Assembly: GCA_902554705.1 (NCBI GenBank)
Contig: CACDPP010000001.1
Span: 62,001 to 126,000 of the forward strand
Direction: 5' to 3'
Source of the DNA: Paracoccaceae bacterium
GTDB taxonomy: Bacteria > Pseudomonadota > Alphaproteobacteria > Rhodobacterales > Rhodobacteraceae
DNA length: 64,000 bases
Part shown: piece by piece, positions 1 through 64,000 of the stretch
Layout of the letters: every line of letters starts with the position of its first letter
Position numbering within the stretch: position 1 is the first letter of the stretch
The notes under the pieces: model-generated
Seen by the model: only the letters and a program-made list of their open reading frames with translations
Databases searched by the model: none
Told to the model about the DNA's origin: nothing
Position numbers and translations under genes: made by a program

Positions 1-1
1 A

Positions 2-517
2 ATAAACAGGTGTAACGTTCCAATCCAATTAGGTGGAGGAATAAGAGATATTGACACGATTGAAATGTGGCTTTCAAAAGGACTTGCGCGCGTTATTCTG
101 GGGACAGTAGCCGTAGAAAATCCATCACTTGTAAGGTTAGCGGCAAATAAATATCCTGGCAAAATAGCTGTTGGAATAGATGCTAGAGCTGGGCGTGTAG
201 CTACAGATGGCTGGGCCAAAGATACAGATATCTGGGCTACAGAACTTGCCAAAAAATTTGAAAATGATGGTGTTTCGGCCATTATTTACACTGATATTGA
301 AAGGGATGGCGCAATGATGGGGCCAAATTTGGGTGCCACAGCTGAGATAGCCAACGCAGTTTCTATTCCTATTATCGCATCAGGCGGGGTCAGCTCTCTA
401 GACGACCTAAAAGCACTTAAGGATTGTGGAGCTCAACTCAATGGCGCTATTTCGGGTAGGGCGCTTTATGACCGGAAATTTACTGTTCAGCAGGCATTAG
501 AGGTTCTCGATGCTTAA
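2..517 (+). CDS. hisA: HisA, ProFAR isomerase (5'-truncated by window)
   Basis: This is the C-terminal ~171 residues of phosphoribosylformimino-5-aminoimidazole carboxamide ribotide isomerase, the TIM-barrel enzyme of histidine biosynthesis that opens the ribose ring of ProFAR. The frame is open from base 2, before the first internal ATG at 65, so the gene begins outside the window. Visible family motifs are [10 protein letters not shown] near the start and [13 protein letters not shown] near residue 120 of the visible part, the two phosphate-binding half-barrel repeats also found in HisF. A full HisA is about 240 residues, so roughly 70 are missing. It overlaps hisF by 8 bases, so the two are very probably co-transcribed and translationally coupled. 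Confidence 0.95.
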
Positions 518-1274
518 ATGCCGAATAATCCCCTGCTTAGACGTTGCCGACGGTAGGGTTGTAAAAGGGATTAATTTTGTTGGTCTTAGAGATGCTGGAG
601 ACCCGGTGGAAGCAGCAGAACGGTATGACAAAGAAGGCGCGGATGAACTCTGTTTTCTTGATATTAATGCCACTTATCAAAACCGGGCAACGACCTACTC
701 CATCGTGCAAAAAACAGCTGAAAAATGTTTTATTCCGCTAACAGTTGGCGGAGGCGTTAGATCTTCAGAGGACGTAAGAAATCTTTTATTGGCAGGAGCA
801 GATAAAGTAAGCTTTAATTCTGCTGCAGTGAAAAACCCAGATGTTATTTCAGAGGCTGCTAACAGGTTTGGATCTCAATGCATAGTTTGCGCAATTGACG
901 CAAAAGCTGCTCCATCTGGAAAGTGGGAGCTTTTTACTCACGGAGGAAGAAAACCAACGGGTATTGACGCAGTTGAATTTGCCCAGCTCATTGAAAAAAA
1001 AGGTGCAGGCGAAATATTGCTGACTTCAATGGATAAAGACGGGACAAAATCGGGCTTTAATTTGAATATGACCAGGATAATTTCCAACGCTGTTACGATA
1101 CCAGTTATAGCTTCTGGTGGTGTCGGTAATTTAGATCACTTAGTTGATGGGGTAGTGCGAGGCGGCGCATCTGCTGTTCTAGCAGCTTCTATATTTCATT
1201 TTGGTGAATATACTATAGACCAAGCGAAAAAACATATGGACAAAGCTGGAATACCAGTCAGATTGAATAAATGA
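510..1274 (+). CDS. hisF: HisF, imidazole glycerol phosphate synthase cyclase subunit
   Basis: HisF joins with the glutaminase HisH to convert PRFAR plus ammonia to imidazole glycerol phosphate and AICAR in histidine biosynthesis. At 254 residues it is full length. The N-terminal motif [16 protein letters not shown] contains the catalytic Asp of CLDV, and the second catalytic Asp lies in CAIDAK near residue 130. Phosphate-binding glycine loops LTVGGGVRS and VIASGGVGN mark the two half-barrels. The ATG lies inside the end of hisA (8-base overlap) and the stop overlaps the ATG of hisE by 4 bases, so the three genes form one operon. HisH itself is not in the window and must lie upstream. Confidence 0.97.
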
Positions 1275-1579
1275 AATTAGAAGATTTAGTCAAAACAATT
1301 AATTCTCGTGCTGACGCTGATCCGTCGGAAAGTTGGACAGCTACGCTTCTAGCTCAAGGGCCCGAAAAATGTGCTGAAAAGTTTGGAGAAGAGGCAGTAG
1401 AAGCAATTATAGAGGCAGTAAAAGGTGATGATAAGGCTCTTATCTCTGAAGCAGCTGATGTTATTTTTCATTATCTGGTTATGCTGAAATCTAGAGAGAT
1501 TAATTTTGACGATGTAATGAAAGAACTAAAGAGTAGAACAAATAAATCTGGGCTTAGGGAAAAAGAAGAAAGATTATAA
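1271..1579 (+). CDS. hisE: HisE, phosphoribosyl-ATP pyrophosphatase
   Basis: HisE hydrolyses phosphoribosyl-ATP to phosphoribosyl-AMP, the second step of histidine synthesis. The 102-residue length fits the stand-alone HisE of alphaproteobacteria, where HisI is separate. The helical MazG-like fold signature is visible as [18 protein letters not shown], with clustered Glu residues for Mg binding, followed by [13 protein letters not shown]. Its ATG overlaps the hisF stop (ATGA), indicating coupled translation. It is the last gene of the his run; its stop overlaps by 6 bases the end of the convergent CoA-binding gene, so no space is left for a separate terminator hairpin. Confidence 0.95.
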
Positions 1580-2044
1580 ACGCGAAGAAATTATGTTAGT
1601 TGCAAACCCAGCTTTTCTTAGCTCACCAAACAACCTTTGATGCTCTATTTTAGGACATCTATCCTCTATTACGTTTAAACCTAACTGCCTTGCCTTTTGT
1701 GCCGAACTTTTATGTTTTATTCCAATTTGCATCCAGATCGTTTTCAAGCCTTTCAATTTAGCCAAGCTGTCATCCACAATTTGAGGGACTGCCTCTGGTT
1801 TTCTGAAAATATCGACCATATCTACTGGTTCATCAATTTCATCAATACTAGACTTGACGACTTGACCAAAGAAATGTTTGCCCCCGTGTCCTGCATTAAC
1901 TGGTATAACTTTGTAACCGCGTTTATGAAGATATCTTCCAACAAAATAACTCGGTCTGGTCTCGTTCATACTAAGGCCAACCATCGCAATAGTTTTAGTG
2001 GACATCAGAATGCCCCTTAAAAATCCGTCTGAAACACTCATCAC
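1574..2044 (-). CDS. CoA-binding domain protein (YccU-like)
   Basis: This 156-residue protein belongs to the small single-domain CoA-binding family (Rossmann-like fold as in the N-terminus of succinyl-CoA ligase alpha). The sequence shows KTIAMVGLSMNETRPSYFVG (residues ~17-36), the typical dinucleotide/CoA loop with the Ser-Tyr pair, then YKVIPVNAG, VDMVDIFRKPEAVP and VIEDRCPKIEH near the C-terminus, where the Cys is conserved in the family. The cellular role is not established. A later in-frame ATG at 2005 would remove the helix normally present before the glycine loop, so the longer start is preferred. It is convergent with hisE and 24 bases downstream of the CoxL-like gene, so possibly co-transcribed with it. 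Confidence 0.85.
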   Translation of the reverse strand: MMSVSDGFLRGILMSTKTIAMVGLSMNETRPSYFVGRYLHKRGYKVIPVNAGHGGKHFFGQVVKSSIDEIDEPVDMVDIFRKPEAVPQIVDDSLAKLKGLKTIWMQIGIKHKSSAQKARQLGLNVIEDRCPKIEHQRLFGELRKAGFATNIISSRL

Positions 2045-2068
2045 AATCTCATCTTACAAATTTATTTG

Positions 2069-4366
2069 TTATTCTGCGGCTAAGTTGCCTGAATTAATCA
2101 TAGACCAAATTTTTTTACTAGTAAAAGGCATATCAACTTGCTTAATACCAATTCCCCATAACGCATCCTGAACAGCATTTGCAACTGCAGCAAGCGCTCC
2201 AACTGTACCAGCCTCACCGCATCCTTTCATGCCCATAATGTTAGCCGTTGATGGAACGCATTCTGTTTCAAATTTGTAATAAGGAAGATCTTGAGCACGA
2301 GGTATCCCGTAATCCATAAAGGTAGCGGTAAGTAATTGACCCTCTTGATCATAGACAACATTCTCATATAATGCCTGACCTATACCTTGTGCAACCCCAC
2401 CATGTACTTGACCTTCTGCTAGCATCGGATTGATTAAATTACCAAAATCATCAACAACCGAGTACCTTAAAACTTGAACAAAGCCAGTTTCGGGATCAAC
2501 CTCGACCTCTGCAAAATGTGCGCCGTTAGGAAATGATCTGGCGTCTAGAATAGCTTTTGCCGAATGCTTGAGAAGATCGAACCTGTGATCTTCACTTGCC
2601 ATTTTCGCTACTTCCAGCATATTTGGGCTATAATTCGAGCCATTTATTCTAAAAGAAATATCATCGAATTCAATATCCTCAACATCAACTTCTAGCTTTT
2701 CAGATAGATATCGAGAAAATGCCTGAATAACTTTTTCAACTGCTGCCAGAGTTGCATTATTTTGGACTGTTACAGACCTTGATCCCCCTGTTCCTCCGCC
2801 ATTAGGTATCAGATCACTGTCACCCTGAACAACAGTGATTTTTTCAGTGGGTATACCCGTTTGATCGGAAAGAAATTGAGCAAAAACAGTCTCGTGTCCC
2901 TGACCATTGGATTGTGTTCCAACGAAAATCTTAACGTCATCATCATCCTCAAAAACTACTTTTGCTTCCTCACTAGGGTCTCCCAAAATGCTTTCAATGT
3001 AATAACATAGCCCCAAACCGCGCAACCTTCCCTTGGCTTCACTTTCTTTTTTACGTCTTTGAAAACCTTTAATATCAGCAGATATCTCTGCGGCTGTAAG
3101 AACCCGGTCAAAATCTCCAACATCTATCATTTCTCCGGTTGACGATTGATAAGGGAAATTATCTTTTTTGATAAAATTGATACGTCTCAATTCTAGAGGA
3201 TCAACTTTCAATTCCCGAGCGGCACGATCCATTATTCGTTCTAGCAAATAAATTGCTTCTGGGCGCCCTGCTCCTCTGTAAGCGTCGACCTGAGTAGTAT
3301 TCGTATATATACCTAAAACATTTAGATAAGTATTCTGAACGTCATAAACTCCCATTAAAACTTTTGAAAACAAACCTGTTTGAATATTTTGCCCAAAACG
3401 AGAATTATATGCACCAAGATTGCAAAAAGTATTGACTCTGTAGCCAACGATTTTGTTGGCTGTATCAAAAGCTAATTCAGCAAAATGTTTTAAATCTCGA
3501 CCGGCATTATCACTAAGCATTGCTTCAGTGCGCTCAGACATCCATCTAACGGGTTGTTTAAGCTTTATAGCGGCGAATGATACAACGAACTCTTCTGGGT
3601 AGCCCATGGCCTTCATTCCAAAACCACCACCAACATCAGGGTTAGTTACTCTAATTTGTTCAACTTGCAATCCCAGTATTTCTGATGCAAATCTCTTGTG
3701 TACCCAAACACCCTGGCCACTGAAAGAAAGATGTAATCTCTCATTATCCCACTGAGCATAACAACCACGAGGCTCCATGGAATTGGCAATAACTCTATTA
3801 TTATACACCTCCATTGAAACAACTTGGTCTGCATTTTTAAAAACCGCATCTGTTTTACTTTTATCTCCCAGATCCCACTCAAACGCCACGTTTCCGGGAG
3901 CCTCTGGATGAATTGTATTCTCACCAACCGCTAAGTCTATTGATACAGGCAAATCATCATAATCAATCTCAATTAACTCTGCTGCGTCTTTAGCATTTGG
4001 AATTGAGTCAGCGACGACTAAGACAATAGGTTCACCAACAAATCTAACTCGCTTCTCTGCTAACAATGGTCTTTTTGGACAAGCGCCATCAGTTCCATCA
4101 CGGTTCTTCACCGTGACACCCACTAGATCATTTTTGACTCCATTTTTTTCTAAGTCCTCAGCTGTAAAAACACCGTATACTCCAGCGGCTTTTTTTGCGT
4201 CATCTACATTAAGGTTTGCAATTTTGGCGTGCGCAACTTGAGATCGAAAAAAATATGCAAAAAGTGAAGCTGGGGGAGTTGAATCGTCTATATATGTCCC
4301 CGAACCGGTCAGAAAGCGGTTATCCTCTGTACGCAAAACTGACTGACTTTTTCCAAATTTTTCCAT
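2069..4366 (-). CDS. Xanthine dehydrogenase-family molybdopterin-binding subunit (CoxL-like, form II)
   Basis: This is a large subunit of the molybdenum hydroxylase family (aerobic CO dehydrogenase/xanthine dehydrogenase), 765 residues and full length. Visible landmarks are DVGGGFGMK (~residue 250), the active-site loop AYRGAGR (~residue 363), GGTGGSRS (~530) and GCGEAGTVGA (~715), where the Glu is the expected catalytic base. AYRGAGR is the form II loop; form I CO dehydrogenases carry AYxCSFR, so CO oxidation is not supported and the substrate is unknown. The iron-sulfur (CoxS) and FAD (CoxM) subunits normally encoded next to it are absent here, so partners must be elsewhere. It may share a transcript with the CoA-binding gene downstream. 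Confidence 0.9.
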   Translation of the reverse strand: MEKFGKSQSVLRTEDNRFLTGSGTYIDDSTPPASLFAYFFRSQVAHAKIANLNVDDAKKAAGVYGVFTAEDLEKNGVKNDLVGVTVKNRDGTDGACPKRPLLAEKRVRFVGEPIVLVVADSIPNAKDAAELIEIDYDDLPVSIDLAVGENTIHPEAPGNVAFEWDLGDKSKTDAVFKNADQVVSMEVYNNRVIANSMEPRGCYAQWDNERLHLSFSGQGVWVHKRFASEILGLQVEQIRVTNPDVGGGFGMKAMGYPEEFVVSFAAIKLKQPVRWMSERTEAMLSDNAGRDLKHFAELAFDTANKIVGYRVNTFCNLGAYNSRFGQNIQTGLFSKVLMGVYDVQNTYLNVLGIYTNTTQVDAYRGAGRPEAIYLLERIMDRAARELKVDPLELRRINFIKKDNFPYQSSTGEMIDVGDFDRVLTAAEISADIKGFQRRKKESEAKGRLRGLGLCYYIESILGDPSEEAKVVFEDDDDVKIFVGTQSNGQGHETVFAQFLSDQTGIPTEKITVVQGDSDLIPNGGGTGGSRSVTVQNNATLAAVEKVIQAFSRYLSEKLEVDVEDIEFDDISFRINGSNYSPNMLEVAKMASEDHRFDLLKHSAKAILDARSFPNGAHFAEVEVDPETGFVQVLRYSVVDDFGNLINPMLAEGQVHGGVAQGIGQALYENVVYDQEGQLLTATFMDYGIPRAQDLPYYKFETECVPSTANIMGMKGCGEAGTVGALAAVANAVQDALWGIGIKQVDMPFTSKKIWSMINSGNLAAE

Positions 4367-4539
4367 TTATGCCTCTAAATTTTTAACTATGTGATTAGTA
4401 GTTTACTAAATTTAACAAAAGCAAAGTCAATAGATCAAAACGTAATCAAAAAACTGACAAACTAGGCTCTATCTTTCAATTGCGATTTTTTATAAATTTG
4501 ATATAGCAGCTGCTATTCCTTGCCGCGAGATCAATAAAA

Positions 4540-5865
4540 ATGAAAAAAACCAAAAAGCTTTTCATAAAAACATACGGTTGCCAAATGAATGTTTACGATA
4601 GTGAACGCATGTCCGAGGCTCTTGGTGAAGATGGTTATGAAAAAACGCTCAATCCTGATGAAGCAGATATGATACTTTTAAACACCTGTCATATAAGAGA
4701 AAAAGCTGCAGAAAAAGTCTACTCTGAGCTGGGAAAGTTTAAGGAATTAAAGGCAAACAAACCAGAATTAAAAATTGGTGTGGCTGGCTGCGTTGCCCAA
4801 GCCGAAGGTGAGGAAATAATCAAGCGCCAACCTTTGGTTGATTTGATAGTTGGCCCCCAAAGTTATCAAAATATTGCAGATTTAGCAGCTAATGCTGGAG
4901 CTGGAAGAAAACAGATTGATATTGCTTTTCCAGAAGAGGATAAATTTTCGGTATTAAAAGAAAAAAGATCAGCCCAAAGGGGTCCTTCTGCTTTTCTAAC
5001 AGTACAGGAGGGTTGTGATAAATTTTGCGCCTTTTGTGTTGTTCCTTATACTCGCGGTACTGAAAATTCCCGACCAGTCTCCCGGATCATAGACGAAGCT
5101 AAACACTTAGTCGAAAGCGGAGTAAAAGAAATAACTTTACTCGGACAAAATGTTAACGCCTATCACGGGGCGGGTTTAGACGGGAGGGAATGGAGCTTAG
5201 CCAAACTAATCTGGGAATTAGATAAAATTGATGGCTTAGCTAGAATTCGCTTCACCACTAGCCATCCCAACGATATGACAGACGACTTAATTGAGGCTCA
5301 CGGAACCTGTAAAAAACTAATGCCATATCTGCACCTGCCTGTACAGTCTGGCTCTAATAAGATTTTAAAACGAATGAATAGGTCGCATGACGCAGAAAGT
5401 TATATTTGTTTAATTTCAAAAATTAGGGAAGCCCGACCAGACATTCTTATTTCTGGAGATTTTATTGTGGGGTTCCCTGAAGAAACAGACAAAGATTTTG
5501 ATGATACTATTTCCTTGATAAAAAATATTGAATATGGGCAAGCCTTTTCATTTAAGTATTCAACGCGTCCCGGAACTCCTGCTGCAGAGCGTAACCAGGT
5601 ATCTGAAGAGGTCAAAACTGCGAGGCTACATGAACTTCAAAATCTAATTAAGGAACAGCAAAAAAGCATCCAAGACAAAATGGTTGATAGAACCGTTGAG
5701 GTATTGTTTGAACGGAAAGGTCGATTTGACAATCAACTAGTCGGAAAATCGGAATACTTGCACGCTGTAAACGTAACTGACCCAACAATCTCTGTGGGTG
5801 AATTAAAACAAGTAAATATTACAAAAAGTAATGCTAATTCACTTAGTGGGTCTATTTTAAACTGA
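4540..5865 (+). CDS. miaB: MiaB, tRNA-2-methylthio-N6-dimethylallyladenosine synthase
   Basis: MiaB is a radical-SAM enzyme that adds a methylthio group to i6A37 of tRNAs reading UNN codons. At 441 residues it is full length. The N-terminal MTTase domain carries its three cluster cysteines in YGCQMN (Cys14), NTCHIRE (~51) and AGCVAQ (~85). The radical-SAM cysteines are in GCDKFCAFCVVPYTRG (~158-173). The C-terminal TRAM domain covers about residues 375-440. It starts a plus-strand run with phoH, ybeY, a CorC-like gene and lnt, an order common in alphaproteobacteria. The start sits behind a 173-base divergent spacer from the CoxL-like gene. Confidence 0.97.
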   Translation: MKKTKKLFIKTYGCQMNVYDSERMSEALGEDGYEKTLNPDEADMILLNTCHIREKAAEKVYSELGKFKELKANKPELKIGVAGCVAQAEGEEIIKRQPLVDLIVGPQSYQNIADLAANAGAGRKQIDIAFPEEDKFSVLKEKRSAQRGPSAFLTVQEGCDKFCAFCVVPYTRGTENSRPVSRIIDEAKHLVESGVKEITLLGQNVNAYHGAGLDGREWSLAKLIWELDKIDGLARIRFTTSHPNDMTDDLIEAHGTCKKLMPYLHLPVQSGSNKILKRMNRSHDAESYICLISKIREARPDILISGDFIVGFPEETDKDFDDTISLIKNIEYGQAFSFKYSTRPGTPAAERNQVSEEVKTARLHELQNLIKEQQKSIQDKMVDRTVEVLFERKGRFDNQLVGKSEYLHAVNVTDPTISVGELKQVNITKSNANSLSGSILN

Positions 5866-5941
5866 TGCCACATAAAGAAAATATTGATTTTTTTTACAGC
5901 GCTTGGCACCCTGAATTTAAATAATACGAAAGGAACTGTTG

Positions 5942-6988
5942 GTGATCCCCACAACAGAAGACGAAACAAAAGATCAAGAACAACTGGATCAGACAAATAT
6001 AAAATTTCCCGATAATAGGCTTTTGATCGATCTTTGTGGAGAGTTTGACAAAAACCTTGCAGAGATAGAGCAAAAACTAGCATTGCAAATAGTTAGAAGA
6101 GGCAATGAATTAAATTTATTTGGCGATGAAATCTCAAGGTCCTCTGGTAAAATAGTTTTAGAGGCACTTTACACTCGTCTTGAAAATGGAAAACCCCTTG
6201 ATACTGGTGACCTTGATCGGGAGTTGCGTGGAGTTACAGGCGGCAGGGATTTGAAAAATGCCTCTCAAACGGATAAGCAAATTGAGGTATTTAAAAAATC
6301 CAACTTCGAGATAAAAACTCGAAAAAAGACAATCGAACCAAGAACAAATGCTCAAAAAGCTTTTGTATCTTCACTTTTAAAAAATGAACTAGTATTTGGA
6401 ATTGGACCGGCCGGGACAGGTAAAACGTATCTTGCAGTAGCTGTAGCAGTATCAAAATTTATTAATGGAGAGGTCGACCGAATAGTTCTTAGCCGCCCAG
6501 CAGTAGAGGCTGGCGAGAAACTGGGGTATTTACCTGGGGATATGAAAGATAAAGTCGACCCTTACATGCAGCCTTTATATGATGCCTTAAATGACTTCCT
6601 TCCGGGCAAGCAATTATACAAACTAATAGAAGAAAAGCGGATTGAAATTGCTCCTCTAGCGTTTATGCGAGGTCGTACTCTTTCACATTCTTTTATCGTA
6701 TTAGACGAAGCACAGAACGCCAGCTCGATGCAAATGAAGATGTTCTTAACAAGACTTGGCAAAGGAAGTAGGATGGTCATTACTGGCGACAAATCACAAA
6801 TCGATTTACCGAAAGGCGCAACATCTGGGCTCGTAGAAGCCGAACGATTATTAAGCTCGGAACCAAAAATTAGTTTCAATTATTTTTCAGCAGGTGACGT
6901 TGTTCGCCACCCTCTTGTAGCATCAATAATTGAAGCATATGATAAAGACAGTAAAAGAAAATTAAATAGTGTTAAATTGGATAAGTAG
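5942..6988 (+). CDS. phoH: PhoH family ATPase (YbeZ)
   Basis: PhoH-like P-loop ATPase, linked to the endoribonuclease YbeY in ribosome and RNA maturation. Walker A is GPAGTGKTY near residue 155 and Walker B is FIVLDEAQN near 255, with GDKSQIDLP following. The protein is about 348 residues, standard for YbeZ. A TTG at 5939 and a GTG at 5942 are both in frame; the AAAGGA at 5929-5934 is spaced 7 bases from the GTG, a better distance than to the TTG, so I chose GTG. Its 3' end runs to within 4 bases of the ybeY ATG, fitting the usual phoH-ybeY coupling. Confidence 0.95.
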   Translation: MIPTTEDETKDQEQLDQTNIKFPDNRLLIDLCGEFDKNLAEIEQKLALQIVRRGNELNLFGDEISRSSGKIVLEALYTRLENGKPLDTGDLDRELRGVTGGRDLKNASQTDKQIEVFKKSNFEIKTRKKTIEPRTNAQKAFVSSLLKNELVFGIGPAGTGKTYLAVAVAVSKFINGEVDRIVLSRPAVEAGEKLGYLPGDMKDKVDPYMQPLYDALNDFLPGKQLYKLIEEKRIEIAPLAFMRGRTLSHSFIVLDEAQNASSMQMKMFLTRLGKGSRMVITGDKSQIDLPKGATSGLVEAERLLSSEPKISFNYFSAGDVVRHPLVASIIEAYDKDSKRKLNSVKLDK

Positions 6989-6992
6989 CGAG

Positions 6993-7481
6993 ATGAGCGT
7001 CGATTTGATCATGGAAGATGCTCGTTGGAAAACGCTAAATTTACTGCAGATAGCAAATGCTGCTTTTAAAGAAACACTTTCGCAGTTGAACCTAAGATCA
7101 GAAAATTTTATTTGCTGTATTCTCGCATGCAGCGGTAAAAAAATTAAGGGTTTAAACGCTCAATTCAGAGGCAAAAATAATTCTACAAATGTATTATCTT
7201 TTCCCTCAACACCTGAAATTTGTGAAGTTAGAAGTATTTCAAAGCTTGAAGCTAATGTTGACCCTTTCGAATTGGGCGACATAGCAATCGCTTATGAGGT
7301 ATGTAAAAAAGAAGCAGACATTTCAAAAATAGATTTTGAACATCACGTATACCATTTGATTATACACTCAGTACTTCATTTACTGGGCTATGACCATAAA
7401 GAGGAAAAAAATGCTGCCGAAATGGAAAAAATTGAGGTGCAAGTACTTGCAAACCTGGGTATAAATAATCCATATTTGTAA
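6993..7481 (+). CDS. ybeY: YbeY, endoribonuclease / rRNA maturation factor
   Basis: YbeY is a zinc-dependent single-strand endoribonuclease needed for 16S rRNA 3' maturation and ribosome quality control. The metal site HxxxHxxxxxH is seen as HSVLHLLGYDH near residue 127, and NVLSFPS and ELGDIAIA are also conserved in the family. I take ATG 6993 (MSVDLIMEDARW), which matches the typical N-terminus, rather than the GTG at 6969 that would lie inside phoH. This gives 162 residues. It lies between phoH and a CorC-like gene in an apparent operon. Confidence 0.95.
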   Translation: MSVDLIMEDARWKTLNLLQIANAAFKETLSQLNLRSENFICCILACSGKKIKGLNAQFRGKNNSTNVLSFPSTPEICEVRSISKLEANVDPFELGDIAIAYEVCKKEADISKIDFEHHVYHLIIHSVLHLLGYDHKEEKNAAEMEKIEVQVLANLGINNPYL

Positions 7482-7512
7482 AGTTTACGGCGCTATCTAA
7501 CGGAATGGAGAA

Positions 7513-8412
7513 ATGGGCGAAACAGACGGATCCTCGAGTGCAGCGCGTAGCGCGCAGCCGAACGACGATAACTCAGAGCGAAAGCCATTGAATATTCTTG
7601 GACGAATTGCAAGGGTATTCAAGCTTGGCAGTCAAGTACAGCAATTTGATAAAAAAGAAAATTTTGTAGATTTAAAGCGCAAGGCTAATAATGAATTAGG
7701 CAATCTTCTAAGGCTAAACGTAGAGGATGTGTCAATTCCAAAAGCAGATATCGTTGCTGTACATGATACAATAAAAGAAGACGAGCTACTTGATACTTTC
7801 AAAAACACAGCACTCACGCGTTTGCCTGTCTACAATAATACCTTGGATAGTCCGCTAGGATTTGTACACTTTAAGGATTTTATTTTGAAATCGAATTCCA
7901 ACGACAGCGTTGGCCCATTTGGAGTAAAAAATATTTTACGAACCCTACTTTTTGTTCCACCTTCTATGTCTTTGGGAGTTTTACTGGCAAAAATGCAGGC
8001 GGAAAGAACCCATATGGCTCTAGTAATTGACGAGTATGGTGGCGTCGATGGTCTTGTCACAATTGAAGATTTAATTGAACAAGTGGTTGGAGATATTGAG
8101 GACGAGCATGACGAAGCAAACCAAAAGGATTGGCTTCTCGAAAAACCTGGTCAGTATTTAGCTACAGCAAAAACATCTTTGCGGGAATTTAAAGAAGAAA
8201 CAGGGTTAGACCTTACCAACGAGGCGTCTATAGATGCTGAGGAAATAGATACATTTGGTGGTTTAATTTTTATGTTAGCTGGTCGAGTTCCTGTTCGGGG
8301 TGAAATCGTCCCACACCCTCACGGCCTCGAATTTGAAATAGTAGAGGCGGATCCCCGTCGAGTAAAAAAACTACGCCTAAGATTGCCAGATGTTATTAAA
8401 GCGGCCGAATAA
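7513..8412 (+). CDS. CorC/TlyC-type CBS-domain protein
   Basis: A 299-residue soluble protein with a tandem CBS pair (about residues 70-195) followed by a CorC_HlyC C-terminal domain (about 210-290). Family signatures include ALVIDEYGGVDGLVTIEDL and VVGDIEDEHDE in the second CBS domain and FEIVEADPRRVKKLRL at the end. It lacks the N-terminal membrane DUF21 domain, which matches the short CorC form encoded next to ybeY and lnt. CorC has been tied to magnesium and cobalt export, but the exact biochemical role of this short form is uncertain. A GGAG precedes the ATG, and the 3' end overlaps lnt by 23 bases. Confidence 0.9.
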   Translation: MGETDGSSSAARSAQPNDDNSERKPLNILGRIARVFKLGSQVQQFDKKENFVDLKRKANNELGNLLRLNVEDVSIPKADIVAVHDTIKEDELLDTFKNTALTRLPVYNNTLDSPLGFVHFKDFILKSNSNDSVGPFGVKNILRTLLFVPPSMSLGVLLAKMQAERTHMALVIDEYGGVDGLVTIEDLIEQVVGDIEDEHDEANQKDWLLEKPGQYLATAKTSLREFKEETGLDLTNEASIDAEEIDTFGGLIFMLAGRVPVRGEIVPHPHGLEFEIVEADPRRVKKLRLRLPDVIKAAE

Positions 8413-9883
8413 TTCAAATATTATCTCCCTAATTTTAGGTATTGTATGTGCATTGGGAAACGATCCTTGGGCTTTATGGTATTTAAGTTTTCTCTCTTTG
8501 ACCGTCTGGTTTTGGCTTATCATTAAATATGAAACCCCTAAAAATATCTTCAAATTAACATTTCATTTTGGGTTTGGGTATTTTGCTATTTCGTTAATAT
8601 GGATAGTAGAACCTTTCTTGGTTGAGCCCTGGGTTCATGGTTGGATGGCTCCATTCGCTTTTCTTGCCTTACCTAGCTTCTTAGCTTTAATCTGGGCGAT
8701 ATTTGCTTTTATAGGCAACCATTATCTTTCATCTATCGGAGTTGTGATAGGTTTAAGTTTGGCAGAATATTGTCGTTTATATTTATTAACTGGATTTCCC
8801 TGGGCCACTATATCATACGTTTTATTAGATACTAACGCTGAAAAATGGCTTTCTCTATTAGGACCCTACGGACTTAGTTTATTTGTATTATTAACCTGTT
8901 TTACTATTGCTTTAACTTTAGAACTTAGAAAAAAAATCTACGCTCTATTAGCTATTTGTACAATCTGTATTCTATTTTTTATTCCACATTTTTTTGAAAA
9001 AGAGCCTCTAGAAAACTTAAATGTTAGCGTCCGTTTAGTTCAACCCAATGCGGTTCAAGAAAAAAAATGGTCAGAAGAGTTTGCTCCCATTTTTTTTAAG
9101 AATATGATTGAAATGACAGCTCAGCAGCCAAAACCTGATATAGTTATATGGCCAGAAACATCTTTATATTTACCTTATAACTCAGCATTTGAAGAGCTAG
9201 ATAAAATGAAAAATGCTGCAGAGGAAAGCATACTAATATTTGGAGCCTTAAAAATCGACCCAACTAATTTTTTAAAAAATTCGCTTATTATTGAGAATAA
9301 AAACCAAGAAACCGTTTTCTATGATAAGGCTAAACTTGTTCCCTTTGGGGAATATTTGCCTTTCATAAATCTAAAAAATTATTTTAAAATTTCCGAAAGA
9401 TCGAACTTATTTGGGTGGGGTTTCAAAAGAGGAAAAGGGTCTGAACTCCTAAATCTACCCAATGGGCTAAAATTTGTTCCATTAATTTGTTACGAAGCTA
9501 TATTTCCAAATTTCTTAAAACCTTCAGTCAAAAATGCCGATTTCATTTTACAAATTACAAATGATGCATGGTTTGGGAAATCAATTGGGCCACAACAACA
9601 TTTGGCACAACTTCGTATTAGGGCAATAGAGTTTGGCTTGCCAGTAATCCGTGTAGCTAATACAGGAATTTCTGCGATTATTGATGCCAACGGCAAGGTT
9701 GTGGAAAATCTTTCAATAAACAAACCAGGTTACTTAGATTCATTTATTCCATCCAGGAAACATAGCACAATATATGGATTATTTGGAGACTTGATATTTA
9801 TATCACTTATTCTTCTAACTATGGTTATTGCAATTATTAATAAAAAATTTATTAATCAAAAAAGTTTTGGGACAGGTTATTGA
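8390..9883 (+). CDS. lnt: Lnt, apolipoprotein N-acyltransferase
   Basis: Lnt is an inner-membrane enzyme that adds the third acyl chain to the N-terminal cysteine of lipoproteins. The first ~200 residues are strongly hydrophobic, with several predicted membrane segments, and are followed by a periplasmic nitrilase-like domain. The catalytic triad is visible: Glu in WPETSLYLPYN (~256), Lys in DKAKLVPFGEYLPF (~315) and Cys in LICYEAIFP (~366). The length of 497 is normal and a last hydrophobic segment ends the protein. It overlaps the CorC-like gene by 23 bases and sits 22 bases before metK, as in related alphaproteobacteria. Confidence 0.95.
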   Translation: MLLKRPNNSNIISLILGIVCALGNDPWALWYLSFLSLTVWFWLIIKYETPKNIFKLTFHFGFGYFAISLIWIVEPFLVEPWVHGWMAPFAFLALPSFLALIWAIFAFIGNHYLSSIGVVIGLSLAEYCRLYLLTGFPWATISYVLLDTNAEKWLSLLGPYGLSLFVLLTCFTIALTLELRKKIYALLAICTICILFFIPHFFEKEPLENLNVSVRLVQPNAVQEKKWSEEFAPIFFKNMIEMTAQQPKPDIVIWPETSLYLPYNSAFEELDKMKNAAEESILIFGALKIDPTNFLKNSLIIENKNQETVFYDKAKLVPFGEYLPFINLKNYFKISERSNLFGWGFKRGKGSELLNLPNGLKFVPLICYEAIFPNFLKPSVKNADFILQITNDAWFGKSIGPQQHLAQLRIRAIEFGLPVIRVANTGISAIIDANGKVVENLSINKPGYLDSFIPSRKHSTIYGLFGDLIFISLILLTMVIAIINKKFINQKSFGTGY

Positions 9884-9905
9884 TTAGTAAATCTAGGAGA
9901 GAAAA

Positions 9906-11090
9906 TTGAGCAGAAGCAATTTTACATTCACATCGGAGTCGGTATCTGAAGGACATCCAGACAAGGTTTGCGATAGAATATCTGATGCCGTTCTAGATAC
10001 TTTCATCTCAGAGGAGCCTGAAGCAAGAGTGGCATGCGAAACTTTTGCGACCACTAATAGGGTGGTAATAGGAGGCGAAGTCGGACTATCAAACAAAGAT
10101 ACTTTAAATGACTTCATGGGTCGCATAGATCAAATCGCCAGAGATTGCATCAAAGATATTGGTTATGAGCAGGAAAAATTTCATCATAAAACTGTAGAAA
10201 TAACAAATTTATTACACGAACAATCAGCACATATAAAACAAGGCGTGGATGCAAGCAAAAATAAAGCTGAGGGTGCTGGAGATCAAGGCATCATGTTTGG
10301 ATATGCAACTGACGAAACAGAAGATCTGATGCCTGCTCCTATTCAATATTCTCATGCAATTCTTCGGCGTCTATCAGAAGTTAGAAAAAATGGAACTGAA
10401 CCAACTTTAGGGCCTGATGCGAAATCCCAGTTATCCGTAAAATATCAAGAAGGAAAGCCAACTAGTGTCACTTCTATCGTTTTATCGACGCAGCACCTCG
10501 ATGAAAAAATGACCTCTAAAGACGTTCGATCAATTGTTGAACCATATATTAGAGAAGTTTTACCCGAAAATTGGTTGTCACACGAAACTAAATGGCATGT
10601 AAACCCAACCGGAAAATTCGTTATTGGTGGCCCTGATGGGGATGCGGGTTTAACAGGCCGGAAAATAATCGTTGATACGTATGGAGGCGCAGCGCCACAC
10701 GGAGGGGGGGCGTTTTCAGGAAAGGATCCAACGAAAGTTGATCGTTCAGCAGCCTATGCTGCAAGGTACTTAGCCAAAAATATAGTTGGCGCCGGTTTGG
10801 CAAAAAAATGTTCAATACAGTTAAGCTATGCAATTGGGGTAGCAAAGCCTCTTTCTATTTATGCAGATACATTCGGTACCGGCATTGTTTCCGAGGAAGC
10901 AATAGAAAAAGCAATTGCTTCTTGTATGGATTTAACACCGATGGGGATAAGAACGCACCTCGGGCTTAATAAACCCATATACCAAAGGACTGCAGCTTAT
11001 GGACATTTTGGCCGTAAGCCTGAGCAAGACGGTGGATTTAGTTGGGAAAAAATTGATTTGGTAGATGAACTTAAAGCCAAGTGTAAGTAG
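9906..11090 (+). CDS. metK: MetK, S-adenosylmethionine synthetase
   Basis: MetK makes S-adenosylmethionine from methionine and ATP. The 394-residue protein shows [18 protein letters not shown] at the N-terminus, the ATP-binding [12 protein letters not shown] (~residue 125) and the P-loop-like [16 protein letters not shown] (~260). Translation starts at TTG 9906, preceded by AGGAGA at 9895-9900; no in-frame ATG gives the conserved N-terminus. It provides the methyl donor used by trmB immediately downstream. Only 22 bases separate it from lnt, which leaves no room for an independent riboswitch unless one lies inside lnt. Confidence 0.97.
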
Positions 11091-11133
11091 AATAAAATAT
11101 AACCTTATCAAAAGTCTTAAATAGAACTTGTTG

Positions 11134-11850
11134 ATGTGTAGTAAAAATATTCGTCATAAAAATGGAACGGAATGGAGAAACTTCTATGGCCGTTTTAAGG
11201 GTAAAAGTCTAAGTACCTCACAGACAAAAGCTTTGCTTACTGATTTCGAAAAATATTCTCTTCAAAATATTTCTAGGGAAGAAAACCCTTTAAGAAAGCA
11301 AGTCAAAATATCTGAAATATTTGATGAAAAACCCGTTTGGTTAGAAATTGGTTTTGGTGGAGGAGAACATCTTATTCATCAGGCCAGACTTAATCCAGAT
11401 ATAGGCTTTATCGGCTGTGAACCGTATCAAAATGGTGTAGCAAAGTTAATGGGAAAATTAAATGCTAATCCTTGCCAAAATATTAAGTTGTATGATGGAG
11501 ATGTAAGAAGCATATTTGATGTATTGGCTAAGAATTCTATTTCAAAAGTTTTTCTTTTATACCCAGATCCGTGGCCTAAAAAAAGGCACCATCGCAGGAG
11601 ATTTGTAACGCAGGAATTCCTTGTTCCTCTATATGAAACCATGAAACCTGGCAGCATCCTAAGAATAGCGACAGATATTGAAGACTATGTAAGGCAGGCT
11701 CTTCAAGAATTACCAAGAGCGGGATTTCAGTGGTTAGCAAAAGATGCCTCAGACTGGCGCACTCCTTGGCAAGACTGGGTTTCAACTCGCTACGAGATAA
11801 AAGCGCTAAAGGAGGAAAGAACTCCTTACTATCTTACATTTATTGCTTGA
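11134..11850 (+). CDS. trmB: TrmB, tRNA (guanine-N7-)-methyltransferase
   Basis: TrmB methylates N7 of G46 in the variable loop of tRNAs, using SAM. Diagnostic motifs are LEIGFGGGEHL (SAM-binding motif I, ~residue 70) and LLYPDPWPKKRHHRRRFV (~145-162), the TrmB catalytic and substrate loop. The length is about 238. In-frame TTGs at 11128 and 11131 precede ATG 11134; none has a strong Shine-Dalgarno sequence, so the exact start is uncertain by two codons. The position 43 bases after metK agrees with the metK-trmB order in related genomes. Confidence 0.95.
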   Translation: MCSKNIRHKNGTEWRNFYGRFKGKSLSTSQTKALLTDFEKYSLQNISREENPLRKQVKISEIFDEKPVWLEIGFGGGEHLIHQARLNPDIGFIGCEPYQNGVAKLMGKLNANPCQNIKLYDGDVRSIFDVLAKNSISKVFLLYPDPWPKKRHHRRRFVTQEFLVPLYETMKPGSILRIATDIEDYVRQALQELPRAGFQWLAKDASDWRTPWQDWVSTRYEIKALKEERTPYYLTFIA

Positions 11851-11875
11851 GTTTTCCCATTCAAACTTATGCTAT
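11847..11875 (+). promoter_or_regulatory. Candidate sigma-70-type promoter upstream of aroA
   Basis: TTGAGT (11847-11852), a 17-base spacer and TGCTAT (11870-11875) resemble -35 and -10 elements at the end of trmB, about 105 bases before aroA. This is consensus matching by eye only; the -10 is imperfect. Confidence 0.35.
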
Positions 11876-11981
11876 TGTCAATATCAAAATATTTCTTAAC
11901 AAATTTTATTAGAATGAATTGTTCATGGACGCTTTTGTTTTGATCAGGTATCAGGTCGAAATAGAAAGGTGAGGTAAAAGA

Positions 11982-13334
11982 ATGTCAGGGCTTGAAAAAC
12001 CTATCCCAATGTCATCGACACGCGTTACTAATCTGCGCGGCCAGGCAAATGTCCCTGGTGATAAATCAATATCTCATCGATCATTAATTCTAGGGGCTTT
12101 GTCGATTGGAAAAACTAAGATTCATGGCCTTCTTGAAGGTCAAGATGTTATCGACACTGCGAAAGCAATGAGATCATTTGGAGCATTAGTTGAAAAACAT
12201 AAAAGTGGAGAGTGGACAGTTGATGGCTTTGGTGTTGGAGGATTTGCTGAGCCTGAAAAAGTAATAGATTGTGGAAATTCGGGAACAGGAGTTCGCCTAA
12301 TAATGGGAGCAATGTCAACATCTGATGTTACAGCCACTTTTACAGGAGACGCAAGTCTTAACAAACGACCAATGGCCAGAATAACGGAACCTCTAAATCT
12401 ATTTGGTGCGAAAACTTTCAGTCGAAGAAACGGCAAGCTTCCAATTACTGTGGTTGGATCGGAGGCACCTATTCCAATAACCTATCAAACTCCGGTAGCC
12501 TCTGCCCAAATTAAATCGGCCATACTATTTGCTAGTTTAAATTCACCTGGAACAACCACGGTAATTGAAAAGGAAAAAACCAGGGACCATACTGAAAGAA
12601 TGCTTCGAGGTTTTGGAGCCAATATTACATCCGAACAAACAAGTGAGGGAAATATAATCAAGCTTGAGGGATATCCCGAGCTCAACGCCCAAGAAATAAA
12701 AGTCCCAAGAGATCCATCAAGTGCGGCTTTTCCCGTTTGCGCAGCATTGATAACCGAGGGTTCTGATATACTCTTACCTAATATAGGCCTTAATCCGACA
12801 CGCTCTGGTTTGTTCGATACGCTTAAAGAAATGAATGCAAATATAACCTTCGAAAATGAAAATTTTCAGGGAGGTGAGCCGGTGGCCGACATTCGAGCAA
12901 AGTTTTCACCTGATATGATGGGAATAGATGTACCTTCCGAAAGAGTTGCGAGCATGATAGACGAATATCCTATTCTTTCAGTTGTTGCTTCCTTTGCAAA
13001 AGGAAAAACAATGATGCGGGATGTACGCGAATTGAGAGTCAAGGAAAGTGACCGGATAGATGCGATGGCAAAGGGGCTAAAGTCAAACGGTATAAAAATA
13101 GAAGAAGGTGAAGACTGGTGGTCGGTGGAAGGCCGTGAAATAGATGGAGTGGATGGGGGCGGTCTTTGTGAAACCTTTCTAGATCATAGAATAGCAATGT
13201 CATTTCTTGTTATGGGTATGGCTAGCAAACGTACGCTTACCATCGATGATAGTAGCCCAATAACTACCTCTTTTCCAAGTTTTGAAAGTTTGATGGCCCG
13301 AATTGGAGCAAATTTTCAGAAGCTAGAGCCATGA
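11982..13334 (+). CDS. aroA: AroA, EPSP synthase (class II-like)
   Basis: AroA (3-phosphoshikimate 1-carboxyvinyltransferase) condenses shikimate-3-phosphate and PEP in the shikimate pathway. The 450-residue protein carries [18 protein letters not shown] near the N-terminus, [20 protein letters not shown] (~168-187) and [14 protein letters not shown] (~350). The stretches KRPMARI and [18 protein letters not shown] resemble the CP4-type class II enzyme. At the position of the CP4 Ala associated with glyphosate tolerance this protein reads GNSGTGVRL, that is Gly. The start has a good AAAGGTGAGG upstream, and the stop overlaps the cmk ATG by 4 bases. Confidence 0.96.
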
Positions 13335-13939
13335 GTCAAACAGTAATAGCAATAGATGGCCCAGCTGCCTCGGGCAAAGGAACGGTCTCAAAAGCTATAT
13401 CGGAAAAATTGCAATTTAACTATTTAGATACTGGGAAACTTTACCGAGCAATTGGAGCGCAGTATTTAGAAGGACGTCCACCTATTGATGCCGCTCAAAG
13501 CCTAAATATTAGTGACTTGAACAAATATGATCTTCAAAAACCAGAAATAGCTCAAGCCGCCAGTGAGATAGCTTTGATCCCAGAAGTTAGAGCCGCTCTC
13601 CTTGAATTTCAGCGTAATTTTTCAAAAAAAATGCCAGGTGCAGTTTTAGACGGAAGAGATATCGGGACAATAGTTTGTCCCAATGCAAAGATTAAAATCT
13701 TTCTAACTGCTTCTTTAAAAGCGCGAGCTAAAAGAAGATATGTCGAACTTTACAAGCATGATGGAAAAATAAGTTTCGAAACAATCCTCGAACAAATAAA
13801 GGAAAGAGACAAAAGAGATCAGACGCGTAGCTCTTCACCGATGGTTGCTGCAAGCGATGCTAAAATATTTGATACTTCGGCATTATCAATAAAAGAAGCA
13901 GTAGATAAAGTGTTCGATTATATACAGACTAAAATTTAG
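13331..13939 (+). CDS. cmk: Cmk, cytidylate kinase
   Basis: Cmk phosphorylates CMP and dCMP. The P-loop [17 protein letters not shown] occupies residues ~6-22, and the CMP-binding region includes [11 protein letters not shown] and [13 protein letters not shown]; the LID-like segment is [12 protein letters not shown]. The length of 202 is normal for alphaproteobacterial Cmk. The ATG overlaps the aroA stop (ATGA), so the two are translationally coupled. The aroA-cmk-rpsA order is widespread in proteobacteria. Confidence 0.96.
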
Positions 13940-14058
13940 TTATATAAATTTAAATCGGCCAGTCCGATGAACTTTTTTACCTAAATAAAGATAAATTCAA
14001 AAATAAAAATATAACTTGATCATAGTATTTTTTCATATTACATCGCAAAATAATGTTG

Positions 14059-14132
14059 AAACGAGAGATAAGCGCACAACCGCGCGATTTTTTATCGGGT
14101 CGGATTAAACCGACCCTTTTCTCGTTTTTTTT
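14059..14132 (+). promoter_or_regulatory. Nested stem-loop with T-tract in cmk-rpsA spacer: terminator or rpsA leader
   Basis: A perfect 7-bp hairpin GGGTCGG/CCGACCC with a 6-base loop (14097-14116) is enclosed by an 8-bp stem AAACGAGA (14059-14066) / TCTCGTTT (14120-14127), with a small GCGC/GCGC hairpin (14072-14085) between the arms. Eight T residues (14125-14132) follow directly. It could terminate cmk transcription, or form part of an rpsA leader working as an attenuator. A further GCGG/CCGC hairpin lies at 14154-14167, before the rpsA start. The pairing is seen in the sequence; the function is inferred. Confidence 0.6.
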
Positions 14133-14209
14133 AGACAATTTATTTCAAAGACCAGCGGAAACAACCGCAAGGCCAGAAACAACATAATAGAAAAGGAAGA
14201 TGAGACCTC

Positions 14210-15889
14210 ATGGCTCAAAATGCATCAATGGAAGAATTCGAAGCTCTACTGAAAGAGAGCTTGGAAATAGACACACCTAAAGAAAATTCGGTAGTAAAAG
14301 GGAAAGTTATTGCTATCGAAGCAGGCTTCGCCATAGTAGATGTTGGCTACAAAATGGAAGGTAGGGTTGAACTTAAAGAGTTTGCAAACCCCGGAGAAGC
14401 ACCTGAAGTTGCAGTTGGTGATGAAGTAGAAGTTTTTTTGCGCCAAGTTGAAAACTCAAAGGGAGAGGCAGTCGTTTCGAGAGAAATGGCGCGTAGAGAA
14501 GAAGCCTGGGATAGGCTTGAAAAAGCTCACTCAAGTGATGAACGAGTAGATGGCGCTATTTTCGGAAGAGTAAAAGGTGGCTTTACAGTTGATTTAGGGG
14601 GAGCGGTCGCATTCCTTCCAGGATCACAAGTAGACGTTAGACCCATTCGAGATGCTGGACCACTTATGGGTATGAAACAACCCTTCCAAATCCTCAAAAT
14701 GGATCGCCGTAGGGGTAATATTGTTGTATCCCGCCGTTCAATATTGGAAGAAAGCAGGGCAGAACAGCGCGCCGAAGTTATTGGCAACCTGGCAGAGGGT
14801 ATGGATGCCGAAGGGATTGTTAAAAATATCACTGAATACGGTGCATTTGTTGATTTAGGTGGTGTGGATGGATTACTCCACGTTACAGATATGGCTTGGA
14901 GAAGGATTAATCATCCATCAGAAATTTTAACAATTGGTCAATCTATTAAAGTACAAGTTATTAAAATAAATAAGGATACTCATCGTATAAGTCTTGGAAT
15001 GAAACAACTTGAGGAAGACCCATGGTCGATAGTTGAAGCTAAATATCCACTTGAGTCTACCCACAAAGGCCTTGTTACAAATATAACAGACTATGGTGCA
15101 TTTGTTGAATTAGAAGCAGGTGTTGAAGGTTTAGTACACGTTTCAGAAATGTCTTGGACAAAGAAAAATGTTCATCCGGGTAAAATTGTCTCAACCAGTC
15201 AAGAAGTTGAGGTCATGGTCCTTGAAATAGATGACGCTAAGCGGCGCGTCTCACTTGGATTAAAGCAAACAATGCGAAATCCATGGGAAACTTTTGCAGA
15301 AGCTCATCCTGAAGGGCAAGAAGTTGAAGGTGAAATTAAAAATATAACCGAATTTGGATTATTCGTAGGTCTTCAAGGTGATATAGATGGAATGGTCCAT
15401 TTAAGTGACATTTCATGGAACGAACGTGGAGAAGACGCGATACAAAACTTTAAAAAAGGGGATTTAGTTAAAGCGGTCGTATCTGAAGTCGACGTGGAGA
15501 AAGAGCGCATTAGTTTATCTATTAAAGCTTTAGGTGAGGACAAGTTTGCTAAAGCCACCGGAAATGTTAAGCGCGGCTCGGTTATTACAGTAGAAATAAA
15601 ATCAATAGAAGAAGGTGGAATTGAGGTAGAATATGAAGGTATGAAATCTTTTATTCGCAAATCAGACCTATCACGAGATCGAGCCGAACAGCGGCCAGAA
15701 AGGTTCAGTGTCGGTGATAAAGTAGACGTTAGAGTAACCAATATCGACAATAAGACAAGAAAACTAGGCGTTTCCATTAAAGCCAGAGAAATAGCTGAAG
15801 AGAAAGAGGCTGTTGAGCAGTACGGATCTTCAGACAGTGGTGCGTCATTGGGTGATATTCTTGGCGCTGCTTTAAAAACGGAGGATTAA
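14210..15889 (+). CDS. rpsA: RpsA, 30S ribosomal protein S1
   Basis: S1 binds mRNA at the ribosome and helps initiation on structured or weak leaders. The 559-residue protein has six S1/OB repeats, starting near residues 25, 112, 196, 284, 372 and 453. Repeats 3 and 4 are most typical, with ITEYGAFVDLGGVDGLLHV and ITDYGAFVELEAGVEGLVHV. The ATG is preceded by AAAGGAAG. It is separated from cmk by a 270-base structured leader, suggesting its own control; S1 is autoregulated in other proteobacteria, but that is known only by analogy here. ihfB lies downstream, as is usual. Confidence 0.97.
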   Translation: MAQNASMEEFEALLKESLEIDTPKENSVVKGKVIAIEAGFAIVDVGYKMEGRVELKEFANPGEAPEVAVGDEVEVFLRQVENSKGEAVVSREMARREEAWDRLEKAHSSDERVDGAIFGRVKGGFTVDLGGAVAFLPGSQVDVRPIRDAGPLMGMKQPFQILKMDRRRGNIVVSRRSILEESRAEQRAEVIGNLAEGMDAEGIVKNITEYGAFVDLGGVDGLLHVTDMAWRRINHPSEILTIGQSIKVQVIKINKDTHRISLGMKQLEEDPWSIVEAKYPLESTHKGLVTNITDYGAFVELEAGVEGLVHVSEMSWTKKNVHPGKIVSTSQEVEVMVLEIDDAKRRVSLGLKQTMRNPWETFAEAHPEGQEVEGEIKNITEFGLFVGLQGDIDGMVHLSDISWNERGEDAIQNFKKGDLVKAVVSEVDVEKERISLSIKALGEDKFAKATGNVKRGSVITVEIKSIEEGGIEVEYEGMKSFIRKSDLSRDRAEQRPERFSVGDKVDVRVTNIDNKTRKLGVSIKAREIAEEKEAVEQYGSSDSGASLGDILGAALKTED

Positions 15890-15910
15890 TTATTAATTTT
15901 TGCAAGAAAT

Positions 15911-15936
15911 CTGCGTCTCCAAATTTGGGGAGGCAG
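15911..15936 (+). terminator. Weak stem-loop after rpsA
   Basis: CTGCGTCTCC pairs with GGAGGCAG across an 8-base loop, with a 2-base bulge, 22 bases after the rpsA stop. Only a short T-rich stretch (TATTTT) follows, so it is a doubtful terminator. Confidence 0.35.
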
Positions 15937-16144
15937 CTATTTTCGATTCGTTGTTTGAAGCACTATACCGCATATATTTAGTTCAACAAAAATTTAAAAA
16001 CTAAACAATTTTACTGATTTTTGATAAAAAACTATGAAAAATACTGAAAGAATATAGACCTGAACAACAAATGTCTTTTATCAATAGCTATTGTGTTTAT
16101 AGTCTTTGGTTGTGGAACATACATAATTACGGGGGTTTTTAGAG

Positions 16145-16429
16145 ATGATACGTTCTGAACTAATTCAAATTATTGCCGATGAAAATCCACATCTTTATCA
16201 GCGTGACGTAGAGCGTATCGTAAATACAGTTTTTAGTGAAATTACCGAGGCCTTGGCTAAGGGAAACAGAGTTGAACTCCGAGGCTTTGGAGCGTTTTCT
16301 GTAAAATCGAGAGATGCTAGAATGGGACGAAATCCACGAACTGGCGAGGCTGTAAAAGTTGAAAGTAAGGCAGTTCCTTTTTTTAAAACAGGTAAACTTT
16401 TAAGAGATCGACTCAACGGAAGAGCTTAA
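16145..16429 (+). CDS. ihfB: Integration host factor beta subunit
   Basis: A 94-residue DNA-bending protein of the HU/IHF family; with IhfA it bends DNA at specific sites in replication, recombination and transcription. The beta-arm signature [20 protein letters not shown] occupies residues ~59-78, including the Pro that intercalates at the bend, and the N-terminus [20 protein letters not shown] is typical of IhfB rather than HU. It sits after rpsA and before the lapA-like gene, the usual alphaproteobacterial setting. The 255-base spacer from rpsA suggests a separate promoter, though I could not define one. Confidence 0.95.
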
Positions 16430-16434
16430 TTAAT

Positions 16435-16791
16435 ATGCGTTTAATACGCACAGTATTTTTATTGTGCTTGGCAACAATACTTTTCTTAATTTCATTAGCA
16501 AATAGCGAAAAAGTAATGCTTTACTTTTTGCCAGAGCATTTATCGTCACTTTTCGGAATAAATATTTTCTTAAATATTCCTCTATTTTTAGTTTTCTTTT
16601 CTGGAATTTTGATTGGACTTATTATTGGGTTTGTATGGGAATGGCTAAGGGAATATAAATTTCGGGTTGAGGCAAATAATTATCAAAAAAGGCTTTACAG
16701 AGCTGAAACTGAACTTTCAGAACTGCAGGCAAAAGAAAACAAAAACGACGATGTCATCACACTTTTGGAAAAAGTTGAAATGAAAAATTAA
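16435..16791 (+). CDS. LapA-like membrane protein (DUF1049)
   Basis: A 118-residue inner-membrane protein with two hydrophobic segments (about residues 3-22 and 44-68) and a charged, helical, probably coiled-coil cytoplasmic tail (about 70-118). This layout matches LapA/YciS, which in E. coli joins LapB in controlling lipopolysaccharide synthesis through LpxC turnover; whether that holds here is unknown. It follows ihfB by 5 bases and precedes trpF by 4 bases, so it is part of an ihfB-lapA-trpF transcript. The ihfB-lapA adjacency supports the assignment. Confidence 0.8.
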   Translation: MRLIRTVFLLCLATILFLISLANSEKVMLYFLPEHLSSLFGINIFLNIPLFLVFFSGILIGLIIGFVWEWLREYKFRVEANNYQKRLYRAETELSELQAKENKNDDVITLLEKVEMKN

Positions 16792-16795
16792 ATAA

Positions 16796-17434
16796 ATGTG
16801 CTCAAAAGTTCGCGTCAAAATTTGTGGTATAACAAACACAGCAGATATGGATGCTTCCATAAGATATGGTACACATTACGCCGGCTTGATGTTTTTTGAA
16901 AAATCTCCCCGTTTTGTAAATTTAAACCTTGCGAGAAAGCTTAGTTTATATGCAGGCAACCAAATAAAAAAAGTGGCAGTTACCGTTAACTTAGACAATC
17001 AAATTTTAGATGAAATAGTAAAAAAAGTTCCATTGGATTTTATTCAATTACACGGAAAAGAGACACCTAAAAGAGTTCGGGAGATTAAGATTAGATATAA
17101 GCTACCAGTCATCAAAGCCATTGGTGTTGCAGAAGCTGCTGACCTTGATTTGATTTCTCTTTTTTCAGATGTTGCAGATCAATTACTTATAGACGCAAAA
17201 TCCTCTGCCTCGTCTGTTTTACCTGGTGGGAATGGATTAAATTTTGATTGGAAGTTGCTTAAAGACGTCGAGTTTCAGCGCCCCTGGTTGCTTGCTGGAG
17301 GTCTCAATAGCGAGAATGCAGCAGAAGCCATCACAATAACGGGAGCAACGCAACTGGATTTATCGTCTGGAGTTGAAAAGGCTCCTGGGCTTAAGGATGA
17401 TAAAAAAATTTCTTTGTTTATGTCTTCTATATAA
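16796..17434 (+). CDS. trpF: TrpF, phosphoribosylanthranilate isomerase
   Basis: TrpF catalyses the Amadori rearrangement of phosphoribosylanthranilate in tryptophan synthesis. The 212-residue TIM-barrel protein shows [15 protein letters not shown] with the catalytic Cys, DFIQLHGKE, and [15 protein letters not shown] toward the phosphate site; the general acid Asp is in LLIDAKSS. A single-domain TrpF is usual in alphaproteobacteria (in E. coli it is fused to TrpC). trpB follows after 68 bases. Confidence 0.95.
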
Positions 17435-17502
17435 TTTCTAAGACTAAGCACTTTACGTTTGTTTGGCTGCAAGCTAGACCGTTTTTGGGAGTTATTAAGA
17501 AT

Positions 17503-18750
17503 ATGGCAAATGATCTTTTTAATAGTTTTATGAATGGCCCCGATGATAAAGGCCGTTTTGGTAAGTTTGGTGGAAGGTTTGTTTCTGAAACATTGATGCC
17601 GCTAATTCTCGAGCTTGAAAAGCAGTATGAAAAAGCCAAGAATGATAAATCCTTTTGGTCCGAAATGAATGATTTGTGGACAAACTACGTCGGACGACCC
17701 AGCCCACTATACTATGCAGAACGTCTAACAAATCATCTAAGTGGTGCAAAAATTTACTTTAAACGCGATGAGTTAAATCATACCGGAGCACACAAAATTA
17801 ATAACGTGCTTGGCCAGATAATTCTGGCCAGAAGAATGGGTAAAACGCGAATAATTGCAGAAACAGGAGCCGGCCAACATGGAGTAGCTACAGCCACCGT
17901 CTGCGCAAAGTTTGGATTAAAGTGTGTTGTTTATATGGGGTCTCACGATGTCGAAAGACAGGCTCCAAATGTTTTTCGAATGAAACTTCTTGGTGCTGAG
18001 GTGATACCTGTTACGTCGGGCCGAGGCACCTTGAAAGATGCAATGAATGATGCACTGCGTGATTGGGTAACTAACGTTCGTGATACATTTTATTGTATAG
18101 GGACAGTGGCAGGACCTCATCCTTACCCTGCTATGGTAAGAGACTTTCAATCAATAATCGGAAAAGAAACAAAAGAACAGATGAATGACGTTGAAGGTCG
18201 TCTTCCGGATACATTGATAGCCGCCATTGGCGGCGGATCTAATGCAATGGGTCTATTCTTTCCTTTTTTAGACGACAGTTCAGTGAATATAATAGGTGTA
18301 GAAGCAGGCGGAAAAGGCGTAAACGCAAAGATGGAACACTGTGCCTCTCTTACCGGCGGTAGGCCAGGAGTTTTACATGGAAACCGTACCTACTTATTAC
18401 AAAATGAAGATGGCCAGATATTAGAGGGATTTTCTATATCTGCTGGTCTTGATTATCCCGGGATAGGCCCCGAACATGCATGGCTTCACGAAATAGGTCG
18501 GGCAAAATATGTTTCAATTACGGATAAAGAGGCTCTTGAAGCATTTCAACTGAGTTGCACCACTGAAGGCATAATACCAGCCTTAGAACCCAGTCATGCC
18601 CTCGCACACGTTATGAAGATTGCACCTAGTCTTCCTCCAGATCATATAATTTGTATGAATATGTGTGGAAGAGGTGATAAAGATATTTTTACAGTTGCTC
18701 GCCATCTTGGATTTGACATGTCTGGTCCGGAGGGAAGGAATGTGGAGTAA
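17503..18750 (+). CDS. trpB: TrpB, tryptophan synthase beta subunit
   Basis: TrpB condenses indole with serine using PLP. The PLP lysine lies in HTGAHKINN (~residue 88) and the PLP-phosphate loop is GGGSNAMG (~236-243); [15 protein letters not shown] and [14 protein letters not shown] are further signatures. A TTG at 17485 is in frame, but ATG 17503 (MANDLFNSF) gives the usual N-terminus and 415 residues. trpA normally follows trpB; here the next gene is the convergent valS, so trpA must lie elsewhere. Confidence 0.96.
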
Positions 18751-18796
18751 TACTTAGGAGAATTTAAGAATTATCTGAAATTTACTTGTGAAAATT

Positions 18797-21658
18797 TCAC
18801 AGCTGTGAAGCCGCAGAATACAACTTTTCCTCTTCTTCCTCTCGCAAAACTAAATTCTCTTGTGTCTCTAAAATTACTTCTTCTGGAGCACTTTCTATGA
18901 ACTTTGAATTTTGAAGTCTTCCTTTAAGCGCTGAAATTTCTTTTTGAAGCTTATCAAGCGACTTACGAAGACGTTTCTTTTCTTCATCGACATCAATAAT
19001 ACCCTCAAGCGGTAAGGCAAAACTAGCTCCTTTGGCTGATATCGCAATGCTGCCTTTAGGTATCTCATCAGCACTTGTAAGTTCTGTTATTCTGGCTAAC
19101 TTCTGTATCATTTCACTATTATTTTCCCAAGCTTGTTTAGCTTCAGAATCCATTTTAAAGAAGATCATTGGTATCTTTAATCCAGCGGGAACTCTCAATT
19201 GAGCTCGGGCAGAGCGAATAGACTCTATAAGGTTAACAACCCAATTCATTTCTAGATCCGCTGCATGATCAATGAGTGCGCTATCAAATTTTGGCCAATC
19301 ACAATGAACTAGCATCTCGTTTCTTTGCGAGAGGGTCTCCCACAATTCTTCGGTTATAAAAGGCATAATAGGATGCAGTAATATTAGACATTGGTCTATA
19401 ACCCACCCCATTGTTTGTCGAGTTTCACTTTTTATCTTAAAATCAGCAGAATTCAAAAGCGGCTTTGAAAGCTCCACGTACCAGTCGCAAACCGTACCCC
19501 AGACAAAGGAATATAGAACCTGTGCAGCATCGTTAAACCTAAATTGATCAAAAGCAATATTTACTTCATTAAGCGTTTTGACAGTTTCACCCAATATCCA
19601 ACGATTTACTGTTTCTTTTGCAGTTGGAACTGATACCCCAAAATTTGCCTCATTAAGTGACGCAAATCTCGCTGCATTCCAAAGTTTTGTACCAAAATTT
19701 CTATAACCGGCGATCCTTTGAGTATCCAATTTTAAAACACCACCAATTGAAGCCATTGACGCATTTGTAAAACGAAGAGCATCGGCTCCATACTCATCAA
19801 TAATGTCAATTGGATCTACAACATTACCTGTGGACTTGGACATCTTTTTACCTTTGGCGTCCCTCACCAATCCATGTAAATAGACCGTATCAAAAGGAAT
19901 TTCATTTCTAACAGCAAGTTGCATCATTATCATTCTGGCAACCCAAAAGAACAAAATATCCTGACCAGTTACCAAAGTAGATGTTGGAAAATATTGACTT
20001 AAGACGCTGCTGTCTTCGGGCCATCCTAAAGTTCCAATTGGCCACAATCCCGATGAAAACCATGTATCTAAAACATCAGGGTCTCTCGTAAGCTGAACAT
20101 CTGAACCCGCCTGTTCTTGAGCTTCACTCTCTGTCACAGCACAATATTGATTTCCGTCTTTATCAAACCACACTGGAACCTGATGACCCCACCATAGCTG
20201 ACGAGAAATACACCAAGGCTCAATATTATTTAACCAGTGATAATAAGTTTTTTCACCACTCGATGGTATAATTTTAATCTCACCATTTTTGACTGCATCC
20301 AAAGCCGGCTTAACAATTTTTGAAGTCTCAACGAACCACTGATCTGTCAACATTGGTTCAATAACAACCTTAGATCTATCACCAAAAGGTTGCATAATAG
20401 CCTTACTTTCTACAAATGGCTTGGTAGAAAAGTTACCATCATTATCTGTAGAGACTGTCATTACCGCTAATCCTTCGGCAGTAATTTCAGCAACAACTTT
20501 TTTTCGAGCTTCAAATCGGTCCAGTCCTCGATACTCGTCTGGAACCAAATTCATAGAAGCAATTAGATCCTCATCCCAAGTAATTTCCTCATTTAAAATG
20601 GCTTGGGCTTTTTTCACTTCATCTTTATAAGGTGAACCATCAACGCGCATTACCCCTTTTTTATCCATCAGAGAATACATCGGAATATTAGATCTTTTTG
20701 CTACTTGATAATCGTTAAAATCATGGGCGCCGGTAATTTTTACGGCCCCAGAACCAAAATTAGGATCAGGGTACTCATCTGTGATTATTGGTATAAGGCG
20801 ACGATATTGCCTTGGCCCCAAGGGTATTTCACAAAACTTTCCTATGAGAGATTTATATCTTTGATCCGATGGGTGAACTGCAACAGCCCCATCTCCCAGC
20901 ATTGTTTCGGGACGCGTTGTTGCTATCGAAATGTAATCTCGTTCTTCCTGTAAAGTGATATTTCCTTCTTCATCCTTTTCTATATACGTGTAAGTTTCTC
21001 CACCTTTTAAGGGGTATTTAAAGTGCCACATATGTCCGGCCACTTCAATATTTTCAACTTCTAAATCTGAAATTGCCGTCTCAAAATGAGGGTCCCAATT
21101 AACAAGTCTTTTTCCCCTATAAATCAGGCCTTTTTTGTAGAGATCCACAAAGACTTTTATTACCGCATCATGAAAATTTCCGCCTTCATCTTTTGGCGCA
21201 TTTGGAGCGCCAGACATAGTAAAGGCTTCACGATCCCAATCACAAGAAGCACCCAAGCGTTGCAACTGACTTATTATTGTCCCACCGGACTTTTTTTTCC
21301 AATTCCAGATTTTTTCAAGAAACTCATCGCGGGAGAAGTCAGTACGCTTTTTCCCCTCTTCCGCTAGCTGCCGCTCAACAACCATTTGAGTTGCAATTCC
21401 AGCATGATCCGTACCCGGTTGCCATAAAGTTTTGTAACCTTGCATACGTTTCCAGCGAATTAAGATATCCTGAAGAGTATTATTAAAGGCATGTCCCATA
21501 TGTAAAACGCCAGTAACATTAGGAGGGGGGATCATTATCGTATAGCTGGGTTGTCCGTCTTTGGCATTTGAACCAGCCCGAAACGCTTTATTCCCAATCC
21601 ATTTCTCAGAAACCCGTCTTTCCACCGTTGCAGAGTCAAAATGCTTACCAAGTGCCAT
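18797..21658 (-). CDS. valS: ValS, valyl-tRNA synthetase
   Basis: Class I aminoacyl-tRNA synthetase for valine, about 953 residues. The HIGH-type motif is seen in PPPNVTGVLHMGHAFN (~43-58) and the KMSKS motif in GKKMSKSTGNVVDP (~570). The CP1 editing domain includes TTRPETMLGDGAVAVHP. The C-terminal coiled coil typical of ValS is visible as the charged DVDEEKKRLRKSLDKLQKE segment. I prefer the internal ATG at 21658 (MALGKHFDSATVERRV) over the upstream one at 21691, because the added residues do not resemble the family. It faces trpB tail to tail with a 46-base gap. Confidence 0.97.
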   Translation of the reverse strand: MALGKHFDSATVERRVSEKWIGNKAFRAGSNAKDGQPSYTIMIPPPNVTGVLHMGHAFNNTLQDILIRWKRMQGYKTLWQPGTDHAGIATQMVVERQLAEEGKKRTDFSRDEFLEKIWNWKKKSGGTIISQLQRLGASCDWDREAFTMSGAPNAPKDEGGNFHDAVIKVFVDLYKKGLIYRGKRLVNWDPHFETAISDLEVENIEVAGHMWHFKYPLKGGETYTYIEKDEEGNITLQEERDYISIATTRPETMLGDGAVAVHPSDQRYKSLIGKFCEIPLGPRQYRRLIPIITDEYPDPNFGSGAVKITGAHDFNDYQVAKRSNIPMYSLMDKKGVMRVDGSPYKDEVKKAQAILNEEITWDEDLIASMNLVPDEYRGLDRFEARKKVVAEITAEGLAVMTVSTDNDGNFSTKPFVESKAIMQPFGDRSKVVIEPMLTDQWFVETSKIVKPALDAVKNGEIKIIPSSGEKTYYHWLNNIEPWCISRQLWWGHQVPVWFDKDGNQYCAVTESEAQEQAGSDVQLTRDPDVLDTWFSSGLWPIGTLGWPEDSSVLSQYFPTSTLVTGQDILFFWVARMIMMQLAVRNEIPFDTVYLHGLVRDAKGKKMSKSTGNVVDPIDIIDEYGADALRFTNASMASIGGVLKLDTQRIAGYRNFGTKLWNAARFASLNEANFGVSVPTAKETVNRWILGETVKTLNEVNIAFDQFRFNDAAQVLYSFVWGTVCDWYVELSKPLLNSADFKIKSETRQTMGWVIDQCLILLHPIMPFITEELWETLSQRNEMLVHCDWPKFDSALIDHAADLEMNWVVNLIESIRSARAQLRVPAGLKIPMIFFKMDSEAKQAWENNSEMIQKLARITELTSADEIPKGSIAISAKGASFALPLEGIIDVDEEKKRLRKSLDKLQKEISALKGRLQNSKFIESAPEEVILETQENLVLREEEEEKLYSAASQL

Positions 21659-21784
21659 GTTCAAGTGATCCAAATATATTATATGATGCAAATAGCGTGT
21701 CTTGAATTGAAGTGAAAGCCGAAGTTTTGAACATTTCTACTAACTTACATAACTAGTTTCTAGCACAGTGCAACACCGCTGCCG

Positions 21785-22573
21785 TCATATATTTTCTGAC
21801 TGTGGCATTCCCAAAATATGATATCCACCATCAACACATATTATTTCTCCAGTTGTGTATGCACCTGCGTCAGACGCAAGATAAACAGCTGTACCGCCAA
21901 CGGCTTCCAGAGAGACATTTGATCGTAAAGGAGAATTGATCTCAGTATGCTTGAAAGTTTTTCTTGCGCCTCCAATAGCAGCGCCAGCCAACGTTTTCAT
22001 AGGGCCTGGAGAAATAGCATTCACTCGAATTCCATCAGGGCCAAGATCATTTGCCAAATAGCGTGTAGTAGCCTCCAGTGCCGCCTTTGCAACCCCCATT
22101 ACATTATAAAATGGGGTCACTCGGTTTGAACCTTGATAAGTTAAAGTGAGCAGCGTGCCACCATTAGCGATCATCAACGGGTGCGCCCGACGGGCTATTT
22201 CAATAAAGGAATAGGAAGAAATATCGAGGGAGTTTTTAAAGTTCTCTCTAGTGGTATTCAGGAACCTACCGGTTAGTTCATTTTTTTCTGAATATGCAAT
22301 CGCGTGTACAACAAAATCTAATGTACCCCAACTACTTGCTATTGTTTGAAAAGCTTTATCAAGAGACGCATCATAAGTTACGTCAACGTCCATCATCAAA
22401 TTAGAACCAACGGACTGTGCTAATGGTTCCAGTCTCTTACCAAATGCATCACCTTGATATGTAAATGCAAGATCTGCTCCTGCATCGGACATGGCTTTTG
22501 CTATACCCCAAGCAATAGAACGCTCATTAGCCACGCCCATTATAAGCCCACGTTTACCTCTGAGATGTAACAT
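21785..22573 (-). CDS. fabI: FabI, enoyl-[acyl-carrier-protein] reductase (NADH)
   Basis: FabI reduces enoyl-ACP in the last step of each fatty acid elongation cycle and is a short-chain dehydrogenase variant. The modified Rossmann motif GLIMGVANERSIAWGIAK is at the N-terminus and the catalytic Tyr-x6-Lys is seen in YNVMGVAKAAL (~150-160); the Tyr of AIAYSEKNEL is also conserved. A TTG at 22600 overlaps fabB by 4 bases, but ATG 22573, preceded by a GAGG at good spacing, gives the standard 262 residues. It is last in a fabA-fabB-fabI order. Confidence 0.96.
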   Translation of the reverse strand: MLHLRGKRGLIMGVANERSIAWGIAKAMSDAGADLAFTYQGDAFGKRLEPLAQSVGSNLMMDVDVTYDASLDKAFQTIASSWGTLDFVVHAIAYSEKNELTGRFLNTTRENFKNSLDISSYSFIEIARRAHPLMIANGGTLLTLTYQGSNRVTPFYNVMGVAKAALEATTRYLANDLGPDGIRVNAISPGPMKTLAGAAIGGARKTFKHTEINSPLRSNVSLEAVGGTAVYLASDAGAYTTGEIICVDGGYHILGMPQSENI

Positions 22574-22596
22574 ATTTAACCTCGGTCTATCAGCCT

Positions 22597-23826
22597 TCAA
22601 TCTTCATAATTTGAAAGTAACATTGATCCATTTGTTCCACCAAATCCAAAACTGTTAGTCATAACAGTATCTAATTTTGCATTATTTACTAGAGAACTTG
22701 CAATTTCAAAAGGTTTCAGTTCAGGATCGAGATTATCAATATTGATTGAAGGTGCAATAAAGTCATTTTCAAGCATAAGAAGGCAATATATCGCTTCTTG
22801 GGCACCTGTCGCTCCTTGACTGTGACCTGTCATAGACTTTGTTGAACTCACCAATGGCGTTAAACCCGCACCGAAAACCCGCCTTACAGCCTCTATCTCA
22901 CCAACATCTCCAACGGGAGTAGATGTTCCGTGAGCGTTTATGTAACTAACCACTCTTTCTTTAGGAAGTGTTTCTAAAGCTAAACGCATTGCGCGCTCTC
23001 CTCCCTTACCAGAAGGTGCCACCATATCATGGCCATCTGAGGTCGCACCAAATCCAGTCACTTCAGCATAAATTTTTGCCCCGCGTGCTATTGCGTGATC
23101 TAGATTTTCTAAGACCAAAATAGCCCCACCGCCACCTATAACAAATCCATCTCTATCTACATCAAAAGCTCTTGATGCTTTCTCAGGAGTATCATTGTAC
23201 TTTGACGACATCGCACCCATCGCATCAAAAAGACATGATAAAGTCCAATCTAACTCTTCTCCTCCACCAGCGAACATAATATCTTGTTTTCCCATCAAAA
23301 TTTGCTCTGTTGCATTTCCAATACAGTGAAGCGAAGTAGAACAAGCCGACGTTATTGAGTAATTAACTCCTTTTATTTTAAATGCCGTAGATAGGTTTGC
23401 AGAGATTGTTGAAGACATACACTTCGGAACAGCAAATGGTCCAATTCGTTTAGGTGCACCAGATTTCATAACCACTTGATGGGCAGTCAGCATGGCTGAA
23501 GTTGAAGGGCCTCCAGAGCCGGCGATTAGACCTGTCCTGTAATTAGAAATCTCACGCTCTTCCAGACCAGCATCTTTTATAGCTTGTTCCATTGCTATGT
23601 GAGCGTATGCTGCTCCCGGACCCATAAATCTTAAGGTTCTCTTGTCAACAAAATCTGAGACATCTAATTTGATATCTCCAGCTATTTGGCTTCTAAAGCC
23701 ATGCTCAATCATATCTGCATTAGAAGTAATTCCTGACTTTCCAGTTTTTAGACTGCCCAATACTTCGGTTGCGTTATTTCCTATAGACGAGACTATTCCT
23801 AATCCAGTTATAACCACTCGGCACAT
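22597..23826 (-). CDS. fabB: FabB, beta-ketoacyl-ACP synthase I
   Basis: KAS I extends acyl chains and, with FabA, is needed for anaerobic-type unsaturated fatty acid synthesis. The nucleophile Cys sits in ITSACSTSLHC (~residue 163), and the two catalytic histidines are in INAHGTSTPVGD and KSMTGHSQGATG; FGFGGTNGSM ends the fold. The 409-residue length fits. The pairing with fabA and the motif set favour FabB over FabF. It is transcribed with fabI downstream, with about 24 bases between the fabB stop and the preferred fabI start. Confidence 0.95.
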   Translation of the reverse strand: MCRVVITGLGIVSSIGNNATEVLGSLKTGKSGITSNADMIEHGFRSQIAGDIKLDVSDFVDKRTLRFMGPGAAYAHIAMEQAIKDAGLEEREISNYRTGLIAGSGGPSTSAMLTAHQVVMKSGAPKRIGPFAVPKCMSSTISANLSTAFKIKGVNYSITSACSTSLHCIGNATEQILMGKQDIMFAGGGEELDWTLSCLFDAMGAMSSKYNDTPEKASRAFDVDRDGFVIGGGGAILVLENLDHAIARGAKIYAEVTGFGATSDGHDMVAPSGKGGERAMRLALETLPKERVVSYINAHGTSTPVGDVGEIEAVRRVFGAGLTPLVSSTKSMTGHSQGATGAQEAIYCLLMLENDFIAPSINIDNLDPELKPFEIASSLVNNAKLDTVMTNSFGFGGTNGSMLLSNYED

Positions 23827-23904
23827 AGTCTTCTCCTTTTTGGGCTGATCAATACCAGCGTCACATTAGTAAATAAAAATCACAGAAAAAATAGTATTCA
23901 ATTA

Positions 23905-24414
23905 TTAATTTGAAGACAAAGCGACTTTCATATCTTTCACTTGATAAATTAGCTCACCGTCTGCTTCAACCGTTCCGTCAGCAACACCCATTGTGAGCCT
24001 TCTTGATTGAAGCGCTTTTGTGAAATTTACCTTGTATTTTAAAAGCTTTCTATCTGGGCGAACCATTCCCGTTAGTTTGACTTCACCAACTCCCAAGGCA
24101 TAGCCACGCCCCTGCCAACCTCGCCAACCCAAATTAAAACCTGTTAATTGCCAAAGTCCATCTAAACCAAGACAACCTGGCATGATAGGGTTCCCAGGAA
24201 AATGACAATCGAAAAACCAAAGGTCGGGGACAATGTCAAATTCAGCGATCACGTGGCCTTTCCCATTTTCACCTTTATCTGAGCTAATATCGGTAATTCT
24301 ATCCATCATGAGCATGGGGGGTTCAGGAAGTTGAGCATTCCCTGGGCCAAATAATTCACCTCTGGCGCACTTTAGAAGATCCTCACGACTAAAACTTGAT
24401 GGAAACCCTGGCAT
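23905..24414 (-). CDS. fabA: FabA, 3-hydroxydecanoyl-ACP dehydratase/isomerase
   Basis: FabA dehydrates 3-hydroxydecanoyl-ACP and isomerises trans-2 to cis-3-decenoyl-ACP, starting unsaturated fatty acid synthesis. The hot-dog fold active site is seen in [19 protein letters not shown] (~residues 68-86), with the catalytic His and, in the partner motif, the Asp of LGLDG. The 169-residue length is standard. It leads the fabA-fabB-fabI set and is divergent from irr, an arrangement typical of Rhodobacterales. Confidence 0.96.
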
Positions 24415-24527
24415 TTTAGATTTTCTTTCCTGCTCTATTTTTTCCTATATTCGATGTTGTGTATCATTCCAAAAGACTAGCTTGCAAGCCTTAGAAAAAA
24501 ATGTTGAATTTGAAAATGTAAAAAGCG

Positions 24528-24557
24528 TTGAACTTTAAAGCAGTTTTGATTTAATAT
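24528..24557 (+). promoter_or_regulatory. Candidate promoter for irr
   Basis: TTGAAC (24528-24533), an 18-base spacer and TAATAT (24552-24557) lie about 30 bases before the irr start in the fabA/irr divergent spacer. The -10 is weak. No clear Irr-type palindrome was seen in the spacer. Confidence 0.3.
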
Positions 24558-24587
24558 AAACAGTAGAGAAACGGAAAGAAGTCAAAT

Positions 24588-24998
24588 ATGACATTCACTC
24601 AGAGAGCGACAAATTGGCTCTTAGGTTCAAATTTGCGTCCAACAAGACAACGTTTGGTGCTAGCTGAAATTTTGGTTGGCGACGGCAAGCATCGGCATGT
24701 GACAGCTGAAAGTCTTTTTGAACAGGTCAATAAGCGAGCCGATAAGGTTTCTTTAGCGACGGTTTACAATACTTTACATATATTTTGTGACGCCGGTCTA
24801 GTACAGGAAATCACCGTAGATGGATCTAAAAGCTATTTTGACACGCGAACAAATGATCATCCTCATTTTTACTGGGAAGATGATCAAAAGCTTACAGACG
24901 CACCAGCCGATCAATTAAAAATTTCAGAGCTTCCAAATGCGCCTAAGGGAGCAGAAATTGCTTCTGTTGATGTTATCATCCGTTTGCGTCGGAAATAA
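24588..24998 (+). CDS. irr: Irr, Fur-family iron-response regulator
   Basis: Irr is a haem-responsive Fur-family repressor that controls iron and haem genes in alphaproteobacteria. The 136-residue protein has the DNA-binding helix region LRPTRQRLVLAEIL and KVSLATVYNTL, followed by VDGSKSYFDTRTNDHPHFYW. The spot normally occupied by the Irr His-His-His haem motif reads His-Pro-His, and there is no N-terminal Cys-Pro haem regulatory motif. The divergent fabA neighbour strongly supports Irr rather than Fur or Zur. The next gene begins 3 bases after its stop, so they are co-transcribed. Confidence 0.9.
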   Translation: MTFTQRATNWLLGSNLRPTRQRLVLAEILVGDGKHRHVTAESLFEQVNKRADKVSLATVYNTLHIFCDAGLVQEITVDGSKSYFDTRTNDHPHFYWEDDQKLTDAPADQLKISELPNAPKGAEIASVDVIIRLRRK

Positions 24999-25001
24999 TT
25001 C

Positions 25002-25985
25002 TTGAAAGCGATTGCTTACGACAAGTTTGGTCTAGCTACTGAAGTACTGAATCTGCAGAATGTAGAAATACAAAAACCCAAGCAAAAAGAAGTAATAATT
25101 AAATTAAAATATTCTGGAGTGAACCCTTCAGATGCAAAAGCTCGAGCTGGAAATAGACCAGGAGTTCAAAAGCCTGACTATAATTTAATTATACCTCATT
25201 CTGATGGTTCGGGTGTGATTGAGGAAGTCGGACTGGGGCTCGATCAATCTTTAATTGGTAAGCGTGTTTGGATTAGAAATGGTCAGTGGAGGCGGCCATT
25301 TGGTACTGCAGCAGATTATATTACTATACCTATCGAAAATACAGTTGAAATGCCTAACCAAATGACCTTTCAAGACGGTGCGACCATGGGTATACCTGGC
25401 CTCACTGCAGCCCAAGGAGTATTTGGATCTGGACCAGTCAAGGGGCAAAAATTACTTATTTCAGGCGGTAATGGAGCGGTTGGACATTTAGCCGTTCAGT
25501 TGGCTAAGTGGGGTGGAGCAAAAGTAATCGCTACAGGTTCACAAGGCAGTTCTGAATCTATTCTTAAAAATGGAGCCGACTATTTTTTTGATTATTCCAG
25601 CAATAATTTAGTATCACAAATTACTGAAGTTGTTCCTGAGGGTGTCGACCGTGTCATAGAGGTTGAATTTGGTTTAAATTTAACTTGGCTCCATCAAGTT
25701 TTAAAACCAAACGGTACGCTTGCAGTTTATGGTTCGGCTAAAGAGATGAACCCTACTATACCTTTTGGACTATATCTTTTTAAGGCTATCAAAATAGATA
25801 TATTTCTAATTTATATTTTACCACGAAAAGAAAGAGAGATAGCAATTAATTTTCTTCACTCTGCCTTCGAACAGAGAGCTTTAACGCCAAAGATCGACAG
25901 TATCTTCAAACTTGAGGATTGTGCTCGAGCACAGAACAGAACTCTAGAGCAAGGCAGAAAAGGTGCCGTTCTAATTGAAATTTGA
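25002..25985 (+). CDS. Zinc-free MDR oxidoreductase, quinone oxidoreductase-like
   Basis: A 327-residue medium-chain dehydrogenase/reductase. The GroES-like N-terminal domain shows KYSGVNPSDAKARAG, where zinc enzymes would carry a Cys ligand, so no catalytic zinc is expected. The nucleotide-binding loop is GNGAVGHLAVQLAKWGG (~residues 151-167), pointing to NADPH. Quinone or enone reduction is typical of the family; the substrate is unknown. Translation seems to start at TTG 25002, giving MKAIAYDKFG, a typical N-terminus, 3 bases after irr. Co-transcription with irr could mean iron- or haem-linked expression (inference). Confidence 0.85.
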   Translation: MKAIAYDKFGLATEVLNLQNVEIQKPKQKEVIIKLKYSGVNPSDAKARAGNRPGVQKPDYNLIIPHSDGSGVIEEVGLGLDQSLIGKRVWIRNGQWRRPFGTAADYITIPIENTVEMPNQMTFQDGATMGIPGLTAAQGVFGSGPVKGQKLLISGGNGAVGHLAVQLAKWGGAKVIATGSQGSSESILKNGADYFFDYSSNNLVSQITEVVPEGVDRVIEVEFGLNLTWLHQVLKPNGTLAVYGSAKEMNPTIPFGLYLFKAIKIDIFLIYILPRKEREIAINFLHSAFEQRALTPKIDSIFKLEDCARAQNRTLEQGRKGAVLIEI

Positions 25986-26035
25986 TTTACTAGGTATTTG
26001 CTTTTAATTTTATGTTTGTTTTTGGAGAATTTTAA

Positions 26036-26716
26036 ATGCTGCTTACCATATGTGTTTTTGATGCTTACGGTACACTTTTTGATGTAAATGCTGCCGCGAG
26101 AACAGCAGCGAATGAACCTAACCGAGAAACATTCAAAGAAGTTTGGCCAAGTGTTTCCAATATATGGAGAATGAAACAGCTACAATATACGTGGCTGAGA
26201 TCGATTACGGGCTCATATATTGATTTTTGGTCAGTCACTAAAAATAGTTTGGACTATGCTCTTGAAGCCCATGGTTTACACGAAAATTTCGATTTAAAAG
26301 AAAGACTTCTAGCCCTTTATTGGGAACTACAACCGTACCCCGAAGTTTCGCCGATGCTAAAACAATTGAAAACAAAGGGTGTTAAAACAGCTATATTGTC
26401 CAATGGCTCTCCTGAAATGTTAAGTTCCGCTGTAAAATCGTCTAATCTTTTTGAGGTTATTGATGAAATAATATCAGTAGAAAAGGTAAAAGTGTTCAAA
26501 CCGAGTCGGTTGGTATATGAACAGGTTGAAAATGTAATTGGATGTTCCAAATCAGAAGTTTTATTTGTTTCGTCTAATGGTTGGGACATAGCTGGAGCAG
26601 CAGGTTTTGGTTTCGAAACTGCCTGGGTAAATAGATCAAAAGAGCCAATTGACCGATTGCCTAACAAACCGACACATATTTTAAAAAATTTGGCAACCAT
26701 ACCAAGTTTTTTTTGA
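26036..26716 (+). CDS. Haloacid dehalogenase, type II
   Basis: A 226-residue HAD-superfamily protein of the L-2-haloacid dehalogenase type. The nucleophile Asp9 lies in VFDAYGTLFD, motif II Ser/Asn in LSNGSPEML (~122) and the acid-binding motif in VSSNGWDIAGAAGFGF (~180-195). The NGW/WVNR region matches type II dehalogenases, which hydrolyse 2-haloalkanoic acids to hydroxy acids. Other small HAD phosphatases share the fold, so activity on halogenated substrates is probable but not certain. The ATG is preceded by TGGAGA. Confidence 0.85.
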   Translation: MLLTICVFDAYGTLFDVNAAARTAANEPNRETFKEVWPSVSNIWRMKQLQYTWLRSITGSYIDFWSVTKNSLDYALEAHGLHENFDLKERLLALYWELQPYPEVSPMLKQLKTKGVKTAILSNGSPEMLSSAVKSSNLFEVIDEIISVEKVKVFKPSRLVYEQVENVIGCSKSEVLFVSSNGWDIAGAAGFGFETAWVNRSKEPIDRLPNKPTHILKNLATIPSFF

Positions 26717-26832
26717 AATTGAATTCTTTTGGCCTCGAAGTACTAAAATTAGCTTAAAAGCTCATTGCAATAGACTTAAAAATAACCATCATATTGTGAG
26801 CATTAGTTGGTGTAAACTAGAGAAGATAAAAT

Positions 26833-27801
26833 ATGCAGATTGATGAAATCTTTGAAGCTAATGAGAGGCTCAAAAATAAAAAACGGATTACTCCTCTTTT
26901 AAACTCCCCTTTTCTGGACGAAATTGCTGAAAGAAAAATTTTTATCAAGGCAGAATGCTTGCAGCATACGGGGAGTTTTAAATTTAGAGGTGCGTACTCT
27001 GCAATATCTTCAATTCCAATAGAAAAACGCAAAAAAGGTGTAATCGCCTATTCTTCAGGCAATCATGCCCAAGGTGTGGCTTTGGCAGCAAAAATTCATG
27101 AAATTCCTGCGACTATAATAATGCCTGAGGATGCACCAGAAATAAAAATCAACAATACTAGAGATTTAGGCGCAGAAGTTATTCTTTATGATCGATTAAA
27201 TGAAAGCAGAGAGGACATTGGACAAAAAATTTCTGAAGAAAATCTACTATCACTTATTCCACCCTATGATCATAGTCACGTTATAGCTGGTCAAGGAACT
27301 ATCGGACTAGAGATCGTAGACCAAGCTAATCAAAACGGAATTGAAAAGGCTGATGTATTAGTTTGCTGTGGTGGCGGAGGTCTTACCTCAGGAATTGCGG
27401 TAGCTCTTTCGAGCTTGATGCCAGATTTTATAACAAGGCCTGTTGAACCAGAGGGATTCGATGACGTAATTCGTTCATTAAAAAGTGGAGAACGACAAGT
27501 AAATGAACAAATTAGTGGAGGGCTCTGTGACGCTATTATAACTCCTACACCAGGAAAATTAACTTTTCCATTGATGGAAAAATACTGTGGTGAAGGTATT
27601 GTGGTGACAGATCAAGAAGTAATGAAAGCAATCGCTTTAGCCTTCACAAGGCTCCGTATTGTTGTTGAACCTGGAGGAGCAGTTGCATTAGCCGCAGCAC
27701 TGTTTCATACGAAAAAATGCAATAATGATACTTTGATTGCTGTTGTTTCCGGCGGAAATATTGATCCTTATATTTTTAGAAAAGCAATAGAAATGATTTA
27801 A
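26833..27801 (+). CDS. Threonine/serine dehydratase or serine racemase-like PLP enzyme
   Basis: A 322-residue fold-type II PLP enzyme. The Schiff-base lysine is in HTGSFKFRGAYSA (~residue 49), the substrate loop in SSGNHAQGVALAA, and the phosphate-binding glycine loop in CCGGGGLTSGIAVAL (~186-200). There is no C-terminal ACT regulatory domain, so it resembles catabolic threonine dehydratase, hydroxyaspartate dehydratase or serine racemase rather than biosynthetic IlvA. These cannot be told apart here. It lies in a plus-strand series of catabolic-looking genes and is 28 bases from the enol-lactonase. Confidence 0.85.
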   Translation: MQIDEIFEANERLKNKKRITPLLNSPFLDEIAERKIFIKAECLQHTGSFKFRGAYSAISSIPIEKRKKGVIAYSSGNHAQGVALAAKIHEIPATIIMPEDAPEIKINNTRDLGAEVILYDRLNESREDIGQKISEENLLSLIPPYDHSHVIAGQGTIGLEIVDQANQNGIEKADVLVCCGGGGLTSGIAVALSSLMPDFITRPVEPEGFDDVIRSLKSGERQVNEQISGGLCDAIITPTPGKLTFPLMEKYCGEGIVVTDQEVMKAIALAFTRLRIVVEPGGAVALAAALFHTKKCNNDTLIAVVSGGNIDPYIFRKAIEMI

Positions 27802-27829
27802 AAGCAGAAATTTTATTTGAGGGAAATAT

Positions 27830-28624
27830 ATGGCCACCGTAATTGAGGTGAACGGAACCAACATTCATTACAAACTTGAGGGACCTGAAAATGGCCCCAC
27901 AATAGTTTTTTCAAACTCACTTGGAACCGATATGCGTATTTGGGATGATGTTATTTCGTATTTACCTGAAAATCTTAGGATACTTAGATATGACAAACGA
28001 GGACATGGACTATCTGACTGTACAAAATCACCTTACTCTATGGGTACTCTAATAAGAGATATTGAAGCCTTGATGGAGCACTTTAAATTGAAAAATTCGC
28101 TATTTATTGGCCTATCCATAGGTGGCCTTATTGGGCAAGGATTAGCCTTGAAAAGGCTCGATCTAATAAGAGCATTGGTTCTTTCAAATACCGCAGCGAA
28201 GATAGGAAATCGTCAGATATGGGAAGATCGTATATCCCAGGTGAATTCTTCGGGCATGAAAGCTTTAACAGAACAAACAATGAAAAGGTGGTTTAGTAAT
28301 AAGTTTTTTGAAAGCAACGAGTTGAATATTTGGAAAAATATGTTCGAAAGACAGCCTTTAGAGGGATATATCGGATGCTCACATGCTATTTCTGGAACAG
28401 ATTTTTACACGCCAACTTCGAGCTTACGGTTACCAACAATTGGAATAGCGGGCTCAGAAGATGGCTCTACACCACCAGACTTAGTACGAGAGACCTGTGA
28501 ACTAATACCTGGATCACAATTTAATTTAATTAAGGGAGTTGGGCATATTCCATGTGTCGAGGAACCGGAAAAATATGCGAAGATTTTATCAGATTTTATG
28601 AAAGAAACTGGGCATTCGCCCTAG
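27830..28624 (+). CDS. pcaD: 3-oxoadipate enol-lactonase (PcaD-like alpha/beta hydrolase)
   Basis: A 264-residue alpha/beta hydrolase closely matching PcaD, which opens 3-oxoadipate enol-lactone in the beta-ketoadipate pathway. FSNSLGTDMRIWD and RYDKRGHGLSD sit in the N-terminal half; the nucleophile Ser is in IGLSIGGLIGQGLA (~96), and the His is in GVGHIPCVEEPEKY (~245). SNTAAKIG is a PcaD-type stretch. The other protocatechuate genes (pcaB, C, G, H) are not in the window, so it might serve another ester or lactone. Confidence 0.8.
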   Translation: MATVIEVNGTNIHYKLEGPENGPTIVFSNSLGTDMRIWDDVISYLPENLRILRYDKRGHGLSDCTKSPYSMGTLIRDIEALMEHFKLKNSLFIGLSIGGLIGQGLALKRLDLIRALVLSNTAAKIGNRQIWEDRISQVNSSGMKALTEQTMKRWFSNKFFESNELNIWKNMFERQPLEGYIGCSHAISGTDFYTPTSSLRLPTIGIAGSEDGSTPPDLVRETCELIPGSQFNLIKGVGHIPCVEEPEKYAKILSDFMKETGHSP

Positions 28625-28643
28625 AAAAACAGCATAGAATTTC

Positions 28644-29867
28644 ATGATCAATAAAAAAAATTTACCGATAAAAATCATAGTTTTAACCGTAATTCTAGAC
28701 TCAGTTGGAATTGGTATAATGATACCAGTTTTACCTAGCCTAATGACAGATGTGCTACCTGGTAAAACAGTTGCTGAGGCTGCTGTTTGGGGCGGAGTAC
28801 TAGCTAGCATATTCGCTGTTATGCAATTTATTTTTGGGCCTATTTTGGGAAGCCTATCGGATACATTTGGTCGTCGGCCAGTAATTCTCATTTCATTAAT
28901 TTTCATGGCTTTAGATTATATAATAATGGGGTTAGCTACTAGCATTTGGCTGCTGCTTTTTGGGCGAATTTTGGGTGGGATAACCGCATCAACCCATGCA
29001 ACCGCTGCTGCCTATGTTGCAGACATTTCAACTTCAGAACAAAAGGCCGCCCGTTTTGGTTACATAGGAGCCGGCTTTGGTATTGGCTTTGTTTTGGGGC
29101 CTATTATAGGTGGTTTATTAGGTGAAGTTGGTCCAAGGTTTCCATTTTTTGCAGCGGCATTTGTTTCAGCATTGAATGCAGCTGCCTGTTATTTTTTTCT
29201 TAAGGAAAGTTTGAATACTAAAGTCCAAAAACAATTTTATTTCAAAACCATAAATCCCTTTAGAACCTTTGGATCCATAGCAAAGTTTGATGGTTTAAAA
29301 GTTTTTTTAATGGTTTTCCTTCTTTACTCAATAAGTACAGCTGTTTATGCAGCAATTTGGCCTTATTTCACAGCAGAACGTTTTTCGTGGTCACCAGGCA
29401 TGATTGGCTTATCACTCACAGTATACGGAATATGTTTTGCATTTATCCAAGGTGTATTAGTTCAACCCACAATTAATCTAATAGGAAGATATAACACGGT
29501 TCTTTTGGGATTTGGCGTAGAAATAGTGGCGATGATATTAATTGCCATAATCACAAATGGTTGGTTTCTCATAGCACTGACACCATTAGCTTCTCTTGGC
29601 GTCATCGGACAACCAGCACTCACCGCTTTAATGTCAGACCAAGTTGACGAAAGCAATCAAGGTAGCCTTCAGGGCGTTATTGCATCATTAAGCGCTGTAT
29701 CTATGATTATCACTCCACTATCAATGACGTGGATTTTATCTCAGTTTTCTGACCGAAACTCGGAAATATATTTTCCAGGGGCACCCTTTATCGCCTCAGC
29801 GGTACTGTTAACCATCTGTATTTCCGTTTTTTTATTTTGGGCTCCAAAAAAGTTTGTAAATCAATAA
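28644..29867 (+). CDS. MFS transporter, TetA-like (DHA1) family
   Basis: A 407-residue major facilitator with about 12 membrane segments. The loop 2-3 signature is visible in GSLSDTFGRRPVI (~residues 70-82), and GFGIGFVLGPIIGGLLG marks segment 5 as in drug/proton antiporters of the tetracycline exporter type. Such proteins are common in environmental bacteria and do not by themselves show antibiotic resistance; the cargo could be a metabolite of the surrounding catabolic genes. It begins 19 bases after the enol-lactonase and is probably in the same transcript. Confidence 0.85.
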   Translation: MINKKNLPIKIIVLTVILDSVGIGIMIPVLPSLMTDVLPGKTVAEAAVWGGVLASIFAVMQFIFGPILGSLSDTFGRRPVILISLIFMALDYIIMGLATSIWLLLFGRILGGITASTHATAAAYVADISTSEQKAARFGYIGAGFGIGFVLGPIIGGLLGEVGPRFPFFAAAFVSALNAAACYFFLKESLNTKVQKQFYFKTINPFRTFGSIAKFDGLKVFLMVFLLYSISTAVYAAIWPYFTAERFSWSPGMIGLSLTVYGICFAFIQGVLVQPTINLIGRYNTVLLGFGVEIVAMILIAIITNGWFLIALTPLASLGVIGQPALTALMSDQVDESNQGSLQGVIASLSAVSMIITPLSMTWILSQFSDRNSEIYFPGAPFIASAVLLTICISVFLFWAPKKFVNQ

Positions 29868-29937
29868 TTTTAAGAATTGACGAGATTGAATTGAATGTAA
29901 TTAACTAAAAGACGGTTGTTCTACAAAGGATAATATA

Positions 29938-31035
29938 ATGGTCAAAATTAAAGCTGCTGTTTGCTATGAATTTGGAGAGCCTCTGAAAATTGAAACAATT
30001 GACTTAAGAGACCCAATCTCTGGCGAGGTAGAAGTAACTTTAGGAGCCGTAGCAGTATGCCATTCTGACATATCATTCGCAGACGGCGACTGGGGAGGAG
30101 AATTACCAGCAGTTTATGGTCATGAAGCCGCAGGTTTCATTAGTAAAATTGGAGATGCTGTAAAGGGCTTTGAAATTGGCGATCATGTGGTTGTCACTCT
30201 GATAAAATCGTGTGGAAACTGTAATAATTGCTTCGAAGGCAACCCAACAATATGTGAAGACAATGGCAACGCTGTGCTTCCTATTTTAAGTATGAAAGGT
30301 AATACAATTCAGCAAGTTATGAATTGTGGTGCTTTTGCGGAAAAAGTAGTTGTGGATCAAAGCCAAATCGTGAAATTAAATTCCGATTTGAACTTTGCAA
30401 CTGCCTCACTTCTAGCTTGTGGTGTAATAACTGGTATAGGAGCGGTGGTTAACGCAGCAAAACTAAGACCAGGTCAAGATGTTGTTGTTATTGGTGCAGG
30501 CGGAGTTGGCCTCAACGCAATACAGGGTGCTAGAATAGCTGGAGCTCGGCGAATTGTGGCAGTCGATAAAAACAAAGATAAATTAGCTGCAGCTAAGGAA
30601 TTTGGAGCAACAGACAGTGTTCTGGCAACTGAAAAATCTCCTTGGCGCATAGCTAAAGCTTTAGTTGGTCGCGGAGCCGATATAGTTTTAGTTACCGTAG
30701 GAAGCAGTGCAGTCTATGATGTTGCACCAAGATATCTTGGCTATGGTGGTAAAGTGGTTATGGTGGGAATGCCCAAAACGGGAGACAAGTCAATTTATGA
30801 ACCTGTAATGATGGCAGCGGTTTCTCAGGGAATGATAGGATCTAAAATGGGCGATGTTGTAATCAAACGTGATATTCCTTGGATCGTTGATCTTTATGAA
30901 CAAGGCCGTTTAAAATTAGATGAATTAGTTTCCAAAACATGGAGTCTTGATCAAATAAATGAGGCAATAGCTGATACTAAATTAGGATCAGCCAAAAGAA
31001 ACGTAATTGTTTTTGAAGCCAAACAAGTGCCCTAG
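29938..31035 (+). CDS. Zinc-dependent alcohol dehydrogenase (class III-like)
   Basis: A 365-residue zinc MDR dehydrogenase. Catalytic-zinc ligands are visible as VCHSDISFADGDWGG and YGHEAAGFISKIGD (residues ~38-75) and structural-zinc cysteines as SCGNCNNCFEGNPTIC (~95-110). The NAD loop is VIGAGGVGLNAIQGARIAGA (~184-203). The overall layout resembles glutathione-dependent formaldehyde dehydrogenase and acyclic alcohol dehydrogenases; the substrate is unknown. It is 3 bases from the mandelate racemase-family gene, so these two probably act in the same pathway. Confidence 0.88.
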   Translation: MVKIKAAVCYEFGEPLKIETIDLRDPISGEVEVTLGAVAVCHSDISFADGDWGGELPAVYGHEAAGFISKIGDAVKGFEIGDHVVVTLIKSCGNCNNCFEGNPTICEDNGNAVLPILSMKGNTIQQVMNCGAFAEKVVVDQSQIVKLNSDLNFATASLLACGVITGIGAVVNAAKLRPGQDVVVIGAGGVGLNAIQGARIAGARRIVAVDKNKDKLAAAKEFGATDSVLATEKSPWRIAKALVGRGADIVLVTVGSSAVYDVAPRYLGYGGKVVMVGMPKTGDKSIYEPVMMAAVSQGMIGSKMGDVVIKRDIPWIVDLYEQGRLKLDELVSKTWSLDQINEAIADTKLGSAKRNVIVFEAKQVP

Positions 31036-31038
31036 AAA

Positions 31039-32274
31039 ATGAAACTGAAAGACCTTAAAATAATTGTAACATGCCCACCGCCGCCTGGATGGGGTGGGCG
31101 ATATTGGATCTTGATAAAACTTACAACTGACAATGGAATTAGTGGATGGGGTGAATGTTACGCTTCCTCTGTAGGTCCAAACGCAATGGAAGCAGTTATC
31201 AAGGACGTTTTTGAGCGATACTTTCTAAATGAAAAGCCTTCAAACGTAGAACGGATGTTTCGAAGGACCTATTCTTCTGGTTTCACTCAACGGCCTGATC
31301 TAACTGTTATGGGAGCATTCTCTGGGCTAGAAATTGCGTGTTGGGATATTTTAGGAAAATACTATGATTGTCCAACTTGGCAATTGCTGGGCGGAAGAAT
31401 AAATGAGCGTGTTCGCGCATATTCTTATCTTTACCCTTTAGAATATCATGATTTAAATGACTTTTGGACCTCGCCAGAAATGGCCGCAGAGTCCGCGATT
31501 GATCTCATAGGCAAAGGTTATACGGCAGTAAAATTTGACCCTGCTGGTCCTTATACTATGCGCGGAGGTCATATGCCAGCGATGACTGATATCAAATTAT
31601 CTGTAGAGTTTTGCAAAGCAATTAGAGCAGCCGTTGGCGATAAAGCTGATATTTTGTTTGGAACACATGGACAATTTACAACTGCTGGAGCTATACGCCT
31701 AGGAAAAGCGATAGAGCCCTATTCGCCAATGTGGTTCGAAGAGCCAATTCCACCAGACAATTTATCAGAATTTAGCAAAGTGCAAAACGCCCTAAGTATA
31801 CCCATTGCAACTGGGGAAAGATTTACGACAAAAATAGAGTTTGCTGAAGTTCTTAAAACTGGAGGAGCCCGCATAATCCAACCTGCCCTAGGACGCGCTG
31901 GTGGTATTTGGGAAATGAAAAAAGCCGCAGCTATAGCTGAAGTATTCAATGCACAAGTAGCACCACATTTATACGCTGGACCTATCGAATGGGCGGCAAA
32001 TATTCAATTATCTGCATCTATACCAAATTTACTTATCGCTGAAACAATTGAAACACCTTTTCATAAATCTTTAATCAACGGAAAAATTAAGGTTGAAGAT
32101 GGTTATATACAAGTTTCACAGGAAGCAGGCCTGGGCATCGAGATAAATGAGAAATTAGCGGAAGAATATCCTTACAATGGCGATGATTTACATTTAATGA
32201 TGCAAGATGATCCATGTGATTACTCTAATGGTAATTCTTTTTCAGGAGGAGCCACACCTATAAAATCTAATTGA
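31039..32274 (+). CDS. Mandelate racemase/muconate lactonizing enzyme family protein
   Basis: A 411-residue enolase-superfamily protein related to sugar-acid dehydratases. The capping domain is N-terminal; the barrel shows YTAVKFDPAG (~residue 166), MWFEEPIPPDN (second metal Glu, ~234), IATGERF (third metal Glu, ~259) and VAPHLYAGP (catalytic His, ~312). Where dehydratases of this group have an Asp-x-His metal motif, this protein reads FGTHGQF (~206-212), lacking the Asp. The substrate is likely an aldonate or related acid, but it is unassigned. It is tightly linked to the zinc alcohol dehydrogenase upstream and convergent, 2 bases apart, with the next gene. Confidence 0.85.
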   Translation: MKLKDLKIIVTCPPPPGWGGRYWILIKLTTDNGISGWGECYASSVGPNAMEAVIKDVFERYFLNEKPSNVERMFRRTYSSGFTQRPDLTVMGAFSGLEIACWDILGKYYDCPTWQLLGGRINERVRAYSYLYPLEYHDLNDFWTSPEMAAESAIDLIGKGYTAVKFDPAGPYTMRGGHMPAMTDIKLSVEFCKAIRAAVGDKADILFGTHGQFTTAGAIRLGKAIEPYSPMWFEEPIPPDNLSEFSKVQNALSIPIATGERFTTKIEFAEVLKTGGARIIQPALGRAGGIWEMKKAAAIAEVFNAQVAPHLYAGPIEWAANIQLSASIPNLLIAETIETPFHKSLINGKIKVEDGYIQVSQEAGLGIEINEKLAEEYPYNGDDLHLMMQDDPCDYSNGNSFSGGATPIKSN

Positions 32275-32276
32275 TT

Positions 32277-32978
32277 TCAGAGTATTTTTTCCCAAACATC
32301 ATCAAGTTTATTAATCTCTTTTCTTTCATACTTATCTAAATTTTGCCAGTATCTACCAGTTACATCGAAATAACTTAGCTCTTTTTCCCTCTTAAGAGCT
32401 TCAGCAATTAAATTCGCTTTCAAGTCGGGGTTTTTAGGCCAAGAGTTTCTAGGGTTTATTCGTGGAAAAGTTAACTCACTTGGGCCATCGGAAAGATTTC
32501 CGACAAGACAATTATGTTTCTGAGAAATGTATAAAAATCGGTTTGATTTAGCCTTTAGGCTCATTAAGGATATGTCATCCCGTAGAGGATCAGGAGTTCC
32601 TTTACCATAAAAATGTGTTTTGCCTGTCTTAGGATAATGCATGTCACATCCAATAAATGAAATATGGCTCGGTCTTAAAGCTCCCAGAGCCCAATACCCT
32701 GCTGTGAATGCCATTGTAGCTCCTGCATAGATAAACCCACCATATTGATTTTGTATTGGCACAAATTCTTTTTCCGTTACCACGCTTTGCGAAAGTTTAA
32801 TTTCTTGCGGCCATCTTTCTTTTGGAAAATCATAAGGATAAATTAAATGGGTCCAGTCCTCGCGCACACGCCAAGCATTATTAATTACCACTATCGCATC
32901 AAAAGCTGTCTTTAATTCATTTGCTTTCAATGCATTAGGACCAGAGCCAATTATTAAGACGTGTTTTTTGCTCTCCAT
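32277..32978 (-). CDS. Conserved hypothetical protein with Rossmann-like N-terminus
   Basis: A 233-residue protein that I do not recognise as a named family. It begins with HVLIIGSGPNALKANEL, a glycine-rich loop, then FDAIVVINNAWRVREDW, and has a central GGFIYAGATMAFTAGYWAL followed by SFIGCDMHYPKTGKTHFYG. The arrangement (GSGP...NN...GCD) recalls sugar- or pterin-phosphotransfer proteins of the DUF115 or sialyltransferase-like kind, but the match is by eye only. There is no signal peptide. It lies downstream of the acyl-CoA ligase on the same strand. Confidence 0.6.
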   Translation of the reverse strand: MESKKHVLIIGSGPNALKANELKTAFDAIVVINNAWRVREDWTHLIYPYDFPKERWPQEIKLSQSVVTEKEFVPIQNQYGGFIYAGATMAFTAGYWALGALRPSHISFIGCDMHYPKTGKTHFYGKGTPDPLRDDISLMSLKAKSNRFLYISQKHNCLVGNLSDGPSELTFPRINPRNSWPKNPDLKANLIAEALKREKELSYFDVTGRYWQNLDKYERKEINKLDDVWEKIL

Positions 32979-33029
32979 TTCTAGAGATTCAAAACCAATA
33001 AAAGTACAAAAGCGGTACTGTTAAAGAAA

Positions 33030-34910
33030 CTAACTGTTTGCACGTTGCCAAGGGATAGTAAAATCGCCCAATACTTGATTAATGGTATCATCGTCTTCAT
33101 TCGCAGCAATATTTGCAACTAAACCAAGTTTTTTGTCATCATCTACTGAGGTAATCGATGCGTTTAAATTTGAGGCAGCCAATGTCTCTGAAAATACTCG
33201 TATAATAGCCCTCTTTCGCAGATCTGGTTTAAACACCTTGCCTACAGCCGTTTTGGGTAGTTCTTCCAAAATTTCGACATGTTTGGGTAAAGCTCCAGGT
33301 TCTTTAACATTTTCTTTACAGAATTCATCTAACTCTTCGGGTGTTACTTTTGCACCACCAACTAATTCCACGTAAACACAAGGTAACTCGCCAGAGTGTT
33401 TATCGGGTTGACCGATGGCACCGGCGAATGCTACAGCCTCATGCCCGAGAAGCGCCTCTTCCACGATGGCAGGATCAATATTATGCCCACCACGGATGAT
33501 AAGGTCTTTTGCACGACCAGTTATCCAAAGATATTCATCACTATCTTTTCGACCAAGATCACCTGTTCGTAAATATTTTTTCTCGTAATACAAGTCAGCG
33601 TTTTTATCTGCCTCTGTGTAAGTGTTTCCCGCAAAAACTCCGGGATTAGATATGCAAATCTCTCCAACTTCATCAGTTTTGCATTCAACCAGTTTTCCTT
33701 TTTCAGGCTTGATAATTTTAATATCAGTGTATGGGAACTTTAGGCCAACTGAACCAACCTTTTTCTCACCTTCAACAGGATTACATGAAACTAGACAAGT
33801 AGCTTCTGTTAACCCATAACCCTCGACTATGGTAACACCTGAGGCTTCTTCAAACCTTCGGAAAAGCTCTAAAGGCAGAGGAGCAGAACCAGAAAAAGAA
33901 GTTTTTACCGAGGAAATATCAGCATCGACTGGTCGCTGCATAAGTGCAGAAATAGCAGTGGGTACTGTTATAACAAAAGTTATCTGCCATCTCTCAATTA
34001 ACTTCCAGAAATTATCAAAAACTCCGTCACCTCGGTATCCTTGAGGTGTTGGGAAAATCACGTGTGCACCTGAACTAACCATCGCCATTAATATCACGTG
34101 GCAAGCGAACACGTGAAATAAAGGAAGCGGGCATATGACGTTATCTTCTTCAGTAAATAAAAGCTCGTGACCAAGCCAACCGTTATAAATCATGCCTGAG
34201 TATGTATGTTGAGCCACCTTTGGCATACCGGTGGTTCCACCAGTATGAAAGTAAGCAGCAACTCGATCTTCTTCTAAGTCATCAAAATCCAAATCTGTGT
34301 TTTGAAGGTTCAATAAACTATTAAAATCATAAATTTTCGCAGAATGCTCAACAGGATTTTTTGGCCTAATTAAGGGTACTATCCATGACTTTGGGGGTGT
34401 AAGATATCTATTCAAGTCAACCTCAATAACAGAAGTCACATTAGGAGCTAAGGAAACGGCTTTTGCCGCTTTTTGTGCTACGTCAGATTTAGGAAACGCT
34501 TTCATTGTAACAACAACTTTTGCGTTCGTTTCTCTCAGAATTGCCCCAATTTGCTCGGAGTCAAGAAGGGGATTAATTGGATTTGCTATCCCTGCAATCG
34601 CGCCACCTAAAAGAGTTAGGACGGTTTCATTTGCATTTGGCAATATGTACGCAACAACATCTTCACTACCAACACCAAGTGAACGAAACATATTTGCTGC
34701 TTGAACAGTTTTCGTATGTAACTGTGACCATGTTAAAGTTTCAGCTTTGTCTTTTGGACCAGATAAAATCTGATAGCTGACTGCAGGTCTGTTTGGAAAC
34801 GACTGCGCCGTACGAGACAGCAATCCAAATAAAGTGGAGGGCAAATCGCGGTCTTCCCACTTAATTTCTTTTTCAATGGCCAAAAGGTCTTCTAAATTTG
34901 CAAAACCCAT
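33030..34910 (-). CDS. Acyl-CoA synthetase (AMP-forming)
   Basis: A 626-residue adenylate-forming enzyme of the ANL superfamily. The AMP-binding P-loop is YFHTGGTTGMPKVAQ (~residues 219-233), followed by VEGYGLTEATC (~360) and the hinge region YLRTGDLGRKDSDEYLWITG (~449-468). The C-terminal catalytic Lys is expected in KTAVGKVFKPDLRK (~560). It probably activates a fatty or other carboxylic acid to a CoA thioester; the chain preference cannot be told from sequence. It stands between the hypothetical gene and an ABC exporter on the minus strand. Confidence 0.9.
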   Translation of the reverse strand: MGFANLEDLLAIEKEIKWEDRDLPSTLFGLLSRTAQSFPNRPAVSYQILSGPKDKAETLTWSQLHTKTVQAANMFRSLGVGSEDVVAYILPNANETVLTLLGGAIAGIANPINPLLDSEQIGAILRETNAKVVVTMKAFPKSDVAQKAAKAVSLAPNVTSVIEVDLNRYLTPPKSWIVPLIRPKNPVEHSAKIYDFNSLLNLQNTDLDFDDLEEDRVAAYFHTGGTTGMPKVAQHTYSGMIYNGWLGHELLFTEEDNVICPLPLFHVFACHVILMAMVSSGAHVIFPTPQGYRGDGVFDNFWKLIERWQITFVITVPTAISALMQRPVDADISSVKTSFSGSAPLPLELFRRFEEASGVTIVEGYGLTEATCLVSCNPVEGEKKVGSVGLKFPYTDIKIIKPEKGKLVECKTDEVGEICISNPGVFAGNTYTEADKNADLYYEKKYLRTGDLGRKDSDEYLWITGRAKDLIIRGGHNIDPAIVEEALLGHEAVAFAGAIGQPDKHSGELPCVYVELVGGAKVTPEELDEFCKENVKEPGALPKHVEILEELPKTAVGKVFKPDLRKRAIIRVFSETLAASNLNASITSVDDDKKLGLVANIAANEDDDTINQVLGDFTIPWQRANS

Positions 34911-35036
34911 TTTTTCCTCCCCTAATCAGCCTTTAAGGCTTTAATTTATTTCATTTTGCTGCGATTAGATCGTAAACGCAAGTAACTTTAGAAAATTACA
35001 ATTTTCCTAAAAGGGAAAAAACCCTATCTGACTTTT

Positions 35037-36830
35037 TTAATTCATTCCATTAGTAAACTGTAGGCTTGCTAACCGAGCATAAAGCCCTTTTTCGCTAATA
35101 AGCTTATCATGGTTTCCTTGCGCTATAATCTTACCTTTATCTAGAACTATAATTCTATCGGCCTTTTTTACAGTCGCCAATCGGTGAGCCACAACGATTG
35201 TTGTTCTACCTTTTAACAAATGGTCGAAAGCTTTTTGAATTGACCTTTCATTTTCAGCGTCTAACGCGCTAGTGGCTTCATCCAATAAGAGCACTGGGGC
35301 ATTTCGTAATATTGCTCGAGCAATTGCTACCCTTTGTTTTTGACCACCAGAGAGCATAACTCCACGCTCGCCTATATATGTTTCATAACCTTCGGGTAAC
35401 TCATTTATAAAATCATGGGCCGCAGCTGATCTAGCTGCCTCGTATATTTCTTCATTGCTAGCCCCTGGATTACCAAATCGTATGTTTCCAATAACAGTTG
35501 ATGCAAAAATTACTGGGTCTTGAGGAACGAGTGCAATGGATTTACGAAATTCCAACCTATTCATCGTCTTTATATCTATGCCATCCAATAAGATTTCTCC
35601 CTGATCAGGATCATAGAACCGTTGAAGTAGTTGGATAAACGTGGACTTTCCAGCACCCGACAAACCAACCAATGCTACAGTTTCACCTGGTTTAATATTA
35701 AGATTAATACTTGATAAAGTAGCTTCTTCTGTACGCGTAGGATAAGCAAAAGTTACGTCATTAAAAGTAATTTCACCCAACCAACTCTTTGGAGGAGTAA
35801 CAGGCTCAATAGGATCACTTACGGTATCCTCAATATTAAGTAATTCGACTAATCGCTCTGTAGCACCCGCGGCCCTTTGTAATTCACTCCATATTTCTGA
35901 CAGCGCAGCAACAGCGCCCGCCACCATTATTGAATAGATTACAAACTGCACAAGCATTCCGACCGACATAATTTCGTTGCGCACATCGCGAGCGCCAATC
36001 CAAAGAACCCCCACTACACCTGAAAAAACTAAAAATATTACAATAACTGTTAAAAATGATCGTGTTGTTATTCTTTTCTTAGCGGAGCTAAAACTCGCTT
36101 CAGCCACCAGATCAAATGATTTTTTTGTGAGGTTTTCATGAGAAAAAGCTTGAACGGTTTGCACTGCCATTAAAGCTTCTGAAGCATTACCTGAACTTGC
36201 TGCAATCCAATCTTGGTTTTCTCGGCTTAGACTTCGCAACCTCCGACCAAGAACAAGAATGGGAACAACTATTGCTGGAACAATTAGAAAAACTAGACTG
36301 GCTAACTTTAGGGATGTTAGTAGCATTAAAATCATACCACCAATCAAAATAAATACGTTCCTCAAGGCTACCGAAACTGATGAGCCTATGACAGATAAAA
36401 TAACAGTCGTGTCTGTTGTTATTCTACTCAATACCTCACCCGTCATTATTTTCTCAAAAAATTGTGGGCTTAAGTGAATAACTCTGCCAAAGACTGCTTT
36501 TCTTATGTCGGTTACAACCCGCTCACCAAGCCTGGTAACGAGCGCATACCGCAAGGCTGTCCCGACCGATAATAATCCTGCAATACCTATCGCAACCAAA
36601 AAATACTGATCTAAAATGAGGGTATTGCCCGAATTAAAAGTATCAACAACTCTTCGAACGGCTAGGGGTAAAATTAACGAGACGACTGCCGTTAAAGTTA
36701 GGGCGAGAAAAGCTATTGAAATCATTAATTTGTATGGCTTCAAGAATGGCCAAAGCTCTTTTAAAGCCGAGATCCGTTTTGACTTGCTGCGGTCTCGTGG
36801 GTCGACTTCTGCCTCGTTCGTATTAGCCAT
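35037..36830 (-). CDS. ABC exporter, fused membrane and ATPase domains (MsbA-like)
   Basis: A 597-residue half-transporter working as a homodimer. The membrane domain covers about residues 30-320 with six predicted segments. The nucleotide-binding domain has Walker A in VGLSGAGKSTFIQLL (~385), the signature LSGGQKQRVAIARAIL (~490), Walker B VLLLDEATSALD (~513) and the switch His in VAHRLATVKKADR. It resembles lipid A or multidrug exporters. The short charged N-terminus, DPRDRSKSKR, is cytoplasmic. The substrate is not evident. Confidence 0.9.
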   Translation of the reverse strand: MANTNEAEVDPRDRSKSKRISALKELWPFLKPYKLMISIAFLALTLTAVVSLILPLAVRRVVDTFNSGNTLILDQYFLVAIGIAGLLSVGTALRYALVTRLGERVVTDIRKAVFGRVIHLSPQFFEKIMTGEVLSRITTDTTVILSVIGSSVSVALRNVFILIGGMILMLLTSLKLASLVFLIVPAIVVPILVLGRRLRSLSRENQDWIAASSGNASEALMAVQTVQAFSHENLTKKSFDLVAEASFSSAKKRITTRSFLTVIVIFLVFSGVVGVLWIGARDVRNEIMSVGMLVQFVIYSIMVAGAVAALSEIWSELQRAAGATERLVELLNIEDTVSDPIEPVTPPKSWLGEITFNDVTFAYPTRTEEATLSSINLNIKPGETVALVGLSGAGKSTFIQLLQRFYDPDQGEILLDGIDIKTMNRLEFRKSIALVPQDPVIFASTVIGNIRFGNPGASNEEIYEAARSAAAHDFINELPEGYETYIGERGVMLSGGQKQRVAIARAILRNAPVLLLDEATSALDAENERSIQKAFDHLLKGRTTIVVAHRLATVKKADRIIVLDKGKIIAQGNHDKLISEKGLYARLASLQFTNGMN

Positions 36831-36927
36831 TATTTAATTCTCCCGTCAGCTTGTTAAAAACGAAAGAATGTATCCTGGTCAAGAGAAGGTTTTGGCCTTT
36901 CCTAAAAAAACACCAATTAATATTTAC

Positions 36928-37557
36928 TCAAACTTTTATAGTAAGAATAATGGCTTTATCGTTTTTATGATCATGCGTCGACTGCTCACCGTATATTGAT
37001 ATCTTTTTTAGAGTATAGTTTCTGGTGTAATTATTTAACTTTTTAACTTCACTTTTAAAATCAAGTGCAACCCAATGTTTTTCATTAATGGAGATTGTAA
37101 TTAAACCACCCGGCTTGGTTACTCGGACTAATTCACCTATAGAGCTTGGCCCAACATGGCCGTGCGTAAACGTACCAGAGCTCACAACCCCATCATAAAA
37201 ACTATTTTCCACTGGAATCTCTTTGGTTAAATCACTTAAGAAGCTGCGCTTGTAAATGTTTTTTGATTTAGCAATTTTTAGCATTTCTTCAGATATGTCT
37301 GTAGCTTCAATGCTAAATTTTCCTTTCTGTAAAAGTGCTTGAGCAAGAGCTCCTGTTCCTGCGCCTACATCTAATACTAATCCCTCGCCTCCATTTAAAA
37401 TAAACTCGTCAGCTACAGAAAAATGCAGTTTGTACTGCATTTCGTTTATAAAATCCATATCGTATGTTTCTGCCCAAACAGAATAGAGTTCAATATTATC
37501 TTTTGGCGATTTTAGGTCATATGCGCTTTCTAAACTTAATTTTCTATTCATTTCCAA
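36928..37557 (-). CDS. Class I SAM-dependent methyltransferase
   Basis: A 209-residue Rossmann-fold methyltransferase. Motif I is VLDVGAGTGALAQALL (~residues 60-75), with IEATDISEEML following for the adenosine ribose, and VVSSGTFTHGHV and ITISINEKHWVAL later. It resembles small-molecule methyltransferases of the UbiE/Williams-Beuren type; the acceptor is unknown. It is 97 bases upstream of the ABC exporter on the same strand. Confidence 0.8.
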   Translation of the reverse strand: MEMNRKLSLESAYDLKSPKDNIELYSVWAETYDMDFINEMQYKLHFSVADEFILNGGEGLVLDVGAGTGALAQALLQKGKFSIEATDISEEMLKIAKSKNIYKRSFLSDLTKEIPVENSFYDGVVSSGTFTHGHVGPSSIGELVRVTKPGGLITISINEKHWVALDFKSEVKKLNNYTRNYTLKKISIYGEQSTHDHKNDKAIILTIKV

Positions 37558-37656
37558 TCTCAGTGATTTTAGTAGTTTATCTAAACTGTAATCTAAACAT
37601 ATTTTTTTGTTTTATTTGAGGTATTTTTAATATTAATTTTAAAGTAATAAGTCTTT

Positions 37657-38394
37657 ATGATCTATTTCAATAAAATATTACCAATTATTGTCAGCCCACT
37701 CGGTTTTATAATTGTTTTATTATTTTGGGGAATTATTAAGAGAAAAATACTTCCTATGCTAACAGCATTGACGATTTTGATACTCCTTTCTCTACCTATA
37801 GTTTCCGGGCATCTTACAAAATTTCTAGAGCAAGATTATGCACCTCTTTCACCCGGTGAAATTACTGCTGCAGATACCGTTGTTGTTTTAAGCGGTATGG
37901 TAAGAACAATTAAGAAAACTGACGGCTTTAAATATGAATTCACAGATGCAGTTGATCGGATTTTTGCCGGCATTCAGATTTTGAATTTAAACAAGGCCAA
38001 AAAAATAATTCTTACCCACGGGAAATTACCATGGAGCTTAGGTTTATCAGAAGGAGAGTTCTTGGCTGATTTTATTCAATCACAAGGAATAGACCCTAAT
38101 AAAATCCTTCTAACTGAGATAGTCCAAAATACAAACGACGAAGCTGTTGCTGTTTCCAAAATGCTACCCAAAAACAGTACAATCATTTTAGTAACTTCTG
38201 CTTTTCACATGCCTAGAGCTGAGACAGTTTTCCGCAATCAAAGCTTAAACGTGATCCCATATGCCGTAGATTTTCGCAAGTCAGCGAAAAAAATTGATGT
38301 ACTAGAGTTTCTACCTAAAGCAAAAGCCTTTTATGAAAGTAACTTGTTTTTTAGAGAATTGATCGGCAGAGGATACTACGCTTTAAAATTTTAG
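37657..38394 (+). CDS. YdcF/ElyC family protein (DUF218)
   Basis: A 245-residue protein with two N-terminal hydrophobic segments (about residues 5-27 and 31-50), followed by a DUF218 domain. The domain shows ADTVVVLSGMVR (~70), KKIILTHGKLPWSLGLSEG (~112-130), ILLTEIVQNTNDEAVAVSK with the family Glu-x-x-x-x-Asn-Thr pattern, and VTSAFHMPRAETVF (~185). ElyC/SanA members influence cell-envelope integrity in enteric bacteria. Its role here is inferred only from the family. Confidence 0.82.
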   Translation: MIYFNKILPIIVSPLGFIIVLLFWGIIKRKILPMLTALTILILLSLPIVSGHLTKFLEQDYAPLSPGEITAADTVVVLSGMVRTIKKTDGFKYEFTDAVDRIFAGIQILNLNKAKKIILTHGKLPWSLGLSEGEFLADFIQSQGIDPNKILLTEIVQNTNDEAVAVSKMLPKNSTIILVTSAFHMPRAETVFRNQSLNVIPYAVDFRKSAKKIDVLEFLPKAKAFYESNLFFRELIGRGYYALKF

Positions 38395-38472
38395 TATTTA
38401 TCAATCATTTTAATTGTTCGAGTTAATTTCAGTCTAAATTCCAAAGCTGATTGGCCGGTAAAGAACTTTTTA

Positions 38473-38727
38473 CTAATTAGTTGAAGCTGGCGCGTCTGTC
38501 GCTGGCGTAGCGTCACTGCTATCTTCCAAAACAAAGGCAAGCAAAGAAGTAATAATAGTAGCGGCTAAAGTAATTGAGACCATAGAAACCCCTCCAAAAC
38601 TAACCCCTACTTCCGTAATTGCTCCCGCTGAGGCCGCACTCCCGCTGCTATTGACCGAATTTTCTTGAGCCACGGCAGGTATAAAAAATATAGACGCAAC
38701 GAGACCTACAAAAATTAAATTTCGCAT
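38473..38727 (-). CDS. Small secreted or membrane protein, hypothetical
   Basis: An 84-residue protein with a clear signal peptide: MRNLIFVGLVASIFFIPAVA with likely cleavage after residue 20, followed by a Ser/Gly/Ala-rich linker, one hydrophobic segment (VSMVSITLAATIITSLLAFV, ~48-67) and an acidic, Ala/Thr-rich tail. An AGGAGA precedes the ATG on the minus strand. I do not recognise a family. It may be an envelope-associated peptide; it stands alone between the DUF218 gene and a Rieske oxygenase gene. Confidence 0.6.
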   Translation of the reverse strand: MRNLIFVGLVASIFFIPAVAQENSVNSSGSAASAGAITEVGVSFGGVSMVSITLAATIITSLLAFVLEDSSDATPATDAPASTN

Positions 38728-38865
38728 CTAATAATCTTTCTCCTAAAGATTGTGTTTAAACAATACACTTTAACTGGATATTTGTCTTTTATTTCTTATT
38801 TAATCTCTTTTTTTAATTGCTAACAATAACAAAGAGTTTATGCTTTTATTTAAAAGGTGGTTTCA

Positions 38866-40062
38866 TTGGGAAAAGAACATACAGAGATACCTAATGATTG
38901 GGATCGATCAGGCCTTCCCGCCTGGAGCTTTTTTAACAACGAAATGTTTGAAGCTGAAAAAGATTTGCTTTTTAGACGCCATTGGCAGCTTATCTGTCAT
39001 AGCAACGATATACCGAACGTAGGAGATTTCATAACCTGGAATTTAATCGGCGAACGTGCACTTGTTATAAGAGGTAAAGATCGAAAAATCAGAGCATTTC
39101 ATAATTTGTGCAAACATCGCGGTTCGCGGGTAATAGCCGATGAGGCCGGCACATGTAAATCAACAATAACTTGTCCATTTCATGGCTGGACTTATAATCT
39201 TGATGGCACTTTAAGGGGTGCCTCACAACCATCATCTCTTCCCAAACTGGACCCGCTTGAATATGGCCTACCCCCCTTAGAAATGGACTTATGGAATGGC
39301 TTTATTTTTGTTAGATTTCAGCCTGGACCACAACCTAAACTTTCAAATATTCTAAAAAAATTTGATAACGAAATTTCACAGTATGAGCTCTCTGATCTTG
39401 AGCCTACTGGAGATGGTTTCTGGACAGAGGAAATTGATGCAAATTGGAAGTGTGTGCGCGATGTTGATAATGAAGGATATCATGTTCCTATGGCACATCC
39501 AGGTCTGCATGATCTATTTGGTCAAAATTATTACGATCAGCCAATAGAGGGAGGGCTATCTCGATCTGTCGGATCATTTAGTTCCGGGAATGGACACTTG
39601 TGGAGCGTCAGAAACTATAAAAAATTATTGCGTGCCAAAGATACTTTGGACGAGGCTCATCAGAGATGTTGGTTATACATTGGCGTTTTTCCAAATCTTG
39701 TGTTTGGCTTATACCCAGATTCAGTAATCTTCTACCAAGAGTATCCAGTAGAAAATGGAAAAACCATACAACGCGGTGGTAATTACAAATATGCAAAAGA
39801 AGATAGGGAGATGAAAATTTCAAGGTATCTAAGCATGAGAATTGATCGATTAACTAGTAAAGAAGACGAACAGCTGATCGAATGGTCTTGGGAAGCAGCA
39901 TTCTCCAGCGCTTACGAAGGTGTCTTTTTATCTGATTTAGAGTATGGGCTGAAAGCATACCATGATACTTTAAGAAAATATTTTCCTGTACTATCGGGCC
40001 CAGAACCAGAGCAGGGTAAACTACTGCAAGCAAACGAAAGACTTCTTGCTAAAAAAGAATAA
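38866..40062 (+). CDS. Rieske non-haem iron oxygenase, alpha subunit
   Basis: About 398 residues. The Rieske [2Fe-2S] ligands are in CKHRG (~83) and CPFHGW (~104), i.e. C-x-H-x18-C-x2-H, and the mononuclear iron site in DVDNEGYHVPMAH (~198-210). Such enzymes hydroxylate aromatics or oxidatively demethylate quaternary amines. The TTG at 38866 has a strong Shine-Dalgarno AAGGTGG (38854-38860) at 5-base spacing, so I prefer it to the GTG at 38857, which lies within that sequence. No ferredoxin reductase partner is adjacent. It is convergent with the GcvT-like gene. Confidence 0.88.
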   Translation: MGKEHTEIPNDWDRSGLPAWSFFNNEMFEAEKDLLFRRHWQLICHSNDIPNVGDFITWNLIGERALVIRGKDRKIRAFHNLCKHRGSRVIADEAGTCKSTITCPFHGWTYNLDGTLRGASQPSSLPKLDPLEYGLPPLEMDLWNGFIFVRFQPGPQPKLSNILKKFDNEISQYELSDLEPTGDGFWTEEIDANWKCVRDVDNEGYHVPMAHPGLHDLFGQNYYDQPIEGGLSRSVGSFSSGNGHLWSVRNYKKLLRAKDTLDEAHQRCWLYIGVFPNLVFGLYPDSVIFYQEYPVENGKTIQRGGNYKYAKEDREMKISRYLSMRIDRLTSKEDEQLIEWSWEAAFSSAYEGVFLSDLEYGLKAYHDTLRKYFPVLSGPEPEQGKLLQANERLLAKKE

Positions 40063-40222
40063 ATATCAATTAGAAAATCATTATTAACTCTATATGAGTT
40101 GAAAAGACGTAATCTTAAAATCTATCAACTCTCATTAGCGTAAAATAGTAAATGTAAAAACTGCTAAATTCGTTCCACACGAGAGAGACTCTACCGCGAA
40201 AACGGATCCCATATATCATGGG

Positions 40223-41440
40223 TCAATAGTTCGCAGGTGGGCAAGCAGATCTCCTTGCCAAATTGATAAATGGTGGCTTTACTATAGAAACTTTTTTCAT
40301 AAGTTTATAATATTGTAACTCTTTCAAAGAGTATATTTCGACCCATAAGTTTTCCATATTGGACTTTGATGAGCCCAGTTTCAACTGAGCAAGAGCTATA
40401 GATTTTTTAGTCATTGGCGACCAAATAGCTGATGTGACAGTGCCGACCTCATCTTTTTTGTTGTAATAAATTATTGATCCCTCAACTGGCTCTTTTCCAT
40501 CTATTTCTAAAGCATAAATCTTGAAAGCTGAACTGTCTTCCAACTTACTATTTAGAATAGCCTTCTTTCCATTAAAAAATCCTTTGTTCAAGTCAACTAA
40601 CCATCCAAGACCTAGATCGTCTGGGCGTCTACATCTATTTGGCCTTATTGCATGATCAGATGAAATAAAATCAATATTAGCCACTATAAAACCTGCTTCT
40701 ATTCTAGCCATATTTAGAGCATTGTATCCAATCGCAGTAAGCCCATGATTTGAACCTGCTTTCCAAACCCTTTCAATAATTTTATTTGCCACATTATTTT
40801 TCATAAATATTTCGTAACCCAAGTCTCCAGTAAAACCAGTTCTAGATATCATAATTGGCGCATTTGATATTTTTGTTTGGAAAAGATGAAACGGTTTCAA
40901 ATTATCAATTCCGTTAACCCCAAGCAGGCGGAGGATTGAGGCCGCAGTAGGCCCCTGAAGAGATATTCCACAAATGTGCTTAGTCTCATCTATAATTTCA
41001 ACATCAAACCCATGTGATGCATCAATCAGCCAAGGAAGATGTTTTTCCTGAGAACACAAGCGGAAATCATTATCCGAAATCCTAAAAAGTGTGCCATCAT
41101 CAATTACAAACCCCTCCTGATCACACCACAATGTGTACTTAACTGTAGCTACATTCTGTTTAGTAACATCTCTCACAGTGAGCTTGTTTAAAAAATCTTC
41201 AGCCTGTGGCCCTACAATTCTATATTTGTTTAAAGGAGTAATATCGAAGACACTACAAGTTGAACGGATAGAAAAATATTCCAACTCCTCATCTGATAAA
41301 ATTGTTGGTGATTTGTATCCGTTCCAATTATACCATTGACCCTCAGTTTCTTGCGCAGCGAAAAAATCGTAAAAAGGAGACCGAAAAAGTGGTTTCGTAA
41401 ATGTTGTGTCCCGATCTTTTTTCTCTTTTGACTGGATCAT
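40223..41440 (-). CDS. GcvT-like aminomethyltransferase family protein
   Basis: A 405-residue protein of the glycine cleavage T/DmdA/dimethylglycine-demethylase fold, which transfers one-carbon units to tetrahydrofolate. CSVFDITPLNKYRIVGP and DFLNKLTVRDV near the N-terminus and EGFVIDDGTLFRIS (~118-131), with the paired Asp matching the GcvT folate-contact site, support this. GYEIFMKN and ARIEAGFIV follow. There is no attached FAD domain, unlike sarcosine or dimethylglycine dehydrogenases; the two FAD proteins upstream could supply that role. Its ATG overlaps the upstream stop by 4 bases. Confidence 0.85.
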   Translation of the reverse strand: MIQSKEKKDRDTTFTKPLFRSPFYDFFAAQETEGQWYNWNGYKSPTILSDEELEYFSIRSTCSVFDITPLNKYRIVGPQAEDFLNKLTVRDVTKQNVATVKYTLWCDQEGFVIDDGTLFRISDNDFRLCSQEKHLPWLIDASHGFDVEIIDETKHICGISLQGPTAASILRLLGVNGIDNLKPFHLFQTKISNAPIMISRTGFTGDLGYEIFMKNNVANKIIERVWKAGSNHGLTAIGYNALNMARIEAGFIVANIDFISSDHAIRPNRCRRPDDLGLGWLVDLNKGFFNGKKAILNSKLEDSSAFKIYALEIDGKEPVEGSIIYYNKKDEVGTVTSAIWSPMTKKSIALAQLKLGSSKSNMENLWVEIYSLKELQYYKLMKKVSIVKPPFINLARRSACPPANY

Positions 41441-42999
41441 TTAATACTCTCTCGCAAAATCTTTTTTGCTGCGTTTAAACCTGACAAGCCAAAAAGATTA
41501 CCTCCTGGATGGGTGCCTGCTCCACAAATAAAAAGGCCATCAATTGGAGTGGAATAATCTGACACATCAAATGCCGGCCTTAGTGAATAAAGACTATCTA
41601 TTTGCAATTCACTATGGTGCCAATGGCCCCCAGCAACGAAGTATTTTTTTTCAGTTTCATGAGGAAGTAGAAGACTTTTGAATAAAATACCCTTTTTAAT
41701 TTCAGGAGCCCATTTTTGAATTGTTGAAATTACCTTATTCATCAAAACTTCCTTTGAATTTTTCCAGCCACCTTTAACGGAATATGGCGTATTCTGAATG
41801 CAAATGGAGGCCATAACTGCTCCATTAAGGGAGGAATCAGAAGAAATTTTACTGAAATACATTTCAAAATTAGGATCTGAAGGAAGTTCATTATACTTAA
41901 GAGAGTTAAAGTTACTCTCTACCGCTTCTAAGGAGGGGGCATAAACGTATCGGTAGTGCGCATCTAAGTTTTGAGAACTGTGTAACTTTGGAAGTTCCTC
42001 CAAAATGATGTTGAGTTTACTGGTATTTCCTGAGTACCTGAGAGCTTGGATCCGTCTTGTTAGATCAGTCTCCAGGTTTTGGGGACCGACTAAATCAAGA
42101 AAAGTGTTTACTGGACTGATAGAAGATACAATGGTTTTCGCAGAATATTCCACTCCATTTTCTAGCTTTACACCAGTCACTACGGAGTCCGTTATAATAA
42201 GTGAACTGACTTTCCCTTTAAAGACGAAATCTACTCCATTTTCCTCAGCTGACTTAAACAAAGCATTGATGAAACTGGTGACTCCACCTTGAATAGACAA
42301 TGATTTCCCTTGATAAGAATCTTTCATCTGTGAAAGTTTATATAATAGACCTAAATATGACGTTGGCGATCTAGGCCCTAGTTTTATTCCTAATGTAGAA
42401 TCAAAAGAAATTAGTCCTTTTAGAGAAGATGTTTCAAGTTCTTCTTCCACTAAATCAGCAATGCACATAGTAATCATTCGTAAAAGTTCTTGAAATTGTT
42501 CTTTACCTTGCAGCCTCAATTTTGCGGCAGTCAAAAATAAACTGGCTTTACTCCCAAATGTTTTTTGATTTCTCCCTATAGGAATTTGCGATGCCAATCT
42601 TTGGAAGAGATGGCTCTGGTTAAAAAATTTCTCTCTTAATTCTTTCCATCGTTTGAATTCGTTCTCCGTGATACCTTCTATGCTTTTCCCAAAGTTACTG
42701 CCGAATACAACGTTTTCATTTTCTATGCTCAAGCCTACGGTCTTTAAACCATCTTCATTAAACAAAAGTTCATATTTGCTGAGCCCCAAATCTTGCACTA
42801 CATCTTTTGAAATACCAATTGCATTACTAGCCAATTCTGGAGCTTGAAAACCTTTAAATAAAACTTCACTCCTGGCCATTCCACCGTAGGTTTCGCCGGC
42901 TTCAAGTAAAAGGACTCTCCTTCCAGAAGCTGCCAACTTTGAAGCTACGATGAGGCCGTTGTGTCCAGCCCCAATCACAATTACGTCATAAGACTTCAT
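41437..42999 (-). CDS. FAD-dependent oxidoreductase, PYROXD2/phytoene-desaturase-like (copy A)
   Basis: A 520-residue flavoprotein. The dinucleotide motif VIVIGAGHNGLIVASKLAAS is at residues ~5-24, with VLLLEAGETYGGMARSE following, and the C-terminal FAD motif is LFICGAGTHPGGNLFGLSG (~490-508). The HxGG closing motif is typical of PYROXD2-like amine-oxidase-fold proteins. It is similar in layout to the gene directly upstream, pointing to tandem duplication. It overlaps that gene by 14 bases and the GcvT-like gene by 4, so all three are translationally coupled. The substrate is unknown, probably an amine. Confidence 0.85.
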   Translation of the reverse strand: MKSYDVIVIGAGHNGLIVASKLAASGRRVLLLEAGETYGGMARSEVLFKGFQAPELASNAIGISKDVVQDLGLSKYELLFNEDGLKTVGLSIENENVVFGSNFGKSIEGITENEFKRWKELREKFFNQSHLFQRLASQIPIGRNQKTFGSKASLFLTAAKLRLQGKEQFQELLRMITMCIADLVEEELETSSLKGLISFDSTLGIKLGPRSPTSYLGLLYKLSQMKDSYQGKSLSIQGGVTSFINALFKSAEENGVDFVFKGKVSSLIITDSVVTGVKLENGVEYSAKTIVSSISPVNTFLDLVGPQNLETDLTRRIQALRYSGNTSKLNIILEELPKLHSSQNLDAHYRYVYAPSLEAVESNFNSLKYNELPSDPNFEMYFSKISSDSSLNGAVMASICIQNTPYSVKGGWKNSKEVLMNKVISTIQKWAPEIKKGILFKSLLLPHETEKKYFVAGGHWHHSELQIDSLYSLRPAFDVSDYSTPIDGLFICGAGTHPGGNLFGLSGLNAAKKILRESIK

Positions 43000-44617
43000 A
43001 AGCGTCCCTAATATCGGAGTCAGGCAAATTAAGATCCTTCAGTATTTCAACGGCCGCATTACGGCCAGGAGCACCCATTACACCACCGCCAGGGTGGGTA
43101 GAGGAACCACACATATATAGACCTTTAATGGGACTTCTATATTGAGCATAACCGGGAATTGGTCTGTTAAACAAAAGCTGGTCAAAAGTTAACTCGCCCT
43201 GGAAAATGTTTCCCTCCGTCAAACCAACCTCCTCTTCAAGCTCTTTGGGAGTTCTTACTTCCATATGTAGAATTTTATCTTTGAAACCCGGCGAATAGTC
43301 TGCAATCTGTTGTATTACAGTCTCTCCAAATGCGTCCTTATTCTCTTTAGTCCAATTTTTGCCACCTACTTTTGGAGGGCAATATTGAACAAAGCAACTC
43401 ATGAAATGCTTTCCAGGAGGAGCCATGGTAGGATCTGTTAAAGTAGGTATCATCATATCTAAAAATGGATCCCGGGACCAAGTTCCCATTTTCCAATCGT
43501 CGTAAGCTCTCTCCATCCTTTCAATACTGTCCGTGAAATGAATATCACCCTTTAAACATGGATTATTATCTGAGACACCTGGAAATTTTGGCATACTATC
43601 AAGAGCGATATTAACCTTTCCTGATGAGCCACGTATCTTAAAATTATTCACTTTTTTTATAAAGTTTGGTGGCAGATGTTCGGGATCAGTCAATTTTAAA
43701 AATGTACGCTTTACGTCAGCATTTGAAACAACATTTCTTGCCAAATACTCGTCTCCATTTTTTAATATGACACCTCTAACTCGAGCACCTCTAATATCGA
43801 CTTTCTCTACCTCAGAATTGTTGAGCAACGTACCACCCATTGCTCTAAAGGATGAAGTCAGAGCTTTAGAAATAGCTCCCATTCCTCCGCGCGCATAGCC
43901 CCACGCCCCGATCGAACCATCAACTTCGCCCATATAGTGATGTAATAGGACGTAGGCGGTACCTGGTGACATTGGCCCCAAAGCTGTTCCGATGATACCG
44001 GACACTGCAAGAGAAGCCTTTATCACTTCATTTTCAAAATATTCATCTAAAAAGTCTGAAATTGACATAGTCCAAAAACGAATAGTATCAGCCAATTCAC
44101 TAGCAGTTAAGTCATTTACTTTACGCAAAAGGTAAAGCATTTCTGAGAGATCTCTAAATTTAAAGCTCGCCGGATCTGGTGCAGTTCTCATTAAAAGCGG
44201 TTGAATAAATCTGCACTGCTTAAGAATATCCCTAGAGTATCTAGAATAAGACTCGCTGTCTTTTACACTAAACCGCTCTAACTCTCGCTTTTTTGCCTGG
44301 TAGTTTCTGTAGGATGCAAGATAATCACCATCTCTGGTGAATACCGTTCCGCCCTCTATGGCAACAATCTGTAGTCCATGTTTTGGCAGCTCCAAGTCTC
44401 GCATGATTTCAGGTCTAAAAAGACTGCAAACATAGGAACAGTTTGAATATAAAATTCCAGGATGGAGTTCACGACTAACCGCAGCACCTCCTATCCAGTC
44501 ATTTTTTTCGAGAACTAAAACGTTTAACCCTGCTTTTTGAAGGTAACACGCATTGACCAAGCCATTATGACCAGAACCGATCACTATTACATCAAAGTTT
44601 TTTTCCACGGACTGCAC
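42986..44617 (-). CDS. FAD-dependent oxidoreductase, PYROXD2/phytoene-desaturase-like (copy B)
   Basis: A 543-residue paralogue of the next gene in the operon. The FAD motif VIVIGSGHNGLVNACYLQKA (~10-29) is followed by VLVLEKNDWIGGAAVSRE, and the C-terminal motif is LYMCGSSTHPGGGVMGAPG (~506-524). Translation starts at a GTG (44617). It is the first gene of a three-gene minus-strand operon and faces the transporter operon across a 322-base divergent spacer. The two copies probably form a pair acting on related intermediates or as a heteromer (inference). Carotenoid desaturation is less likely because no carotenoid genes are present. Confidence 0.85.
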   Translation of the reverse strand: MQSVEKNFDVIVIGSGHNGLVNACYLQKAGLNVLVLEKNDWIGGAAVSRELHPGILYSNCSYVCSLFRPEIMRDLELPKHGLQIVAIEGGTVFTRDGDYLASYRNYQAKKRELERFSVKDSESYSRYSRDILKQCRFIQPLLMRTAPDPASFKFRDLSEMLYLLRKVNDLTASELADTIRFWTMSISDFLDEYFENEVIKASLAVSGIIGTALGPMSPGTAYVLLHHYMGEVDGSIGAWGYARGGMGAISKALTSSFRAMGGTLLNNSEVEKVDIRGARVRGVILKNGDEYLARNVVSNADVKRTFLKLTDPEHLPPNFIKKVNNFKIRGSSGKVNIALDSMPKFPGVSDNNPCLKGDIHFTDSIERMERAYDDWKMGTWSRDPFLDMMIPTLTDPTMAPPGKHFMSCFVQYCPPKVGGKNWTKENKDAFGETVIQQIADYSPGFKDKILHMEVRTPKELEEEVGLTEGNIFQGELTFDQLLFNRPIPGYAQYRSPIKGLYMCGSSTHPGGGVMGAPGRNAAVEILKDLNLPDSDIRDAYEVL

Positions 44618-44743
44618 TACCTAAGTTGAAGAGTTATTTCTCATCACACCTTAACATTACAAAATGGCGAGTCAAAAAATTGATTATTATTTTATTGTAA
44701 TAATTGAAATTTTTTACTTCCAGATAAACTTAAGTTCCCATTC

Positions 44744-44773
44744 TTGAAACTTGTTATAGAAAGCAAGTATATT
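44744..44773 (+). promoter_or_regulatory. Candidate promoter for ABC importer operon
   Basis: TTGAAA (44744-44749), an 18-base spacer and TATATT (44768-44773) fit a sigma-70-type promoter, leaving a leader of about 160 bases before the first permease. Confidence 0.45.
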
Positions 44774-44851
44774 TTTTCGGAACAACATGATGCTTATACT
44801 TCTTTGGAAAAGACTCCGTCACCGAATTATAGCTATTTTTCTTGACGAACC

Positions 44852-44877
44852 AAAGCCATTAAGCATTATGGCTTTTT
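44852..44877 (+). promoter_or_regulatory. Hairpin with T-tract in importer leader (attenuator-like)
   Basis: AAAGCCAT (44852-44859) and ATGGCTTT (44868-44875) form an 8-bp stem with an 8-base loop, followed by two more T residues and then AA. Only three pairs are G-C, so it would be a weak terminator; if real it may act as an attenuator before the permease gene. Confidence 0.35.
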
Positions 44878-44927
44878 AATGACAAATAATACTGACAGTA
44901 ATTTAGTACGCTAATTGAGAATTAAAA

Positions 44928-44942
44928 CGGGGATAAAAAATT
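44928..44942 (+). promoter_or_regulatory. Shine-Dalgarno before ATT start of first permease
   Basis: CGGGGA (44928-44933) ends 6 bases before an in-frame ATT (44940-44942). Upstream, the frame is closed by TAA at 44934-44936. No ATG, GTG or TTG lies in frame between this stop and codon 21, so ATT is the likely initiation codon. Confidence 0.5.
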
Positions 44943-45806
44943 TTTAGCTTAACATTTAAAGACGAAACAAAAAAAGGCTGGAAACTTCTATCTACTCCAT
45001 TGGCGTTCAGCATCATTCTACTGGCAGCTCCACTGACAATGATGTTCCTATTGAGCTTTTGGACACAAGATTATTTAGTTCTAGACAAAACTTTCACTTT
45101 AAATAATTACATTGAAGCTTTTACACAGCCTGTTTACCAATTACTATTTTCGAGATCTCTGTACATTTCGCTAACGGTAACTTTTTTTACCGTTTTGCTG
45201 GCCTACCCAATGGCTTATTTTATTTCTTTTTATGGCGGCAACAGAAAAGCACTTTGGTTATTCTTAATTACGATACCATTTTGGACCAGCTACCTCCTTA
45301 GAATGTTTTTATGGAAGGTCATTCTGGGATATAATGGCGTTCTAAATTCATTTCTGTTGTGGTTGGAAATGATAAGTGAACCTCTTACTTTTATCTTATA
45401 TAATTCTAATGCCGTAATCATTGCGCTTACTCATGGTTGGGCGCCTTTTGCTATTTTACCAATTTTTGTTTCCCTAGAAAAAATTGATAGATCTTTACTC
45501 GAAGCAAGTAGAGATCTAGGAGATGGGCCAATTAAACAATTTTTCAGGGTAATCCTGCCGTTATCAATGCCAGGTGTGGTTGGCGCCGCCCTGATAATTT
45601 TCATCCCCACAGTCGGAGATTACATTACACCAAAATTAGTTGGCGGCACTGATGGTTTAATGATCGCAAATATGATCCAAGTTCAATTCTCAAAAGCAAA
45701 TAACGCTCCTCTCGCTGCGGCTTTATCTGTTTCCTCATTAGTAATTGTAGCATTTATTTCAATTGTTTTTGTTCTCATCAACAAAAAATACCTAAGGAGA
45801 TACTAA
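44940..45806 (+). CDS. ABC transporter permease, PotB-like (spermidine/putrescine or opine type)
   Basis: An inner-membrane permease of about 288 residues if started at ATT 44940. Starting at the first standard codon (TTG 45000) would cut the N-terminus within the first membrane segment, and that TTG has no Shine-Dalgarno; the frame is open upstream and encodes KDETKKGWKLLSTP, a normal cytoplasmic lead-in. The inner-membrane signature for ATPase contact is EASRDLGDGPIKQFFRVILP (~residues 182-201). Six membrane segments are predicted. The next permease starts 1 base after its stop. An assembly error in the A/T run at 44935-44945 is an alternative reason for the missing start. Confidence 0.85.
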   Translation: MFSLTFKDETKKGWKLLSTPLAFSIILLAAPLTMMFLLSFWTQDYLVLDKTFTLNNYIEAFTQPVYQLLFSRSLYISLTVTFFTVLLAYPMAYFISFYGGNRKALWLFLITIPFWTSYLLRMFLWKVILGYNGVLNSFLLWLEMISEPLTFILYNSNAVIIALTHGWAPFAILPIFVSLEKIDRSLLEASRDLGDGPIKQFFRVILPLSMPGVVGAALIIFIPTVGDYITPKLVGGTDGLMIANMIQVQFSKANNAPLAAALSVSSLVIVAFISIVFVLINKKYLRRY

Positions 45807-45807
45807 G

Positions 45808-46605
45808 ATGGTCCGTCCGGGTAAATTCCTCAAAGTCTTTGCGATTACATATTTAATATTTTTGTATGCGCCGGCATTACTGCTTCCAATATTTTCATTT
45901 AATTCAAGCCAAATTATTGCTTTTCCATTATCGGGTTTTACCACCGGTTGGTTCAAAGCCTTATTGTATCAAGAGACTTTACATGAAGCTCTAAAAAATT
46001 CACTTATTGTGGCCGCGTCATCAAGTATTTTTGCTACAATATTGGGCACACTAGCTTCTCGCTCGTCAAGCAGGTACAATTTTCCCGGCAAACAGTTTTC
46101 GCTAACCTTCATTCTGGCACCACTAGTTTTGCCTGAAATAATAGTCGGCGTATCACTTTTGATCGTACTGATTCAGCTCGGATTGCCACTTAATCTGTGG
46201 AGCGTCGTTTTAGGCCATACACTTCTAATAATGCCGTTCTCAATACTGATCATGAATTCTGCCTTTAACAATCTTGATATTAGTTTAGAGGAAGCATCTC
46301 TCGATCTTGGCGAGACGCCAATTGGAACCTTCCGCCGCGTAATCCTACCGCTAGTATATCCCGGTATAATGGCTAGCTTATTACTCGGTTTTACGTTGTC
46401 TTTGGACGAATTTATAATAGCTTTTTTCTTAACTGGAACAGAGACAACATTACCAGTTTACATATGGTCATTGTTTCGATTTCCGAAACAATTACCCACA
46501 ACAATGGCACTAGGTACAATTCTAATCTTGGTTTCATTAATTTTGCTGTCTCTCAGTGAATATTTCCGAAGAAGAGCAGCAAAAAATCAAACGTCTGTAT
46601 TATAA
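45808..46605 (+). CDS. ABC transporter permease, PotC-like
   Basis: The second permease of the importer, 265 residues with six predicted membrane segments. The coupling loop is EEASLDLGETPIGTFRRVIL (~171-190), followed by GFTLSLDEFIIAFFLTG, a PotC-like stretch. It pairs with the upstream PotB-like permease as a heterodimer. The stop-start spacing of one base to the previous gene and 22 bases to the ATPase gene indicate a single operon. Confidence 0.9.
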   Translation: MVRPGKFLKVFAITYLIFLYAPALLLPIFSFNSSQIIAFPLSGFTTGWFKALLYQETLHEALKNSLIVAASSSIFATILGTLASRSSSRYNFPGKQFSLTFILAPLVLPEIIVGVSLLIVLIQLGLPLNLWSVVLGHTLLIMPFSILIMNSAFNNLDISLEEASLDLGETPIGTFRRVILPLVYPGIMASLLLGFTLSLDEFIIAFFLTGTETTLPVYIWSLFRFPKQLPTTMALGTILILVSLILLSLSEYFRRRAAKNQTSVL

Positions 46606-46627
46606 AATTTAAGGGAATTTTTAAACG

Positions 46628-47704
46628 ATGGGTAAGTTAGTTCAGGTAAAAAATGCCTTTAAAAGTTTTGGTGACGTTAATGCTGTGAATGGTGTTTCTT
46701 TAGACATCGAGGAAGGCCAGTTCTATTCACTTTTAGGTCCTTCTGGCTGTGGTAAAACTACCCTATTACGACTAATTGCTGGCTTCGAAAAACCAACTTC
46801 TGGACAAGTCTTTATTGATAATACTTCGATGGAAGGTATTGAGCCCAATTTACGACCAACAAATATGGTTTTCCAAAATTACGCTATTTTCCCGCATTTA
46901 AATGTAGAGGAAAATGTGGCTTACGGATTGCGAAACAAACGTGAAAATAGAACCAAACAAAACAAACTTGTTGATGAAGCACTTGAACTAGTAGGATTAT
47001 CTGGCCTCAATAAACGTTCTGCGAATGCCCTTTCCGGCGGCCAAAAGCAGCGTGTTGCTCTAGCGCGTGCACTAATATTGAAACCAAAAGTCCTTTTATT
47101 AGATGAGCCTCTCTCAGCTTTAGATAAGAAGCTAAGAGAACAGATGCAATCAGAGCTAAGACACCTACAGCGAGCCGTTGGGATTACTTTTATACTTGTA
47201 ACCCATGACCAATACGAAGCGCTTACAATGAGTGACAGAGTAGCCGTTATGTTCGATGGAAAGGTCGCACAAGAAGCATCACCTAGAGATCTTTACGAAC
47301 TTCCAACCTCACAAAAAGTTGCTTCTTTCATTGGAGAAATGACTTTTATTGAAGGTGAAATTATAGGTGAAAACCAAAAGTTAAAGATTCAGTCTGAAAT
47401 TTTTGGACAAATAACTATAGATAAATCTCGAGTTTTTGGACAATCATCTAAAAGGATAGTCCTTGGAATACGGCCCGAGAAAATAGCTATAGTTCCAAGA
47501 ACTTCTCGATCAAAAAATTTAGTTTCTGGAAAAATAATTGACGTATCATACTTCGGCGAAACAACTAATTATAAAGTCGCATGCGGTGCTACTGAAACTT
47601 TGACAATCTCGTCGCAAAATTCTGTTGGGCAGCTTAGTTATTCCGTTGGTGAAGAAATCCAGTTAAAGGCTGATTTGGATAATATAATAGCTTTTTCAAC
47701 TTGA
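46628..47704 (+). CDS. ABC transporter ATP-binding protein, PotA-like
   Basis: A 358-residue importer ATPase. Walker A is LGPSGCGKTTLLRLIAGFEK (~residues 36-55), the signature LSGGQKQRVALARALIL (~137), Walker B VLLLDEPLSALD (~158) and the switch His in VTHDQYEALTMSDR. A C-terminal TOBE domain follows from about residue 275, with VLGIRPEKIAIVP. This is the polyamine/ferric/opine subfamily. A strong terminator lies directly after its stop. Confidence 0.93.
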   Translation: MGKLVQVKNAFKSFGDVNAVNGVSLDIEEGQFYSLLGPSGCGKTTLLRLIAGFEKPTSGQVFIDNTSMEGIEPNLRPTNMVFQNYAIFPHLNVEENVAYGLRNKRENRTKQNKLVDEALELVGLSGLNKRSANALSGGQKQRVALARALILKPKVLLLDEPLSALDKKLREQMQSELRHLQRAVGITFILVTHDQYEALTMSDRVAVMFDGKVAQEASPRDLYELPTSQKVASFIGEMTFIEGEIIGENQKLKIQSEIFGQITIDKSRVFGQSSKRIVLGIRPEKIAIVPRTSRSKNLVSGKIIDVSYFGETTNYKVACGATETLTISSQNSVGQLSYSVGEEIQLKADLDNIIAFST

Positions 47705-47705
47705 T

Positions 47706-47737
47706 CTCAGAGGCGAAATTCGCCTCTGAGGTTTTTT
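47706..47737 (+). terminator. Strong Rho-independent terminator of importer operon
   Basis: CTCAGAGGCG (47706-47715) and CGCCTCTGAG (47721-47730) form a perfect 10-bp stem with loop AAATT, followed by G and six T residues. It ends the permease-permease-ATPase operon. The reverse side has no T-tract, so it serves mainly the plus strand. Confidence 0.9.
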
Positions 47738-47749
47738 ATTTAGCCTTGA

Positions 47750-48802
47750 TTAGAAGCCGCTTTTAATGAGTTCCCATTCTTTAATCATTCTTTCCCTGAG
47801 TGCTGGATCAGAAGGTTTTTGGAATAAAGAACCCTCAGTATAACTTGCTAATGGCTCCCATCCATTCTCTTTACCAACAGTTGCCATAACTTCTTTATTC
47901 GTATGTCCATAACCCCACTCAGTAACGATATATTCTGCAGAGGCGTCAGAAAGCCAAGCATCAAGAAAATCGTAGGCTTTTTGTTCCGAGCCAGGTGCAT
48001 CTTTCATCATTGTATAGCCACACACCCAAGTTGAAGAGCCTTCTTTGGTGTCTCGTTTGAAGACAGTCTCTGGTGCGTCATCTTCCCAACTGAGAGTAAA
48101 TGCAACCTCATTCCACGTCCATTCTAAAAGAATTTCTCCACTCTTCATAAGCGCGGCACCTTCAGCACCGTCAGCATGATATTGTCGAACGTTTTTGTGC
48201 ACTTTTCTTAAAAAATCTGAAGCATTTTTAAAATCTTCGTCCGTAGATTTTGTCCAATCCATCACTCCTACAGCCAGATAACCTAGGGCATAGGCGTCGT
48301 CTACGTTGTCAATAATTGACACACGCCCTTGAAATTTTGGATCAGCGAAAACGTACAAAGAGCTGGCTTCTTCTGCGGATACTTCTTCAGCATTATATGT
48401 TAATGCTGTTGCGCCCCAATCTATCGGAAGTGCCCATTGAACACCGTCAACTTGAAAGCCCTCCATTCCAGCAAATCCAGGGTCGACCTTATCAAAGTTT
48501 GACAGTCTAGAAGTATCAATAGGTTTTATAATTCCTGCGTTTCGCCATTTTACGACTGATTGAGAACAGGGGTGTCCCAAGTCAGCCCTAAACCCTGCGC
48601 GTACTTTTTGAAAAGCTTCTTCCTCATCTGAAAAGAAAGAATAAGTCGGCGCATCACCGTATTTTTTCATATAATCTTGGAAGAACATTTCGTCTTCATA
48701 TCCACCCCAGTCGAACACTACCAGTTCACTGTCTGCTGCGAATGCAGGAGCACCGAATGAAAATGCAGTTGCAGCCACCAGGTAACTTAAAGTTTTTCTC
48801 AT
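47750..48802 (-). CDS. ABC transporter substrate-binding protein (PotD/PotF-like)
   Basis: A periplasmic solute-binding protein of about 350 residues. The signal peptide ends in AFSFGAPAFA|ADSE. The mature start, ELVVFDWGGYEDEMFF, is typical of the PotD/PotF/opine group. I prefer ATG 48802, which has an AAGGAA at proper distance, over the TTG three codons earlier. It is convergent with the ATPase gene and so is not in the same operon as its permeases; separate transcription allows more binding protein per transporter. Binding residues cannot be assigned to a ligand by eye. Confidence 0.9.
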   Translation of the reverse strand: MRKTLSYLVAATAFSFGAPAFAADSELVVFDWGGYEDEMFFQDYMKKYGDAPTYSFFSDEEEAFQKVRAGFRADLGHPCSQSVVKWRNAGIIKPIDTSRLSNFDKVDPGFAGMEGFQVDGVQWALPIDWGATALTYNAEEVSAEEASSLYVFADPKFQGRVSIIDNVDDAYALGYLAVGVMDWTKSTDEDFKNASDFLRKVHKNVRQYHADGAEGAALMKSGEILLEWTWNEVAFTLSWEDDAPETVFKRDTKEGSSTWVCGYTMMKDAPGSEQKAYDFLDAWLSDASAEYIVTEWGYGHTNKEVMATVGKENGWEPLASYTEGSLFQKPSDPALRERMIKEWELIKSGF

Positions 48803-49010
48803 TTTTCCCAATTCCTTTTTAATTTCATAGTCTAAGCTTCATACAATACTTTAATTTGTACTGAGTCTAGAAAAATAGGAAGACCTAAATTTAGAAACAC
48901 CTTCATTGTGGCTGAATTTTTAAAATTTTCTCTGACTTCATTAGGTTGCATAGTACGAAACTGCACTGTAGCATCTTTCAAAATTCAAAAGCTAGAAGTG
49001 GATAAAGCCC

Positions 49011-50294
49011 TTGAGCGCACCTCTTCCAACTAACCCCGATATTATTATAATTGGTGCTGGTTCATCAGGTCTCTCAGCAGCAAAAAAGCTTCAGGAACTA
49101 GGAACCTCGTATGTAGTCTTAGAGGCTTCAGATCGTATTGGAGGTCGAGCTTACACCGAGAGTAATATTTTTGGCCAACCTGTTGATCATGGTTGTTCTT
49201 GGATATCAGGCTCCAATGATAACATCTTCTCAAATTTGGGTAAAATTAATAACTTTACACTCGTAGACCACTCTAACCCAAAAATCGAAATGTTTGAGAG
49301 AGACGGTACAAAATCTCCAAAAGAAGCAGTAAAAGAATACAATAAATCTGAATTTAAAATAAAAGAAATTCTTCGTGACACCGGCCGCCGGGGAATTGAT
49401 ATACCAGCATCAAGAGTAATTCCAAAAGTTCCATATGGTGAATGTTTTCAGAATTGGGAGGGCGCATTAAACTACGCTGTTGATGTAGATCAAATATCGA
49501 CAGCAGAATATTGGAATACAAAAGATACCCAACCAAGTTTTATTGTAAAAGAGGGTCTAGGTAATTTAGTAGCTACATTAAACAACAACTTTCCTATCGC
49601 TTTCAACACAAGTGTACTTAAAATAGATTATTCAGGTTCAGGCGTAAAAGTTATTACGTCCAATGGAACAATTTTGGCTAAGGCTTGTATTTGTACCGTT
49701 TCAATTGGTGTTTTAAAGTCCGAAAAAATAAAGTTTACACCCAAACTTCCCAATAAAACGCAAAAGGCACTTGATGGCATTCAAATGGGGCTCCTTGTAA
49801 AAATCCCTCTTCTGTTCGACGGAAGCAGATTAGGATTTACTGAAAATAGTTTCGTGCAATATGACATTGCACCTGAAAATATTGGAAGTGGCTGCTATTT
49901 CTTAGCATGGCCAACTGGACACGATTATATAGTTGCGTTTATCGGTGGGCGATTTGCCTGGAACTTATCGAAGCAAGGCGAAGACGAAATTGTGGAATAC
50001 GCCCTTTCTAAACTCGAAACTTTGGCTGGATACGATATCCGCAAGCATTTTCTAAAAGGCTTTGCTTTCGATTGGGCAAATAACCCACTTTCTAAAGGAT
50101 CCTATTCTGCAGTTAAACCCGGCTGTTACGGCGCACGAGAGATGCTAAGTGAACCTGTTGCAGACAAGTTAATATTTGCAGGTGAGGCAACCGCAGGTGA
50201 TTTAGCAGGCCTAGTAAATGGCGCATATGAGAGTGGTAAAATGGCAGCTACTCGAATATCCAATATCATCAAACTTAAAAATAAATCTCTGTAA
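49011..50294 (+). CDS. Flavin monoamine oxidase-like protein
   Basis: A 427-residue FAD amine oxidase of the MAO/polyamine oxidase type. The dinucleotide-binding motif IIIIGAGSSGLSAAKKLQEL (~residues 11-30) is followed by YVVLEASDRIGGRAYTE, and the C-terminal FAD motif is LIFAGEATAGDLAGLVNGAY (~392-411). The Cys that links FAD covalently in human MAO is not present in that motif. Translation starts at TTG 49011. The setting beside a polyamine-type importer suggests oxidation of an imported amine to an aldehyde plus ammonia or methylamine (inference). Confidence 0.87.
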   Translation: MSAPLPTNPDIIIIGAGSSGLSAAKKLQELGTSYVVLEASDRIGGRAYTESNIFGQPVDHGCSWISGSNDNIFSNLGKINNFTLVDHSNPKIEMFERDGTKSPKEAVKEYNKSEFKIKEILRDTGRRGIDIPASRVIPKVPYGECFQNWEGALNYAVDVDQISTAEYWNTKDTQPSFIVKEGLGNLVATLNNNFPIAFNTSVLKIDYSGSGVKVITSNGTILAKACICTVSIGVLKSEKIKFTPKLPNKTQKALDGIQMGLLVKIPLLFDGSRLGFTENSFVQYDIAPENIGSGCYFLAWPTGHDYIVAFIGGRFAWNLSKQGEDEIVEYALSKLETLAGYDIRKHFLKGFAFDWANNPLSKGSYSAVKPGCYGAREMLSEPVADKLIFAGEATAGDLAGLVNGAYESGKMAATRISNIIKLKNKSL

Positions 50295-50403
50295 TTTAGA
50301 TTTAAATTCTAGAAATTTTCGTCACATCTTTACCAAATAAATAACTTCGTTGCTTCCTAAATAATTTGCCAACTAATTCCATAAGCATTTTCCATAAAAA
50401 ACT

Positions 50404-51618
50404 CTAAGATTTAATATTAAGATTTTTTCCCAGTTGCTTCAGGTAACCAGCATGAAACGCTTTAATGCCCCACTCCATGTTAGATAAAGGCCCTGGAACA
50501 TAGTGATCGGAATTGACCCCTTTTTGATTAAGTCCAATAATGCGTTCATCATCTTGTGATGTACAATGCCATAACCATGTAAGATCTTCTAAGTTATAAT
50601 CTAGGCCCTCTTGGGCGTCCTCTCTCACCATCCAGATTACCTCAATATCTGTAAGTTGAAGAGATCTTGGTATAAAGCGATAGCCGATCACATGATCGGA
50701 ATAAGATAAAAAGTTATTCAAAATACCAATTTGTAGATCAGTCGTACCACCATCAAAATCTTTAAGTTTACCTAATAGTGGCGCTAATTTTTTTCCAGAC
50801 TTACTGCCAGTTTGATAGCCTTGAAAAAGGGGATACCGGGAGAAATAAAAATCCATTTCTACATCTTTTGACCCAAGAGTATTTATTTGAAGCTCATCAC
50901 CCGATAGCCCCACTTCTATACTTTTCTTAAGCATACAATTTTTCAATTCGATATTAGCGCTTGATGGATCTTTTAAGCTGTGCGACTTAGAGTACTCTAA
51001 ATGAGCAGGCGCACAATGATAGCACTCCATATAATTCTCCAAAGCTAATTTCCAGTTAGCAGCAACTGGGTAATTTTTGCTATGCACAATTTTTAAATTC
51101 TCAAATTCAAAAGGTTCAACCAATGTTCCTAGTTGAAGTAAACCTTCATCAATATTGGGTGGATCGTCTGATATACAGACAAAAATTAGACCGTGAAAAA
51201 TTCGAAGATTAACTTTTTTTAATGAGTGTTCAGCTTTTTCAAAGCTGTCCCCCATTTCACGCGCACCACGTAGATTTCCATTAAGTTCATAAGTCCATGC
51301 ATGGTAGGGGCAAGCAAATACACGAGTATTTCCACTCTTTTCTAGACAAACTCTTGAACCTCTATGACGACAGACATTCAATAACGCATTTACATCTTTA
51401 TTTTTATCACGGGCTACTATTACGGACTCATAACCATAATCGAATAAGAAAAAGTCTCCGACATTGGGAATTTGATTGATATGCCCAACCCAAATCCAAC
51501 TGTGGTTCCAATAGTGCTCGATATCCATCTTATATAACGCCTCAGACGTATAAAATTGGCGCGGGAGACTATGAGATAACTGGTAATTCGAAATTAGTTC
51601 CTTTAATATCTTTTCCAC
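50404..51618 (-). CDS. Rieske oxygenase alpha subunit, GbcA/quaternary-amine demethylase-like
   Basis: A 404-residue oxygenase. The Rieske ligands are CRHRG (~86) and CPYHAW (~107), C-x-H-x17-C-x2-H. The iron site region is LENYMECYHCAPAHLEY (~190-206), close to the pattern of glycine betaine, choline and carnitine oxygenases, and unlike the other Rieske gene at 38.9 kb. The GTG start has a GGAG 8 bases upstream. No reductase gene lies next to it. It ends 109 bases from the amine oxidase, tail to tail. A possible -35 TTGACA lies upstream on the minus strand at 51775-51780. Confidence 0.87.
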   Translation of the reverse strand: MEKILKELISNYQLSHSLPRQFYTSEALYKMDIEHYWNHSWIWVGHINQIPNVGDFFLFDYGYESVIVARDKNKDVNALLNVCRHRGSRVCLEKSGNTRVFACPYHAWTYELNGNLRGAREMGDSFEKAEHSLKKVNLRIFHGLIFVCISDDPPNIDEGLLQLGTLVEPFEFENLKIVHSKNYPVAANWKLALENYMECYHCAPAHLEYSKSHSLKDPSSANIELKNCMLKKSIEVGLSGDELQINTLGSKDVEMDFYFSRYPLFQGYQTGSKSGKKLAPLLGKLKDFDGGTTDLQIGILNNFLSYSDHVIGYRFIPRSLQLTDIEVIWMVREDAQEGLDYNLEDLTWLWHCTSQDDERIIGLNQKGVNSDHYVPGPLSNMEWGIKAFHAGYLKQLGKNLNIKS

Positions 51619-51892
51619 TTTGCCATCTCCAACCTCAAAGAACTAGCCATGATCATACTGCAGACATCATCTCTCAACTATAGAATTCTTTTTCCACAAT
51701 ATCTAATATATCTGTGACAATTAAGCACTTTACGCAGAACTGAGACACAATTCTAAATAGGTTACTGTTCTGACTGTCAAGCCTTCGCGTTTACAGAATA
51801 AGAATGTGGATTGAAGACCAAATTTATTGTAATTTTCCTAAAAAATTTTGAAGTAAAATACTATCGGCAGACTGCTTAGATCTTGTTATAAT

Positions 51893-51966
51893 TGGAGCGG
51901 GTAGCGGGAATCGAACCCGCACCTTAAGCTTGGAAGGCTCTTATGATACCATTTCACCATACCCGC
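51893..51966 (-). tRNA. tRNA-Gly (anticodon TCC)
   Basis: Reading the minus strand from 51966, acceptor arms GCGGGTA/TACCCGC pair fully, the T arm is GCGGG-TTCGATT-CCCGC, and the anticodon loop is CTTCCAA with anticodon TCC. The CCA end is encoded (51893-51895). Confidence 0.93.
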
Positions 51967-52055
51967 TCAACAAATTCTGGTGATAGTAGAATGAGCTTTA
52001 ACCGTCAAGTCGATAGCGGTGTTATACTTTAAAATTCATAAAGCTGTGTATAGAG

Positions 52056-52715
52056 TTAAAGTGGAGACGTAAGATCAGGGCCACAGGACCTATTCGAATT
52101 TATATTTTTTGATACTCTATAAGCTTTGAGTGTGTCATCGGCTGTTGGCTTCATTAAAGCAGATGCGCCATGACCTTCTTCACCTAACCAAAAGCCCCAA
52201 TCACTTCTCTCCAAAACAAATGGCAAACGATGATGGATCCTAGATAGTTTACTGTTGCTAGCAGTGGTTACAATTGCACATGTTTTAATTGTGCCACTTT
52301 CATCACTCCACTCTTGCCAAACTCCTCCAAAAACCATGGGAGCGTTATCATTTCTCTTTATAAACCAAGGTATTTTATTTCCCTCTAAATCCTTGCTCCA
52401 TTCATAAAATCCAGAACAGGGAATTAAACACCTGCGTGCTCGGCTCGCTTTTGAAAAAGCCGGCTTTTTGGCAATAGTTTCACTTCGGGCATTTATTAAC
52501 AGAGGGCCTGCATTTACTTCCCGATACCAATCAGGAACAAAACCCCACCTCAAACTTTCGAGTTTTCTCCCTAAACCATTATAAGTAACCACATGAATGA
52601 AATTTGTTGGACAGACATTAAAATTAGGTACATCAGGTAAATCATTAACAGGCTGCGCATCAAAAAGCTGAGACATCGCATCTGATGGTATTGTAATTGC
52701 AAATCGCCCACACAT
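52056..52715 (-). CDS. SOS response-associated peptidase (SRAP/YedK/HMCES)
   Basis: A 219-residue SRAP protein, which crosslinks to abasic sites in single-stranded DNA and shields them. The N-terminal MCGRFA gives the catalytic Cys2 after Met removal. LLINARSET (Asn, ~residue 76), LIPCSGFYEW (Glu, ~107) and IHHRLPFVL (His, ~161) supply the other active-site residues. The full set is intact. It is a single gene with no DNA repair neighbours. Confidence 0.93.
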   Translation of the reverse strand: MCGRFAITIPSDAMSQLFDAQPVNDLPDVPNFNVCPTNFIHVVTYNGLGRKLESLRWGFVPDWYREVNAGPLLINARSETIAKKPAFSKASRARRCLIPCSGFYEWSKDLEGNKIPWFIKRNDNAPMVFGGVWQEWSDESGTIKTCAIVTTASNSKLSRIHHRLPFVLERSDWGFWLGEEGHGASALMKPTADDTLKAYRVSKNINSNRSCGPDLTSPL

Positions 52716-52770
52716 CCCCCATCTATATTTGTAGTTTGAAAACTTGTCATCAGGAGATTATGAAGTTTAA

Positions 52771-53538
52771 ATGCTCAACTATTTAACCTACGGTGATGAA
52801 AATTCTTCTCCATTAATGATTATTCATGGGCTTTATGGGTCTGGAAGAAATTGGGGTGTAATCGCCAAACGATTATCAAATAATTTTTATGTCATTGCCG
52901 TCGATTTGAGGAACCATGGCGAAAGCCCTTGGTTCGACTCACATAATTATCACGATATGGCTGAAGACCTAGTCGAAGTTATTACTTATTTAAAAATAAG
53001 ACCCGATATAATTGGTCATTCCATGGGGGGAAAAGCTGCAATGGTATTAGCATTAAAAAATCCCAATCTCGTCAATAGATTGCTTATAGCAGATATTGCT
53101 CCCGTAAAATACGAACATGACCAGTCAAAGTTTATAGAGGCGATGCAGAAAGTTGATCTGTCAAAAGTAGAGAAAAGATCAGAAGCTATAATGGCTCTAT
53201 CAAATTTTGTAGAGGACAAATCGTTGCAAAGCTTTTTTACGCAGTCGTTAGATTTGAAAACAAAAAGTTGGAAATTGAACCTTGATATTTTAAGTTCAGA
53301 AATGCACGAGATTTTGAGTTTTCCCAAAATAGATGGAGAATTTTCAGGACACACATTATTTTTTAGAGGCGAAAAGAGTGAATATATTCGCGCCGAGCAC
53401 CGAGAAATTATCAATTCATTATTTATCAAGGCTAGATTTGCGACGCTAAAAGATGCCGGTCATTGGCTTCATGCCGAAAAGCCGCGTGAATTTGAAAATG
53501 CAGCAAGATTATTTTTTAAGGTACAGGATAGCTTTTAA
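52771..53538 (+). CDS. Alpha/beta hydrolase, YbfF-like
   Basis: A 255-residue alpha/beta hydrolase. HGLYGSGRNWG (oxyanion region, ~20-30), DLRNHGESPW, the nucleophile Ser in IGHSMGGKAAMVLAL (~residues 83-97) and the His in DAGHWLHAEKP (~229) match YbfF-type esterases with short-chain acyl or acyl-CoA thioester activity. The natural substrate is unknown. It is divergent from the SRAP gene and followed by lepA. Confidence 0.87.
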   Translation: MLNYLTYGDENSSPLMIIHGLYGSGRNWGVIAKRLSNNFYVIAVDLRNHGESPWFDSHNYHDMAEDLVEVITYLKIRPDIIGHSMGGKAAMVLALKNPNLVNRLLIADIAPVKYEHDQSKFIEAMQKVDLSKVEKRSEAIMALSNFVEDKSLQSFFTQSLDLKTKSWKLNLDILSSEMHEILSFPKIDGEFSGHTLFFRGEKSEYIRAEHREIINSLFIKARFATLKDAGHWLHAEKPREFENAARLFFKVQDSF

Positions 53539-53628
53539 AATAATTTTTAAAGTTTAACCTATTGATTAATTATGCTTGAGTGATGACACATTAACACCTT
53601 GACCAAACCCCAAAATAGCCACATATCC

Positions 53629-55434
53629 ATGGCTATGGTAGATATCGATAAAATAAGAAATTTTTCAATTGTTGCTCACATTGACCACGGCAAATCGACA
53701 TTGGCGGATCGACTAATTCAGTCAACGAATACAGTGGCTGATCGGGACATGAGGGAGCAGCTTTTAGATAGTATGGATATTGAACGCGAACGTGGAATAA
53801 CGATCAAAGCTAATACTGTGAGAATAGACTATACAGCCGCAAGTGGCGAAGAGTTCGTCTTAAATCTAATCGATACGCCCGGTCATGTGGATTTTGCATA
53901 TGAAGTTTCTAGGTCAATGAGAGCGGTTGAGGGGTCCTTGTTGGTAGTCGACAGCACTCAAGGCGTTGAGGCTCAAACACTCGCAAATGTTTATCAAGCT
54001 ATAGATGCAGATCACGAGATTGTACCAGTTTTAAACAAAATTGACTTACCGGCATCAGATTGTGAGCGTGTTTCTGAACAAATCGAAGACGTTATCGGGA
54101 TTGATGCATCTGAGGCCCTGGAAGTTTCTGCAAAGTCAGGGCTTGGAATTCAAGAAACATTAGAAGCTATAGTTGAAAAACTCCCCCCTCCAAAAGGTGA
54201 CAGGAATTCTCCCCTAAAAGCGATGTTAGTTGATAGCTGGTATGATGCTTATCTCGGTGTTGTTGTATTAGTTCGAATAATGGATGGTGTTCTAGGTAAA
54301 GGCGATAAGGTAAAAATGTTTTCAAATGGGTCCGTTCATACAGTGGACCGTATAGGTGTTTTTCGCCCTGAAATGCAGTCAACTGAACAACTAGGGCCCG
54401 GAGAAATAGGATTTATTACCGCATCTATTAAGCAAGTCCGAGACACAAGAGTAGGTGATACAATCACCCACGAGAGAAAAGGCGCGGAGGAACCTTTACC
54501 AGGGTTTAATCCGAGCCAACCAGTTGTTTTTTGTGGCCTATTTCCTGTGGATAGCTCTGAATTTGAAGACTTAAGAGAAGCAATTGAGAAGTTAGCTCTC
54601 AATGATGCATCTTTCAGTTTTGAAATGGAAACCTCCGCCGCACTTGGCTTTGGGTTCCGTTGCGGATTTTTAGGACTATTACATCTTGAGGTTATACGTG
54701 ATCGCGTTGAGCGTGAATATGATATTGAATTGATTACTACAGCGCCTTCCGTAATTTATCACATTTATATGAAGGATGGGAGTAGTATACATCTACACAA
54801 CCCAGCTGATATGCCTGATTTAAGCAAGGTAGACCATCTAGAAGAACCGAGGATCAAAGCAACTATATTAGTACCAGACGATTATCTTGGTGATGTATTA
54901 AAACTTTGTCAGGACCGTAGAGGCATTCAAGAGGATCTAACTTATGCGGGCTCTCGTGCAATGGTCGTATACGATTTACCTCTAAACGAGGTTGTTTTTG
55001 ATTTTTACGACCGATTAAAGTCAGTTACCAAAGGCTACGCATCCTTCGATTATCAAATGACTGGCTATAGAGAAGATAATTTAGTTAAAATGTCGATCCT
55101 GGTAAATGAAGAACCAGTTGATGCCTTATCAGTTATGGTTCATCGAGACAGAGCTGAGATGCGCGGTCGTGCTATGTGTGAAAAACTAAAAGATTTAATC
55201 CCACGACACATGTTTAAGATACCAATTCAAGCCGCAATTGGAGGGAAAGTAATCGCACGTGAAACTCTAGCAGCTCTGCGAAAAGACGTGACAGCTAAAT
55301 GCTATGGCGGTGATGCAACCAGGAAAAGAAAGCTTTTAGACAAGCAAAAAGCTGGTAAGAAACGAATGCGACAGTTTGGTAAAGTAGATATTCCGCAAGA
55401 GGCGTTTATTTCAGCGCTAAAAATGGATAATTAA
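53629..55434 (+). CDS. lepA: LepA, elongation factor 4
   Basis: LepA is a ribosomal GTPase related to EF-G that acts on stalled or initiating ribosomes. G1 is [15 protein letters not shown]2 [14 protein letters not shown]3 [12 protein letters not shown] and G4 LNKIDLP, followed by EF-G-like domains and the LepA-specific C-terminal tail with [18 protein letters not shown] use ATG 53629 (about 601 residues), since family members begin shortly before the [15 protein letters not shown] stretch; a TTG at 53599 would add ten residues and has no clear Shine-Dalgarno either. Confidence 0.96.
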
Positions 55435-55459
55435 AAACTTGTCTTAAAATCTTTGATAA

Positions 55460-55536
55460 TGGTACCGCCTCCCCGGTTTGAACGGGGGACCTCTGGATCC
55501 ACAATCCAGCGCTCTAACCAACTGAGCTAAGGCGGC
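55460..55536 (-). tRNA. tRNA-His (anticodon GTG)
   Basis: On the minus strand from 55536: acceptor GCCGCCT/AGGCGGT with a G-T first pair, D arm TAGCTCAGTTGGTTAGAGC, anticodon loop TTGTGGA (GTG), T arm CCCCG-TTCAAAC-CGGGG, discriminator A and encoded CCA (55460-55462). The A73 discriminator, in place of C73, fits alphaproteobacterial tRNA-His. Confidence 0.93.
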
Positions 55537-55679
55537 CCACCACCGGGATGTATATCTGAGATTGATCAAATGCAAGTTAAATTCTATGATTTGAGAGGTT
55601 ATAAATTTTTTTTAGAACCCAATTACTTGCAATATTTATCTTTGAATATTAAGTCCTTTTAAACGCGTTAGGATGTTGC

Positions 55680-55868
55680 ATGGGAATAAATAAACAATCA
55701 AATATAGAAGCAAACCTGCAAATTGGCCCAACAGATATTGGAATGGTAAGAATTTATGTTTCCGCAGGAGGTACAGAAATACCAATGGATTTCGATCCTG
55801 AAGAAGCTGATGAAATTTCAGAAGAAATAAGACTAGCCGCTCAAGCAGCCCGCAAACTTACAAAATAA
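55680..55868 (+). CDS. Small conserved protein (possibly DUF6324)
   Basis: A 62-residue acidic protein containing LQIGPTDIGMVRIYVSAGG and a MDFDPEEADEISEEIRLAA helix. I have seen similar small proteins in Rhodobacterales, where I believe they are grouped as DUF6324, but the label is from memory. No function is known. The strong helix with alternating acidic residues and the compact beta start look like a folded domain rather than a chance reading frame. It is convergent with mmcB. Confidence 0.65.
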   Translation: MGINKQSNIEANLQIGPTDIGMVRIYVSAGGTEIPMDFDPEEADEISEEIRLAAQAARKLTK

Positions 55869-55877
55869 TCCTAATAC

Positions 55878-56312
55878 TCACATTTTCGGGTCTGTATGTG
55901 TGAGCAATCTGTTACAGGCCGATATAGCTATTGATTTTGTTATTTTTTTTCGCCTTGCTGCTGGCAACTTATTTAGTGGGGCCTCTCTAAGAATAGAAGC
56001 ATCGTAAGCATCAGCTATAATTACCCCGGTGTCAGAAGGTAGAATGTCAATTGGAAATTTGCGATCCACCGCCCAAAAATATCTATCGCACCAATCTAAA
56101 TAATTTTGCCACTTTTTGTCAGATTTAAAGTCACTTTGACCTGACTTGCACTCTACTATCCAAATCTCATCCGACACTCCTAATGTTATGATATCAACTC
56201 GCAAACCTCTAGCAGGCGAAAATTCACTTAAACTATGCATACCTATTTGAGCAAAATGCCTCATTACACCTCGAGCAATTCTACTTAAGTTTTTTGATGT
56301 TTCTGATTTCAT
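55878..56312 (-). CDS. mmcB: MmcB family DNA repair protein
   Basis: A 144-residue protein of the PD-(D/E)xK nuclease fold; MmcB is implicated in resistance to mitomycin-type DNA damage in Caulobacter. The active-site pattern is seen as LRVDIITLG (Asp, ~40) and IWIVECKSGQSDF (Glu-x-Lys, ~50-62), followed by YLDWCDRYFWAVDRKFP. I saw no LexA-type GTTC repeat upstream. It lies next to the 6S RNA promoter region, which is divergent from it. Confidence 0.85.
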   Translation of the reverse strand: MKSETSKNLSRIARGVMRHFAQIGMHSLSEFSPARGLRVDIITLGVSDEIWIVECKSGQSDFKSDKKWQNYLDWCDRYFWAVDRKFPIDILPSDTGVIIADAYDASILREAPLNKLPAARRKKITKSIAISACNRLLTHTDPKM

Positions 56313-56381
56313 GACGATAAAATGACCTTACTAATTTAGCAAAACAAGAAGAAGCTTAATATAATATTCAATTAAGATTAG

Positions 56382-56410
56382 TTGAAACTCTTTCAGCAGG
56401 AAGCTATATG
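56382..56410 (+). promoter_or_regulatory. Promoter of the 6S RNA
   Basis: TTGAAA (56382-56387), a 17-base spacer and TATATG (56405-56410) form a near-consensus sigma-70 promoter, placing transcription start near 56417, just before the 5' arm of the RNA. Confidence 0.7.
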
Positions 56411-56416
56411 CTCATG

Positions 56417-56576
56417 ATGCGGGTTCTGCTCTGTTCGTAATGGTTGCATTCCGGTGGCCTTAAGCAATTCCGAGGGAGCTGGCTCTGTCCTGGCCTTGGC
56501 CTGGTTACCTGGTGCCCACCTGTATATACAGGTCCTCGGGAATGAGAAAACCTAACGGCAGTTGCGGTCCCGCTCC
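56417..56576 (+). ncRNA. ssrS: 6S RNA
   Basis: 6S RNA binds and sequesters sigma-70 RNA polymerase, mostly in stationary phase. The terminal stem GCGGG (56419-56423) pairs with CCCGC (56569-56573); an inner stem CCGAGG (56470-56475) pairs with CCTCGG (56534-56539), with GGCCTTAAGC (56456-56465) on one side of the central bubble, as in alphaproteobacterial 6S. The apical arm includes a perfect ACCTGTATATACAGGT palindrome (56518-56533). Length is about 160, and a strong promoter sits at the right distance. The call rests on structure and remembered motifs, not a covariance search. Confidence 0.78.
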
Positions 56577-56586
56577 AAAATAAACA

Positions 56587-57069
56587 TTAGCTAAATTCGT
56601 TAGGACAAGCCTCTTTAGCAATATGGTCCAAAACAGCATTTACAAAATTTGGTTCTTTTCCATCAGTAAAAAAGGCATGAGCAAGCGCTACATACTCGGT
56701 GATCACAATTTTAGGTGGGGTTTTTATCTGGACAATTTCAGCAGCTGCAGATCTAAAAAGTGATCGTAAAGTTGGATCTATTCGGGCTATTGGCCATTTT
56801 TCAACTAATGCTCGATCTGTTAGCTGATCTATAGACGCTTGATAATTTACTGCTGCTTCTAAGACTGACTTAAAAAGAGCTTCATCTCCATCAGACATCT
56901 GACCTTCATCATAATTTGCGCCAAATCTATGTTTTATAAATTCTTCTGCTACTTGATCAATAGATTGGCCCAGCTGCTCCATTTGAAACAGAGCCTGAAT
57001 TATGTAAAGGCGAGTTGCGGAGCGAATTTTTCTTTTTTGATTGCCAGAAATTTTATCGCTTTGTGACAT
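56587..57069 (-). CDS. nusB: NusB, transcription antitermination factor
   Basis: NusB, with NusE, binds boxA in rRNA leaders for antitermination. The 160-residue all-helical protein shows ATRLYIIQALFQMEQLG near the N-terminus, LVEKWPIARIDPTLRSLFRSA (~106) and IVITEYVALAHAFFTDGKEP, followed by FVNAVLDHIAKE. It follows ribH by 43 bases in a ribB-ribH-nusB order that is conserved in alphaproteobacteria. It ends 10 bases beyond the convergent 6S RNA. Confidence 0.95.
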   Translation of the reverse strand: MSQSDKISGNQKRKIRSATRLYIIQALFQMEQLGQSIDQVAEEFIKHRFGANYDEGQMSDGDEALFKSVLEAAVNYQASIDQLTDRALVEKWPIARIDPTLRSLFRSAAAEIVQIKTPPKIVITEYVALAHAFFTDGKEPNFVNAVLDHIAKEACPNEFS

Positions 57070-57112
57070 TTTTAGCTTCTTCCATAAGTGCCTATCGCCA
57101 ACAACAAATTAT

Positions 57113-57616
57113 TCAGTCAGCCTTAAACCCTATACCTTTTTTGTTATCAGCCCACTTATGACTTAAAGACAAAAGATGCAATGCTGCTGCGGCTGCTCCA
57201 CCCCCTTTGTTTTGCTTTTCAGGGTCAGCACGCTCCTCAGCTTGCTCGACATTTTCTACAGTTAAAATCCCATTACCAATACATAAACCTTGAAGCCCTA
57301 AAAGGGTGAGCCCTCTACTACTATCGTTACAAACCGTTTCATAGTGGGTTGTTTCACCTCTTATCACACATCCCAAGGCAACGTAGGCGTCAAACTTTTC
57401 CAATCTTTCAGCAATACCGATAGCAGTTGCTATCTCCAATGCTCCTGGAACCTCAACGACATCGAAAGTCCCATGTGATGCCAATATTTCTGTTTTCGCC
57501 CCTTTTAGCAAATTTTCGGAAATGGGCTGATAATATGGAGCTACGACAATAAGAACTTTGGGCTCATTTTGAAAAGAAGCCCTGGGCAAAGCATGGTGTT
57601 CTATTTTTCCAGCCAT
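57113..57616 (-). CDS. ribH: RibH, 6,7-dimethyl-8-ribityllumazine synthase
   Basis: RibH joins the RibB product 3,4-dihydroxybutanone phosphate with the ribitylaminopyrimidine to form lumazine, the riboflavin precursor. The 167-residue protein shows VEVPGALEIATAIGIA (~50) and YVALGCVIRGETTHYE (~81-96), with the catalytic His in the latter, then NGILTVENVEQAEERADP. It overlaps the end of ribB by one base, so the two are translationally coupled. Confidence 0.96.
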   Translation of the reverse strand: MAGKIEHHALPRASFQNEPKVLIVVAPYYQPISENLLKGAKTEILASHGTFDVVEVPGALEIATAIGIAERLEKFDAYVALGCVIRGETTHYETVCNDSSRGLTLLGLQGLCIGNGILTVENVEQAEERADPEKQNKGGGAAAAALHLLSLSHKWADNKKGIGFKAD

Positions 57617-58740
57617 CAGCCAAGCTCCGAGATTTTACGGGTCGATGTTATCTCCAAACCATAAGCCTCAAGGCCTACGACTTTAGGAGTAGGTGAGTTT
57701 GTCAGCAACTCTAATTTAGACAGCCCTAGGGACGATAAAATTTGCGCACCTAATCCATATTGTCTGAGTGTACTAGGTGAAGTATTGTCGTTGTTTTCTA
57801 TTTTCATGGCCGTGTCGCGCAATAAAACAACCACACCCCGTCCCTCTTTTGCTACCATCTTCATAGCTGCTCCAAATTCATCTGCCCTGCCCCTCGGTCC
57901 TATCCCCACTATATCTAACATAGGGTCCATTGCATGCATTCTTACCAACACAGGGTTATCACCTGTAAGGTCACCCTTGATTAAAACAATGTGCTGATCA
58001 CCATGGGTTTCATCTTCATAAACCTTCATATCCCACTCACCACCAAACTCTGAAAAAATCTTTGTCTGATCACTAGCCCGAACAAGATTGTCATTTCGCC
58101 TCCGGTAGGCAATCAAATCACTTATTGTGCCAATTTTTAATCCGTGTTTCTGAGCGAAACCAATAAGCTCTGGAAGACGTGCCATGGTTCCATCTTCATT
58201 CATAATCTCACAAATAACACCTGATGAGTTTAATCCTGCTAAACGAGATATATCTACTGCTGCCTCTGTATGACCTGCTCTAACTAGAACGCCTCCACTT
58301 CTGGCACGCAAAGGAAAAACATGTCCTGGCGTTGCTATATCGGTCATTCCTTTAGAAGCATCAATAGCTACTGCTACTGTTCGCGCTCTGTCGTGAGCAG
58401 ATATCCCGGTTGTGACACCTTCGCGCGCTTCTATAGAGATCGTAAAAGCTGTTTCGTGCCTAGATGAATTGTTCGTACTCATCAATTCTAAACCTAATTG
58501 GTCAACTCTTTCAGATGTTAAGGCCAAGCAAATTAATCCACGACCATTAGTCGCCATAAAATTTATCGCATCTGGGGTTGCCATTTGAGCCGGAATTACA
58601 AGATCACCTTCATTTTCGCGGTCTTCATGATCAATCAAAACGAACATCCGGCCGTTTCGAGCGTCCTCTATTATCTCCTCTACAGAAGATATCACCTCTC
58701 GATAATTATCTTCTACAATCCCGGGCTTATCAAAATTCAT
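57616..58740 (-). CDS. ribB: RibB, DHBP synthase with degenerate GTP cyclohydrolase II domain
   Basis: The N-terminal ~210 residues are 3,4-dihydroxy-2-butanone-4-phosphate synthase, with DHEDRENEGDLVIPA (~38) and RAGHTEAAVDISRLAG (~155). The C-terminal ~160 residues keep a GTP cyclohydrolase II fold but read VRMHAMDPMLDIVG where active enzymes have the zinc-binding HSEC...CDCG cysteines. The second domain should thus be inactive and a separate RibA is needed. The total is 374 residues, with no FMN-riboswitch motif seen upstream. The one-base overlap with ribH couples them. Confidence 0.93.
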   Translation of the reverse strand: MNFDKPGIVEDNYREVISSVEEIIEDARNGRMFVLIDHEDRENEGDLVIPAQMATPDAINFMATNGRGLICLALTSERVDQLGLELMSTNNSSRHETAFTISIEAREGVTTGISAHDRARTVAVAIDASKGMTDIATPGHVFPLRARSGGVLVRAGHTEAAVDISRLAGLNSSGVICEIMNEDGTMARLPELIGFAQKHGLKIGTISDLIAYRRRNDNLVRASDQTKIFSEFGGEWDMKVYEDETHGDQHIVLIKGDLTGDNPVLVRMHAMDPMLDIVGIGPRGRADEFGAAMKMVAKEGRGVVVLLRDTAMKIENNDNTSPSTLRQYGLGAQILSSLGLSKLELLTNSPTPKVVGLEAYGLEITSTRKISELG

Positions 58741-58928
58741 CAGACATCCTCTAAAAAAGGTGTGATAACAACAACGTTGTTGAGATACCAGTTTTTCTTA
58801 AAAGTTCAAATATACCTAGCACCTTTTTAATCTAGATCTTAAATCCATTATTGAAACAAAGCGTTTCTTTAAAAATTAAAATAAAAAACTGTTATTATTT
58901 ACTGAGCGTTGGTCTTTTCTATCGCATC

Positions 58929-59720
58929 TCAGTTTGAATTCTGAGACAATTCTTGTAATTGGTAAAGTGCAACAGCAGCAGCATTAGATACATTTAAAGA
59001 ACCGAAATCTGTTGAAAAGGGAATTTTAACCATAAATTTAACTGTTTCCTTAGTACGAAATCTTAATCCAGACCCCTCAGAACCCAAAACTAGTGCTATT
59101 GGTCGGTCTGAAATTTCTTGGATATCTGCCAACGTATTTTCTGCTTCACTGTCAAGTCCAATAGAGATAAATCCCATTTTTTCTAGATGTTGTATCGTAT
59201 CTGCCAAATTACGGATGCGAATGAAAGGTTGTCGTTCTAATGCACCGCTAGCACTCTTTGCCAATGCGCCAGTTTCCGAAGGGCTATGGATTTTTGTCCC
59301 TACAACAGCGCTCGCACCGAATACCTCTGCAGACCTCAAAATAGCACCAACATTATGCGGATCTGTAACTTGATCTAACAAAATCAATCGTGGGGGATTA
59401 CTTCTAGAATTCATAATTACATCTTCTAAAGAACCCCACTGTAAGCTCTCCACTTCTAATACCGCACCTTGATGAACGGAATTTTTGTCAATAGGCGGTT
59501 TAAATTGACGGGCATCAAATATTTCAGGAGTCAACCCAGAAACAGAAATACTCTCACTAAGTTTCGCTGAAGCATTTTTTGTCATCATCAACCTAAATTT
59601 TTTTCTGTTCTGGTTCACCAGAGCATCGCGGACAGCATGTAGGCCGAAAATCCAATAGGTCTGTTTCTGAGCAGTTTTTTCATCTTTTTCCTTTTTTATA
59701 ACCCATTTTGGTTTTTTCAT
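58929..59720 (-). CDS. rlmB: RlmB/TrmH family RNA 2'-O-methyltransferase (SpoU)
   Basis: A knotted (SPOUT) rRNA methyltransferase, most likely the enzyme for 2'-O-methyl-G2251 of 23S rRNA. Motif 1 is LLDQVTDPHNVGAILRSAEV (~residues 136-155), motif 2 ALVLGSEGSGLR (~215) and motif 3 KIPFSTDFGSLNVSNAAAVA (~234-253), with a substrate-binding YWIFGLHAVRDAL N-terminal domain. The ATG at 59720 (MKKPKWVIKKEKDEK), with AGGG upstream, is preferred to one 18 codons earlier. It lies 188 bases before ribB, with tRNA-Tyr on the other side. Confidence 0.9.
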   Translation of the reverse strand: MKKPKWVIKKEKDEKTAQKQTYWIFGLHAVRDALVNQNRKKFRLMMTKNASAKLSESISVSGLTPEIFDARQFKPPIDKNSVHQGAVLEVESLQWGSLEDVIMNSRSNPPRLILLDQVTDPHNVGAILRSAEVFGASAVVGTKIHSPSETGALAKSASGALERQPFIRIRNLADTIQHLEKMGFISIGLDSEAENTLADIQEISDRPIALVLGSEGSGLRFRTKETVKFMVKIPFSTDFGSLNVSNAAAVALYQLQELSQNSN

Positions 59721-59887
59721 AAAAAAATGCCCTTTGATAAATTTGTTTCGATAAACCTTCGCACCAATTAACACATACAGTTAATATTTTGAAGCGAGGG
59801 AACGGGTTTTTAGATGGGCAGCATTTTATCATTGACCTCTTTTCGAGTCACTTGTAAGCAACCGTTTAGATTGAGAAATTCAAAAGT

Positions 59888-59971
59888 GGGCGACAGGCCG
59901 CAAGGTGTGGCAGGGGACTGTAACTCCCTCGCGGAGACGCACGCCTGGTTCGATTCCAGGGTCGCCCACCA
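59888..59971 (+). tRNA. tRNA-Tyr (anticodon GTA)
   Basis: Acceptor GGGCGAC (59888-59894) pairs with GTCGCCC (59961-59967), then discriminator A and an encoded CCA (59969-59971). The anticodon loop is CTGTAAC (anticodon GTA); a long variable arm and the T arm CCTGG-TTCGATT-CCAGG follow. Class II size of 84 fits Tyr. Confidence 0.92.
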
Positions 59972-60075
59972 CTTTCTTTGAATTGGCTTTTTAAGAAATT
60001 AAAACAGATCCAAGCAATTGAAAATCCAAGAAAACAGCAAAATAAATTTTAAGGCGAAGGCACGCATTATGAAAT

Positions 60076-60870
60076 TTAATCAAAGTCTAGAAATTTTTTG
60101 CAAATCTCAACAAAGCCTTTTCCTCCTTTTGAGCGGGCAACATATGTAGGCAGATATGTCATTTCCGATTCAAAATCCTTCACATTTGCAACCCCACAAG
60201 AATTTGGAAAATATTGGAATAATGGTTCATCATTTGGGCTGTCACCACAGAAAACGAACTCATCTTTATGATGATCAAGGTCAGTATCAAAAATTTCTTT
60301 TGTAAAAACTCGAGTCATCTCTAGTTTGGAGTAGTCACCAAACCAAGCATTTACATGAATTGAAGATATTTTAGCAGTAGCTCCAGACTCATCAAAAATT
60401 TCTTTAATTTTTTTTACTGCTTCAATCGGCAAATCAGGGACATCTTCACAAAAATCTATGGCAAGATCGGATATTCGAGAGAATTGGTCACTGGAGACGG
60501 CACATCCTGCGACCTCATTGAGAACCTTTTGTTTAATTTCTTCGAGTTTTTTACGGCCTTCCGATCTCTCTTTTTCACTTTGAATATATCTTCTTATCAT
60601 TTTCTTTTTTTTGTGATCATAAGAAAAGAAAAAGGCACCATTTTCGCCAATTACACCTCTGACAGGCCAAAATCGAGCGATCATATCACACCAACCTGCG
60701 GGCCGCCCAGTTATTGGAATGAAATCTATGCCTTGCTCCGATATATTTTCTATAGCTGAGTAAGCTTCTGCGCTAAGCATACCATTTGTTGTTATAGTAT
60801 CATCAATATCACTAAAAATACCCCTTAGAGATTGACGCAAAGTATCTGGAATTTGATCTAGTGGTTTCAA
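60076..60870 (-). CDS. HAD-IIB hydrolase (sugar-phosphate phosphatase-like)
   Basis: A 264-residue HAD phosphatase of the IIB subclass. The nucleophile Asp and acid Asp are in IFSDIDDTITTNG (~residues 18-30), the motif II Thr in DFIPITGRPAGWCDM (~51-65), and the C-terminal Asp pair in FVFCGDSPNDEPLF (~219). The family includes sucrose-phosphate and mannosyl-3-phosphoglycerate phosphatases, some making osmolytes. The substrate is unknown. It is the last gene of the sugar-acid cluster and lies 63 bases beyond iolB. Confidence 0.82.
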   Translation of the reverse strand: MKPLDQIPDTLRQSLRGIFSDIDDTITTNGMLSAEAYSAIENISEQGIDFIPITGRPAGWCDMIARFWPVRGVIGENGAFFFSYDHKKKKMIRRYIQSEKERSEGRKKLEEIKQKVLNEVAGCAVSSDQFSRISDLAIDFCEDVPDLPIEAVKKIKEIFDESGATAKISSIHVNAWFGDYSKLEMTRVFTKEIFDTDLDHHKDEFVFCGDSPNDEPLFQYFPNSCGVANVKDFESEMTYLPTYVARSKGGKGFVEICKKFLDFD

Positions 60871-60933
60871 TAGGGATCCTTAAATTTAACTTTTTTCATC
60901 ATAATAAAACTTGCTCATGGCGACATTAGAGAA

Positions 60934-61749
60934 CTAAGAAGTATCTTTTTCAGCGATCCAATTATGATCTGGATGATTTTTAAATCGCCATTTCCTTAAT
61001 GGGCCAGCCATCACATTTAAGTAGTACATCTCATACCCATAAGGCACAGCACATGGATGATGCCCCTTAGGAACCAATACAACATCATGATTTTCTACGG
61101 TCATTGTCTCATCAAGAGAGCCATCTTCAGTGAAAACCCTCTGATGCCCATAGCCTTTTGATGGGTTTAAACGGTGATAATATGTCTCTTCAAGATAAGT
61201 CATATTTGGGAAATCATCCTCATCATGTCGATGTGGAGGATAAGATGACCAATGACCTGAGGGCGTAAACACCTCGGTCACTAGCAAGCTGCTTGCAACA
61301 TCTCGGTCCTCCATCGCAATATTATTTATGTACCTGGTGTTAGTTCCCTTTCCGCGAGCTGTTAGCTCAATTCCTGTAGGGCCGATCTGCATAGCTTCGT
61401 ATTTTTTCGAACAAGGTGCTGAACAAACCGCAAGAGTACACTTAGTGGTGGGGTCGACAGACCAATTAGTTTCACTGGAAACATAAACGCAATGCGGTGG
61501 AGATTTTTCAAACACATCCAAACGATCGCCAAGCACTCCAAACTTTTTACCGTCTGCTATGATTTCTGCGTGACCTTCCACCAAAACCAAGATGACCTCT
61601 CTATCGAAAGTTTCTTGTCTTATCGACTGGCCCTCTTCCAATAAATACAAATCAAAACCTACATAACCCCATCCAGCCTTTTCGGGAGAAATATCATGAA
61701 TTTTTCCTAGTTTACTGGCTGGCTTTATCAATAATCTGGACATTCTCAT
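60934..61749 (-). CDS. iolB: IolB, 5-deoxy-glucuronate isomerase
   Basis: IolB (KduI/IolB cupin family) isomerises 5-deoxy-D-glucuronate to 2-deoxy-5-keto-gluconate in inositol breakdown. The cupin metal site is visible in SSYPPHRHDEDDFPNMTYLE (~170-189), with the His-His-Glu pattern, and the second in VLVPKGHHPCAVPYGYEMYY. The protein is about 271 residues. Candidate starts are GTG 61752, ATG 61749 and ATG 61743, all plausible. It follows uxuA closely. No other iol genes are in the window, so the natural substrate may be another uronate (inference). Confidence 0.88.
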   Translation of the reverse strand: MRMSRLLIKPASKLGKIHDISPEKAGWGYVGFDLYLLEEGQSIRQETFDREVILVLVEGHAEIIADGKKFGVLGDRLDVFEKSPPHCVYVSSETNWSVDPTTKCTLAVCSAPCSKKYEAMQIGPTGIELTARGKGTNTRYINNIAMEDRDVASSLLVTEVFTPSGHWSSYPPHRHDEDDFPNMTYLEETYYHRLNPSKGYGHQRVFTEDGSLDETMTVENHDVVLVPKGHHPCAVPYGYEMYYLNVMAGPLRKWRFKNHPDHNWIAEKDTS

Positions 61750-61757
61750 CACTCAGT

Positions 61758-62957
61758 TTAAATTTTGCGTTCAAGAGCTTTAAAAACTCCCCGCAACTCA
61801 GCCAGGCCCTTTAATCGACCAATAGCAGGATATCCTGGCATTGCATTGCGTCCATGATCATCAAGGATATTCTGACCGTGATCAGGTCGCATGGGAATAG
61901 ACCAATCTTCCCGTCCTTCAGCCTTGCGACGATTTTCTTCTCGAATAATTTCAGAGATAGTCTCAACCATATCTGTATTTCCTGATAAATGCTCGTCTTC
62001 GTAGAAACTAGTTGGTATACTTTCTTGTTCTCTAGTTACATTCCTCAGATGAAGGAAATGAATATGCTTTCCCAGTCGGGAAACCATTCCAGGTAGATCA
62101 TTCTCAAAACTGGTTCCCAACGAGCCAGTACAAAGAGTTATGCCATTAGCCTTACTTGGATAAATATTTACTAACCAATTGTAATCTTCTTCTGAAGACA
62201 TAATACGGGGCAACCCCAGCAAAGGCCATGGAGGATCGTCAGGGTGACAACATAGACGCACTCCCATTTTTTCAGCAGTTGGTACGACAGCATCCAAAAA
62301 ATATTTAAAATTTTCTCTTAGCTTATGGGCATCAATTCCAGAATAACTTTCAAGCCTTCTTTTTACTTCTTGAAAAGTTAATTTCTCGCTAGCACCAGGC
62401 AAACCAGCTGTTATGTTTTTGGTAAGAGTTAATTTTTTTTCTTTTGAAAACCCTTCAAAACGATGTTTTGCCTTGTCCACTAATTTTTTTTCGTAGTCAT
62501 TTTGAGCGTTCATCCGGTCCAAAATGAAACAATCAAAAGCAATGAAATCTAACAAGTCGAAATACATAGCAGTAGCTCCACTAGACATTGGAGCAGCCAA
62601 CTCGGTACGGGTCCAATCAAGAATTGGCATGAAGTTGTAACAAATCACTTTTATGCCGAGTTCTGATAAGTTTTCCATCGACTCAATCCATGCTTTTATG
62701 TGCTCGTCTCGAGGGTGAGAGCCAGTTTTTATAGTTTCACTGACCGGTAAACTTTCAACTACTTGCCATGATAAGTTGGTAGGGTGACTCTTTGATCCAG
62801 AGATTTCAGCCAACCTCGAAGAAATTTCTTCTTTCTTCCAAACCATTCCCGGTTCCAAATGATAAAGTGAGCTAACTATACCAGAGGCACCAGTTTGCCT
62901 AATATCGCTTAAAGTGACCTTATCTTCTGGTCCAAACCACCGCCAAGTTTCAATCAT
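61758..62957 (-). CDS. uxuA: UxuA, mannonate dehydratase
   Basis: UxuA dehydrates D-mannonate to 2-keto-3-deoxygluconate in hexuronate catabolism. The ATG at 62957 opens with MIETWRWFGP, the standard N-terminus; an earlier reading start at 62993 lies inside the dehydrogenase gene. The metal site region includes RLCCHPDDPPWPLLGLPRI (~229-247), HIHFLHLRNV (~310) and MRPDHGQNIL (~368). The length is about 399. Its start overlaps the upstream gene by 8 bases, so the two are coupled. Confidence 0.95.
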   Translation of the reverse strand: MIETWRWFGPEDKVTLSDIRQTGASGIVSSLYHLEPGMVWKKEEISSRLAEISGSKSHPTNLSWQVVESLPVSETIKTGSHPRDEHIKAWIESMENLSELGIKVICYNFMPILDWTRTELAAPMSSGATAMYFDLLDFIAFDCFILDRMNAQNDYEKKLVDKAKHRFEGFSKEKKLTLTKNITAGLPGASEKLTFQEVKRRLESYSGIDAHKLRENFKYFLDAVVPTAEKMGVRLCCHPDDPPWPLLGLPRIMSSEEDYNWLVNIYPSKANGITLCTGSLGTSFENDLPGMVSRLGKHIHFLHLRNVTREQESIPTSFYEDEHLSGNTDMVETISEIIREENRRKAEGREDWSIPMRPDHGQNILDDHGRNAMPGYPAIGRLKGLAELRGVFKALERKI

Positions 62958-64000
62958 GATCACTCCACAAATCAAATTTTGACAAGATCCCAAACCGTTC
63001 CGCTAATAGTTTAAATTGTTCGCTAGTGACCGGGTCAAGAACAACGCCGTTTTTATCTCTTTGGCGAGCAATTTGCCATTCTCTATCTCCTGGTGCCATG
63101 ACAAATGACTTTTGTTTAGCAGTACTATTTCGAAGTAAACTTAGATATCTCTGCATTCCTTCTTTGAATAAATAAGAACCTATAAAACCCTCTGGATCTA
63201 TAGCAATTACAAATGCACCTAATTCTCTTGGCGTTGTCATATCTGGACCAGACATTGGCAACAACTCAGGTGATAGTTTCATACCTGTTAAAACGGCGGA
63301 GAAAATTTCAGAAATTCCCCCAAGTCCCGCTCCTTTAAATCCAAACCGTGCTCCAAGTGGATCAAGCATTTCAGCAATGTGCGGGTCCTGCGTAGAATTT
63401 CCACTTTCATCAGAAGCAACGTCCTGAGGTAAATTTTGATCTAGTGAACGAAACAGTTCAACCCTATTAAAAGGAACCGAACTTGTTGCCATATCAAAAA
63501 GCCAAGGGTCTTGCTCACCTGAAGGAACGGCCATTGAAATTGGGTTAGTACCGTGAAATCTTTCTGCTCCGTCATAAAGTCTTACAAAACTGTCCGAATT
63601 GCAGAAAGCTAATGCAATCATATTTTTTTTGGCAGCGTATAGCGTATAAGCTCCTGTTGGACCAAAGTGAGACGAATTCGTAATACCAACAGCCGCAATA
63701 CCAGTTTTTTTCGCCATTTCAATTGCGTGATCCATTGCCTTGTAGGTTGGCAAGGCTCCTTGAGAGTGATCTCCATCTAGCAACCCGCTACCTAATTTTA
63801 AATTTTTAAAATTAATAGAAGGGTTTTTATTCAGCCTACCAGTCTCCAAAACTTTAATATAGTGAGGTATCAAACGAACCCCATGACTATCCACGCCAAA
63901 GCGAGTGCCATGCATAACGCTAGAAACGCAAGCATTTGCCATGTTTTCGTCCGCACCTATCAAATCAAAAAGCTTAAGACAAAAGTCCTCAATTTTATTA
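62950..64000 (-). CDS. Malate/L-lactate dehydrogenase family oxidoreductase (5'-truncated by window)
   Basis: An Ldh_2-family NAD(P) oxidoreductase, distinct in fold from classical malate dehydrogenase; members act on malate, lactate, sulfolactate, ureidoglycolate or 2,3-diketogulonate. The frame is open to the window end, so 350 residues are seen and a few are missing at the N-terminus. GTRFGVDSHGVRLIPHY, ITNSSHFGPTGAYTLYA and FKGAGLGGISEIFSAVLTG are typical. The setting before uxuA suggests a uronate or keto-acid reductase in the same pathway, perhaps replacing UxuB (inference). Confidence 0.88.
   Translation of the reverse strand, partial: NKIEDFCLKLFDLIGADENMANACVSSVMHGTRFGVDSHGVRLIPHYIKVLETGRLNKNPSINFKNLKLGSGLLDGDHSQGALPTYKAMDHAIEMAKKTGIAAVGITNSSHFGPTGAYTLYAAKKNMIALAFCNSDSFVRLYDGAERFHGTNPISMAVPSGEQDPWLFDMATSSVPFNRVELFRSLDQNLPQDVASDESGNSTQDPHIAEMLDPLGARFGFKGAGLGGISEIFSAVLTGMKLSPELLPMSGPDMTTPRELGAFVIAIDPEGFIGSYLFKEGMQRYLSLLRNSTAKQKSFVMAPGDREWQIARQRDKNGVVLDPVTSEQFKLLAERFGILSKFDLWSDHD

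Follow-up and report, generated by a model that had tools for sequence, protein, structure and literature searches.

In this work, we are describing a gene cluster of a Paracoccaceae bacterium with a probable role in the catabolism of a quaternary or N-methylated (poly)amine, by a pathway comprising uptake, demethylation, transfer of methyl carbon to folate and transamination. The cluster lies in a stretch of 64,000 nucleotides, referred to below as the window. Its gene set is widely conserved and apparently unstudied: no description of the combination was found in open-licence PMC papers, and the available part of the lag-phase paper PMC11306105 holds nothing on the cluster genes. If our reading is true, a widespread route in marine Rhodobacteraceae, SAR116 and Rhizobiales would lead from an unrecognised methylated-nitrogen pool to one-carbon units and usable nitrogen.

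Results

Organization of the cluster

Ten open reading frames were confirmed by position and their families were verified with Pfam. The Rieske non-haem iron oxygenase RO1 (38857..40062, plus strand; Rieske and Ring_hydroxyl_A) is followed on the minus strand by a trio of genes, encoding a GcvT-fold folate-binding protein (40223..41440; GCV_T and GCV_T_C), the second FAD oxidoreductase of the trio, PyrA2 (41437..42999), and the CrtO/PYROXD2-type FAD oxidoreductase PyrA1 (42986..44617), both of the latter being Amino_oxidase/DAO flavoproteins. The trio looks like an operon, since the GcvT and PyrA2 genes overlap by 4 bp and those of PyrA2 and PyrA1 by 14 bp. All component types of a PotABCD importer come next: two BPD_transp_1 permeases of the PotB/PotH (45000..45806) and PotC/PotI (45808..46605) types and a PotA-type ATPase (46628..47704; ABC_tran and TOBE_2) on the plus strand, and a periplasmic binding protein (SBP) of PotD/PotF type on the minus strand (47750..48811; SBP_bac_8). 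Between the convergent ATPase and SBP genes lies a terminator-like hairpin (47703..47733, plus strand) with a 14-pair stem and a T run after it; it has the longest stem of the 8 terminator-like sites observed in the region, where 10.6 are expected by chance. Two accessory genes complete the set, namely a monoamine oxidase (MAO)-like flavin amine oxidase (49011..50294, plus strand; Amino_oxidase) and a second Rieske oxygenase, RO2 (50404..51618, minus strand; Rieske and Ring_hydroxyl_A). Pfam assignments and coordinates thus bear out the initial sequence-only reading, which had placed two Rieske oxygenases, a GcvT-like protein, an ABC importer and a MAO-like enzyme in one stretch. Recent acquisition of the cluster was considered and dismissed as far as base composition can tell, its GC content resembling that of the surroundings.

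Conservation and co-occurrence

Gene order within the trio is kept in Rhodobacteraceae, SAR116 (a single full-length locus plus a 3-kb fragment) and Rhizobiales. The trio is usually accompanied by a PotABCD-type importer, often by RO1 and, outside SAR116 and the genus of the window, by a BetI-like TetR regulator and a class III aminotransferase, AT3. PyrA1 and GcvT were found in the identical 15 of 120 family genomes, and both flavoprotein genes adjoin GcvT in 14/14 family loci fetched for the latter. All 51 full-length named loci fetched for PyrA1 (L040-L112) carry the trio and a TetR gene; each permease, the ATPase and AT3 are present in 48 of them, the binding protein in 49 and RO1 in 27, and trio, AT3 and importer occur all together in 47.

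RO1 was detected in 10 of 14 PyrA1-positive relatives and in 8 of the 105 PyrA1-negative ones (p = 3e-7 in a one-sided Fisher test without correction for phylogeny). Where RO1 and PyrA1 are both present (11 genomes, own included), they are separated by at most 13 kb in 10 cases and by 43 kb in one. RO1 goes with the cluster in Rhodobacteraceae, in one SAR116 locus and in many Rhizobiales loci. It is absent from 4/14 PyrA1-positive family genomes and from 14 of the 18 genomes with PyrA1 in a draw across the class (E <= 1e-100); some of these 14 carry other Rieske genes. Among the 24 named loci where it was not seen, RO1 could be out of view in 12, because the fetched sequence ends no more than 250 bases from AT3; nine extend at least 1.4 kb past AT3, still without RO1. 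The most distant trio loci, L142 and L144, hold no importer, Rieske or aminotransferase gene matching the queries used. The listing of open reading frames in GC-rich relatives includes antisense artefacts. Conserved co-occurrence, which the sequence-only reading suggested looking for in Rhodobacterales and SAR116, was found for trio, importer and RO1, and in Rhizobiales as well.

Rieske oxygenases

Both RO1 and RO2 carry the Rieske Cys/His motif and the mononuclear-iron His pair. A bridging Glu is present in RO1 (NEGYH) and RO2 (MECYH), aligned with that of CntA, and the site was also compared with 3vca/4qup; according to the available part of PMC7948474, this residue is a feature of the quaternary-amine Rieske oxygenase group. 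The best PDB match and nearest solved structure of RO1 is CntA (carnitine monooxygenase). At the position of CntA Tyr203, RO1 has Asp (motif DVDNEGYH) and RO2 has Tyr. The RO1 motif recurs in 51/53 proteins labelled RO1 by a locus homology search without composition filter, and the bridging Glu with an aromatic residue two positions ahead of it in 18/18 RO2/RX-type proteins. RO2 matches 3n0q and 3vca/4qup over full length (226 bits for 3vca/4qup, which we take to be stachydrine demethylase Stc2), and its motif NYMECYHC-PAH is of the CntA type. These site signatures support membership of both enzymes in the quaternary-amine group, with amine oxidation as the predicted activity. The AlphaFold model of RO1 (mean pLDDT 43) was too poor for use. 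The cluster contains no gene for a Rieske reductase; the own genome, which is incomplete, yielded one NAD_binding_1 protein.

Glycine betaine was rejected as the default substrate: RO1 (123 bits) and RO2 (299 bits) both fall below the cut-off of 670 of the GbcA model NF058607, and the later steps have other candidates in the own genome, i.e. two long SoxA-type matches (below model cut-off) and four DMGDH-like matches of more than 390 aa.

Flavoproteins and GcvT protein

PyrA1 is the best-conserved gene of the trio, PyrA2 evolving faster (about 24-43% outside the genus). The nearest named model of PyrA1 is beta-carotene ketolase CrtO (311 bits, far below the cut-off of 1000), its kinship to PYROXD2 being putative. 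Its AlphaFold model (mean pLDDT 76) is closest to carotenoid desaturases and next to nicotine, putrescine and monoamine oxidases. Among named proteins, PyrA1 is closest to carotenoid enzymes in both sequence and fold; its putative amine-oxidase role is predicted from the neighbouring genes. Variants of human PYROXD2 govern plasma levels of N6-methyl- and dimethyllysine, as stated in the part of PMC8109053 available to us.

The GcvT protein exceeds the Pfam cut-offs of GCV_T (182 bits) and GCV_T_C (34.5 bits) and stays under those of NCBIfam for gcvT (190/300 bits), TMAO demethylase (240/1100) and DMSP demethylase DmdA (97/410), the last of which rules out a DmdA identity. Its nearest solved relative is the GcvT domain of trimethylamine N-oxide (TMAO) demethylase (9q59), followed in the structure ranking by glycine-cleavage T-proteins and then by sarcosine oxidase and dimethylglycine oxidase.

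We put forward, tentatively and at less than even odds, the combined proposal that PyrA1 and PyrA2 combine with the separate GcvT into a novel kind of split folate-coupled N-demethylase with a flavin part from the CrtO/PYROXD2 family, and that RO1 stands for a third mode of recognition among quaternary-amine Rieske oxygenases, in which the cation is held by aspartate. Were the split-demethylase reading true, the CrtO/PYROXD2 family would gain an amine-demethylating function, matching the methyl-lysine link of human PYROXD2 in the accessible text of PMC8109053. The function of PYROXD2-type flavoproteins, with their methyl-lysine link in human blood, could then be tested in easily grown Mesorhizobium or Shinella.

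Importer and accessory genes

The ATPase scores 354.4 bits with the potA subfamily TIGR01187 (cut-off 355.6) and the SBP 79 bits with the PotD model (cut-off 582). Relatives of the permeases adjoin PyrA1 in many loci.

The nearest solved relatives of the MAO-like enzyme are LSD1/LSD2 and polyamine oxidase. Its gene is found in 4/5 same-genus loci and, at about 51%, in two further loci of the family; in the genome comparison it occurs in 2/14 PyrA1-positive relatives vs 2/105 negatives (p = 0.07); for RO2 the figures are 3/14 vs 2/105 (p = 0.01). Both genes are lineage-specific and not constant members of the cluster. The sequence-only reading had treated all genes as one set, which holds for trio, importer and RO1; the MAO-like gene is no constant part of it, and RO2 belongs to it only sometimes. 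Deamination, ascribed there to the MAO-like enzyme, appears more often to be the task of AT3, the usual linked deaminating partner in other loci, with the MAO-like enzyme confined to some lineages. No AT3 lies within the cluster of the window. The nearest homologue in the own (incomplete) genome, 57% identical and on another contig, is perhaps a paralogue, because an AT3 copy of 70-71% adjoins the cluster in 3/5 same-genus loci. AT3 scores above the cut-off of NF005447, a class III family related to omega-aminotransferases; it also matches generic models of class III aminotransferases, and lysine 6-aminotransferase is absent from the families listed. The TetR representative (L023) is BetI-like, with a TetR_C_6 domain and 115 bits vs a cut-off of 118. 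In L134, an aldehyde dehydrogenase related to PuuC and betaine-aldehyde dehydrogenases sits between GcvT and AT3.

RO1 loci without the trio

L119, L124 and L147 are three loci in which RO1, importer, binding protein and AT3 adjoin genes for an agmatinase, a DAO-type oxidase and a ligase resembling glutamine synthetase; no PyrA1 was found in their genomes, that of L119 being 74% complete. The agmatinase was called by HMM in L119, the L124 and L147 proteins scoring 69% and 63% to it. In L123, RO1, RX, importer and TetR adjoin an 840-aa DMGDH-like protein (43% identity with a DAO-GcvT fusion), which occupies the expected place of the trio; no PyrA1 was found in that genome either.

Discussion

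Conserved linkage and the bridging Glu support the earlier view of a linked set that would take up a substrate, demethylate it oxidatively and salvage the one-carbon units through folate. The kinship of the GcvT protein to TMAO demethylase, the BetI-like regulator, the DMGDH-like fusion of L123 and the aldehyde dehydrogenase of L134 also speak for it. In the pathway we consider probable, the importer would bring in a cationic substrate, RO1 (RO2 in some lineages) would hydroxylate an N-methyl group, which would be lost as formaldehyde, and PyrA1 with PyrA2 would oxidise the remaining N-methyls to iminium/methylene, the separate GcvT protein transferring the carbon to tetrahydrofolate. The trio would thereby act as a split functional analogue of dimethylglycine dehydrogenase and sarcosine oxidase, enzymes whose flavoprotein and GcvT domain are fused or closely bound to each other. 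AT3, whose gene is linked to the cluster in most relatives from other genera and unlinked in the window, would transaminate the freed primary amine, with the MAO-like oxidase possibly aiding or replacing it in some lineages, and the aldehyde would be oxidised next. Counting against this scheme are the carotenoid-enzyme kinship of PyrA1, the absence of RO1 from many trio loci, the sparse company of the trio in L142 and L144, the lack of a Rieske reductase gene in the cluster, and the occurrence of RO1 and importer in trio-less loci, where they may serve ordinary polyamines. As substrate, an N-methylated diamine/polyamine or N6-methylated lysine is favoured, though unproven, over a simple betaine, because the three trio-less RO1 loci carry agmatinase and glutamine-synthetase-like genes. 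Trimethyllysine is no more than one candidate; no matching pathway for it was found in the literature searched, and the families listed for AT3 include no lysine 6-aminotransferase.

The same three loci allow another explanation, which we regard as unlikely though the strongest of those considered: two modules at one locus, of which importer, RO1 and AT3 would serve ordinary polyamine or guanidino-amine catabolism, with RO1 performing a C-N bond-cleaving hydroxylation of the polyamine, and the trio would demethylate another compound. Besides the gene company in these loci, it is favoured by the SBP of the window, 79% and 83% identical to those of L119 and L124, by Asp in place of Tyr/Asn at the amine-recognition position of RO1, and by L037, where a PyrA1 98% identical to that of the window is paired with a different importer. 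Membership in polyamine degradation, named in the sequence-only reading as an argument against itself, thus applies in part to importer and RO1, given their company in the three loci. Against two modules stand the enrichment of RO1 in trio-bearing genomes, the union of trio, AT3 and importer in nearly all full-length named loci, and the DMGDH-like fusion that replaces the trio beside RO1 in L123. Somewhat less probable still is an omega-amino-acid betaine (e.g. gamma-butyrobetaine or beta-alanine betaine) or a carnitine-like substrate, which would lose its methyl groups to give the free amino acid before transamination. The kinship of RO1 to CntA, the CntA tyrosine in RO2, the BetI-like regulator and the omega-aminotransferase relationship of AT3 all fit it; the betaine importers known to us, however, are of ProU/ChoX type and the one found here is of PotABCD type, both Rieske enzymes score far under the GbcA cut-off, and agmatinase and ligase genes accompany the importer in other loci.

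Identity or overlap with the recently published homarine (N-methylpicolinate) operon seems improbable. That operon, homABCDER, is reportedly known from Rhodobacterales and SAR116, so the taxonomic ranges overlap; homarine, however, is an aromatic compound that loses its N-methyl group at the N-methylglutamate stage, a route for which a GcvT trio plus an aminotransferase would not be needed. Homarine work, including the role of N-methylglutamate dehydrogenase, is cited in the available part of PMC13390433. A chance neighbourhood of unrelated genes, for which the inconstancy of RO2 and the MAO-like gene could speak, is highly improbable for the whole, and it is contradicted for trio, importer and RO1 by their conserved linkage across Rhodobacteraceae, SAR116 and Rhizobiales.

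Comparison with known systems

In glycine betaine catabolism, the GbcAB Rieske oxygenase is followed by demethylation of dimethylglycine and sarcosine with GcvT-fold domains. The methylated-amine pathway proposed here would resemble it in Rieske demethylation of a quaternary amine, then flavin oxidation with one-carbon transfer to folate. It differs in the flavoproteins, which are of CrtO/PYROXD2 and not DAO type, in the separate GcvT protein, the PotABCD-type importer, the aminotransferase linked in most relatives, and the distance of RO1 and RO2 from GbcA. With CntA (group Va), both RO1 and RO2 share the bridging Glu and RO2 also the tyrosine-containing motif, whereas RO1 has Asp for Tyr203, RO2 is overall closer to 3n0q and 3vca/4qup, and the cluster has no reductase gene. 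The presumed Stc2 (group Vb) is matched by RO2 over full length, but with Tyr, not Asn, at the amine-recognition position. TMAO demethylase has the GcvT domain nearest to the cluster protein, which is unfused here and encoded beside flavoproteins of another family; the window genes likewise lack the fusion of DMGDH-type demethylases, a DMGDH-like example of which stands beside RO1 in the place of the trio in L123. To our knowledge, classical polyamine pathways include no Rieske oxygenase, PYROXD2-like pair or GcvT; the PotABCD/PotFGHI, Puu and Spu systems share the importer family with the cluster, and agmatinase, glutamine-synthetase-like and PuuC-like genes occur in the loci of its relatives.

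Organization of the cluster and its host genome

The ten genes claimed in the sequence-only reading were all found where it had placed them, and their family assignments agree. On the minus strand, overlaps of 4 and 14 bp join the genes of a GcvT-fold protein (GcvT) and two CrtO-type flavoproteins, PyrA2 and PyrA1, labelled PYROXD2-like in that reading and provisionally here; these three are referred to here as the trio. On the plus strand lie the genes of a PotABCD-type ABC importer, with 1 bp between the permease genes and 22 bp between permease and ATPase. The gene of the binding protein (SBP) is convergent to them, and the 45 bp between ATPase and SBP genes contain most of a 14-pair terminator-like hairpin. 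The cluster is flanked by a DUF218 gene at one end and by tRNA-Gly (51893-51966), SRAP and LepA genes at the other. Within the genus the flanks vary: at locus L033 two additional genes (L033:439-2765) separate tRNA-Gly (L033:98-171) from the second Rieske oxygenase gene, and at L036 genes resembling, by eye, another transporter are seen beyond the first.

The host genome is AT-rich (1.85 Mb in 79 contigs, completeness 69%). Its closest named relatives among the best 80 of at least 584 PyrA1 matches include AG-343-P20 and AG-359-N23, single-cell or metagenome assemblies of marine Rhodobacteraceae with PyrA1 identity of 97-99%. It also has two long matches to SoxA-type proteins, under the cut-off of the model, as well as four long DMGDH-like and several more GcvT-fold matches, on contigs C9, C1 (directly upstream of the window), C12, C31, C59, C7, C2, C42 and C14.

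Co-occurrence within the family

A close relative of GcvT (E ≤ 1e-60) is present in 15 of 120 same-family genomes, own included, and PyrA1 (E ≤ 1e-120) in exactly these 15. In all 14 fetched relatives PyrA1, a second flavoprotein and GcvT are adjacent, and PotABCD-type importer genes, of at least two kinds, lie within the fetched stretch. The Rieske oxygenase RO1 (38857-40062; E ≤ 1e-90) occurs in 19 of 120 genomes, in 10/14 trio-bearing relatives versus 8/105 others (one-sided Fisher p = 3e-7, phylogeny not corrected), and in the 11 genomes having both (own included) it lies at most 13 kb from PyrA1 in 10 and 43 kb in one. The corresponding counts were 3/14 versus 2/105 (p = 0.01) for the second Rieske oxygenase, RO2 (50404-51618; E ≤ 1e-80), and 2/14 versus 2/105 (p = 0.07) for the MAO-like flavin amine oxidase (MAO, 49011-50294; E ≤ 1e-70), and both are therefore accessory. 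Conserved co-occurrence, the check suggested in the sequence-only reading, is supported for trio, importer and RO1, and weakly or not for RO2 and MAO.

Wider distribution and synteny

Scanning named genomes with the PyrA1 alignment gave at least 584 confirmed relatives, of which the best 80 were kept: the window's genus, SAR116, and then mostly Rhizobiales (Mesorhizobium, Shinella, Rhizobium, Phyllobacterium, Roseibium). Conservation of gene neighbours was judged from tblastn matches, using identity thresholds of our choice. Outside the genus and SAR116 these best 80 comprise 73 loci, 51 of them full length, which do not represent 51 independent events, since they were selected for PyrA1 and many are closely related. 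PyrA1, PyrA2, GcvT and a TetR regulator gene are found in 51/51, SBP in 49, each permease, the ATPase and a class III aminotransferase (AT3) in 48, a SAM-dependent methyltransferase gene in 37 and RO1 in 27; RO2 and MAO gave no tblastn match at any of the 51. The methyltransferase gene lies just upstream of PyrA1 and divergent to the trio, e.g. in Rhizobiales loci L042 and L112. At 12 of the 24 full-length loci without RO1, this gene could be out of view, because at most 250 bases separate AT3 from the limit of the fetched sequence; at 9 at least 1.4 kb past AT3 is in view and RO1 is absent there.

Among the same best 80, all five loci of the window's genus contain RO1 and none gave a tblastn match to the TetR gene; RO2 and MAO are each present at four, AT3 at three and the window's importer type at four. 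The fifth, L037 (PyrA1 98% identical), has a different PotABCD-type importer, whose SBP is 44% identical to the L020 type, and a 681-aa OYE-type flavoprotein in the MAO slot; a similar Oxidored_FMN and Pyr_redox protein adjoins a Rieske gene of a further type (RX) at L138. One of two SAR116 loci is full length and carries trio, importer and RO1, with no tblastn match to AT3 or TetR. In Type-A operons the last gene, immediately after the importer genes, is a cupin (L020:1618-2529, L021 about 16726-17658, L123 from 4480); the L020 copy matches PF16867 (DMSP lyase) and the other two are homologous to it.

A class-wide draw of 385 genomes yielded PyrA1 (E ≤ 1e-150) in 18, RO1 (E ≤ 1e-100) in 6 and both in 4, own included. 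Thirteen of the 17 other PyrA1 loci were fetched, and 12 contain PyrA1, a second flavoprotein and GcvT; the sequence of the thirteenth, L146, stops after the second flavoprotein. AT3 is present in 4/13, a GntE-type aminotransferase in 2/13 and a Rieske gene of some kind in 5/13 (L134, L135, L138, L139, L145), and at the most distant loci, L142 and L144, the trio alone was seen.

Evolution

In the PyrA1 tree the window's genus stands next to SAR116 within a clade (SH-aLRT 98) otherwise mainly of Rhizobiales, separate from two further Rhodobacteraceae clades; in the RO1 tree it stands next to other Rhodobacteraceae, L023 and L125 (99). Both are quick trees of thinned sets with some long branches. 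Because of these different groupings the cluster looks mosaic.

Rieske oxygenases

Among solved structures the top match of RO1 is the carnitine monooxygenase CntA, and those of RO2 are 3n0q and 3vca/4qup, followed by CntA; 3vca/4qup is presumably the stachydrine demethylase Stc2. Quaternary-amine Rieske oxygenases form group V, as defined in the CntA paper, where the bridging residue of CntA is Glu205 and position 203 is Tyr/Phe in clade Va and Asn in clade Vb (PMC7948474). The numbering is from that source and its transfer to RO1 and RO2, to which the motifs of CntA (NYMECYHC) and 3vca/4qup (NNRECYHC) were aligned, is ours. The 71 Rieske proteins taken from the loci were labelled by best query (RO1 53, RO2 10, RX 8). 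DVDNEGYH, in which the bridging residue is Glu and residue 203 is Asp, occurs in 51/53 RO1-labelled proteins, the remaining two being distant (28 and 32% identity), and the bridging Glu with Tyr (one Phe) at 203 in all 10 RO2-labelled and all 8 RX-labelled proteins. Besides RO1 and RO2, the own genome encodes a third Rieske oxygenase (G000:C60; L128:1087-2256), whose motif ENYCESYH has the bridging Glu and, at CntA position 203, Tyr.

Possible function and relation to known systems

The nearest relative of GcvT is the GcvT domain of TMAO demethylase, followed by T-proteins, sarcosine oxidase and dimethylglycine oxidase; GcvT falls under the cut-off of every named model matched. The PyrA1 sequence is nearest to CrtO-type carotenoid enzymes, and its AlphaFold model (mean pLDDT 76) retrieves carotenoid desaturases first, then nicotine oxidoreductase, putrescine oxidase and monoamine oxidase. 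MAO is nearest to LSD1/LSD2 and polyamine oxidase, and the regulator linked to the trio in relatives is BetI-like. At L119, L124 and L147 RO1, importer, SBP and AT3 are accompanied by agmatinase, a glutamine-synthetase-like ligase and a DAO-type oxidase, and at L134 an ALDH, with PuuC and betaine-aldehyde dehydrogenase as best models (both below cut-off), lies between GcvT and AT3. The nearest AT3 homologue of the own genome, on another contig and 57% identical, may be a paralogue.

That the trio has the same role as a DAO-GcvT fusion is hinted at most clearly by one locus, L123, where RO1, RX, importer and TetR adjoin an 840-aa protein 43% identical to the fusion of L024; PyrA1 was not found in its genome in the search of 120 family genomes (E ≤ 1e-120). 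One genome, that of L126 and L024, possesses both trio and fusion. As to the flavoproteins, human PYROXD2 variants account for about half of the N6-methyllysine variance in plasma (PMC8109053), an association we regard as a lead rather than a test.

A polyamine substrate would be suggested by the importer family, the agmatinase, ligase and DAO-type neighbours, the L134 ALDH and the relatives of MAO, and a quaternary or methylated amine by the Rieske signatures, the relatives of GcvT, the BetI-like regulator and the L123 fused protein. No single result names the compound, and on the combined evidence we favour a methylated (poly)amine. We recognised no description of this gene combination in searches of the open-licence PMC literature, and it may be new, with a reservation for the homarine operon (Nat Microbiol 2026, cited in PMC13390433).
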